A stretch of DNA of 38,428 bases from Streptomyces sp. DvalAA-14 (GTDB lineage: Bacteria > Actinomycetota > Actinomycetes > Streptomycetales > Streptomycetaceae), in contig NZ_FMCH01000390.1 in the NCBI RefSeq assembly GCF_900091855.1, positions 1 to 38,428 of the forward strand, in the 5' to 3' direction. A program made the position numbers and the translations under genes. Shown here in pieces: positions 1 to 38,428 of the stretch. Numbering within the stretch: position 1 is the first letter of the stretch; each line of letters starts with the position of its first letter. The notes under the pieces were generated by a model that had not been told where the DNA came from, made no database searches, and saw only the letters and a list, made by a program, of their open reading frames with translations.

Positions 1-294
1 CAGGGACAGATCGCAGACCCAAGCGGCGAGCCGGTCCTGCACGGCCAGACCGTGGTCCGCGGTGCCGCGCGGCGCAAGCCCGCCGGGCCCACCGGGCACG
101 GTGGGAGGCGGTCCGTTCGGGGCGGCCGGGCCCGGGGTTCTCGGCGCGGCAGCGGCAGCGGCGGGGGGCGCGGTGGGCACGGCTGAGGCGGTCGCCGCCG
201 GACCCACCGGGGCGACCGGACCGGCGACAGTCTGCGCCGCCCCGGAAGCCGGTGGCTCGGTTCCGGCCACTTTTCGCACGTGGGCCGGGCTCAT
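1..294 (-). CDS. N-terminal part of probable GAF/SpoIIE-type serine phosphatase (runs off left edge)
   Basis: The minus-strand frame from ATG at 294 stays open to the left edge (98 codons). About 75 residues are a disordered Ala/Pro/Gly-rich head. The visible end then reads GLAVQDRLAAWVCDLSL, which resembles the helix that opens the GAF domain of Streptomyces GAF plus PP2C/SpoIIE phosphatases. Such proteins dephosphorylate anti-anti-sigma partners in sigma-B-like switches. A GGAAG lies about 10 bases upstream of the ATG as a modest ribosome site. No catalytic residue is inside the window, so the function rests on one short motif and on knowledge of the family; a histidine kinase or another GAF protein is possible. 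The open frame and start are reasonably sure, the name is not. Confidence 0.45.
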   Translation of the reverse strand, partial: MSPAHVRKVAGTEPPASGAAQTVAGPVAPVGPAATASAVPTAPPAAAAAAPRTPGPAAPNGPPPTVPGGPGGLAPRGTADHGLAVQDRLAAWVCDLSL

Positions 295-893
295 GGCCGA
301 GGACTTCCGGTCGGCGGCCGACGGGCGGGGCAATCAGCGTTTTTCGTCCGCAATGCGCGGAGCATGTGCATGAATAGCATCGCAAACCCCCATGTCGTGC
401 TGCGCCGCTACCAAGGAACCCACTTCTACACGCACAATTACGGGCATGTCCAGGATTGTCGTGGTAAGAGGAAAGGTGTCGGAGCCGCACCTGAACCTTG
501 CGGAGGCCCGGTCGGTCACCGTAGGTTGACTCATACGTTGGCCGGAAATGACCACCCCCGCTTCATGCGCGCTGTCGACTGATCCCAGCCAACAGCGCGT
601 CATATCGCGGGTGGTGGGTAGGAACCCGAAGTCCGGCTCAAGCGTCGTAGTACGTGAACAGTTGACGGCCGACCCGACCCCGAGTGGCGAATGGGGTTGC
701 TGCGCCCGACGAGGGGCCACGAACGGTGGTCCGCTCAGGGCGCCGAGAGCAAGAAGCGCCAAGCGCACGCCACCCTCCGCCATGTTCCACGCTCGGCTGG
801 CGGCGTGATGCGCTGCCTCGTATGCGGTGTGCTCGACAGTTACGTTGTGTAATGGGCAGATCCATGGGCGTTAACGGAAAGGAACGAGCGCTG
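295..893. other. Intergenic region between divergent genes, no gene recognised
   Basis: About 600 bases separate the left-edge minus gene from the Prim-Pol-like plus gene. Stretches near 365-470 and 820-870 are poorer in G+C than the flanking genes, as expected for promoters, but no convincing -35/-10 pair is seen. A 27-codon frame at 446-529 (plus) opens MSRIVVVRGK; it lacks a good ribosome site and is not called. Confidence 0.5.
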
Positions 894-1583
894 ATGCGCG
901 AGATCCTCGGAAGGCGACGCAAGGTCTCACTCCAGCGAAAGGGGCGGACCGCGTTGCTCAACGCGGTGCTCACCTACGCCGAGCAGTGGAAATGGCGCGT
1001 GGTGCCGGGCGTGGGGTACGACCGGCGCGGCACCTGGCGTGCCGCCGGTGAACAGACGTGCGCCTGCCCGCGGCCCAACTGCCCGGTGCCCGGCGCTCAC
1101 CCGCTCGACCCGGGACTGCTCGCCGCCACGCACGACCCCCGGATGGTCCGCTGGTGGTGGAACAGCCGGCCGGAAGCGCCGGTGATTCTGGCCACCGGCG
1201 AGCAGGTCTCCGCGGCGAGCCTGCCCGCGCGGGCCGGCGAACTCGCGGTGACCGCGATGGAGAAGCTCGGCGTCCGGCTCGGACCGGTGATCGCCACCCC
1301 CACCCGTTATGTGTTCCTGGTGGCCCCGTACTCCCTCGCCGAACTCGGCGAACTCCTGGACAGCCAGGACTGGGTGCCGACGTCCCTGCGCTACCACGGT
1401 GACGGCGGTTATGTGCCGCTGCCCGCGGCCGGCGGCTCGGGCGCGGGTCAGCCGCGGTGGGTACGGGAACCGGTGGCCGGTGCCGGCGAGGGCTCGCCCT
1501 GGCTGCCCGGGATCGGCACGCTGGTGGACGCGCTGGTACGGGCCGGGCGGACGGCGCCGGACGGGGACCGGCTCACGTACTGA
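894..1583 (+). CDS. Bifunctional DNA primase/polymerase (Prim-Pol)-like protein
   Basis: This 229-residue protein resembles the short Prim-Pol-like family that is widespread in Streptomyces. Visible hallmarks are a Cys pair followed by PGAHPLDPG (near residues 60-75), the WWWNSRPEAPVILATG stretch that follows it, and a C-terminal VPLPAA segment. True Prim-Pol domains synthesise primers, but this chromosomal family is standalone, without helicase or replication genes nearby, so its in vivo role is unknown. The start is ATG at 894 (MREILGRRRK), which has GAAAGGA about 10 bases upstream. The reading frame is open further upstream, but those extra codons lack family similarity. Family is fairly sure; enzymatic activity is inference. 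Confidence 0.72.
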   Translation: MREILGRRRKVSLQRKGRTALLNAVLTYAEQWKWRVVPGVGYDRRGTWRAAGEQTCACPRPNCPVPGAHPLDPGLLAATHDPRMVRWWWNSRPEAPVILATGEQVSAASLPARAGELAVTAMEKLGVRLGPVIATPTRYVFLVAPYSLAELGELLDSQDWVPTSLRYHGDGGYVPLPAAGGSGAGQPRWVREPVAGAGEGSPWLPGIGTLVDALVRAGRTAPDGDRLTY

Positions 1584-1859
1584 GGCCGGGCCCGGGCCGG
1601 CTCGGCGCCGATCCGATCCGATGTGCGTGATCCGGCGCGACGCCGTATGACGCGGCATGACGCGGGGCGACATTCGGGTGATCGGTCGATCGGGTCGTCC
1701 AAGGGTCGTACAGATTGATGTACGGATAGTCAGATGGTCATATAGGTGGATGTACAGGTTCGGGGGCGAGCCGGTCGCGTTGCCGGAACGCCCCCTTCTG
1801 CGACGCTATGTTCGACGTAGTCGCAGCCTTCCGAGCAACCTTCGAACTGAGGTGGGGCA

Positions 1860-2066
1860 GTGAAGTCGCATCAGCCGTCCGACGACCAGGCCCGGGTGCG
1901 AGCGGAGGGGCTGCGCCGGGTCGCGGTGGCGAGCGTCGCCGCACTGGCGCTCGTCCTCCCGTTGGCCGTGGCCACCGCGCATCGGGACGGCCATCAGGGG
2001 CGGGCCGGACACAGCGCGGAATACCGGCAGCTGGGGCGTACGGCGGCGGGTTCGTCGGCCGACTGA
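1860..2066 (+). CDS. Small single-pass membrane or secreted protein
   Basis: A 68-residue frame starts at GTG 1860, with GAGGTGGGG just upstream as ribosome site. The N-terminus is charged (MKSHQPSDDQARVRAEGLRR). A hydrophobic helix of about 20 residues follows (VAVASVAALALVLPLAVATA, residues 21-40), then a polar basic tail. It could be a signal-anchored peptide or a secreted peptide cut after AVATA. I recognise no family. The upstream 150 bases contain repeated GATGTAC words (near 1717 and 1750), which may be part of the promoter. The good ribosome site and clean hydropathy pattern support a real gene; the overlapping longer frame from 1808 is a shadow. Confidence 0.55.
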   Translation: MKSHQPSDDQARVRAEGLRRVAVASVAALALVLPLAVATAHRDGHQGRAGHSAEYRQLGRTAAGSSAD

Positions 2067-2139
2067 CCGGCGGCGGGCGCAGGCCGCTCGCGGCGGTCCG
2101 CGGTCGCACCTAGGGCCCCGGCGAGCCGTCCCGGGCATG

Positions 2140-2183
2140 AAAAAGGCCCGGCCGCTGGCGACGGGGGATGCACCAGCGACCGG
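2140..2183 (-). terminator. Intrinsic terminator acting on the minus strand
   Basis: The arms 2148-2158 and 2173-2183 pair over 11 bases with one G-U (CCGGTCGCTGG with CCAGCGGCCGG on the minus strand). A run of five T follows on the minus strand at 2140-2144. The nearest minus gene upstream ends at 2547, about 360 bases away, so this terminator may end a separate short transcript. Confidence 0.6.
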
Positions 2184-2188
2184 ACTGT

Positions 2189-2230
2189 TTAAACGGTAAC
2201 AAGACTTCGTCCGATCGCAAATTCACTCAT
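2189..2230 (-). other. 13-codon mini-ORF directly upstream of the minus-strand terminator
   Basis: On the minus strand an ATG at 2230 opens a 13-residue frame, MSEFAIGRSLVTV, ending with TAA at 2189. It lies six bases before the terminator stem in an unusually A+T-rich patch with codons such as TTT and AGT that are rare in the host. No clear ribosome site precedes it. It may mark a small regulatory RNA or leader peptide rather than a protein gene. Evidence is context only. Confidence 0.3.
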
Positions 2231-2268
2231 CCGTGGGCCTACTGATTCCCCTGGGGTTTCTGGGGAGT

Positions 2269-2284
2269 TGTGATCGGGATCACT
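2269..2284. promoter_or_regulatory. CRP/FNR-like palindromic site
   Basis: The core 2270-2283 reads GTGATC-GG-GATCAC, a perfect palindrome. The 16 bases 2269-2284 fit TGTGA-N6-TCAC(A), the CRP-type pattern, except for the last base. It lies just upstream of the candidate short minus-strand transcript. Binding by the host Crp homologue is inference. Confidence 0.4.
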
Positions 2285-2297
2285 GAGCGACCGCTCA

Positions 2298-2325
2298 GGT
2301 GGCACCCCTGTCCGGGGGTGCCACC
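2298..2325. terminator. Strong hairpin, possible terminator
   Basis: Arms GGTGGCACCCC (2298-2308) and GGGGTGCCACC (2315-2325) pair perfectly around a six-base loop. There is no T run on either side, so it is a stem-loop of the kind that can end transcription in high-G+C actinomycetes. It is about 220 bases downstream of the minus gene ending at 2547. Confidence 0.45.
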
Positions 2326-2546
2326 AGGGCGGGTTGGGCGCGACGGCTGGGGCCGGGGGCGTGTCGCAGGTCGGCCGGGGCGGGGCCGGGCCGCGGGGCC
2401 CGGCCGCTGGGCCGGGCTGAATCCACGGGCCGGGGTCCCGGGCCGGAGTCCCGGGCCGGGGCATCGAGCCGGAGCGGTGCCGATGCCGCGGGGACGCGGT
2501 GGTCCGGGGATGTATCGGTGCGCTGCTGCGGGGCCGGATGGGCGCC

Positions 2547-3518
2547 TCAGCTTAGGGTGATCTGCCGGTTCGTGAAGCCGCTGCGTGCCTTGCGCTCCTC
2601 CGCGGTCAGCGGCCCGGTGCGGGACAGCGTCTCGGCCAGCCGCTCACCGAAGGCGGTGGCCGGCTTTTCCACCTCGTCCGCGCTCATGCCGACGGGCAGG
2701 TCCCACACCGGCACCATCAGCCCGTGCGCGCGGAACGAACCGACCAGCCGCGTACCGTCGCCCAGCGAGGACGCGCCCGCCGTGTGCAGCCGGGCCAGCG
2801 CGTCCAGCAGCGCCTCCTCCGGCTGCGGCATGACCCACCGCAGGTGGTTCTTCTCGGGCGTCTCGCACCAGTACGCCGCGTCCACGCCCGTCAGCCGGAC
2901 GGTCGGGATCGCCGCCTGGTTCGCCTGCTCCAGCGACGCGGCCACCTCGCCGGTCGCCGCGTCGGCGTCCTCCAGCCAGAACTCGAACCCTGTGTGCACC
3001 TCGGGGACGAAGGGCGCGGTCAGGTCCAGCAGGTCCTGCAGCCGCGGGCCGTCCGCCGCGGGGCGCCGGCTCTCCACCGGGCTGCCGGGCACCGCGACCA
3101 GCGCGCGCTGCAACGTGTCCGCCAGGTCGCGGCTGACATCGCCGGAAGCCGCCTCGTTCTGCAGGCCCAGCAGGACGGCGCCGGTGTCGCGGCGCAGCCC
3201 CGGCCAAGCCATCGGGAGCACGGTGCCGAGCGTCACCGACGACACCCCGTCGGGCAGGCCGTCCTTCAGCGTGAGCGGCACCGTCGCGGCCGGGACGAGC
3301 TCGCGCAGGGCGACCCAGTCGCACTCACCGGGCAGGCCCTCGAAGGGGCGGCGGACCAGCTCGGTGACGGCGTGCGCCGCCTCGCGGCCGTGGCACGCCT
3401 TGTACCGGCGGCCGGAGCCGCACGGGCAGGGCTCGCGCGCGCCGACAACCGGAACGGCTGCGTCCGATGCGGCCCTGGGGCCCTTGCTCTTGGTGGCGGT
3501 CACGCGCTTCTTGGCCAT
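2547..3518 (-). CDS. DUF5926 family protein with N-terminal SEC-C motif
   Basis: The product has 323 residues. After a basic start (MAKKRVTATKSKGPR) comes a SEC-C zinc motif, CPCGSGRRYKACHG, near residues 31-44. This is the motif that ends SecA and also occurs in unrelated proteins. The rest matches the actinobacterial DUF5926 family, often labelled preprotein translocase SecA although it has no ATPase domain. The C-terminus, ERKARSGFTNRQITLS, is typical of the family. It is probably a soluble cytoplasmic zinc protein; function is unknown. A shorter neighbouring gene, the HATPase regulator, lies 96 bases upstream on the same strand, so co-transcription is possible. The start at 3518 is supported by the conserved MAKK opening. 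Confidence 0.85.
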   Translation of the reverse strand: MAKKRVTATKSKGPRAASDAAVPVVGAREPCPCGSGRRYKACHGREAAHAVTELVRRPFEGLPGECDWVALRELVPAATVPLTLKDGLPDGVSSVTLGTVLPMAWPGLRRDTGAVLLGLQNEAASGDVSRDLADTLQRALVAVPGSPVESRRPAADGPRLQDLLDLTAPFVPEVHTGFEFWLEDADAATGEVAASLEQANQAAIPTVRLTGVDAAYWCETPEKNHLRWVMPQPEEALLDALARLHTAGASSLGDGTRLVGSFRAHGLMVPVWDLPVGMSADEVEKPATAFGERLAETLSRTGPLTAEERKARSGFTNRQITLS

Positions 3519-3614
3519 GGCTCGGTCTCTCCCGTTCCGGCGGTGTTCCGGCCGCGAGCCTACGGCAGGCGGGCACGACGCCGGACCACGACGGGCGGGG
3601 CGGTCCGGCCTGCC

Positions 3615-4214
3615 TCAGCCCAAGTCGTCCAGGGACTCCGCCAGGTCCAGCGGGAGTTCGAGCGGTACGCCCATGGGCAGGCCTATGCCCGTCCCGGTCG
3701 ACTCGTCCCGCCGGGCGTGCCGTCCCCGGACCGGGAGCAGTGCCCACACCGTCACCTCGCCGGGGGCGTCGCGTACACCCCAGCGCAGCGCCAGATTGCC
3801 GACGATGCCGAGCCCGCGTCCGCCGTGCGCGGTCAGCGAGGGGCTGGCCGGCCGCGGCCGGGTGGGTCCGCCGCCGTCGGTGACCTCCAGGACCAGCAGT
3901 CCGTCGTCGCCGACCGACCAGGACGCCCGTATCCCCGGTCGGCCGGAATCCCCGGCGCGGGCGCGGTCGCGATAATCCGCGGGGCCGCCACCGTAATCCG
4001 GATCGTCACCGGCCCCCAGCGGGCGGGCGTGCCGACACGAATTGCTGAGCAACTCGGAAACAATGAGAACGGCGTCGTCCATCACCGATTCGGGGACGTC
4101 CTGCGCGCGCAGATCCCTGCGCAGTTTTCTGCGTGCTTCCGCGACGCCCGCCGGACCATGGGGTAGAGCCATGGTCGTGGACGTCGGCACCTCTTGCGCC
4201 ACCATCAACGCCAC
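3615..4214 (-). CDS. ATP-binding regulator, HATPase_c (RsbW/anti-sigma kinase-like)
   Basis: This 199-residue protein has a GHKL/HATPase fold. The N box is VLIVSELLSNSCRHARP (near residues 48-64), the G1 box LEVTDGGGPTRP, and the G2 box HGGRGLGIVGNLALRWGV. Streptomyces encodes dozens of such stand-alone ATPases, thought to act as anti-sigma serine kinases or phosphorelay partners in the cytoplasm. The partner cannot be told from the sequence. The loop between N and G1 boxes is long and charged (about 35 residues with Asp/Gly/Arg), which is unusual. The start is GTG 4214, with GGAGG nine bases upstream; ATG 4205 is an alternative. The C-terminal 35 residues (after LLPVRGRHARR) are a family-specific tail rich in Leu and Glu. 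Confidence 0.85.
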   Translation of the reverse strand: MALMVAQEVPTSTTMALPHGPAGVAEARRKLRRDLRAQDVPESVMDDAVLIVSELLSNSCRHARPLGAGDDPDYGGGPADYRDRARAGDSGRPGIRASWSVGDDGLLVLEVTDGGGPTRPRPASPSLTAHGGRGLGIVGNLALRWGVRDAPGEVTVWALLPVRGRHARRDESTGTGIGLPMGVPLELPLDLAESLDDLG

Positions 4215-4485
4215 CCCCGGAGACCTCCTTCACCCCACGCCACAAGGTCAATGCCCTCTGCGACTCGGCCGGAAACAGGCCAACCACGATCTATTGACGC
4301 ACTCCGTACGCGCGTACGTGAAATGCGCATGCCACGGGCACGATCCGGCGCGAAGGGGCCGGTAAGCCGGTCACGGATGCGCCGGGGTGCGCCCCGTTGG
4401 TACCGGCGGAGGAACAGAAAAGTCCGTGGGGGACGCCTTTGTTCGGCGGGGCGGACGGTTCGGCGGGCCCGGGCTCAGCCGGGGT

Positions 4486-5418
4486 TCAGCGGACCCGCGG
4501 GGCGCCGCCCGGTCCGCGTCCCAGTTGGGCCAGCACCTGCTTGGGCCGGTTGGTGATGATCGCGTCGACCCCGAGCCGTACGCACAGCTCCACGTCCGCC
4601 GGATCGTCCACCGTCCAGACATGGACCGGGTGCCCGGCCTGGTGCAGACGGGCCACGTAAGCCGGGTTGGCCCGCACGATGCGCATGCTCGGTCCGGCGA
4701 TCCCGACGCCCGCCGGCAGCCGTCCGTCGCGGTGGCGCGGCGACACGTACTGCATCAGGAAGACGGTCGGCAGGTCGGGCGCGGCCAGCCGGACCCGGCG
4801 CAGCGAGCGCGAGGAGAAGCTCATCACCCGGACCCGGGAGGGCTCACCGCCGGCCGCGCGATCCAGGCCGAAGCGGCGCAGCAGCTCCAGCAGCCGTTCC
4901 TCCACCTGACCGGCCCAGCGCGTCGGGTGCTTGGTCTCGATGGCCAGTTCCACCCGGCGGTCGGTGTCGGCGAGCAGTTCCAGCAGCCGCCGCAGGGTGA
5001 GGACCCGGCTGCGCTCGTCCTCGTCCTCGGTGTCCGCCGATTCCGCCGTGGTCGCCGTTTCCGCGATCAGCGGGATGCGCGTCTCCGCGGACAGCAGGTC
5101 CCGTTCCGGCGTCTCGGGGTCGGCGTGCTGGCCCCGCCAGGAGCCGAAGTCCAGCGCGGCCAGGTCGGCGAGCTCCAGCGAGGACACGGCGCCGCGCCCG
5201 TTGGACGTCCGGTTCACCCGCCAGTCGTGCACGCACACCAGATGGCCGTCCGCGGTGAGCCGAACATCGCACTCGAGCGCGTCGGCGCCGTCCTCGATGG
5301 CTTTCCGATAGGCGGCGAGCGTATGTTCTGGTACGTCCTCGGAAGCGCCCCGGTGGGCCACGACCTGGACCGGTCGTCCCGTGGGGTACGCATCGGGGGC
5401 GGCGCGCGCAAACGTCAC
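4486..5418 (-). CDS. Glycerophosphodiester phosphodiesterase
   Basis: This enzyme hydrolyses glycerophosphodiesters to sn-glycerol 3-phosphate and an alcohol. The 310-residue product opens with the GDPD signature VVAHRGASEDVPEHTL and continues with DALECDVRLTADGHLVCVHD, giving the catalytic His and metal-binding Glu/Asp/His residues. The C-terminal strand HVWTVDDPADVELCVRLG and IITNRP complete the TIM barrel. There is no signal peptide, so it should be cytoplasmic. I chose GTG 5418 (VTFARAAPD) because the 78 codons upstream translate a 24-bp DNA repeat with no family similarity. A low-complexity acidic insert (TTAESADTEDEDERSR) sits mid-domain. It is divergent from the HtrA gene. Confidence 0.88.
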   Translation of the reverse strand: MTFARAAPDAYPTGRPVQVVAHRGASEDVPEHTLAAYRKAIEDGADALECDVRLTADGHLVCVHDWRVNRTSNGRGAVSSLELADLAALDFGSWRGQHADPETPERDLLSAETRIPLIAETATTAESADTEDEDERSRVLTLRRLLELLADTDRRVELAIETKHPTRWAGQVEERLLELLRRFGLDRAAGGEPSRVRVMSFSSRSLRRVRLAAPDLPTVFLMQYVSPRHRDGRLPAGVGIAGPSMRIVRANPAYVARLHQAGHPVHVWTVDDPADVELCVRLGVDAIITNRPKQVLAQLGRGPGGAPRVR

Positions 5419-5736
5419 CGGGCAATGGTGCCACCGCGAGCCGGTCCGGTACCTCAACCGATTCGTGAACTCCTTCGCGGAGCGGTTGCCGGACGGGTCC
5501 GCGGGCCGGTCCGTGATCCGGTCCGCGGGCCGGTCCGTGAACCGGTCCGCCGGTCGGGTCCGTGAACCGGTCCGGCGGCTGGTTCCCGGGCCGGTCCGGT
5601 AACGGCGGTCGAGGGCCCTGAACTCGGCCGGTTCGTGACACGGGCGTCGCACAGCTACCCCTTACGGCGGTCCGACAGGCCGTGGGAAATGCTGTGCTCA
5701 GTCGAATGCTTTGTCCTGACCCTGAGGAGAATCGCT
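5419..5736. other. Divergent intergenic region between GDPD and HtrA genes
   Basis: These 318 bases separate two divergent starts, so they should hold both promoters. They contain the 24-bp tandem repeat block at 5497-5599. The last 70 bases before the HtrA start are less G+C-rich, as expected for a promoter, and end with GAGGAG seven bases before GTG 5737. No clear -35/-10 pair could be assigned. Confidence 0.5.
5497..5599. repeat. 24-bp tandem repeat, about four copies
   Basis: Units start at 5497, 5521, 5545 and 5570, with a partial copy at 5594. The first two differ by one base (GATCCG against GAACCG at the end); the third has an extra base and the fourth is more diverged. Each unit is built from CCGGTCCG and GGTCCGTGA words that are partly self-complementary. 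Confidence 0.8.
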
Positions 5737-6321
5737 GTGAGCACCGAGAACGAAGCCGGGTCGTCCCTGCCGGCTGCGGAGTCGGCGGCGGGCGCACACG
5801 AGGGTGCCGCGCCCGACGGTGCCTCGGCGGCCCCCGCGTCTTCCGCTTCCCCCTCGTCCCCCCCTTCTCCTTCGCCGTCTTCCGAGGTCCCCGCTCCGCC
5901 TGCGGCGCCGCCGGCGGTGCCCGCGCGCCCGGTCGAGGACGAGGTGCCGGGGGGCGGCGCGGCCGCCGGTTCGGCTTCGCCTTCCGGGGAGTCGCGGACC
6001 GAGGCGCTTCCGACGCAGCCGCCGTACGCCGCCGAGCCCGTCACGTCGTCGCCCCCTCCCCTGCAGGCGCCGCCGCCGGTCGGGCCGCCGAGCCCCTACG
6101 GCGCGCCGCCGAGCGGGCTGACGCCGCCGGCCTACGGAGCCCCGCAGTCCGCGCCCGCGCCGTCACCGTCGCCGTACGAGCCGCCGCGTCCGGCATCCGC
6201 GTACGAGCCCCCGAAGCCGCCGCCGTCGCCGTACGAGCCGCCGACCGCGGCCCCGTCCCCTTATCGACGCGCCGCGGCCCGCGTACGGCTCGGAGGCAGT
6301 GAGCCCGGGCCAGCCCGGTGA
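5737..6321 (+). CDS. N-terminal cytoplasmic part of HtrA-like protease, frame broken near 6265
   Basis: GTG 5737 has GAGGAG seven bases upstream and opens MSTENEAGSSLPAAESAAG. This is the expected start of Streptomyces HtrA-like proteases, which carry a long Pro/Ala/Ser-rich cytoplasmic head before the membrane helix. SPYEPP motifs recur (near residues 147, 155 and 166). The frame ends at 6321 after an Arg-rich run that does not fit. Removing one base, best C6265 in TTATCGACG, would read SPYDAPRPAYGSEAVSPGQ and join the downstream frame into one 634-residue protein. It is therefore most likely not a separate gene. The break may be a sequencing or assembly error or a real mutation. Confidence 0.6.
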   Translation: MSTENEAGSSLPAAESAAGAHEGAAPDGASAAPASSASPSSPPSPSPSSEVPAPPAAPPAVPARPVEDEVPGGGAAAGSASPSGESRTEALPTQPPYAAEPVTSSPPPLQAPPPVGPPSPYGAPPSGLTPPAYGAPQSAPAPSPSPYEPPRPASAYEPPKPPPSPYEPPTAAPSPYRRAAARVRLGGSEPGPAR

Positions 6322-7642
6322 CGCCGGCCGGCCGGGCGACTCGGGCTACCCGGGCCAGGGTGTGACCCCGCCCGCGGACCCGTTCGCGGTGCCCGCCACC
6401 CCGTCCTACGCCCTGCCGCCCACCCAGACCGGCGGCACCTTCGGCGGCGGCACCGGCTCGGGCGCGGATTCCGGCGGCACGGGCTGGGGCGCGCAGTACC
6501 CCGGCACGATTCCCCCGGAGGGCGGGCGCAGAAGGCGCGGCGCCGGCCTGGTGATCGTCGCGGCCGCGGTGGCCGCACTGGTCGCGGGCGGCGTCGGCGG
6601 CGCTGTCGGCTACAACGCCGCGAAGAACAACGACAACTCCGGCTCCACCACCGTCTCCGCCCCCAAGGACGCCGCGGCCCTCAACCGCGCGCCCACCTCG
6701 GTGGCGGGCATCGCCAGCAAGGCGCTGCCCAGCGTCGTCACCATCAAGGCCAGCGGCAGCCAGGAGAGCGGCACCGGCACCGGCTTCGTGTTCGACACCC
6801 AGGGCCACATCCTCACCAACAACCACGTGGTCGCCCCGGCCGCCAACGGCGGCAAGCTCACCGTCACCTTCTCCAACGGCAAGACCTTCGACGCCGACGT
6901 CATCGGCCGCGCCCAGGGGTACGACGTCGCGGTCATCAAGCTGAAGAACCCCGGCAGCGTCAAGCTCACCCCGCTGCCGCTCGGCAACTCCGACAACGCC
7001 GCGGTCGGCGACGCCACCATCGCCATCGGCGCCCCCTTCGGCCTGTCCGGCACCGTCACCACCGGCATCGTCAGTGCGGTCCACCGCCCGGTGGCCTCCA
7101 GCGACGGCGAGGGCTCCGCGGCCTCCTACATGAGCGCCATCCAGACGGACGCGTCGATCAACCCGGGCAACTCCGGCGGCCCCCTGCTCAACGCCAACGG
7201 CGCCGTGATCGGCATCGACTCCGCGATCCAGCCCGGCGGCACCAGCGAGCCCGGCACCCAGGGCGGCAGCGTCGGCCTCGGCTTCGCCATCCCGATCAAC
7301 CAGGCCAGGCGGGTGGCCGACCAGCTCATCAAGACCGGTCAGCCGGTCTATCCCGTCATCGGCGTCAGCCTCGACACCAGCTTCGAGGGCGACGGCGCCA
7401 AGATCTCCACCGACACCAGCAGCGCCATCACCGCGGGCGGCCCCGGCGCCCAGGCCGGCCTCAAGCCGGGTGACGTCATCACCAAGTTCGACGACACCCT
7501 GATCGACAGCGGCCAGACCCTGATCGGCGAGATCTGGCAGCACCAGCCCGGCGACAAGGTCACCCTCACCTACACCCGCGACGGCTCCACCCACACCGCC
7601 ACCGTCACCCTCGGCAGCCGCACCGGCGACTCCGACAACTAA
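6299..7642 (+). CDS. HtrA/DegP-like trypsin-type serine protease with PDZ domain, membrane anchored
   Basis: This frame (447 residues from GTG 6299) carries the functional part of a surface quality-control protease. A proline/glycine-rich stretch is followed by RRRR and a membrane helix (residues about 82-104, GLVIVAAAVAALVAGGVGGA). The trypsin-like domain has His176 in LTNNHVV, Asp209 in YDVAVIKL and Ser292 in NPGNSGGPL. The C-terminal PDZ domain lies about residues 350-440 (GAQAGLKPGDVITKFDDTLI). The protease domain should lie outside the membrane. GTG 6299 has GGAGG only two bases upstream, too close for a normal start, which supports the view that translation really begins at 5737 and that a one-base insertion splits the gene. 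The tRNA-Ser gene follows 63 bases downstream. Confidence 0.9.
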   Translation: MSPGQPGDAGRPGDSGYPGQGVTPPADPFAVPATPSYALPPTQTGGTFGGGTGSGADSGGTGWGAQYPGTIPPEGGRRRRGAGLVIVAAAVAALVAGGVGGAVGYNAAKNNDNSGSTTVSAPKDAAALNRAPTSVAGIASKALPSVVTIKASGSQESGTGTGFVFDTQGHILTNNHVVAPAANGGKLTVTFSNGKTFDADVIGRAQGYDVAVIKLKNPGSVKLTPLPLGNSDNAAVGDATIAIGAPFGLSGTVTTGIVSAVHRPVASSDGEGSAASYMSAIQTDASINPGNSGGPLLNANGAVIGIDSAIQPGGTSEPGTQGGSVGLGFAIPINQARRVADQLIKTGQPVYPVIGVSLDTSFEGDGAKISTDTSSAITAGGPGAQAGLKPGDVITKFDDTLIDSGQTLIGEIWQHQPGDKVTLTYTRDGSTHTATVTLGSRTGDSDN

Positions 7643-7705
7643 CCCGTTAAACTACCCCCGCGCGGCTCTCCCCATCCCTCCCCGGGAACCCGGAAAGCCC
7701 CGCGG

Positions 7706-7792
7706 GGAGGCTTGCCCGAGCGGCCTAAGGGAACGGTCTTGAAAACCGTCGTGGCAGCGATGTCACCGTGGGTTCAAATCCCACAGCCTCCG
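7706..7792 (+). tRNA. tRNA-Ser (anticodon UGA)
   Basis: The 87-base cloverleaf has a GGAGGCT/AGCCTCC acceptor stem, the anticodon stem ACGGT/ACCGT with loop CTTGAAA (anticodon TGA), a long variable arm as expected for class II tRNA-Ser, and the T arm TGGG-TTCAAAT-CCCA. CCA is not encoded. The 3' part from 7734 lies in the left att repeat, so the gene stays complete despite the island inserted behind it. Confidence 0.95.
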
Positions 7793-7928
7793 CCGAGGTC
7801 GGCGTAGTCGCACGTCAGAGGGGGCGCCCCGAAGTTCGGGGCACCCCCTCTGTGCTGCGGCTGCCTCGCCTCCTGCCGCACGTATCCCGCTGTCGACCAG
7901 CCTGGGTGGACCAGGCGTGGACCGGATT
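7734..7928 (+). repeat. Left attachment repeat (attL) of the tRNA-Ser island
   Basis: This segment aligns without gaps to 24621-24815. The first 61 bases (7734-7794), from the anticodon stem to the tRNA 3' end, are identical. The next 120 bases carry four mismatches. A last stretch (7915-7928) is weaker but ends in the shared GACCGGATT. A direct repeat starting inside a tRNA 3' half and flanking foreign genes is the classic result of tyrosine-recombinase integration. The unusual point is its length, since it includes the tRNA terminator. Confidence 0.85.
7818..7850 (+). terminator. Terminator hairpin behind tRNA-Ser (left copy, imperfect)
   Basis: The arms GAGGGGGCGCCCCG and CGGGGCACCCCCTC pair with one C-A mismatch. 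The matching hairpin in the right repeat (24705-24737) is perfect. It would end tRNA-Ser transcription. Confidence 0.7.
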
Positions 7929-7946
7929 TTCCTCCGGCGCTTGCCG

Positions 7947-8249
7947 TCAAAGACGCCTATGTCGCCCTTCGGCGGCTTCGGTTGTCGCCGATATGGATGC
8001 GGGTGGGTCCCCGTCCGTTCGGGTGTGACTCGTGACGCCCTCATGCGTACTGCGCCTCACAAGCAGGGCACCGATGCTATGGCAGCGGCTGATGAGGACA
8101 AGAACTACCAGTGCCCACGCCATGGTGTGGTCGTGCAGCCGGCCTGAGGTGATGGCCACGGCGCTGGTCGTGGTAATGGCTCCGCCGCCGATCAGCGATC
8201 GTCTCAGCCATTGTGGGACCAGCAGCTTGAACTCTTGGCTCTCGCTCAT
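7947..8249 (-). CDS. Possible small membrane protein
   Basis: From ATG 8249 (MSESQEFKLLVPQWLRR) a 100-residue frame shows two hydrophobic stretches, SLIGGGAITTTSAVAITSG and MAWALVVLVLISRC, then a polar tail. I recognise no family. No strong ribosome site is seen before 8249, and an in-frame start lies further upstream at 8288. It lies between the left att repeat and the integrase remnant, where small cargo genes are common. The frame could also be chance. Confidence 0.3.
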   Translation of the reverse strand: MSESQEFKLLVPQWLRRSLIGGGAITTTSAVAITSGRLHDHTMAWALVVLVLISRCHSIGALLVRRSTHEGVTSHTRTDGDPPASISATTEAAEGRHRRL

Positions 8250-8338
8250 CTGTTGCGCCTGACTGGAGGGCCGCCGGGGACAGCGCACGATCCGTTACCC
8301 GGAAGCCCCGGGCCCGCACATAAAAAGCTTAGCGCATT

Positions 8339-8361
8339 ACCTTCGAATCGAAGGTATTTTT
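8339..8361 (+). terminator. Perfect 8-bp palindrome followed by T run
   Basis: ACCTTCGA-A-TCGAAGGT (8339-8355) is a perfect inverted repeat with a one-base centre, followed by ATTTTTG. A one-base loop is too tight, so the real loop would take 3-5 bases. It could be a weak plus-strand terminator or a repressor operator in front of the minus-strand frame that starts at 8249. Confidence 0.4.
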
Positions 8362-8518
8362 GCCGTATCCCCTTTGAAGCATTGCGTACGTAGTGCCTTT
8401 GGGGCTGTGTGACCACCTCTGCTCACGGAGTCCCGGTCGGCGTCCGGCGACCCGGACCGAGGGCTGCTGATCAGCCTGCCCCTTCTGCGAGTACCCGCGC
8501 GATGCGTTCGTTGTCCTG

Positions 8519-8914
8519 CTACTGGCGGCCGTTGATGACCTTTGCGTAGAAGCGGTACAGGACGGCGACGCTATGGCCGGCCCGGCGGGCGGCCTCGGTC
8601 GCCTCGACTCCGGAGCTGAGCCAGAGGGAGACGCTGGCGTGACGGAGGGAGTACGGCACGTCGGCGATAGCCGTTGCCGCGTTCTCGGGTGAGAGGGCCT
8701 TCTGCCTGGCCGCCTTCCAGATGTCGGTGTACTCGGTAGAGCGGACGCGGCCTCCGCCGGCCGAGCGGAAGAGGCGACCGTCCGGTGCCATGCCGTACGT
8801 CTTCTTGTGCTGGCGGAGCCAGCTCACGAGTACGGGCGGTATCGGTACCGAACGAGTGGCTTTCCGAGCCCGACGCTTGACTTTAGGAGGAGCGACACTA
8901 TGAGGCCCAACTCT
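8519..8914 (-). pseudogene. Truncated tyrosine-type integrase (C-terminal catalytic half)
   Basis: The minus frame is open from 8914 to TAG at 8519 and translates the C-terminal half of a phage-type integrase. A basic stretch (KRRARKATRSVPIPPVLV) leads into the catalytic box with the RHxxxS/LRHAS arginine in SLRHASVSLW, the histidine in RAGHSVAVLYRFY and the tyrosine nucleophile close behind. The N-terminal DNA-binding domain and the first catalytic arginine region are missing: an in-frame stop lies at 8915-8917 and the promoter of the GntR gene occupies that place. The only in-frame start that could be used is GTG 8827. Position next to attL and orientation toward it suit the former integrase of this island. 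It is probably inactive. Confidence 0.75.
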
Positions 8915-8924
8915 CTAACTCGTC

Positions 8925-8939
8925 AAGACCTCTTGAGGA
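8925..8939 (+). promoter_or_regulatory. 15-bp palindromic operator-like element, copy 1
   Basis: AAGACCTCTTGAGGA holds two overlapping palindromes, AAGACCTCTT (with flanking C/G extending to CAAGA-CC-TCTTG) and CCTCTTGAGG. The identical 15-mer occurs on the other strand at 16960-16974. It is 42 bases upstream of the GntR start at 8982, the usual place for an autoregulated GntR operator. Confidence 0.55.
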
Positions 8940-8981
8940 CTTGTATGCTGAAGCCGCCCGATGATCAGGACGGTGAGCCGC

Positions 8982-9770
8982 ATGGCCAAGGCATACGAAC
9001 GGATCGCTGACGATCTACGTCAGCGCATCCGCGCAGGTGAGCTGGGCCCAGGCGACCGCCTGCCAGCCGAGACAACACTCGTGGACGAGTACGCCAAGAG
9101 CCTCCCGACAATCCGTCAGGCGTTGGGTCTCTTGCAGGCGGAGGGGCTGATCGAGAAGCAGCACGGCCGCGGCAACTTCGTCCGCCGGCCGCGCACGCCC
9201 GTCTTGCGCACCAACCTGCGGCACGCCTGGGAAAAGGGCCGTGCACGCGATCCCGAGGCGGAGCGGGCGCAGACGGGGGCGACCGAGCACGACACCGGCC
9301 TCGAGCTGAGCGACCTCATCTTTCATGCGGCCTACCACGAGGTGCCTGCGGAGCCGGAGATGGCGAAGATCTTCCGTGTCCCCGTCGGTACGGCCCTGGT
9401 GGAGCGGAACTACCGCACCCGGTATCGCGTGGAGCCGGCACCCTTCACCCTCGTACGGTCCTACCTCGTCCGCGACATGGTCGCCGCGAATCCGGACCTG
9501 TTGGACGAGACCAAGGAGCCCTACCCAGGCGGTACGCAAAGCCAACTCTTCACCATCGGGATCGAGTTGGACCGCATAGAGGAATACGTCACCGCCCGCC
9601 CGCCGACAGCGGAGGAGGCGGAGGAGCTGGCGATGCCGGCCGGCTCCGCGGTCATCGTGCTCCGCAAGACGTCGTACGACACCGACGACCGTCCGGTCGA
9701 GCACTCCGAAGTGATCCTGCCGGGCGACCGCACGGAGATGCTGTTCACCACCCACCTGGAAAGGTGGTGA
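8982..9770 (+). CDS. GntR-family repressor with UTRA ligand domain (island copy 1)
   Basis: The 262-residue protein has an N-terminal winged helix (YERIADDLRQRIRAGELGPG, then PTIRQALGLLQAEGLIEK and the wing HGRGNFVRR) and a UTRA effector domain from about residue 120 to the end. Proteins of this HutC/KorSA type repress island or plasmid genes and release DNA on binding a small ligand. I start at ATG 8982 (MAKAYERIADDL), because MIRTVSR before it is not part of the domain. The conserved palindrome at 8925-8939 lies just upstream, so autoregulation is likely. The glycosyltransferase frame overlaps its stop, which suggests one operon. Confidence 0.88.
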   Translation: MAKAYERIADDLRQRIRAGELGPGDRLPAETTLVDEYAKSLPTIRQALGLLQAEGLIEKQHGRGNFVRRPRTPVLRTNLRHAWEKGRARDPEAERAQTGATEHDTGLELSDLIFHAAYHEVPAEPEMAKIFRVPVGTALVERNYRTRYRVEPAPFTLVRSYLVRDMVAANPDLLDETKEPYPGGTQSQLFTIGIELDRIEEYVTARPPTAEEAEELAMPAGSAVIVLRKTSYDTDDRPVEHSEVILPGDRTEMLFTTHLERW

Positions 9771-10531
9771 CCGGCGTGCCGGCTCGCCGCATCGACGTCA
9801 TCACGGCCGTCCACCCACCCGCCGCCCCCTACCTCGCGGACGCGTACAAGTCCCTGTGTGCGCAGGAGCTTCCGGCCGGGTGGGAATGGCACTGGATCAT
9901 CCAGGAAGACGGCTACAGCGACGCGGTGACGCCCTACGTCCCTGACGACCCCCGGATCGCCTTCCACCAGGGCCGACCGGGCGGCCCTGGCGTCGCCCGC
10001 ACGATGGCCCTTGCCCACGCCTCCGGCCCGTACGTCAAAGTCCTCGACGCTGATGACCAGTTGACCCCGGGCGCCCTCGCCCGCGACTTGGCCGTCCTGG
10101 AAGCCGACCCCGCCCTCGGCTGGACGACCTCCCGCGTCCTGGACCTCCTGCCGGACGGTTCGACGGCTGGCTTCGACCAGGACCCGGCAGACGGCCCGAC
10201 CGAGCGCGGAGCGGTGGTCGCCTTCTGGAAGGCCAACAACTTCCGCGCCCAGGTCCACCCGGCCACCCTCTTCGTCCGCCGCGACCTGCTCCTCGCCTTG
10301 GGCGGCTGGATGGCCCTCCCCGCCTCCGAGGACACCGGCCTCCTCCTGGCCCTCAACACCGTCGCGCAGGGCTACTTCACCCGCGAATACGGACTCCTGT
10401 ACCGGAAGTGGCCCGGCCAGGCCACCGCCCAGACACACCACACCCACGAAGCCGAGCGCACAGCCCGCATGGCCGTCATCGAAGCCCGGGTGAACTCTCT
10501 GGCACTTCTCAGAGGCACTGACCCTCTGTAG
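9767..10531 (+). CDS. Family 2 glycosyltransferase
   Basis: The protein of about 254 residues has a GT-A fold of glycosyltransferase family 2. It opens RRIDVITAVHPPAAPYLADA, with QEDGYSD in the nucleotide-sugar region and VLDADDQ as the DxD-like metal site near residue 90. A segment with HPATLFVRRDLL and an acceptor-side ASEDTGLL follow. No membrane helix is seen, so it is a soluble cytoplasmic enzyme. Donor and acceptor cannot be told. GTG 9767 overlaps the GntR stop by four bases (GTGA), a sign of translational coupling; GTG 9776 has a better-spaced GGAAAGG and is equally possible. GntR plus glycosyltransferase pairs are recurrent in Streptomyces accessory DNA. Confidence 0.8.
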   Translation: MTGVPARRIDVITAVHPPAAPYLADAYKSLCAQELPAGWEWHWIIQEDGYSDAVTPYVPDDPRIAFHQGRPGGPGVARTMALAHASGPYVKVLDADDQLTPGALARDLAVLEADPALGWTTSRVLDLLPDGSTAGFDQDPADGPTERGAVVAFWKANNFRAQVHPATLFVRRDLLLALGGWMALPASEDTGLLLALNTVAQGYFTREYGLLYRKWPGQATAQTHHTHEAERTARMAVIEARVNSLALLRGTDPL

Positions 10532-10721
10532 GGAATCTCTCCAACGGCCCTGCAAATGATGAGGTTGCTGAGGTCGCTCACCTCGCGGTGGTCACCGCAC
10601 AGTGATCCTGCGGGATCTAGGGAAAGATCTTGAGCGCTAGTCAGTCTGCGGCTTGGGCTGCGACACGACAGGCGCATCGGTACGATCATGTGTCTAACTG
10701 GGGGGCATATGGGGGCGGTAG

Positions 10722-11492
10722 ATGACACTAGCGCAGAAGAATAAGGTCATCGAGAATTCTCTGACTGTGCTAGCGATCCTCTTCGGCAGTGTGGCCTTCG
10801 CCTTGTCGGTGGTGGCAGGACAGACCCCGAACATCGACTGGCCCTTGCTTATCGCGGGCATTGTCAGTACGGCAATCACCCTGGCCGTCGCTGCAATCGA
10901 GAAGAATCGCGCGAACAAGCTTCGAGATGCGACGGAGCGGCTGGCCAGAGACGCTGAGGTTCGTTACGAGCTGCTGGTTTCAGGACTCACCCCAAGTGTG
11001 AAGCATGTAGCCCGAATAGCCGGTATGACATTGGCATCGCTGCCTCTCGACATGCAGCGCGGAAGGTTGGATCAGTCCATTGCCGTCTCTGCGGCCGGCG
11101 TTTCTCCCGGATCACGGGGTATGTTCTACCGTTATGACCAGGTGACCAAAATTTTCACTTTGGCGGCGGAATGGCCAGGCGGGTCGAAGACAGAGGTTGT
11201 TCCTGGAGCCCCTGGGCACGGCATGATGAAGCGAGTGGCAGAGGATGGCAGGCTTTTCACCCGGTCGGGGCCTCCGTCGCCGTTCAAGGCGAGTGCGTCT
11301 GGTAGCGGACCCACGCCAACAAACGATGCTGTGGCGGTTGTTCCGGTGATAGTTGGATCAACACCTCTGGGCGTCCTGGCTGTCGACTCCGACCGCGCAT
11401 CGTGGTCCACTGGGACTCCGGAGTACAGCGACCGTGACATCCGCCAGCTCCTACTACTCGCGGATCTTCTTGGAGCTGGGTTGATACCATGA
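10722..11492 (+). CDS. Two-helix membrane protein with cytoplasmic GAF domain
   Basis: The 256-residue protein has two N-terminal membrane helices (about residues 14-32 and 39-60), a short charged helix (EKNRANKLRDATERLARDAE) and a C-terminal GAF-like domain (about 95-250). Its conserved-looking strands are MFYRYDQVTKIFTLAAEW, AVVPVIVGSTPLGVLAVDS and SDRDIRQLLLLADLLGAGL. GAF domains bind cyclic nucleotides or other small ligands. There is no kinase, cyclase or phosphatase domain, so the output must come from the membrane part or from a partner, perhaps the next gene. ATG 10722 has GGGGGCGG upstream. The base composition is slightly less G+C-rich than the host genes. Confidence 0.7.
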   Translation: MTLAQKNKVIENSLTVLAILFGSVAFALSVVAGQTPNIDWPLLIAGIVSTAITLAVAAIEKNRANKLRDATERLARDAEVRYELLVSGLTPSVKHVARIAGMTLASLPLDMQRGRLDQSIAVSAAGVSPGSRGMFYRYDQVTKIFTLAAEWPGGSKTEVVPGAPGHGMMKRVAEDGRLFTRSGPPSPFKASASGSGPTPTNDAVAVVPVIVGSTPLGVLAVDSDRASWSTGTPEYSDRDIRQLLLLADLLGAGLIP

Positions 11493-11513
11493 TCAAATTC
11501 AGGGAGGGCTGAG

Positions 11514-11867
11514 ATGCTGGAAGATCCTTGGTCCGATCGCGCGATTGCGGCGCATCTGTATGATCCAAGCGCGTTCTTTACCGATCAGGACAGTTCACTC
11601 GCACACGTGGACCGAGTCATTGATGCGAGAATGGACGAGATCTATCGATCGCTTCCCGGTGATCGTTTGAGTCTCTTCCTTTCAGCGACCGGCACGGTTG
11701 CCGCCACTGTCTGGTTGTCCTTCGCCGGGACTCGCTGGGCTATCGCCCCTGGTGTGGTGACACTGGCTATCGTCGCTGTCTGGATTATTGCGGTTTCGCC
11801 TAACCCTCGACGGCGTCCTTTGCCTCCGGAAACCGATGACGAGCCAGAGCCGTTCCCTAGAGGCTAA
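11514..11867 (+). CDS. Small two-helix membrane protein, partner of GAF protein
   Basis: The 117-residue product has a polar N-terminal half of about 50 residues (MLEDPWSDRAIAAHLYDPSA, then HVDRVIDARMDEIYRSL), two membrane helices (about 52-70, LSLFLSATGTVAATVWLSF, and 75-95, WAIAPGVVTLAIVAVWIIAV) and a proline/acid-rich tail. I recognise no family. GGGAGGG precedes ATG 11514, and the gene starts 21 bases after the GAF gene, so both should be on one transcript. Its end overlaps the end of the convergent GntR gene by 11 bases. Confidence 0.65.
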   Translation: MLEDPWSDRAIAAHLYDPSAFFTDQDSSLAHVDRVIDARMDEIYRSLPGDRLSLFLSATGTVAATVWLSFAGTRWAIAPGVVTLAIVAVWIIAVSPNPRRRPLPPETDDEPEPFPRG

Positions 11868-12612
11868 CCGGCACCTCGTAGACGATCTCGCAGAGCGAGG
11901 CGGGCACAACGATGTCCGCCGTCTCCACCGGCCGGCCGTCCTCGCTGTAATACGTCCGCTCGATGTGCGTGGCCAAGGTGCCCTTCTGGACGCCGAGCAG
12001 CGCGGCTTCCTCGGCGGTGACCGCCCGCGGTGACGGCTGCTCCACCGCGCGGCTGACCCTCACCCCGATCTCCGCCATCCGCCGGACGACGCCGATGCCC
12101 GCGTGCGGGCCGCCCTCGGGTAGGACGATGAGGGTGCCGGCCGTGAGGGCAGACGGCTCCCAGCTGGTCGAGAGCTGGACCGGCTTGCCATCGGCCAAGA
12201 ACTCGTAAGCCGTGCGTACACACAACTCACCCTCCCCGATGCCGAGTCGGGCGGCGATGTCCGCAGGCGCCGGCACCTTCGCATCGGTGCGGCTCTCCCA
12301 AGTGCCTCGCTTGCCGAGCGCCGCCATGTCCGCCTGAAAGGGCGAGCCGCCGACCTGTTCGCGGTATATCGACCGCACCATCCGCAACCGTGCGCGCGGC
12401 TCGGCGACGTACGTACCTGAGCCCGCGCGGCCTTCGAGGGTGCCGACGGAGATCAGCAGCTCCTGAGCGCGGCGGATGACGTTGTCTCCGACGCCGTACT
12501 GCTGGGCGAGTTCGGCGCGGGAGGGGAGGCGGTCCCCGGGTGCCCAGTCCTGGCGCGCGATGCGCTCGCGGAGCACGTCGGCGATGCGGAGGTACGGCGG
12601 CTGCTCAGGCAT
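11857..12612 (-). CDS. GntR-family repressor with UTRA domain (island copy 2)
   Basis: The 251-residue protein opens MPEQPPYLRIADVLRERIAR and has a winged helix (residues about 6-75; SGTYVAEPRARLR is the wing end) and a UTRA domain (about 95-248). It most resembles KorSA-type regulators of pSAM2-like integrative elements, which repress transfer or replication genes. No Shine-Dalgarno sequence precedes ATG 12612. Instead a TAGATT box seven bases upstream suggests a leaderless message whose promoter is covered by palindromes (12613-12651), a layout fit for autorepression. It is divergent from the small gene at 12692 and may control that leftward/rightward pair. Confidence 0.88.
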   Translation of the reverse strand: MPEQPPYLRIADVLRERIARQDWAPGDRLPSRAELAQQYGVGDNVIRRAQELLISVGTLEGRAGSGTYVAEPRARLRMVRSIYREQVGGSPFQADMAALGKRGTWESRTDAKVPAPADIAARLGIGEGELCVRTAYEFLADGKPVQLSTSWEPSALTAGTLIVLPEGGPHAGIGVVRRMAEIGVRVSRAVEQPSPRAVTAEEAALLGVQKGTLATHIERTYYSEDGRPVETADIVVPASLCEIVYEVPVSL

Positions 12613-12651
12613 GTGGACAATCTAGTCCACTAGCTCTAAGTTAGTTAACTA
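12613..12651 (-). promoter_or_regulatory. Promoter with nested operator palindromes for GntR copy 2
   Basis: On the minus strand TTAACT (near 12645-12650) and TAGATT (12619-12624) are spaced 18 bases, a fair -35/-10 pair that would start transcription at or next to the ATG. Three palindromes overlap it: GTGGAC-AATCTA-GTCCAC (12613-12630), CTAGT-CC-ACTAG (12622-12633) and TAGTTAACTA (12642-12651). Confidence 0.55.
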
Positions 12652-12691
12652 GCATCACCGAGGGTGCTCGCTTGGCAACGGAGGACGCCTT

Positions 12692-12973
12692 GTGCCACCG
12701 CGCGACCGACGTATCGCCGCCATCTCGGCGCGCCTCACCGCCGTCGGACTCGAACCGGAGCTGAAGGAGTACGCCCACTACACGTCCATTGAGGCGCGGG
12801 TACCCGACTCTTCCCCGGTCGAGTCCTGGTCGGAGGTCCTGGCGGCGCTCGAAACCGCCGACGGGTTCGGCCTCGCCGACAGTGCGGCCCGCGGCCGTTC
12901 GCTGTGGGCCACCATCCGCAAGAGCGTCCCCGCGGCCACATCGGCCGCCGAGACGCCACACGAGCAGCTATAG
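12692..12973 (+). CDS. Small hypothetical protein of integrative-element type
   Basis: The 93-residue protein starts at GTG 12692 with GGAGG seven bases upstream. It opens MPPRDRRIAAISARLTAVGL and contains SWSEVLAALETADGFGLADS and GRSLWATIRK. Proteins of this kind are common in Streptomyces accessory clusters next to GntR genes, but no function is known to me. It is the first gene of a rightward run (12692-15235) in which the later genes overlap by one to four bases. Its promoter region is shared with the divergent GntR gene. Confidence 0.65.
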   Translation: MPPRDRRIAAISARLTAVGLEPELKEYAHYTSIEARVPDSSPVESWSEVLAALETADGFGLADSAARGRSLWATIRKSVPAATSAAETPHEQL

Positions 12974-12985
12974 GAGCTGACTACC

Positions 12986-13255
12986 GTGTTCGACCACTTT
13001 CGCAGAGCCGCCCGCCGGATCGCGCGGCAACTCGTCCCCACGACAGGACGCCACCGCCAACGGCCCCCGCAACCGGACCCGTTGGATACGCCCATGAACT
13101 TCGGGACCACCAGGTCTTTACGGCCATTGCGCCCGCCGACGCCGCCCTTTCGGCCGGACGATCACCCGCTGGTCCGCCCGTACGTCCTCAACGCCGAGGA
13201 ATGGGCCCGGCGTCGCGACGAAGTCCGGCCGCGAGTGACGGCCAATGCCTCATGA
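12986..13255 (+). CDS. Small basic hypothetical protein
   Basis: The 89-residue frame starts at GTG 12986 (MFDHFRRAARRIARQLVP), with AGGAGCTG about 10 bases upstream overlapping the end of the preceding gene. The first 30 residues are strongly basic, the middle is proline-rich, and the end reads DDHPLVRPYVLNAEEWARRR, the most protein-like part. The stop overlaps the ATG of the next GntR gene by four bases (ATGA), which supports translation. Function unknown. Confidence 0.6.
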   Translation: MFDHFRRAARRIARQLVPTTGRHRQRPPQPDPLDTPMNFGTTRSLRPLRPPTPPFRPDDHPLVRPYVLNAEEWARRRDEVRPRVTANAS

Positions 13256-13947
13256 CCGCCCGCCACCAGCAGGTCGCCGACGACCTCCGCCGCCTCATCG
13301 CGTCCGGAACGCTCCCGGTCGGCGAACGCCTCGCCCCCGAGACCCAACTCGCCGCCCATTACCGCGTCAGCACCCCGACCCTCCGCGACGCCCTCGAACT
13401 GCTCCGCGCGGAAGGGCTGATCGAGAAGTTCCAGGGCCGCGGCAACTACGTCCGCCGGCCACCCGAACGGCTCACCTACCCGAGGGCCGACGGCACCGAA
13501 GACCTTCACGTGACCGTCAGCTCAACCGACCTCGCGGCAACTGAAGACTTGGCCGCCCGCCTCCGAACACGGCCGAACGACGCGGTCACCGAATACGTAT
13601 GCCTGAGCCACGGCGCCGACTCCCCGCAGAGCCTCGCGCACCTCTACGTTCCCCACGCCGTAGCCCGGATCCAAGCTCCCCCGATCGGCGCCTCGCCCTG
13701 GGGCGACGACATCCTCACCGCGGCCGGCGTGCTCGCGGCGGCCAGCACCGACCAGGTCACCGCCCGGTTCCCCACCGCGGCGGAAGCACAGTCGTTGCGC
13801 ATCGGCGCCCGTACGCCCGTCCTCGCCGTGGAACGCACCATCGCCGCGGACGACGGCCAGATAGTCGCCTACGCACTCCTCGTACTCCCAGGCGACCGCG
13901 CGGAGGTCGCCGTCGTCACCCGGATCGACAAGAAAGCGGAAGCGTGA
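13252..13947 (+). CDS. GntR-family repressor with UTRA domain (island copy 3)
   Basis: The 231-residue protein opens MTARHQQVADDLRRLIASGT and has the winged helix TPTLRDALELLRAEGLIEKF with wing GRGNYVRRP, then a short UTRA-like domain to DRAEVAVVTRI. The DNA-binding half is close to that of copy 1 (both contain LRAEGLIEK or LQAEGLIEK and GRGN-VRRP), so the two probably share ancestry. I start at ATG 13252 because it overlaps the previous stop and begins the domain; the frame is open much further upstream, but those codons are a shadow. It is the regulator inside the overlapping run of five genes. Confidence 0.87.
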   Translation: MTARHQQVADDLRRLIASGTLPVGERLAPETQLAAHYRVSTPTLRDALELLRAEGLIEKFQGRGNYVRRPPERLTYPRADGTEDLHVTVSSTDLAATEDLAARLRTRPNDAVTEYVCLSHGADSPQSLAHLYVPHAVARIQAPPIGASPWGDDILTAAGVLAAASTDQVTARFPTAAEAQSLRIGARTPVLAVERTIAADDGQIVAYALLVLPGDRAEVAVVTRIDKKAEA

Positions 13948-14720
13948 TGACCGAAGTCCCCTCGACGCACGACCTGAAGCCGCCCGAATCCGGTTCCGCT
14001 TCCGTGCTGCGTCTCCTCCCGTGGGCCTCCCCGGAGGGCCGACCCGCCTACTTGAGCACCGGCGGGGGCTTCCTCGCCGGTCTCGCCGACGAGATCGAGG
14101 AACTCCAACTCGGTTCGGCGAAAGAGGTGTTCGACGTCGTTCCCATCGTCCTGGGCAACCCCGACGCGAGCCCCGAGGAGCTTCGCTTCGCCGCCCAGCG
14201 GCTTCACGAATCGCTCGGGGATACGTTGCGGGTGGCTCTGAGCAGGGGGTTGCGCGGCTCGTCATCGCCAGTCGGCCAGGTGAGGCCGGTGGTGGTGGAG
14301 AGGTGGGCGCACAGTCCCCGATCCGTCGGAGAGGCTCGACACGAGCTGCGGCGCGCGCTTGAGGCGTGGGGGCTCGACACGATGGCGGACACGGCGGAAC
14401 TCGTCCTCTCCGAACTGCTCACCAACGCCGTCCGCCACGCGCACTCGCCGCTGGATGGGGAGATCGAGACGCGTTACGAGCGCGGAGACGGCGGCGTTCG
14501 TATCGAGGTGCACGACGCCAACCAGACCTGGCCCTTGCTCCAAAAGCTCTCGGAGGATGGGGAGTCGGGGCGTGGGCTTGCTCTGGTCGACGCGCTCACC
14601 GCGTCGCGCTGGGGAGTGAGCGAACATGAAGGGGTCGGAAAACTCGTATGGGCGATCGTCGCGGATGCCGGCGCTGGTGAGCCGTCCGGCGCTACCGGGC
14701 CAGGGGCGAGCACCCTATGA
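13947..14720 (+). CDS. ATP-binding protein, HATPase_c with family-specific N-terminal region
   Basis: The 257-residue protein has an N-terminal region of about 110 residues (RPAYLSTGGGFLAGLADEIE is typical of a Streptomyces family) and a C-terminal HATPase domain with N box LVLSELLTNAVRHAHS, G1 box IEVHDANQTWP and G2 box ESGRGLALVDALTASRWGV. Such stand-alone ATPases are seen as anti-sigma-like kinases. ATG 13947 overlaps the GntR stop (TGATGA), so translation should be coupled. GntR, this ATPase and a DUF6907 protein form a set that recurs in streptomycetes; the set's job is unknown. Confidence 0.85.
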   Translation: MTEVPSTHDLKPPESGSASVLRLLPWASPEGRPAYLSTGGGFLAGLADEIEELQLGSAKEVFDVVPIVLGNPDASPEELRFAAQRLHESLGDTLRVALSRGLRGSSSPVGQVRPVVVERWAHSPRSVGEARHELRRALEAWGLDTMADTAELVLSELLTNAVRHAHSPLDGEIETRYERGDGGVRIEVHDANQTWPLLQKLSEDGESGRGLALVDALTASRWGVSEHEGVGKLVWAIVADAGAGEPSGATGPGASTL

Positions 14721-15235
14721 CCAGCACCGCTACGACACGTCCCGGCGCGAACTCGCCCCTTGGCGCTCCCGCTGCCGAGCCCGTACAGCCTGGCCGTTCC
14801 TGGACCATCGCCACCACCGCCGGGTACGCCGCGACCGGCTACCTCCCCGCATGGGCGGTGGCCGACCCCAGCGAGACCGGGATATCGCTCGACCTGCTCC
14901 CAATCCGCTTGGCGGACGTCAACCACTGCACGGTCTTCGAGGGCCAGACCATGCGGGTCCGATCGCCGGGGTGCGGCTGTGTGCCCGGTCGGCTGGGGGA
15001 GACGGAGGTTTTGCGGGGGAGTATCGACTGCAATCCCTACGCCGAGGACCCCGAGCCGTCCGATCCGGTCGTCAACATCGCCACCATTGAGGACTTCTGG
15101 ATCAACGGCCTCGACTCGGACGGCCTCGCCGAGATCGCCGCCAAGCTACGCGCCAAGGCGGACCGCCTCGACCGCGAGATACGTCCTCGGCTCCTCGCTG
15201 CCCGCGCCGACTGGACCGCCCACCACGCCACCTGA
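14717..15235 (+). CDS. DUF6907-like protein
   Basis: The 172-residue protein begins with a polar tail, then GYAATGYLPAWAVADPSETG, LADVNHCTVFEGQTMRV, IDCNPYAEDPEPSDPVVNIA and the helical end LAEIAAKLRAKADRLDREIR. This fits the DUF6907 family found beside HATPase and GntR genes in Streptomyces. It is soluble with no known activity. ATG 14717 overlaps the ATPase stop by four bases (ATGA). It ends the rightward run; the convergent CPT-like gene ends 60 bases further on. Confidence 0.72.
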   Translation: MTSTATTRPGANSPLGAPAAEPVQPGRSWTIATTAGYAATGYLPAWAVADPSETGISLDLLPIRLADVNHCTVFEGQTMRVRSPGCGCVPGRLGETEVLRGSIDCNPYAEDPEPSDPVVNIATIEDFWINGLDSDGLAEIAAKLRAKADRLDREIRPRLLAARADWTAHHAT

Positions 15236-15295
15236 ACCCGAGCGCCACCACCACGCCCCGGCCGCCCGCGTCCCTTGCGGCGGCCGGGCCGTCGA

Positions 15296-15826
15296 TCACC
15301 TGAGATGTGCGGCAATGGCGCGTGCGCACTCCATCGACTCGGCATGCGTGGTGTCCACCTCCAGGTCATAGGCCACGCCCTGGTGGACCACATCCGCCTG
15401 GGATGCGGCCATCCCCGTGACCCGATCGCCTCGCGCGACCTCACGGCCCGCAGCAACCGCACTGTCACACCGGACGCCGACCCACAGCACGCGCAGGTCA
15501 CGCAAAGCCTTCTGCCATCGCTGCTGCGAGTTCGCTCCACCCAGGAAGACCTCATCGACGATGACCCGAGCGCCCGCACGGGCCATCGTTGCAACTCCCT
15601 CGATCCATGCCGCTTCCAGCGCCCGGAACTCCGGCCCGACGATCACCTCTCCGTCCGGAGCGAACTCGATCCCCGCATCCGATGCCCGCATGGACGCGGG
15701 CATCGCGTCAACCAGCGTGTCGGTTCCCAGAGCCAGCCACGGATCCGACAGGACCGCCTGCAGACACCGGGCGATCCCGGACTTCCCCGAGCTGGAACCA
15801 CCGTTGAGAACGATCACCTCAGTCAT
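15296..15826 (-). CDS. Chloramphenicol phosphotransferase-like P-loop kinase
   Basis: The 176-residue protein opens [20 protein letters not shown], a Walker A loop at residues 9-16. It continues with [24 protein letters not shown] and [20 protein letters not shown], the pattern of the CPT family of small-molecule kinases. The prototype phosphorylates chloramphenicol, but most members have unknown substrates. I start at ATG 15826 because the frame upstream has no family similarity. No ribosome site stands out. Resistance to an antibiotic is possible but not shown by the sequence. It lies between the DUF6907 gene and the FkbM gene. Confidence 0.78.
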
Positions 15827-15929
15827 CACCGCGCCACAGTAGGGGCACCGCAGCAACCCTCGAAACGGATTTCTGCGGACGGTTGCCCGCCTCCTACAAC
15901 CCGATGAAGCTTCCCGGTCAGAGCACTTG

Positions 15930-16850
15930 CTAGGGCAGTGTCTCGGCGTCGATCCGCGAGAAGATGAGGTCACTCTCCCCGGTGACCGGCCCACGCCAGC
16001 GGACGGGCACGGCCGACGCGCCGCTCAGCGCGGCCGGGTAGCTAGCAGGGGCGTACTCATTGGCGAGCCGGTACACGTGGAAGCCGGCGCCCCGCATGGT
16101 CTCCAACAGCTCCTCGACGGAGTCGCCGAGCTGCGCCATCCGCTCCGGCGTCACCTCCACGGTGATCTCCGCGTCGGGACGCAGCCTGTCCAGCAGCGGC
16201 GCCATCCCCCGTACGGCGCTGCCCTCCGCGCCCTCGACGTCCACCTTGATGACTCGCGCCTTCGCGATCTCGTCCTCTTCCAGGACGTCCGGGAGCGGGA
16301 ACGCCTCGATGTCGAACGTGGACTCCGCCGGGCCGTCGTACGGCACGATGCTGTTCGCACCCATGTTGTTCGAGCTGGCGAGTATGAAGGTGAGCGTCTG
16401 CTGCTTGTCGGAGACAGCGGTGTGGACGGCGCGGATGTTGGTGCAGCCGTTGAGGCGGGCGTTCTGCGCCAACCGGTCCTGAAAGGCCCGGGACGCCTCG
16501 ATGGCCACGACCTTGCCCTCGGGGCCGACGAGCTGCGAGGCGAGCACGCTGAAGTAGCCGATGTTCGCGCCGACGTCCACGAAGGTGTCGCCGGGTCGGA
16601 GCCGGCGCTTGAGCCACTGCGTCATCCGCGGCTCCCACACGCCGAACAGGTACACGTACCGCTGGATGAGGTCTTGCGTGTCGACGGCGAACCGGGGCCC
16701 GACGGCCGACCCGACGACCCGGCGCCGGGGCTCATCCCGCAGCCGCGGGTTCAGGAAGTCGGCGAGGGGCGCCTTGGCCAACGTCCCCGGAGCGTTGCGC
16801 ACGTACCACCGCCCGAGGGTGACCAGTGCCTCTGAAGTGGGATTGCTCAT
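15930..16850 (-). CDS. FkbM-family SAM-dependent methyltransferase
   Basis: The 306-residue protein carries the SAM-binding motif [18 protein letters not shown] (about residues 92-109), motif II VVAIEAS and the FkbM signature [17 protein letters not shown]. FkbM enzymes O-methylate sugars or natural products; the acceptor here is unknown. ATG 16850 has GGAGAGG about eight bases upstream. The codons before it have no similarity. Its upstream region holds the second copy of the 15-bp palindrome (16960-16974), shared with the divergent gene at 17000, so the first GntR may regulate both. Confidence 0.87.
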
Positions 16851-16959
16851 CCGATCGCCTCTCCGCCGGCTGCCACGCGCACGGTAGCACCGCGCTCTTC
16901 CCGCTCCCACGAGCCAGAACGGCGAAGGGAGCCCCAAGCCCGCGCCGCTCCTCCTAAAA

Positions 16960-16974
16960 TCCTCAAGAGGTCTT
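16960..16974 (-). promoter_or_regulatory. 15-bp palindromic operator-like element, copy 2
   Basis: Read on the minus strand it is AAGACCTCTTGAGGA, identical to 8925-8939. It lies 110 bases upstream of the FkbM start and 26 bases upstream of the divergent TTG at 17000, in the only intergenic space these genes share. Confidence 0.55.
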
Positions 16975-16999
16975 TACGGCTCACGGGGCGGGGGATGGC

Positions 17000-17560
17000 T
17001 TGGACAGTTCCGAGCAGCTCTTAACGATCGTCGCCGTGCTGCTGGGCGCGCTGACCACCTACGTCACCAACTACTGGACCGAGCGCCAGCGCATCCGCCG
17101 CGAGCTGCTGACCCGCTGGGACGACAAGAAACTGGACGCTTACGAGGGCTACATCGACCGCGTTCGCGCCGGCGTCTTCATCGCGGTCGAACTGTACGAG
17201 CACACTGAGGACATCCGCCGCAGCGACGAACCCGAGTCCCAGATTCGTGCCCAGCTCACCGAGGCCGCCCACTTCCGCGGCCGTGCCTTCGAGCGCGTCA
17301 TGCTCCTGGGCGGCGACGATGTCGTGGAGGCCGGCCACAACCTCAACGCGGCAGCCCTCGAAGTCGACTGGCAGGCCACAGGCAAGACTCCCGGCTCCCT
17401 GGAGCACTGGCGCGACCGCAACCGCGCCGTCTTCCGCGCCATCAACGCCTTCCACCAGGCCGCCCGCGACGACCTCGGCGTCAGCGGATCAGTGGTCGGG
17501 GAGACACATCCGGAGAGGGGCTTGTTGCTCCCGCCAGCCCGGCGCGGAGAGGACAGGTGA
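17000..17560 (+). CDS. Single-helix membrane protein, function unknown
   Basis: From TTG 17000 the 186-residue protein has one N-terminal membrane helix (about residues 6-26, LLTIVAVLLGALTTYVTNYW) and then a mostly helical cytoplasmic domain (TERQRIRRELLTRWDDKKLD, RVMLLGGDDVVEAGHNL, WRDRNRAVFRAINAFHQAAR). I see no catalytic motif. GGGGGAT lies a few bases upstream. A TTG start is unusual, but no ATG or GTG in frame fits the helix better. It probably shares regulation with the divergent FkbM gene through the palindrome between them. Confidence 0.68.
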   Translation: MDSSEQLLTIVAVLLGALTTYVTNYWTERQRIRRELLTRWDDKKLDAYEGYIDRVRAGVFIAVELYEHTEDIRRSDEPESQIRAQLTEAAHFRGRAFERVMLLGGDDVVEAGHNLNAAALEVDWQATGKTPGSLEHWRDRNRAVFRAINAFHQAARDDLGVSGSVVGETHPERGLLLPPARRGEDR

Positions 17561-17570
17561 TCGTCGGTTC

Positions 17571-17678
17571 GTGGCAGACACCAGGAATTGGTTCAGCGAA
17601 CTGGGAGGGTGCCCGACGTGCGATCACCCGAAGCATTTGACTGACTGCGCCAACTGCGGGGAGTTCCCAGCAAGCTAG
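17571..17678 (+). CDS. Possible 35-residue zinc-binding mini-protein
   Basis: A GTG at 17571 opens a short frame ending in GCPTCDHPKHLTDCANCG, with two CxxC pairs spaced like a zinc ribbon and Trp/Phe before them. It starts 10 bases after the previous stop. GGACAGG lies about 14 bases upstream, further than usual. The Cys spacing is unlikely to be pure chance, but the coding case rests on it alone. Confidence 0.4.
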   Translation: MADTRNWFSELGGCPTCDHPKHLTDCANCGEFPAS

Positions 17679-17740
17679 GCCAGATGGCTCCGGCTGCCGT
17701 GATTAGCCGTACTTGTGCAAAATACGCCTGTATCGATCTC

Positions 17741-18697
17741 TCAGTCACCATCCGCTTGTGTCACGAGGTACTGAGTCGGCATGGCTGTCAAGTGTTTCGA
17801 CGCCAAAAGTCCTTCCAGCCCTCGAAAAATCAATGGGTACCCAAGTTTTGTCAGCTTGTCAAATTCATCTTTAGCGGGCGTCTTCAGGGATACTCCGCCC
17901 CAAAAATGGATCTCATACGCACTCTCGAAACGGTGAGCCATTCTCCATTCATTCCGACTTAGAAAGAAGCGTACTGCTGTCTCTCCGCTAGCTTTGACCT
18001 CGATCAATCGCTTTGGTGTCAGATTTAGGTCCTCGATATCGTATCCCAGCGTCTCATCATCTCTTGCGACCCAGCGTACCTTGGCAGCGTCGCTTGCTAT
18101 ACTCCGACAATATCGATAACTGTAGAGTTCACCCCTATTTCCCATGTCCTTTCTAAAGTCGATCTCCGGACCTGCAGTCGGAGGAAGAAGAGACCATACG
18201 TCACTTATCTCGGCTACCAGATCGGCCGCAACCGTCAACTGGTCTGTCAATGCGACGGCTCCTGTGAAACGCCTCAGGATACCAGTCAGTTGGGGTGCTA
18301 CTGATAGTGCCAGTTCCTTAGGACAGCTCAGAGATCGAGATGGGTTGATGTTACTTACCTCAAGAAGGCTTCGAGCTTGGCCGGCGAACAGCCCAGAACG
18401 AATGAGCGCAAGGCCCAACAGCTTGCCACCCGATTGATGGTCCTGCGTGGCGATCTTGACCCCAGCTTTCGTGACTTTTAGCCGGGTATCTTGAGCTTCT
18501 ACAAGGCCCATGTGTATCAAGATGTCGAGGAGGATAGGGACGTCATCGATGGGGCCGCCACATTGCCGCCACAGGTCCCGACGAGCCGTCTGGGTATCGA
18601 TGCCCGGTGGAGGGTAACGTCGAATCGTCGTGAGCATCACGGGAAGACGGACCACTCGAACGGCAGTCAACCAATTACCAAGATCCCGCGATATCAC
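17741..18697 (-). CDS. DUF3883-type protein with PD-(D/E)xK-like nuclease residues
   Basis: The 318-residue protein has an N-terminal part with winged-helix character (HMGLVEAQDTRLKVTKAGVK, near residues 62-81) and a C-terminal DUF3883 domain: NRGELYSYRYC, then LGYDIEDLN, KRLIEVKAS and RFFLSRNEWRMA. Asp220, Glu233 and Lys235 have the spacing of a PD-(D/E)xK nuclease core, although DUF3883 domains are not all proven nucleases. It is the last gene of the methyltransferase operon; GTG 18697 overlaps the helicase stop by four bases. In that context it is the likely effector or DNA-cutting subunit. Base composition is far less G+C-rich than the host. Confidence 0.75.
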   Translation of the reverse strand: MISRDLGNWLTAVRVVRLPVMLTTIRRYPPPGIDTQTARRDLWRQCGGPIDDVPILLDILIHMGLVEAQDTRLKVTKAGVKIATQDHQSGGKLLGLALIRSGLFAGQARSLLEVSNINPSRSLSCPKELALSVAPQLTGILRRFTGAVALTDQLTVAADLVAEISDVWSLLPPTAGPEIDFRKDMGNRGELYSYRYCRSIASDAAKVRWVARDDETLGYDIEDLNLTPKRLIEVKASGETAVRFFLSRNEWRMAHRFESAYEIHFWGGVSLKTPAKDEFDKLTKLGYPLIFRGLEGLLASKHLTAMPTQYLVTQADGD

Positions 18698-20653
18698 TTG
18701 CTCTGCCCCAACAGGTAGCGCAGTAGGGACTCCAGGTCTTCCTGATTTCCCTCCGCGTCTACGGAGGGGTCCTCGGAAAGATCAATGGGCAGTAGCTCCG
18801 CTCCTTCGAGTAGCTGCTGCATTCGGCGAGACTTGGAGGTCAAAGAAGCCTCTACCAAAGCATCGACCGTCTCGCGTCCGTCTACAAGCGCCTCAATGAT
18901 GTGAATATTCACTGCGGCGTCTGCTGGCAGCCCTAGACGGTGAATTCGATCGATGGACTGCAAGTACATTGCACAGTCATACGTCCGATCAAGGTAAATT
19001 GCATTATGACATGAGCTATGCAAAGAGATTGACTCAGAGCATGAGGCGGGATTTGTTACTAGAACCGCAGGCCCTGTCTCTTGAAGAAATCGCTCGATCA
19101 CCGACTCCCGGGTGTCTCCTTCGCCAGCTGCTTCTGTATCGGCCCTGGCGTCGCTGTGCAAGGCATCCCGACCTGCCGGGACTCGACCATCAATCTGATA
19201 GCACGGGATGCCCAAAGTATCCGCGACGAGATGTCGAAAGTGGTCGAGGTTGGCCACAAAGTTGCTCCAGCATACAACTTTTTCTCCTCTGTGGGCGATA
19301 GACGTAATTAGCTCCAACGCCACAGCAGACTTTGCTGGTATCTCCCCAGTCGATCCGTAATTTGCAAGGCGCTCCATCAAAGTTGGACTAGCATCTTCAA
19401 TTCGAGGAAGTCGAAAGTATGCATCCTTGGATGAGAACACCAACGGATTTGTAGCGGCCTGCAAAAGTCGAATTGGACGTCCTCGTAGGAGGCTGTCAAT
19501 CTTGTCTCGCCACGTTGCGGCGTCTGCAATCTTCTGCCGGAACCGATTCTCAATCAACTCATAAATCTCGGCTTGTGTGCCTATAAGATGAGCCACGTGA
19601 TGATGAATTGAGTAGGGCGGGAGGCCTAGGGCAGACTTTGGGGTACGCGAGACGAATGGCATGACTTCGCGAATCACGCTATCGAAGTCATTATCGACTC
19701 TGGCCGCAAATGCGTCTCTAGTTCCCGTCAATTGGCCATCCGGCCACAGAATGTTTAGTTGACTATATAGATCCCGACCTGACTGTGGCATCGGAGTCCC
19801 GGAGAGAACAATACGCACTTTGGCTCGCTTCGCGAGCTCGACGAGCGCGGGCGCCCAAACTCCCCCACGAAATCTCTTCACACGGTGTGACTCATCAACA
19901 ATTAGCATGACGTTGTGAGTGACAAAGAGGTCGAGCAACATCAACTGATCGGCTGCCGCGGTTGGGTAACTGAGGAGCAGCAGATCCCTCGTCCGCGTCT
20001 GTTGGTAGATGGTTTGCCGCTGACGCGCTGTCCCTCGGACCCTCCTGGCTCTGATCAGGGAGCCAACTGCAATGCGTGTCTCTTTTTCCCACGGATCGAA
20101 GCACGCCAAGGGCCCAACCACCACAACCAGATCGACTGTTCCAGACTGCAGATGGGTTACAGCCGTGGCTAGCGTTGTTGTTGTTTTTCCAGCTCCCGGA
20201 ACGGAGAAATTTCCAACATTGATTGCTGTTAGGGCGTGGGCCACGCCTGCACGCTGATGCGGTCGGAGTTGTCTTTCCGCCGACCAACCAAAGCCTTGCA
20301 GCGAGGAGTCGACCCGCGAGAAGTCGAAATCGACTGAATCCTCTTTTGTTTTGTGCAGCCTCTTTGGTCCTTATAAAACTAAGTCGACGCTCTAGTTCCG
20401 CGCTTACAGTAGTCTGAACTTCGCCGGCGCCTTCTGCGTCCCACCCATTGGCGAGGAGCCAGTCGTAGACTCTAAGAACCAATGTAGAAGCACTAAGTCG
20501 CCTGCGCTGACAACGATAGGCACCCTCTATCGCCTTCGCTCCCAGAACGCTCCGGAAAAATAGTCGAGCTTGCCGGTCAGTTGCTAGCGCGTCGCCGATA
20601 ACTAGGAGTTCATCATCAACGAACTTTAGCGTGACCCTCTTAGGGTTTTCCAT
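18694..20653 (-). CDS. SNF2-like DNA helicase/translocase, apparent +1 frameshift near 20344-20347
   Basis: Two frames form one protein. From ATG 20653 (MENPKRVTLKFVDDELLVIG) about 103 residues run to an A-rich stretch. Skipping one A of the run at 20344-20347 then joins KEDSVDFDFSRVDSSLQGF to the helicase frame, giving about 652 residues. Helicase motifs are VPGAGKT (Walker A), LIVDESHRVK (motif II), IVLSGTPMPQ (motif III), WSNFVANLDHFRHL (motif IV region) and YLQSIDRIHRLG (motif VI). Without the shift, translation would start at GTG 20244 and lack the Q-motif-like LRPHQRAGVAHAL. The start lies two bases behind the ParB-like stop. It should drive DNA translocation in a restriction-like complex. 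It could be a real mutation, a slippage site or a sequence error. Confidence 0.78.
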
Positions 20654-20655
20654 CT

Positions 20656-21990
20656 CTACTTGGCGCGATCTGTGAAGTGCCTGTTGGCCTCGACCCACTG
20701 AAATATCTTATTCAACTTCTCTCTCACGAGGGAGCCTTCGTCGGTCGACAAGGCGATGCTCAGGCGATCTCTCTCCGTGAGTACATCCAGGCGATTGCAA
20801 ACTTCCTGGAGTACCTGAGCAACATCGTCCTGCTGCGACGCCGAGAAACCGTCAATTGCTAGCTCGATTGCGCTGCCAACTGCCCCCTTCGGATAGTTCG
20901 CGACATCGGGACCAGGGCCCTCATCATCGGTCTCGATTTCTTCCTCTCCACCAGTGTCGATCGGCGCGGATGATCCAGGACTAGAGAGGGACGGGCCAGC
21001 TGTGACATCCCATCCTGCTTCGGCATCCGCCACTGTGCTAGCTAGTTTATCGAATCTGGGTCTATCGGACTTGAACATCGCTCGGATTGCGCGAATGTCG
21101 AGATGTCCCTTATTTGCTCGGACCGCGGCGAATAGAGTTTGTAGAATCTGGGCAGCCTCCTGGGGATACTGCTCCTCGACCTGCATCATCATACGGCCGA
21201 TATCGCGGAACCGTTCCAGTGTCTTCAAAAGCCGATGGTACTGGCCGGCCTGTTCTGAGTCCTCAAGGAAGATATCCATATATTTGACCGCAAACAGGTC
21301 ACGTACGACTTCCCCTTTCGACTTTTCGACCATGCTCTGCAGTTCGCCAGCTACGGACTCAATGCTTTCACGATCGAACCAATCGACATCGCGATTCTCC
21401 GCAGCTTCACGCAGAGCTAGTAGGTAGTCAATGTCGTTGTAACGAACCTTGAAATTCTCCGTGAGTTGCTCTCGTTGCTCCATCTCAAGCAACGAGGGTT
21501 CGTCGATCTCCCCGATGGGAAGGATGATGGTCTGGACCCATTCAAGGCCTGTGGAACCAATCTCTCTTTGGAGCCGTTTGACCATGGAGAGGCGACGGTT
21601 TCCATTGCGCACCGTTCCATCTGGCCGAATCCAGAGCGGTGACTCTTGCTTCCGTCGAATCCAATCATTTCTGAGAGATTCGTAGCTCCCGCTTGGCTTT
21701 CCTACTACCTGGTCGCCCTCGACCCGGTGAGAGACATCCAAGAGTAGTGAGGCTATGGAGATCTCGTCAGCGGGGTTATTTTCGGGGTCGAGTTGTCGAC
21801 CCAGGTGCTCCTCCGCCCACATCCGCTCCGCTCGAAAGCGGCGATTATCCGCATTCAGCAGCAGCGCGTCCACTGGCACGCGGTACACCTCAAAATCACG
21901 CCATCCATCTTGTACCCAGATGCGGACGCTATGACCAGCGAATTTCTTCTGCTGCTCGATGATGTACTTACGTTCCTCTGAACTACGCAT
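20656..21990 (-). CDS. ParB/sulfiredoxin-fold protein of the defence operon
   Basis: The 444-residue protein has a ParB-N-like domain: VYRVPVDALLLNADNRRF (about residues 36-52) and the box TVRNGNRRLSMVKRLQ (about 126-141), which matches the GxRR nucleotide box of ParB and related nucleases with Asn in place of Glu. A helical region follows, then a disordered acidic linker (GGEEEIETDDEGPGPD, about 350-365) and a small C-terminal helical domain. No partner ParA is present, so partitioning is unlikely. In this operon it may bind DNA or nucleotide for target recognition. ATG 21990 has GGGGGGA directly upstream; it starts 33 bases after the methyltransferase stop. Confidence 0.75.
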   Translation of the reverse strand: MRSSEERKYIIEQQKKFAGHSVRIWVQDGWRDFEVYRVPVDALLLNADNRRFRAERMWAEEHLGRQLDPENNPADEISIASLLLDVSHRVEGDQVVGKPSGSYESLRNDWIRRKQESPLWIRPDGTVRNGNRRLSMVKRLQREIGSTGLEWVQTIILPIGEIDEPSLLEMEQREQLTENFKVRYNDIDYLLALREAAENRDVDWFDRESIESVAGELQSMVEKSKGEVVRDLFAVKYMDIFLEDSEQAGQYHRLLKTLERFRDIGRMMMQVEEQYPQEAAQILQTLFAAVRANKGHLDIRAIRAMFKSDRPRFDKLASTVADAEAGWDVTAGPSLSSPGSSAPIDTGGEEEIETDDEGPGPDVANYPKGAVGSAIELAIDGFSASQQDDVAQVLQEVCNRLDVLTERDRLSIALSTDEGSLVREKLNKIFQWVEANRHFTDRAK

Positions 21991-22023
21991 TTTCCCCCCA
22001 GGCCGCGTCGTCTGACGCTATCT

Positions 22024-24015
22024 TTAGAATACTTTGGCGAATCGAGGCCGAGCCATAGCGATAGCGAATGAGAAATTTTGGGTGTCAGCATCATTGACCT
22101 CCAGAGGTTTCATCTCGGAGACCCAGATGCTGACTTCGTCTGTGAGCGCCTCTGCGATCGTAGCGTCCTTCGGCCGGCAGACGACGACAACGTCCCACTC
22201 ACAGTTACCAGGATTACTATGATGCCCCATGTGCTCGTCGCTGCGAATCGGCCAAAGCTTCGTGACTGCAAGTCCGGCGTAGTCCAAAGCCACCCCCACT
22301 GCCTTCCACGCGTCGGGGTTGGAAGAATGATAAGTGAAGGCAAAGGGATTAGATCCCCGAGCACGCTTTACCATTTCGCTGAGGCAAGAACCGAGCTGCT
22401 TTCCGAACGACTGAACAGGATCTTCGCGTTTGGGTAGCAGGGGATCGCCGGCGAGATCGAGCTCTCCGAACCAAGCGCGATGGAACTCTGACAATTCGTC
22501 GTACGCGATGAAGTCAAAATAGGGAGGATCGAATATGGCGACATCAATCTTCTCAAGTGCCTCAATATCAGAAGCGGATGTGGCATTCTTCAGCCCCACC
22601 CAGAGAGGCTGGGGGTTTTCGGAGAAGGAGAAGAGATTCGGTACCGGTTGGCAAATTTGAGTATCCCAAATGTGCCGACGGACTTTCCTTGTATCTGACT
22701 TTGCAACACGTTCGATACAGGCTGCAATAGTTCCGCGTCCGGCCGTCGCATGTAGTGGGTTGAGTTCCACTGTCAAGGCTGGAAGAGAATATCCCCGCAC
22801 CGAGAATAGGGCGGACAGTCGACCATAGTCGGTCGCATACCCGCACAGTCTGTTGTTGGTCGCGAGAGCGTTTGAGACTGCAAGCTCAAGCGCTCGGCGA
22901 AAACTCTCGACTTGAACATTTTCGCGGATCCAACTCAGTGCGTGTCCCAACACAAGCAACTGACGCGGAGTGAAGAGATCCTCGTACCTGTCGATGCCGT
23001 AGCTCCGAGGTCGCTCGTCAGACCGCGTTGCTCTGATCTCTCCATCGGGGTGTGGAAGATGATGACGCTGTACGCTCCACTGCCGAGTGGATTTGACTTG
23101 CTCAGCTTCATCCGCACTACTGGGAGCCCGAAGGCGGCGTCGGCCATTTGTCTGCGTCTCTTCGACGGCCAGGACACGCCGACTGGCGGCGCCAGTCTTA
23201 AGTTCGCGATGGGTAGACGCAACGCCGCATGATGGGCAGTTGTATGCTCCTGATCGGAATGTACCTTGCGAAATCTTGAACCGCTTACCGCAGCACTGTA
23301 TCTCTTTGCGATCTATCGATTCCAGATCATGAAGCTTCGAGCATAGCGGGCAGAAGACTGTAACTGCATGGTCGCGTACAACGGCGCCCATTTTCTTCGG
23401 ATCCCGTACCAAGATCAAATTGCGATAGAGAGGTCCTGTTGAATTACACGAGGGGCATTGCACTTCTGCGATCGAGAAGTAGTGCAAGGGTTCCGCTTCG
23501 GGTCCCGAAGGGTAAAGCCAGGACAAACGTGAGTTAAGATGGTCAAGTAGAAGTTTGCCATATTCTCGCAGTCGTTTTCCGTCGACCGGCGCAAGCTCTG
23601 ACTTGACAATGCGAACAGACATGGGGTCTACGTCTGAGCCCATAACGGAAGCACCCAGCCGCTGGGCTTCCACCAGAGTTGAGCCCCCGCCCATGAATGG
23701 GTCGTAGACGGTCTTGCCCGCCAGGTGATGGTCTTCTGACGAATATTTATCCCAAAATTCCTGAGCCCCTACATTGGAAGGAAGGACACTCGCAATGAGT
23801 AGTGCACGGAGTAGAGCTGGGGGGCGTCGAGCCCACCAACGGTGGGCAGCGTAAGCTGGATCCCGCACTCGCCGGTCTTTGGCAATCAGTTGCGAGAGCT
23901 CGCGTGCAGGAAACCACATTTCGAGCAGAGATGGGCTTGCCTGCGGCTCGCTCCTGAGTTCTGTAAAGTACTCTGCGAACCGGAGTTGGGTTCCTGCTGC
24001 GACGTCGAGGGTCAT
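22024..24015 (-). CDS. DUF1156-type DNA methyltransferase with zinc-ribbon insert
   Basis: The 663-residue protein opens with a segment containing AAHRWWARRPPALLRALL (about residues 56-73), typical of DUF1156 methylases. The SAM motif DPFMGGGSTLVEAQRLG is at 105-121 and the catalytic DPPY at 496-499. Between them lies a long insert with Cys pairs at 187/190, 222/225, 241/242 and 260/263, likely zinc ribbons. DPPY indicates transfer to N6 of adenine or N4 of cytosine. In restriction-like systems the methyltransferase marks self DNA. It is the first gene of the four-gene operon. ATG 24015 has GGAG four bases upstream and a TATAAA-like box close by. Base composition is visibly lower in G+C than the host. 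Confidence 0.85.
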   Translation of the reverse strand: MTLDVAAGTQLRFAEYFTELRSEPQASPSLLEMWFPARELSQLIAKDRRVRDPAYAAHRWWARRPPALLRALLIASVLPSNVGAQEFWDKYSSEDHHLAGKTVYDPFMGGGSTLVEAQRLGASVMGSDVDPMSVRIVKSELAPVDGKRLREYGKLLLDHLNSRLSWLYPSGPEAEPLHYFSIAEVQCPSCNSTGPLYRNLILVRDPKKMGAVVRDHAVTVFCPLCSKLHDLESIDRKEIQCCGKRFKISQGTFRSGAYNCPSCGVASTHRELKTGAASRRVLAVEETQTNGRRRLRAPSSADEAEQVKSTRQWSVQRHHLPHPDGEIRATRSDERPRSYGIDRYEDLFTPRQLLVLGHALSWIRENVQVESFRRALELAVSNALATNNRLCGYATDYGRLSALFSVRGYSLPALTVELNPLHATAGRGTIAACIERVAKSDTRKVRRHIWDTQICQPVPNLFSFSENPQPLWVGLKNATSASDIEALEKIDVAIFDPPYFDFIAYDELSEFHRAWFGELDLAGDPLLPKREDPVQSFGKQLGSCLSEMVKRARGSNPFAFTYHSSNPDAWKAVGVALDYAGLAVTKLWPIRSDEHMGHHSNPGNCEWDVVVVCRPKDATIAEALTDEVSIWVSEMKPLEVNDADTQNFSFAIAMARPRFAKVF

Positions 24016-24620
24016 GGTTCTCCATTTTATAGTGACGGCTGATGGAGACTCCAGATGCTGTCATGGTCCGAGTCGCACAGCGTCCCACCGGTGAAGGATA
24101 GCTGCTCCGTGATCTATCGCGCCTGCAAACTTGAGGTTCACTCGCCTGGGGTACGACATGGGCTGTTGTGTATCGATGTCAGATATTGGTACATATGCTT
24201 AAGTTTGTCGGTCATTGTCGCTGTGGTCTGATCATCGATGTAGCTCGGGAACCCCGTGAGGGGAGCTGAGCCTTGCGCTTGCAACGGCTCGGCGGCTGTT
24301 GCCGGTACATTGGCGGAGTCGCAAGCTGAAGGGTTTCCGGTGTCTGACCAGCGCAGACATGCCCCCTCAAGAATCTCCGACTCCGTCTGCCGGGCCCTCC
24401 CGCTGACGGCTGGTGGTGGAACTGCGCTGTGGGGGTGTGGCTGTGGTGACCTTGAACGTGCTTCACAGATCTGACGCAGCCGGACTGTGCTCCCACAGCT
24501 GCGGGGCTGTTTCTCTCTGGACGGAGGCTGTGGTCGACCTATGGTCAGAGGTCAGTTCTGCCTCGCTCGGACAGCGACTCCGCCGTAGGTCACACCTCGC
24601 GCCCCCCCCACACCGCCAGT
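24016..24620. other. Non-coding right end of the island
   Basis: About 600 bases lie between the methyltransferase start and the right att repeat. Apart from the promoter near 24022-24053, only short frames without ribosome sites or recognisable motifs occur on either strand. G+C rises from left to right, approaching host values near the repeat. I see no excisionase gene. Confidence 0.5.
24022..24053 (-). promoter_or_regulatory. Putative promoter of the methyltransferase operon
   Basis: On the minus strand CTATAAAAT ends about 12 bases before ATG 24015, a good -10 box; a -35 match is poor. Just upstream lies the palindrome TGGAG-T-CTCCA (24043-24053), which would sit over the spacer and could bind a repressor. 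A start here gives a very short leader with GGAG just before the ATG. Confidence 0.45.
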
Positions 24621-24815
24621 CGGTCTTGAAAACCGTCGTGGCAGCGATGTCACCGTGGGTTCAAATCCCACAGCCTCCGCCCAGGTCGGCGTAGTCGCAC
24701 GTCAGAGGGGGTGCCCCGAGGTTCGGGGCACCCCCTCTGTGCTGCGGCTGCCTCGCCTCCGGCCGCACGTATCCCGCTGTCGACCAGCCTGGGTGGACCA
24801 GAGGACGACCGGATT
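24621..24815 (+). repeat. Right attachment repeat (attR) with tRNA-Ser 3' fragment
   Basis: It repeats 7734-7928. It begins with the tRNA-Ser anticodon arm but lacks the 5' 28 bases, so it is a fragment, not a second tRNA. After the 61 identical bases it carries the perfect version of the tRNA terminator, which suggests that this copy is the original host downstream sequence. Confidence 0.85.
24705..24737 (+). terminator. Terminator hairpin in right att repeat (perfect copy)
   Basis: GAGGGGGTGCCCCG pairs over 14 bases with CGGGGCACCCCCTC around a five-base loop. It matches the imperfect hairpin at 7818-7850. Confidence 0.75.
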
Positions 24816-24817
24816 AC

Positions 24818-24849
24818 GGGGTGTCAGCCCTGGTCGGGGCTGACACCCC
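24818..24849. terminator. Perfect 13-bp hairpin, terminator of the hydrolase gene
   Basis: GGGGTGTCAGCCC (24818-24830) pairs with GGGCTGACACCCC (24837-24849) around a six-base loop. It lies about 175 bases past the stop of the minus-strand hydrolase and just after attR, and may isolate the island from host transcription. Confidence 0.65.
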
Positions 24850-25024
24850 GTCGGTCTTCGAAGGCTGCCCGTCCACTGTGCCGGGCGGAAACGAGGTCGG
24901 GACCTCGCGTCCGATGGCGTTGCGCGGATCCATCCCTTGTGGGGACCGTCCGGCGTGGTGATGGCCGCCCGGAGCCCCTGGGAGCGAACCGGTGTGCTGG
25001 CTGGCCGGCGGATCCGTACGGGCC

Positions 25025-26581
25025 TCAGGACGACATGCTGCCCCGGCAAACCGTCCCCGGGGCCGGGGTGTGGCCCGTGCGGAGGTACCGGTCGACCGTC
25101 TCCGCGACGCAAGTGTTCTGCGGGTATGTGCCGTGGCCCTCCTCCTCGGCCGTCAGGAGCACGCCGACACCGTCGCCCAAGGCGCGGGCCATGTGGCGGG
25201 CGCCGGAGTAGGGGGTATTCGGGTCGCCGGTGCCGCCGACCACGAGGACGGGGGCCGCGCCCTCCGCGTTCACTTGGAGCGTGGCGCGCTCGCCGTTGAA
25301 CGGCCAGTCGTAACAGAGGTAGACGCCGATGGACCAGGCCGCGCCGAAGACGGGCGAGGCAGCTTTGACGCGGGCCCCGTCCCGGTCGAGTTGTTCGAAG
25401 CCGGGGCGCAGGCTGGAGTCCGCGCAGGTGATCGCGATCTGGGCGGGGTGGCTGCTGTCGCCCGGGGTCGCAGCGGGGTCGGCGGATCCGTTGTCGTCCG
25501 CGCCCTCGCTCAGCGGACGGCCGTCGTTGTGGTCGATCAAGGCGGAGAGGGCCTTGGCAAGCGGGGACCAGGCGTCGGTGCCGAGGCCGAGATAGGCGCT
25601 GACGTCGTACGCGAGGTCGTCGGCGTCGAGCTTCCTTCCGTCGCCGGCAGGGGCGGGCTTCTTCGTCAGGCGGTCGGCGAGGCGCGCCATGCGTCGGGCG
25701 GCCTCCTCGGGCCCGTCGCCGGTCGGGCACTGGCGGATACGGGCCGCGCAGTGCGCAGCGAACCGGTCGAATGCCGCTTGGACCGCCTTGACCTGCGACA
25801 CCTGCTTCTCGTCGAGGTCCTCGGTCGGATCGACGGATGCTTCGAGGACGAGCCGTCCGACGTGTGACGGGTACAGGTGGGCGTAGACCGCGCCGAGCGC
25901 CGTTCCGTACGAGACGCCGAAGTAGTGCAGCCGCTCGTCACCGAGGAGGTAGCGCATCAGGTCGAGGTCACGCGCGGTGTGCGAGGTGCCGATGTACGGG
26001 AGAAGCGCCCGGGAGTGGTCGGCGCAGGCGTGGGCCCGGCCGTAGGGAGCGTCGTCCGCGGTCTTCCCGCAGCGCACGGGGATGGTCGCGCCGACGCCGC
26101 GCGGGTCGAAGGACACCAGGTCATAGCGGTCGAGAAGCGGCTCGTACTGGTTGAGGAATTCGGGCAGTCCCCGCACGCCGGACACGCCGGGGCCGCCGAA
26201 GTTCAGGACGAGCGAGCCGATGCGCCGGGCGTTCGGGCCGGTGGCCTTGCGGCGGATCAGGGCGACATCGATCGTCCTGCCGTCTGGTTTCCGGTAGTCG
26301 AGGGGGGTCTTCATGGTGGCGCAGTCGTAGCCCGTGCGCGCGGTGGGCGGCGAGGTGCAGCGGGACCACTGGAGGTGCTGGCCGGTGGTGAGCACGGTGG
26401 GCAAGCCGGTAGGCGGGTTGTTCGCGGTGAGCTCCGTACGCGGCTCCGCACTCCGGCGAGGAGCGTCGTGCTGGAGCAAGGCGCCGACGACCCCGATCGC
26501 GGCGAGAACGACCCCGGCGATGATGCGCACACCGACCGAGAGGCCCGGTCTGCGGCTTCGTATCGCATGTGCGTCACCCAC
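25025..26581 (-). CDS. Secreted alpha/beta hydrolase, tripeptidyl aminopeptidase-like
   Basis: The protein of about 518 residues has an N-terminal membrane/signal segment (VGVRIIAGVVLAAIGVVGAL) and an alpha/beta-hydrolase fold of the Streptomyces tripeptidyl aminopeptidase (SlpD/Tap) type. Visible motifs are the oxyanion NFGGPGVSGVRG, the nucleophile elbow GVSYGTALGA, the acid in VVGGTGDPNTPYSGA and the histidine in EEEGHGTYP. Conserved Cys residues in the lid suit an exported enzyme. It should remove tripeptides from extracellular substrates. I use GTG 26581 (MGDAHAIRSRRPG), six bases behind GGGGA; ATG 26629 is a possible longer start. Terminator at 24818-24849. Confidence 0.85.
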   Translation of the reverse strand: MGDAHAIRSRRPGLSVGVRIIAGVVLAAIGVVGALLQHDAPRRSAEPRTELTANNPPTGLPTVLTTGQHLQWSRCTSPPTARTGYDCATMKTPLDYRKPDGRTIDVALIRRKATGPNARRIGSLVLNFGGPGVSGVRGLPEFLNQYEPLLDRYDLVSFDPRGVGATIPVRCGKTADDAPYGRAHACADHSRALLPYIGTSHTARDLDLMRYLLGDERLHYFGVSYGTALGAVYAHLYPSHVGRLVLEASVDPTEDLDEKQVSQVKAVQAAFDRFAAHCAARIRQCPTGDGPEEAARRMARLADRLTKKPAPAGDGRKLDADDLAYDVSAYLGLGTDAWSPLAKALSALIDHNDGRPLSEGADDNGSADPAATPGDSSHPAQIAITCADSSLRPGFEQLDRDGARVKAASPVFGAAWSIGVYLCYDWPFNGERATLQVNAEGAAPVLVVGGTGDPNTPYSGARHMARALGDGVGVLLTAEEEGHGTYPQNTCVAETVDRYLRTGHTPAPGTVCRGSMSS

Positions 26582-27152
26582 TGAAAATCCCCGCGCTCCC
26601 GCCCCTGGACATCCGCCCCGTGCCCGCATGCCCGTACCCGTGATCGTCCGATCGTCGAATGAGTGCAGGGTACAAGCCGCCTCCGACAACTCGGCTCAAG
26701 GTCGTACCGGCACTGGTCAACGCCGACGGATCACGGTTGCCGGGCCCGGACGCGGTTGACCCGCGGACACTCGTGCTGGTCGGCGAAATTGCCCAACTCT
26801 GATCCGATTACCGCCAGTTCGTCCTGGACGGAGTCATTCATACGCAGCGCCCTGCTGGCCGCCCACGGACTCGGCCTGCCGTCCGCGATTGTGGTTGATG
26901 TCGGCCAACTGGACGGCGGGCGACGGGCAGTGATCGGGGCCTACGCCGCTTGGGCGAGCGGAATGTACGCCGCCGACCCCGACGTGGTTCTTGATGTCGT
27001 TCTTCGACCCTGAGCAGCTCTCCGCACCGGCGGGCCTGTTCTCGGCGACAGCCTCGCGGCGATCCGTGACGTACTGATAGGCGAGCCGAGCGTCCGCGCG
27101 GAGGACTGCGGAGGACTATCGCCCTCTCTTCGTATCGGGAGGGCTGTCGGTC
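26582..27152. other. Intergenic region with possible gene remnants
   Basis: About 570 bases without a convincing gene. A plus frame near 26840-27013 (LLAAHGLGLPSAIVVDVGQ, GAYAAWASGMYAADPDVVLD) and another near 27000-27085 (FFDPEQLSAPAGLFSATAS) look protein-like but lack starts and continue into neither flank. They may be decayed pieces of older genes, which would fit the truncated gene that follows. Confidence 0.35.
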
Positions 27153-27420
27153 ATGGATGCCAGAATCGGCGGCATGACGCTGTTCGACTACTTCTCGGCT
27201 GTTGACGATCAAGCCGCTGTCGCTGTGGCCGAATCGTCTGGAGGGCCCGGTCGGGCCGCGCTCGACGCGGTGTCCCTGAAAGGGATCGACCCGGTGGTTG
27301 CCATGGCCCGGCTCGAAGCGATAGCGACCGACTGCAGCTATGAGGAAGCCTGTCAGCGGCCGCGATCCGGGCAGTTGGTGTCGGGGCCGGACGCAGACGG
27401 TCCGCTTGTCTTCAGCTTGA
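27153..27420 (+). pseudogene. Truncated DUF1877-like hypothetical gene (5' half only)
   Basis: From ATG 27153 (GGGAGGG about 10 bases upstream) or ATG 27174 the frame reads MTLFDYFSAVDDQAAVAVAE, then LDAVSLKGIDPVVAMARLEA and RPRSGQLVSGPDADGPLVF. This resembles the N-terminal half of a Streptomyces family of roughly 180-200 residues. Beyond about 27420 the frame turns into Arg/Pro-rich sequence that is the shadow of the opposite strand. The second half of the gene is therefore missing, and the DJ-1 gene ends 160 bases later. Confidence 0.5.
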
Positions 27421-27578
27421 ATTCATCGGCCCGCCCCCGCCCCGCCGAAGGGCGCTCCCGCACCTTTCGGCTCAGGCGGCTCGGACGGTTCCGACCTCTC
27501 AGGCCGCTCGGTGAGGGCCGGCCGGTCGGCCGGCCCACATCGTCCCGGCCGCCCAGGCCGGAGCTTCGGCAATCGTCC

Positions 27579-28274
27579 TCACGCCAGGACCTGCAGCAGC
27601 TTCTCGCCCAGCACCGCCGCGGAGTGGGGGTTCTGCCCGGTGATGAGGTTGCGGTCCTCCACCAGGTACGGCTCCCAGATCGGGCCGCGGCTGTAGTCGA
27701 CGCCGACCTTCTCCTTGAGGTCGGTCTCCAGCAGCCAGGTTGCCTTGGGGGCCAGGCCGACGGCCTCTTCCTCCTCGTTGGTGAAGCCGGTGACCTTGTA
27801 GCCCTTGAAGGGCGACTCGCCGTGGATCCGGGTGGCCAGCATCGCGGCCGGGCCGTGGCAGACGATCGCGAGCGGGTTGCCGGATTCGAGCTGGGCGGTG
27901 AGGAGCCGGCCCGCGTCGGCGTCGAACGCGAGGTCCGACATCGGGCCGTGGCCGCCCGGCAGATAGACCGCGTCGTAGTCCTCGAGGCGCACGTCGGCCA
28001 GCTCGAGCGGCCGGCGCATCACCTCCGCGTCGCGGATGATGCGCTCCAGCTCGAAGGCGCCTTTCTCGCCGCCTGCCATGGCGGGGCGCAGGCTCATCAT
28101 GTCGACGTTCGGGATGGCGCCCCCGGGCGTCGCCACCACGACCTCGTGGCCGGCGTCGGTGAGCTCCTTGTACGGGTTCGCGAACTCCTCCGCCCAGTAA
28201 CCGGTCGCGTACCTGGTGCCGTCCTGCAGGACCCAGTACGTCGCTCCGCTCACTATGAAAAGGACCTTCGCCAT
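27579..28274 (-). CDS. DJ-1/PfpI family protein (class I glutamine amidotransferase-like, Hsp31 type)
   Basis: The 231-residue protein opens MAKVLFIVSGATYWVLQDGT and has the YWAEEFANPYKELTDAG acid motif (about residues 26-42), PGGHGPMSDL (106-115) and the nucleophile elbow AIVCHGPAAML with Cys129-His130. Members act as chaperones, glyoxalases or deglycases in the cytoplasm; the exact activity cannot be read from sequence. ATG 28274 has GAGGAGG about seven bases upstream; the open frame further upstream is a shadow. It is divergent from the cell-wall-binding protein gene. Confidence 0.88.
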   Translation of the reverse strand: MAKVLFIVSGATYWVLQDGTRYATGYWAEEFANPYKELTDAGHEVVVATPGGAIPNVDMMSLRPAMAGGEKGAFELERIIRDAEVMRRPLELADVRLEDYDAVYLPGGHGPMSDLAFDADAGRLLTAQLESGNPLAIVCHGPAAMLATRIHGESPFKGYKVTGFTNEEEEAVGLAPKATWLLETDLKEKVGVDYSRGPIWEPYLVEDRNLITGQNPHSAAVLGEKLLQVLA

Positions 28275-28630
28275 CACTCGTTCGCCTCCTCGTCGTGCTT
28301 GACCCATTTGGGTGCATTTCACTCCATTCCAGCGTAGACACCGATGTGATCGGATGCATGCGCACAGCGGCTCGATCTCGGGCAGTCGGCACGGGTGAGG
28401 CGACGGCGGTATCGCTCTGCGTCCCGGCGTGAACACCCTCCGTGTGCACGTCGGCCGGCCGAGCGCCGCGGCAACCGCGCGAGTCCCTCGCCGCCGGAAT
28501 CGGACCGTAATTGTTTCGATCGTTGTCACCCCTGCCGCATATACTTCGGCGGCCGAACTACGGGACCACGGGGGTGGCAGGGGTCAGCGTCCCGGCGGCA
28601 CATCAGTCTCGAAACCTGTGGGGGGTTTGC
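28275..28630. other. Divergent intergenic region
   Basis: About 355 bases between the DJ-1 and cell-wall-binding genes, so both promoters lie here. A less G+C-rich patch at 28500-28570 precedes the plus gene. No clear promoter boxes or palindromes stand out. Confidence 0.45.
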
Positions 28631-30691
28631 TTGAAGACAACCTCGCGCCGCAACCTTGCGGCGCTCATCTCGGTCGCCTCATTGGCGGCCGGCGCGCTCG
28701 CCGTCACCATGCCCAGTGCCGGAGCGACGACGATCAGCGCGAAGGGCGGAGTGATCGCCCTGTCCGGCGGCTCCGGCTCGCACCTGTACACGGTCAAGCC
28801 GGACGGCACCGGACTCACCTCGGTGCCCTCCATCGCCGACAACGGCATCACCGCGGGCTGGGCGCCCGACGGCACCCGGGTGGTGGCCGGCTCGAACGAG
28901 CAGCTGGTCACCGGGCGGACGACCGGCGACTCGTCGCTGATCAAGCTGCCCGGTGCGAACGGCGGCGCCCAGGGCCCGGGCTTCACCGGTCCCGTCTACT
29001 GGTTCGACGGCAGCTACGTCATCTCCGGCTCGGGCGGTGAGCTGTCCTACGGTCCGTCCGACGGCTCCTTCGCCTCGCAGCCGCTGCTCACCGGCGCCAA
29101 GTACCCGGCCGGCGTCTGGGACGACAACCCGACGACGAGCCCGACCGGCCAGGTCGCCTTCGACCGGGTCGCGACGGGCAGCGACGCCGCACCGGACGTA
29201 TGGACGTACGACCCGACCGCCGACACCCTGGTGAAGACGATCACCAACGCCTCGTCCCCGGTGTACTCGGCCGACGGCAGTCAGCTGGCCTTCGTCCGGG
29301 TGGTGGACGGCCACCGACAGATCTTCACCGCGAAGGCGGACGGCACAGCTGTCACCCAGGTGACGACCACCGCGGCCGACCACCTGCACCCGACCTGGGA
29401 CCCGGACGGCGGCCGGATCGCCTACGACGTCGCCGGGGACAGCAGCACCACCGTCGAGCTGGTCACGCTGTCCGACGGCTCGGTCAGCACGGTCAGCACC
29501 ACCGGCATGAACCCGTCGTGGCAGCCGCTGCGCAAGAACATCTTCTCCCGGGTGTACGGCACCGGGGCGGTCACCGTCGACCAGGCCGCGTCGCGCTGGG
29601 CGTTCGACACCGTCGGCAAGGCGCACGTGCCGGGGCTGCTCCCGGCCAAGTCGGCGGTCCTGATCAACAAGGGCAACACGATCTACTCCTCGCCGGCGAT
29701 CTCGCTCGCCGCCGAGAAGCAGGGCCCGGTCCTCATGACCTCGGCCAACTCGCTGGACTCGACCGCGTCCGCCGAGCTGAAGCGCACCCTGCCGAAGGGC
29801 GGCACCGTCTATGTGATCGGCGGTACCAACCTGATCAGCAGCGCCGAGGTCAACAAGGTGGCCGCGCTGGGCTACAAAATCGTGCGGCTCGGCGGCTCGG
29901 ACCTCGCGTCGGTGTCGGTGCGGGTGGCCCAGCAGATCACCCGGGCCCCCGAATGGGTCTTTGTCGCGGACGGCAACGACTTCCACGACCCGATGTCGGC
30001 CTCCGCCGCCGCGGGCGCGCTGGGTTACCACGGCCTGGGAGTGGTGCTGCTCACGCGCGGCACCACGCCGACCAGTTCGATCACCAACTTCCTCAACGCG
30101 CTGAACCCCAGCAAGACCAACCTGGTGACGGTCGGGCACAACGCCGAAGTGACCCTGCTCAAGACGCCGTTGAAGAAGGACTGGAACTACTGGGCGATCG
30201 ACGGCGGCTCGTCCGACAAGACGGCAGTCGACCTGGCGCAGTTCTGGTGGGCGGCCCCGGGCGTGGCGACCGTCCAGGACACCTGGACCTGGCAGAACGC
30301 GGCGGTGGGTGACGCGGTCAACGCCACCTACGGACCGATTCTGTGGTCCACCGAGGCGCTGCTGACTCCCTCCACCAAGGCGTATCTGACGCAGGAGTCG
30401 GCGAGTGTGCAGAACGTCCAGATGTTCGGGCCGAACACCTCGTACCCGCTGAACATGCGCACCGACCTGGCCAACGCGGTCGCCCTCGGCACCTCGTGGG
30501 TCGACACCGACTGGGCGGCGGGCGGCATTCCGCCGGCTGCCACCCCGACGGCGAAGGCCTCGGCCCGCGCCGCGACCATCGCGCCGACGTTCGCCGCTCC
30601 TGCGGCCACGCCGGGCGGCGGCCTCAGCTCGGCGCCCACGGTGATTCCCGGCCGGCACCCGCTGGACGGGCCTCGCCGTACGACGAACTGA
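28631..30691 (+). CDS. Secreted protein with TolB-like beta-propeller and cell-wall-binding repeats (CWB2)
   Basis: The 686-residue protein starts at TTG 28631 (MKTTSRRNLAALISVASLAA) behind a G-run and has a signal peptide ending about residue 32 (PSAGA-TT). Residues about 38-300 contain PD40/TolB-type propeller repeats: VYSADGSQLAFVRVVDG, HPTWDPDGGRIAYDV, NPSWQPL. From about 305 it carries cell-wall-binding 2 repeats, seen as AVLINKGNTIYSSPAISLAA, GTVYVIGGTNLISS and VFVADGNDFHDPMSASAAAG. CWB2 modules anchor exoproteins to wall polymers. No catalytic domain is visible. A strong terminator lies 114 bases downstream. Confidence 0.85.
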   Translation: MKTTSRRNLAALISVASLAAGALAVTMPSAGATTISAKGGVIALSGGSGSHLYTVKPDGTGLTSVPSIADNGITAGWAPDGTRVVAGSNEQLVTGRTTGDSSLIKLPGANGGAQGPGFTGPVYWFDGSYVISGSGGELSYGPSDGSFASQPLLTGAKYPAGVWDDNPTTSPTGQVAFDRVATGSDAAPDVWTYDPTADTLVKTITNASSPVYSADGSQLAFVRVVDGHRQIFTAKADGTAVTQVTTTAADHLHPTWDPDGGRIAYDVAGDSSTTVELVTLSDGSVSTVSTTGMNPSWQPLRKNIFSRVYGTGAVTVDQAASRWAFDTVGKAHVPGLLPAKSAVLINKGNTIYSSPAISLAAEKQGPVLMTSANSLDSTASAELKRTLPKGGTVYVIGGTNLISSAEVNKVAALGYKIVRLGGSDLASVSVRVAQQITRAPEWVFVADGNDFHDPMSASAAAGALGYHGLGVVLLTRGTTPTSSITNFLNALNPSKTNLVTVGHNAEVTLLKTPLKKDWNYWAIDGGSSDKTAVDLAQFWWAAPGVATVQDTWTWQNAAVGDAVNATYGPILWSTEALLTPSTKAYLTQESASVQNVQMFGPNTSYPLNMRTDLANAVALGTSWVDTDWAAGGIPPAATPTAKASARAATIAPTFAAPAATPGGGLSSAPTVIPGRHPLDGPRRTTN

Positions 30692-30804
30692 CCGCACCGC
30701 AACCAGTACGCGTCGCCGACAGGCGTCAGCCCGCCTGGCTTCACGGCTTTACGGCTCCCGGGCCGGACGGCCGTTCGGTCACGGTGACTGACCGGCAGTG
30801 ACGA

Positions 30805-30839
30805 CGAAGGGCCCGACCGCCTCGCGGTCGGGCCCTTCG
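30805..30839. terminator. Perfect 16-bp bidirectional terminator stem
   Basis: CGAAGGGCCCGACCGC (30805-30820) pairs fully with 30824-30839 around a CTC loop. It lies between the convergent cell-wall-binding gene and the alpha/beta hydrolase gene, so it can serve both. Confidence 0.8.
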
Positions 30840-30946
30840 CCTGTGCGTTCTCGACGTCAGGGCGGTCCCCTGCGGGTCGACCGCGTACCCGCTGCCCTGC
30901 CCGCCGTCCTGCCGTACGTGGCCCGGAACAGCGGCGCGGCCGGCCG

Positions 30947-31726
30947 TCACTCGCCCTCCGCCAGGAAGGTCAGCAGCTCCGACAACGACCGGGTGGGGTC
31001 CTCGACGTGCGCCGCGTGGCCGCCCGGGATCTCCACGAGCCGGCCGTCGGGGACCGCCGCGGCGATCTCGTACGCGTGCGCGGGCGCCACGAAGCGGTCG
31101 CCGGTGGCCGTGAGCACCAGCGTCGGTACGCGGAGGCGGGGCAGGTCGTCGCGTACGTCGATGCTCAGGGCGAGTTCGATCTGGGCGGTGGTGCCGAGTT
31201 CCGGTCGCAGCTCGCCGATCTGCCGCAGCACCTGCTGGAGGGCGCCCTCGGGCAGCGCGTCGAGATAGTCCTCGGCGAAGGAGAGCGAGGTGATCAGCCT
31301 GCTCGCGTCGTCGTCTCCCCTGGTGTACATCGAGGCCAGCAGTTGGAGGTTCAGCCGCAAGGTGGGGCGCGGACGGGCGAAGCCAGCAACCGTGATCAGG
31401 CGCGTGACGAACTCGGGGTGGCGGATGGCGGCGCGCACGGCGAGCGCGCCGCCGAGGGACGCGCCCGCCAGGGCGAACCGCTCCAGGCCCGCGTTGCGCG
31501 CCGCGGAGACCACCTGATCAGCGACGACGTCCAGATCGAGGGAGGTGCCGGCCGCCGGCAGGGGGCTGCCGCCGGAGCCGGGCAGGTTGGGAAGGACGAC
31601 GGTGTGTTGGGCGGCGAGGCCTCCCAGGATCGTGTTCCAGGTGCGGAGACCGCTACTGCCTGTGCCGTGGAGCAGGACGAGGCCGGGCCCCGAGCCATGG
31701 ACATCGAATGCCAACGATTCGGTCAT
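30947..31726 (-). CDS. Alpha/beta-fold hydrolase
   Basis: The 259-residue protein opens MTESLAFDVHGSGPGLVLLH and shows the oxyanion LLHGTGSSG, the nucleophile elbow LAGASLGGALAV (Ser near residue 100), the acid in VLTATGDRFVAP and the histidine in PGGHAAHVEDP. It is a soluble cytoplasmic enzyme of the large esterase/lyase/thioesterase group; substrate unknown. ATG 31726 begins the fold; the open frame upstream is a shadow. The ribosome site is weak. The region upstream is A+T-richer (TCATAATTTACG), consistent with a promoter close to the start. Confidence 0.87.
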   Translation of the reverse strand: MTESLAFDVHGSGPGLVLLHGTGSSGLRTWNTILGGLAAQHTVVLPNLPGSGGSPLPAAGTSLDLDVVADQVVSAARNAGLERFALAGASLGGALAVRAAIRHPEFVTRLITVAGFARPRPTLRLNLQLLASMYTRGDDDASRLITSLSFAEDYLDALPEGALQQVLRQIGELRPELGTTAQIELALSIDVRDDLPRLRVPTLVLTATGDRFVAPAHAYEIAAAVPDGRLVEIPGGHAAHVEDPTRSLSELLTFLAEGE

Positions 31727-31993
31727 AAGGTCATAATTTACGCCCGCGATGGCGGCGGTGACCACGGACGTCGGCCCGCATCGAGGGCGTGTTGGTGCAA
31801 TCACCCGGAAACGGGCGGTCAGTGGGTTTATCGACAGATCGTCACGCTTGCGAGCTAAAAGGATCATGCGGGGGTATTCGGGCCGGTCGTGGTGGGCAAT
31901 TCTCTTCCTGGCGACGCCGAATGAACGACGGTGGAGCGGTCGGCCAACCGCCCGCCGGACAGCACAAGAGTCTGTTTCCTGGGAGGGAACACC

Positions 31994-32299
31994 ATGGCAA
32001 GCATCCGTACCGCCCGTGTCCTGGCCGCCGTCGCGGCACTGCCCCTCGCGGCGGTGCTGTTCGCAGGCACTGCTTCGGCCGACGACGGCGCTTTCGCGGG
32101 CCGGCACTCGAATGCGACGGTGGTGAGCAATTCCGGCGGCAACGTCGGCGGCCACAACTTCGGGAACGTGACGACGACCCAGCAGGCCGCAACCGGGGCC
32201 GGAGCCTCGAACCAGAACAACACCGCGAGCGTGGTCGGCTCCGGCTACACCTCCATCGACCAGGAGAACATCAACATCCACTTCGCGCAGCTCTGGTGA
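31994..32299 (+). CDS. Small secreted protein
   Basis: The 101-residue protein starts at ATG 31994 with GGGAGGG seven bases upstream. It has a clear signal peptide (MASIRTARVLAAVAALPLAA, cleavage after GTASA) and a mature part of about 70 residues rich in Asn, Gly, Thr and Ser (NSGGNVGGHNFGNVTTTQQA, then GASNQNNTASVVG). It ends with IDQENINIHFAQLW. No Cys. The composition recalls small surface proteins of streptomycetes, but it is neither a chaplin nor a rodlin by the residues I can see. Function unknown. Confidence 0.8.
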   Translation: MASIRTARVLAAVAALPLAAVLFAGTASADDGAFAGRHSNATVVSNSGGNVGGHNFGNVTTTQQAATGAGASNQNNTASVVGSGYTSIDQENINIHFAQLW

Positions 32300-32699
32300 C
32301 GACGCCGGGCCCGGTGGCAAGGGTTCGGTGACGTGACGCCGTGTCACCTGCCTGGGGCGGTGGCGCGGAGCGGCGGACGCGCGGTGGCATGAGAATGCGG
32401 CCGCGCGCCCGGCGTTTCCGGGGCGGGGGTCCGAGGGGGTCCGGGGGTCCGCGGGTCCGGGGCGAAGGTCCGGAGTGGGGCCCGGAGGGGGCCAGCAGGG
32501 GAAGCCCGAGAGGAGAAGGACGAGCCGGGAGTTCTGTCCACAGGCTGTGGACAAAGTTTCACCGCGCCGGACCGGCCCCTGGTCCGCCGAGGTGAAGCCG
32601 CCGCGAGCCCCTCCATGCTGCCGGACCAGCCGTACGGCAGACGAGTGGGTGGCGGCGTGTCTCCGTCGAACGGCGCCCGCACCGTCGTTCACTCACGGA
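32300..32699. other. Intergenic region with DnaA-box pair
   Basis: About 400 bases. The first 220 are extremely G+C-rich with GGGTCCG words and no features. A DnaA-box-like inverted pair lies at 32534-32554. The last 60 bases before the DUF1906 gene have a modest G+C drop. No gene is supported on either strand. Confidence 0.5.
32534..32554. promoter_or_regulatory. Head-to-head DnaA-box-like pair
   Basis: TGTCCACAG-G-CTGTGGACA (32535-32553) is a perfect inverted repeat. On the minus strand it contains TTGTCCACA (32554-32546), the Streptomyces DnaA-box consensus. The plus-strand box is CTGTCCACA, one base off. No dnaA, dnaN or oriC-like box cluster is nearby. Confidence 0.5.
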
Positions 32700-33677
32700 A
32701 TGACGCTGAAAAATACATTTATTCCTTATGTTCTTACCTGTGCGCTCACGCTGGCCGGGCTGCTGCTGCCGGCCGGCGCGGCGACCTCGGCGACGCCCCG
32801 CCCGCCGAAAGGCGCCGCGGGGGATACCGCCACGATCACCCCTGGCGCCGATGACGCCGTTGATGCCGGCGACGACGGTGACGGTGGCGCCGACGTCGCC
32901 GAGGTCGGGGACGCCGCTGCTGCCGCCCACGCCACCCCTGCCGCCGATCCCGCCCCCCGCGTCTTCAGCGGCAACGGATTCGACACCTGCCAGGCCCCTG
33001 ACCTCGCCACCATGGACGCCTGGCGCACCCACTCCTCCTACGGCGCGGCCGGCATCTACTTCGGCGGCCGGGCCCGCGCCTGCTCGACCCAGGCCAACCT
33101 CACCCCGGACTGGGTGCGGCAGACCACCGCGTCGGGCTGGAGTCTGCTGCCGATCTACGTCGGCTCGCAGAGCCCTTGCGTCGAGGGCACCAACAAGAAC
33201 CCCTACCTCATCGACACCAAGAATCCCGCCGCCCAAGGCACCTCCGAAGGTGCGGACGCCGTCCGCGCCGCCGGGGCACTCGGCCTCGATCCGGGCAGCG
33301 CGCTCTACCTCGACATGGAGGCGTACGACATCACCGACACCGCCTGCAAGGCGGCCACCTTGACGTATATCCAGGCATGGGACCGGGCGCTGCGGGCGGC
33401 CGGCTACCTCTCCGGCTTCTACAGCAGCGCGGACTCCGGCGTCACCCATCTGGAGAGCGCCCGCCGCGCGGGGGCCGCGGATCTGCCGGACGCGATCTGG
33501 TTCGGCCGCTGGGGCGTGCCGGCGAGCCTGGTCGACGAGCCGTCGCTGGCCGCCGACGCGTGGACCCCGCACGCCCGGATCCACCAGTACCACGGCAGCG
33601 TCACCGAGACGTACGGTGGCAAGTCGCTGAACATCGACCGCGACCTGCTCGACGCGCCCGTCGCCGTGGTGGGCTGA
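32700..33677 (+). CDS. Secreted DUF1906 protein (glycoside-hydrolase-like, Rv2525c type)
   Basis: The 325-residue protein starts at ATG 32700 (MTLKNTFIPYVLTCALTLAG) with a signal peptide ending near residue 30 (GAATSA). An acidic/alanine-rich linker follows (DDAVDAGDDGDGGADVAEVG). The DUF1906 domain begins GFDTCQAPDLATMDAWR (about residue 95) and contains GIYFGGRAR, WSLLPIYVGSQ, ALYLDMEAYD and FYSSADSGVTHLE, the elements of the TIM-barrel glycoside-hydrolase-like fold. It ends with an Asp-rich strand (LNIDRDLLD). Members are exported and thought to act on cell wall sugar; activity is unproven. The ribosome site is weak (ACGGA). Confidence 0.84.
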   Translation: MTLKNTFIPYVLTCALTLAGLLLPAGAATSATPRPPKGAAGDTATITPGADDAVDAGDDGDGGADVAEVGDAAAAAHATPAADPAPRVFSGNGFDTCQAPDLATMDAWRTHSSYGAAGIYFGGRARACSTQANLTPDWVRQTTASGWSLLPIYVGSQSPCVEGTNKNPYLIDTKNPAAQGTSEGADAVRAAGALGLDPGSALYLDMEAYDITDTACKAATLTYIQAWDRALRAAGYLSGFYSSADSGVTHLESARRAGAADLPDAIWFGRWGVPASLVDEPSLAADAWTPHARIHQYHGSVTETYGGKSLNIDRDLLDAPVAVVG

Positions 33678-33859
33678 CCCGTACCGCGCACCACAGGGAG
33701 TGCGCCGGGCGTCACACCAGGTGCATCCCCTGCGGGACACCACCCCCGGGCTCCGACCCTGGAAGGTGGGGAAGGCCCCCGGCCTACGACCTGAGAGTGA
33801 TCCGTGGTCGGCACCTCCGGCCGATCCGCGCGACCCGGCTGTGCTCCTAGCGTGGAGCC

Positions 33860-34435
33860 ATGACCACGCCTGTGTGCACCAGCGCCAATACGACGCAGTT
33901 CACGGCCTATGTCCGCACCAAGGGCCCGACGCTGCTGCGCACCGCGCGCTCCCTGACTCCCAACCCCGCCGACGCCGAGGATTTGCTGCAGACCGCGCTG
34001 ACCAAGACCTATCTGGCCTGGGACCGCATCGACGACCACCGGGCCGTCGACGGCTATGTCCGCCGGACCCTGGTCAACACCCGGACCTCGCAGTGGCGCA
34101 AGCGCAAGGTGGACGAGTTCAGCACCGACGAGCTGCCGGAGCCGGCCGGTACCGGTCCCGACCTCACCGAGCAGCAGGCCCAGCGCGACGCCCTGCTGCG
34201 CGCCATCACCCGGCTCCCACCGCGGCAGCGGGCGATGGTCGTCCTGCGCTACTTCGAGGACATGAGCGAGGTGCAGACCGCCGAGCAGCTCGGCGTCTCG
34301 GTCGGCACGGTCAAGAGCGCGGTGTCGCGGGCGCTGGGCAAGCTGCGCGGGGATCCGGAACTGGCCCTGCTGCGCGGCGAGGTGGCCGCGCCGGCCGAGG
34401 ATGCTGCGGCCGATGCGGAACTGACCGCGGCCTGA
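33860..34435 (+). CDS. SigE-family ECF RNA polymerase sigma factor
   Basis: The 191-residue protein has sigma region 2 (LLRTARSLTPNPADAEDLLQ, then YLAWDRI) and region 4 (LPPRQRAMVVLRYFEDMSEV with the helix-turn-helix QTAEQLGVSVGTVKSAVSRA), and an Ala-rich tail. It fits the actinobacterial SigE-family sigma factors, which recruit RNA polymerase to specific promoters. No anti-sigma gene with a membrane or zinc domain is adjacent, which is common for this group. ATG 33860 follows the CTAGCGTGGAGCC stretch, giving GGAG about six bases upstream. The acyl-CoA ligase follows on the same strand after 200 bases. Confidence 0.87.
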   Translation: MTTPVCTSANTTQFTAYVRTKGPTLLRTARSLTPNPADAEDLLQTALTKTYLAWDRIDDHRAVDGYVRRTLVNTRTSQWRKRKVDEFSTDELPEPAGTGPDLTEQQAQRDALLRAITRLPPRQRAMVVLRYFEDMSEVQTAEQLGVSVGTVKSAVSRALGKLRGDPELALLRGEVAAPAEDAAADAELTAA

Positions 34436-34571
34436 GCCGCCGCCCGCAGGCAGAGGGCCACGACCACCCGCCGCGAAACGCCGCCCGCGAGACCCCGGCC
34501 GGCGGTCCCGGATCGCCGCCCGCCGCCCCCACCCCCGACCGCCGCTGCGGAAGGTAACGCGGGGGTAGTGA

Positions 34572-34587
34572 CATACCAAGTGGTATG
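34572..34587. promoter_or_regulatory. Palindromic operator upstream of acyl-CoA ligase gene
   Basis: CATACCA-AG-TGGTATG is a perfect palindrome with seven-base arms, 50 bases upstream of the ligase start. This size and symmetry suit a TetR-type repressor, a family that commonly controls fatty acid genes. No regulator gene is within the window. Confidence 0.55.
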
Positions 34588-34636
34588 CCAGCAGAATCAC
34601 GAGCAACCGACCTCGTCGATGCCGCCGGAGGCCCGT

Positions 34637-36286
34637 GTGCTGAGCACCATGCAGGATGTTCCGCTGACCGTCACCCGGATTCTGGTGCACGGAGCGCAGG
34701 TGCACGGCCGATCCACGGTCACCACCTGGACCGGGGAGGGCGAGCCCAGGCGCCGCACCTTCCGGGAGATCGGCGAGCGCTCGATCCGGCTCGCGAACGC
34801 GCTGCGCGACGAGCTGGGTATCGACCGCGGCGACCGGGTCGGCACCCTGATGTGGAACAACGGCGAGCACATGGAGGCCTACCTCGCCATTCCCGCCATG
34901 GGCGCCGTGCTGCACACCTTGAACCTGCGGTTGCCCACGGATCAGCTGGTCTGGATCGTCAACCATGCCGCCGACCGCGTCATCCTGGTCAACGGCACGC
35001 TGCTGCCCCTGCTCGCCCCGCTGCTCCCCCGGCTGGAGTCCGTCGAGCACCTGGTCGTCGTCGGGCCCGGTGACCTCACGCTGCTCGACGAGTGCCGGCC
35101 CGTCGTGCACGAGTACGAGGCGCTGCTGGACGGCCGCCCGGCCACGTACGACTGGCCCGAGCTGGACGAACGCGAGGCCGCGGCCATGTGCTACACCTCC
35201 GGCACCACCGGCGACCCCAAGGGCGTCGTCTTCTCGCACCGCTCGGTCTATCTGCATTCGCTGCAGGTCAACACGACCGAGTCCATGGGCCTGAGCTCGC
35301 ACGACCTCTCACTGCCGGTCGTGCCGATGTTCCATGTCAACGCCTGGGGGCTGCCGCACGCCGCCTTCATGTCCGGGATCAATCTGCTGATGCCGGACCG
35401 CTTCCTGCAGCCCGGGCCGCTCGCCGAGATGATCGAGAGCGAACGCCCCACGCACGCCGCCGCGGTGCCCACCATCTGGCAGGGCCTGCTCGCCGAACTC
35501 ACCGCCAAGCCCCGGGACGTCAGCTCGCTCAGGCAGGTCACCATCGGCGGTTCGGCCTGCCCGCCGGCCCTGATGAAGGCTTTCGACGAGCAACTCGGCG
35601 TGCGGCTCTGCCATGCCTGGGGGATGACCGAGACCTCCCCGCTCGGCACCGTCGCCCAGTCGCCCGCCGGCGTCAGCGGCGAGGAGGAGTGGGCGTACCG
35701 CATCACGCAGGGCCGCTTCCCCGCCTCCGTCGAGCCCCGGCTGATCGGCCCGGACGGCGCGGTGATGCCGTGGGACGGGGAGTCGGCCGGTGAGCTGGAG
35801 GTGCGCGGCCCGTGGATCGCCGCCGCCTACTACGGCGGCGCGGGCGAGGAACCGCTGCGGCCGGAGGACAAGTTCAGCCCGGACGGCTGGCTGCGCACCG
35901 GTGATGTCGGGGTGATATCCGACGACGGCTACCTCACCCTCACCGACCGTGCCAAGGACGTCATCAAGTCGGGCGGCGAGTGGATCTCCTCGGTCGAGCT
36001 GGAGAACCACCTGATGGCGCACCCGGACGTGACCGAGGCGGCGGTGGTCGCGGTGCCCGACGAGCGCTGGGGGGAGCGCCCGCTGGCGACCGTCGTCCTG
36101 CGCGAGGGCGCGACCACCGGCTACGCGGACCTGCTCGCCTTCCTGGCGGACCGGATCGCCCGCTGGCAGCTGCCGGAGCGGTGGGCGATCGTGGCGGCGG
36201 TGCCGAAGACGAGCGTCGGGAAGTTCGACAAGAAGGTGATCCGGAAGGCCTACGCCAACGGGGAGTTGGACGTCACCACGCTCTGA
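34637..36286 (+). CDS. Long-chain fatty acid CoA ligase (AMP-binding)
   Basis: The 549-residue enzyme activates a carboxylic acid with ATP and joins it to coenzyme A in the cytoplasm. Motifs in order are [18 protein letters not shown] (P-loop), [28 protein letters not shown] (A5), [10 protein letters not shown] (A7), [15 protein letters not shown] (A8) and the catalytic lysine in [13 protein letters not shown] (A10). It ends normally. GTG 34637 ([16 protein letters not shown]) has GGAGG five bases upstream and fits the medium/long-chain ligase start; the frame is open further upstream to 34568, but those codons overlap the palindromic operator. Substrate chain length cannot be read. Confidence 0.92.
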
Positions 36287-36408
36287 GGGGTGGCGGCCGG
36301 GTGGCCGGTGCGCGGCAGCGCCCACCGGCCCCTCCTGAGCGCGGCCGTCGAGGACCGGGCGCCGCGGATATCTCCGGTAGCTCGGGCGCCGAAAGTGCCT
36401 CGGGTGCC

Positions 36409-38428
36409 TCAGGCGCCGATCTTGCCGAGCAGGTCCACGATCCGGGACTGCACGTCCGTACTCGTCGAACGCTCGGCGAGGAACAGCACCGTTTCGCCGG
36501 AGGCGAGCCGGGGCAGCTCGGCCGGGTCGATGTCGGCGGAGGTGTAGACGACCAGCGGCGTGTTGTTGAGCCGGCCGTTGCCGCGCAGCCAGTCCACGAT
36601 GCCCTGCCGGCGGCGCCGGATCAGCATCAGGTCCATCACCACCAGATTCGGGTGGACCTGCGCGGCCTTCGTCATCGCGTCGGACTCGGAATCGGCGTGC
36701 GTGACCTGCATGCCGCGCCGCTCCAGGGTCGCGGCGAACGCCTGCGCTATCGGTTCGTGACTCTCCACCAGCAGGACGCGCGGCGGATGCTGCTCGCTGT
36801 CGCGCGGCGCGAGGGCCTTGAGCAGGACGGCCGGGTCGGCGCCGTACGCGGCCTCGCGCGTGGCCTGGCCGAGGCCCGCCGTCACCAGCACCGGTACGTC
36901 CGCCGCGGCCGCGGCCTGCCGCAGCGACTGCAGCGCGGTACGGGTGATCGGGCCGGTCAGCGGGTCCACGAAGAGCGCGGCCGGCGGTTCGGCGATCTGC
37001 GCGTCGACTTCTTCGCGCGATCGTACGATCACCGGACGGTAGCCCCGGTCGGTCAGCGCCTGGCGGGTGGAGATGTCCGGCTCGGGCCACACCAGCAGGC
37101 GGCGCGGCTCGTCGAGCAGCTCCTCCTGGTGGTCGTCGGTCACGTCGGTGACATCCACGGCACCGTTCGGACCGTCCAGCGGCTCCGGGCCCTCGGCGGC
37201 GCCTTCCGCGGGGGCGCCTATCGCGTAGGAACGACCGGGCGCGTGCGGAGGGAGCGGGGCCCGGGCCGGGCCCGGCTGCGGCGCGAGGGAGTGGTGCGGC
37301 CCGGCCTCCTGGGTGGGCGGCGCGGGCTGCTGCCGCATTTGCTGCTGGGCTTGCTGGGCGTGCTGGGCGTGATGGGGGGGTTGCGGCTGGTGTGGTTGCT
37401 GCGGTGCCTGTGCTTGCTGTGGCGCGTCCGGCTTGCGGGCCGGCAGCTGGCCGCTGTCCGGGTCCGCCTGCGGATGCTGCCGCGCCTGCGCCTCACCGCC
37501 CGGGCCCGAGGCGTCGGCCTGGCTCGGGATCTGGGCCGCTGCCTGATTCGGTGCCTGATTCGGTGCCTGGTTGGGCGCCTGGTTCTGCAGCTGATGGGGC
37601 ATCTGGCTCGATGACGCCTGGCTCGGCAGCCGGCTCGGCACCTGCGGCAGGATGTGGCTCTGCTGCGGCTGGCTGTTCTGCGGCGGGGCGAGCCGCCGGC
37701 GGCGCCCCGAACCACCCGCCGCGACCTGGGCCGGCAGGCCCTGCGGGTTCTGGGCCTGGACGGACTGGGTGGGCGTCTGCGGCTGCGAGGAGTGCGGTTC
37801 CATCGCGAAGGGGACGCCCTGGCCGAGCGTGCGGACGCTTATGGCACGGCCGTGGCTCTGGTGGGACGGGTCCTGGGAGCGGGTCGGCGTACCCGGGTCG
37901 GCGACGCCGTTGGGGTTCGTGCCCGGGTGCGAGGGATCGGCCGGATTCTCCGCGTCGGGGGAGTTGGACATGGCGGGCGTGTTGAGCGCGTCGAGCCCGT
38001 GGGCGGGGCCGGCCGCGGTCGCCGCGGACGCCGGGTTCGGGGCCGTCGAGGGGGCGATCTGCGGCCAGGAGGACTGTCGGGGCAGCGCCGGCGGACCCGC
38101 GGGCTGTTCGGGGCCGATCGAACCGGGCACGGGCCAAGTGGAGAGGCCGCCGGCGGCCTGGGGCGATTGCTGGGGGCCGGCCTGCGCCGGATGCGGGGCC
38201 TGCGGCGGTACGGGGACGGGGCTGTTGTCGGCCGCGGGGCTGTTGTCGGGTGCGGCCGGTTCGAGGGCGCGGCGGGCGCGGCGGCCGGTGCCGCCGGGCC
38301 CGGTCGGCGGGGCGGATGCGGCCGGGGGGAGGGCGGGTTGGCCGCCACCTGCCGGGGTGCCGGTGCGGTCGGACTGAGCGCCGGTGTCTCCCGCCGGGCC
38401 CAGCGGACCGCCCGGGGCGCCGTGCTGG
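36409..38428 (-). CDS. C-terminal part of very large signalling protein with receiver domains (runs off right edge)
   Basis: The minus frame is open from the right edge to the stop at 36409 (at least 672 codons). The first 350 codons are a Pro/Gln/Ala-rich disordered linker with four NQAP repeats. Two receiver-like domains follow. The first (RRLLVWPEPDISTRQALTDR) lacks a clear phosphoacceptor. The second (RVLLVESHEPIAQAFAATLE, then LVVMDLMLIRR with Asp, and LVVYTSADID) keeps the phosphoacceptor Asp. It resembles the tail of giant Streptomyces HAMP/histidine-kinase proteins, whose sensor and kinase domains would lie beyond the window. The end LVVYTSADIDPAELPRLASG is conserved in that group. 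The start is not in this window. Confidence 0.75.
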   Translation of the reverse strand, partial: QHGAPGGPLGPAGDTGAQSDRTGTPAGGGQPALPPAASAPPTGPGGTGRRARRALEPAAPDNSPAADNSPVPVPPQAPHPAQAGPQQSPQAAGGLSTWPVPGSIGPEQPAGPPALPRQSSWPQIAPSTAPNPASAATAAGPAHGLDALNTPAMSNSPDAENPADPSHPGTNPNGVADPGTPTRSQDPSHQSHGRAISVRTLGQGVPFAMEPHSSQPQTPTQSVQAQNPQGLPAQVAAGGSGRRRRLAPPQNSQPQQSHILPQVPSRLPSQASSSQMPHQLQNQAPNQAPNQAPNQAAAQIPSQADASGPGGEAQARQHPQADPDSGQLPARKPDAPQQAQAPQQPHQPQPPHHAQHAQQAQQQMRQQPAPPTQEAGPHHSLAPQPGPARAPLPPHAPGRSYAIGAPAEGAAEGPEPLDGPNGAVDVTDVTDDHQEELLDEPRRLLVWPEPDISTRQALTDRGYRPVIVRSREEVDAQIAEPPAALFVDPLTGPITRTALQSLRQAAAAADVPVLVTAGLGQATREAAYGADPAVLLKALAPRDSEQHPPRVLLVESHEPIAQAFAATLERRGMQVTHADSESDAMTKAAQVHPNLVVMDLMLIRRRRQGIVDWLRGNGRLNNTPLVVYTSADIDPAELPRLASGETVLFLAERSTSTDVQSRIVDLLGKIGA
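37541..37588. repeat. Four 12-bp repeats coding NQAP
   Basis: Units start at 37541, 37553, 37565 and 37577. The first two are identical (GCCTGATTCGGT) and the others differ by a few bases. They encode NQAP repeats in the disordered linker. Confidence 0.75.

Follow-up and report, generated by a model that had tools for sequence, protein, structure and literature searches.

A hairpin with a constant C-rich loop next to the DUF5926 gene of Streptomyces sp. DvalAA-14: a probable small RNA gene with a Crp-type site upstream

Introduction

Among described RNAs, the one most like the element considered here is 6C (RF01066), a small actinobacterial RNA with two hairpins, each presenting six or more C residues, and its C-rich loops have been reported to bind several mRNAs (Mai et al. 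2019, cited in the available part of PMC8388888). The accessible text of Moody et al. 2013 (PMC3765725) describes scr1434 and scr5583 as conserved Streptomyces small RNAs with C-rich loops, and svr5535 as a Streptomyces small RNA consisting of a single stem-loop of 41 nt. Rfam holds a number of further Streptomyces small RNAs, including scr1601, scr2736, scr3920, scr4115, scr5239, and the sodF sRNA (excerpts of PMC8388888 and PMC8079986); according to an excerpt of the first of these, a function has been worked out for very few small RNAs of Streptomyces. In S. clavuligerus, 606 conserved intergenic regions were counted, 19 of them with Rfam annotation (PMC11678152, in part), and unannotated conserved elements are thus to be expected.

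Here we describe such an element on the minus strand of a 38,428-nt stretch (the window) of the 7.9 Mb genome of Streptomyces sp. DvalAA-14. The RNA predicted from it resembles 6C in being small, actinobacterial, and furnished with a C-rich hairpin loop, but has one hairpin rather than two, and five loop C residues (AUCCCCC) rather than at least six. Scanned with Rfam 15 at gathering scores, the window matched only tRNA, and when 2090-2350 was scanned permissively, with E values up to 5 admitted, four matches appeared, all weak and unrelated. RF01066 appeared in neither scan, and none of the named Rfam Streptomyces small RNAs matched 2090-2350 even at E 5; the genome's own 6C gene lies elsewhere (G000:C481:85675-85751, 54.1 bits). 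The numbers of scr1434, scr5583, and svr5535 point, we would guess, to other loci; these three were compared by their partly available descriptions only, and the predicted transcript may well be listed already in a supplementary table of small RNAs.

In the literature search, whose results were mostly seen as listings, no paper that ties to the locus was found. Queries with the guessed S. coelicolor numbers scr3971-3973, scr3974, scr3975, SCO3973, and SCO3974, which we derived from what we take to be the HtrA number, SCO3977, returned no papers; the loop sequence returned only a zebrafish paper (for the complement) and a Streptomyces pan-proteome paper mentioning DUF5926.

A further C-rich element was seen in the same genome, at 1485-1570 of locus L107 (G000:C370, about 6605-6690). 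Its first hairpin shares the AUCCCCC loop and a bulged U with the present RNA, but the element has two hairpins, the first with a short stem, and stands at a separate locus. The second hairpin also has a C-rich loop (UCCCCCCGUG), and the element had a DNA match in 101/101 family genomes and no Rfam match at E 0.1. From its chromosomal position it might, at a guess, be the scr1434 of Moody 2013.

Results

The element lies in the A+T-richer patch of the window (2151-2300), flanked on one side by the minus-strand DUF5926/SEC-C gene (2547-3518; PF19348 at 423.1 bits, PF02810 at 32.9 bits) and on the other by plus-strand frames. GC content is 0.58 over 2151-2250 and 0.56 over 2201-2300, compared with 0.69-0.87 in the adjoining 100-bp intervals from 2051 to 2450, and the A+T-rich patch of the original prediction is therefore real. 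Read 5' to 3' along the minus strand, a Crp-type palindrome (2283-2270) is followed after about 50 bases by TTGCGA, TG-T-TACCGT, a 16-pair hairpin, and TTTTT. The predicted RNA is a single hairpin of about 47 nt at 2140-2186 (minus strand), its start placed from the -10 box and its end from the T run. The stem-loop (2146-2185) has arms at 2185-2170 and 2162-2146, with 16 pairs that include one U-G, a bulged U at 2161, and the loop AUCCCCC at 2169-2163; the T run at 2140-2144 would be the tail of an intrinsic terminator. A terminator with an 11-bp stem had been claimed here: the hairpin and T run are present, but the stem is longer than stated. A simple scan listed no minus-strand site, and in relatives the T run is T-rich but variable, often short, and weak in many. 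Folded by itself, a 122-nt stretch is unremarkable (z -1.46, 14/200 shuffles equally good), and the case for an RNA consequently comes from conservation and covariation rather than from the fold energy of that stretch.

Conservation within the family is nearly complete. BLASTN of 2136-2330 found a match in 35/35 genus genomes, and 2140-2270 matched 393 of 394 sampled Streptomycetaceae genomes, representing 17/17 genera; these family matches often span 40-85 nt around the hairpin and the -10 box. The sole genome missed by BLASTN, G353, carries a copy of a third type (see below) at 36.9 bits. Poor conservation of the stem and patch in close relatives had been named as the outcome that would count against a small RNA; the opposite was found. 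An alignment of 33 distinct loci (31 from the genus and two from other genera) retains TGCATCCCCCGTCG and GTGA-N6-TCAC in 33/33, and the bases between the Crp-type site and the -35 element, which serve as a control inside the locus, are poorly conserved. DNA similarity yielded 104 family loci, some overlapping, and 102 of them have the exact sequence ATCCCCCGTC; the remaining two are weak matches (E 0.001 and 0.004), so that selecting rows by the loop lost little.

Covariation was assessed in two alignments. The first, A2, comprises 47 distinct family hairpins from loci found by DNA similarity and selected by the loop pattern, leaving out L097-L100, where the alignment misplaced a gap. Of its 752 cells, 99.5% are paired, and two-sided compensatory changes occur in 8/16 pairs; when partners were slid by one to three columns, only 18-53% were paired. 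The second, A5, was aligned with MAFFT, using no structural information, and holds 30 of the 39 matches outside the family; the near-duplicates L171 and L193 were omitted, as were L198-L203 and L205, which have shorter loops or stems. Here, 96.7% of 480 cells are paired (26-50% in slid versions), a level that is partly due to selection because the outside loci were found with a model holding the stem and loop. The many pair types in A5 are not due to selection: two-sided changes affect 11/16 pairs, and RNAalifold recovers the identical 16 pairs. CCCCC-G-U-C is constant in A2 and A5, and the preceding A and U vary in a few outside loci, although where rows were picked by the loop pattern the constancy of the loop is in part a consequence of that choice. 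What emerges is an intergenic element that has structure and keeps its C-rich loop, and a constant, exposed loop of this kind on a changing stem has the look of a pairing seed or of a protein-binding loop.

The covariance model R1, which includes the locus itself, matches 2142-2187 (minus strand) at 72.6 bits (E 3.7e-15). At E 0.002, it found matches in 115 of the 345 class genomes sampled; 33 of these belong to the family and 82 do not. Among the 82, a total of 69, from 21 families, reached E 1e-5 or better. The other 230/345 were without a match, and the RNA is thus patchy outside Streptomycetaceae. The 13 weakest outside matches may be chance; L208, the only one of them that was read, lacks the loop. 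In the phylum sample, which reaches beyond the class, there was a match at E 0.1 in 43 of 296 genomes, and nine of the 43 are Streptomycetaceae. Among the 21 weak phylum-level loci that were read (L126-L146), L126 presents the loop on a hairpin without TANNNT, and the loop of L140 falls within an open frame of at least 1010 amino acids; these were treated as chance. An exact scan of named genomes with an outside-type pattern gave 14 stretches, known from the pattern match alone, which are labelled Wenjunlia vitaminophila, Nanopelagicales, Micrococcales, Actinomycetales, other or uncultured actinobacteria or bacteria, and one Acidobacteria MAG. A mobile origin was rejected after BLASTN of 2141-2230 found no match among 50,697 phage and 72,556 plasmid records.

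A promoter of its own is predicted for the RNA. An extended -10 element, TGTTACCGT, occupies 2193-2201 (minus strand; hexamer at 2198-2193), and TTGCGA at 2215-2220 (minus strand), conserved in Streptomycetaceae copy-1 loci, is a putative -35 element across a 16-nt spacer. Of 127 distinct loci, 122 have a TANNNT box that starts 28-37 nt ahead of the loop core: all 71 family loci that lie downstream of DUF5926, 15 of the 18 other family loci, and 36 of the 38 from outside the family; intervals shifted by 20-100 nt hold the box in 0-2 loci per group. The 127 derive from 133 hairpin rows after removal of L126 and of rows identical over the 60 upstream nt; L204, which fails the exact loop pattern, and the loopless L208 are absent from the rows. 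The box is lacking in L187, L191, and the three family exceptions, L097-L099, which are third-type copies, two of them with GATGCGGTAGAAAGG at about the equivalent place. From the fixed place of TANNNT, transcription would begin at the stem foot or right beside it, so that the RNA would be essentially the hairpin alone. With the T run, the box gives the element the sequence signals of a promoter and a terminator. The prediction of a minus-strand small RNA gene with the hairpin as its 3' end is thereby supported, at the level of sequence, by conservation and by the TANNNT spacing.

The same does not hold for the 13-codon frame that had been placed within the transcript. MSEFAIGRSLVTV can be read at 2230-2189 (minus strand) as the tail of a 91-amino acid open frame, but the frame overlaps the -35 and -10 elements and its ATG is present in only 1 of 33 aligned loci. 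A translated peptide was accordingly rejected; MSEFAIGRSLVTV is the promoter read as codons.

TGTGATCGGGATCACT lies at 2269-2284, 38 nt from the ATG of that frame, much as the original prediction had it (a CRP-like palindrome about 40 bases upstream), and it is a conserved upstream site. The core GTGA-N6-TCAC (2270-2283) is centred at about -90.5 from the predicted start. Of the 71 family loci linked to DUF5926, 63 have an exact copy in the 200 nt upstream, and in 43 of these 63 it stands 116 nt ahead of the loop core. Among the 18 family loci that lack DUF5926, 9 have such a copy, at 94-96 nt; outside the family, 3 of 38 loci do. For these three groups, mononucleotide shuffles lead one to expect about 0.1, 0, and 0.05, respectively; the exact site is missing from the other 8, 9, and 35. 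With the predicted start, the sites would centre near -91 and -71. Motifs of GTG(N)6GNCAC for Crp in S. coelicolor and GTG(N)8CAC for GlxR are given in an excerpt of PMC10033298; the window site fits the latter and misses the G of the former. Taken at face value, this distribution suggests that control by Crp would be mainly a Streptomycetaceae trait of a wider-reaching RNA.

Beside the Crp-type site, the inverted repeat CTGAGCG-AC-CGCTCAG (2283-2298, I13) is a possible second operator; it is recognisable as TGAGCGGTCGGTCA in many, not all, genus loci, and to our eye resembles the operators of TetR-type regulators.

In 92 of 133 rows, the hairpin has a same-strand DUF5926 gene upstream, whose end is 24-645 nt away; 75 of these rows belong to the family, and 17 are among the 38 from outside it. 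This synteny favours vertical descent. A separate hairpin at 2291-2332 (minus strand; inverted repeat I2, 18-nt arms that are 89% complementary), variable in the genus, is the probable terminator of the DUF5926 gene. Two family rows without DUF5926, L078 and L079, are the best matches that their genomes have; each may represent the main copy, with a diverged gene next to it.

Extra copies occur elsewhere in a number of genomes, for instance at 4.39 and 4.80 Mb in G042, and G116 has four matches, one of them weak; the DvalAA-14 genome has one strong copy and two more model matches at E 0.013 and 0.037. Several extra copies have a different -10 context (CCTTGTTAGCCT and similar). The extra copies L089-L091, read by eye, lie 3' of a same-strand frame ending in EEYLPRLSYDPPCD or similar, which is presumably WD40/nSTAND-like. 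A third copy type, L097-L099 and L260, has a different stem (e.g., GCCCGTCCGGTG..CACCGG); GATGCGGTAGAAAGG lies upstream in three of these four, and L097-L099, besides lacking TANNNT, have no exact GTGA-N6-TCAC within 200 nt.

Possible targets were sought with the pattern ACGGGGGAT-N0-12-RTG, which matched 11 times (10 sites) in the own genome and 21 times (16 sites) in G073, compared with 0 and 3 for the reversed pattern, an unfair control because the reversed form holds TAG. No downstream protein was common to the matches of the two genomes, taking the longest reading per locus only, and no conserved complement was seen by eye ahead of the DUF5926 start in 74 start regions. A 25-nt stretch, AGATGACGAGAGGTGACGGGGGATG, is identical in two genera (L214 and L236); it lies in a divergent region that contains a partial palindrome.

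Elsewhere in the window, at 7706-24015, a tRNA gene precedes genes for GntR-type regulators, for a helicase-like protein (18694-20244), and for a protein with partial resemblance to the anti-phage DUF1156 family (22024-24015); these protein matches are all below NCBIfam cut-offs. The region is possibly an island integrated at the tRNA.

Discussion

That the locus is a real structured RNA gene seems to us very probable. The small RNA, its 3' hairpin, and the upstream palindrome of the original prediction stand at the level of sequence, whereas the mini-ORF within the transcript and the alternative reading as a leader do not. A leader peptide or attenuator for a downstream gene was suggested by the position of the 13-codon frame ahead of the terminator, but that short frame is unconserved and coincides with the promoter, and the genes that follow, a plus-strand open reading frame at 1860-2066 (68 amino acids, no Pfam match) and the Prim-Pol gene at 855-1583, are on the opposite strand; we give this idea practically no weight. 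It is also very improbable that the hairpin simply terminates the DUF5926 gene, conserved in that role and yielding no separate RNA. It does lie 3' of that gene in most rows and has a T run in the window, but a terminator can work with any loop sequence, the DUF5926 gene is missing upstream of 18 distinct family loci, a promoter-like box stands at a fixed distance in nearly all loci, and the hairpin at 2291-2332 already follows the gene.

Two other explanations accept the small RNA and differ about its partners. The loop and bulged U could bind a protein, the RNA then being a sponge or cofactor and not an antisense regulator, which would suit a constant CCCCC-G-U-C core on a stem whose letters drift (a constancy partly by selection outside the family), the existence of extra copies, and a target search that gave no shared target. 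No binding protein is known, however, and mRNA-pairing RNAs like 6C also present a C-rich loop (PMC8388888, in part); on balance we consider protein binding unlikely, if worth keeping in mind. Alternatively, a regulator other than Crp could occupy the palindrome, or the site could repress, as the adjoining palindrome and the A that replaces the G of the S. coelicolor motif might suggest. Several relatives, though, read GTGATTCCGGTCAC, an exact fit to GTG(N)6GNCAC, and the two spacings differ by about 20 nt, as would be expected if the promoter were activated from upstream in the manner of E. coli CRP; we judge this explanation, too, to be rather unlikely.

The reading that we prefer, and hold to be reasonably probable as a full mechanism, is that of a Crp-controlled regulatory RNA with a C-rich loop, like 6C in its working but not a member of 6C. 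Its minimal unit would be a free-standing gene composed of the Crp site, the promoter, and the hairpin. RNA polymerase would start at the foot of the stem and stop at the T run, releasing a hairpin of about 47 nt. In Streptomycetaceae, Crp bound near -91 would probably stimulate the promoter from upstream; in several extra copies it would do so near -71, a position nearer by about two helical turns. Action in trans is probable for the RNA, and we would guess that the exposed AUCCCCC(GU) loop pairs with G-rich stretches of mRNAs. By analogy with what is reported for the C-rich loops of 6C, ribosome-binding regions would be the most likely pairing sites, and it is this analogy that makes mRNA pairing the preferred mode of action.

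More tentatively, and with confidence falling a little short of even, we propose that this is an unrecognised actinobacterial RNA family: a self-terminating hairpin whose constant (A)UCCCCC-GU loop module recurs both in the extra copies and in the RNA with two hairpins, which is controlled by Crp in Streptomycetaceae, and which is possibly a global regulator of translation through G-rich ribosome-binding sites. The predicted RNA is only about 47 nt long, with one constant loop, and its targets or binding partner are therefore directly testable by loop mutants. The element is kept in nearly all sampled Streptomycetaceae genomes, where it has the Crp-type site, and occurs in another 21 families of the class; an RNA of this kind would place post-transcriptional control in antibiotic producers under the influence of cAMP signalling.
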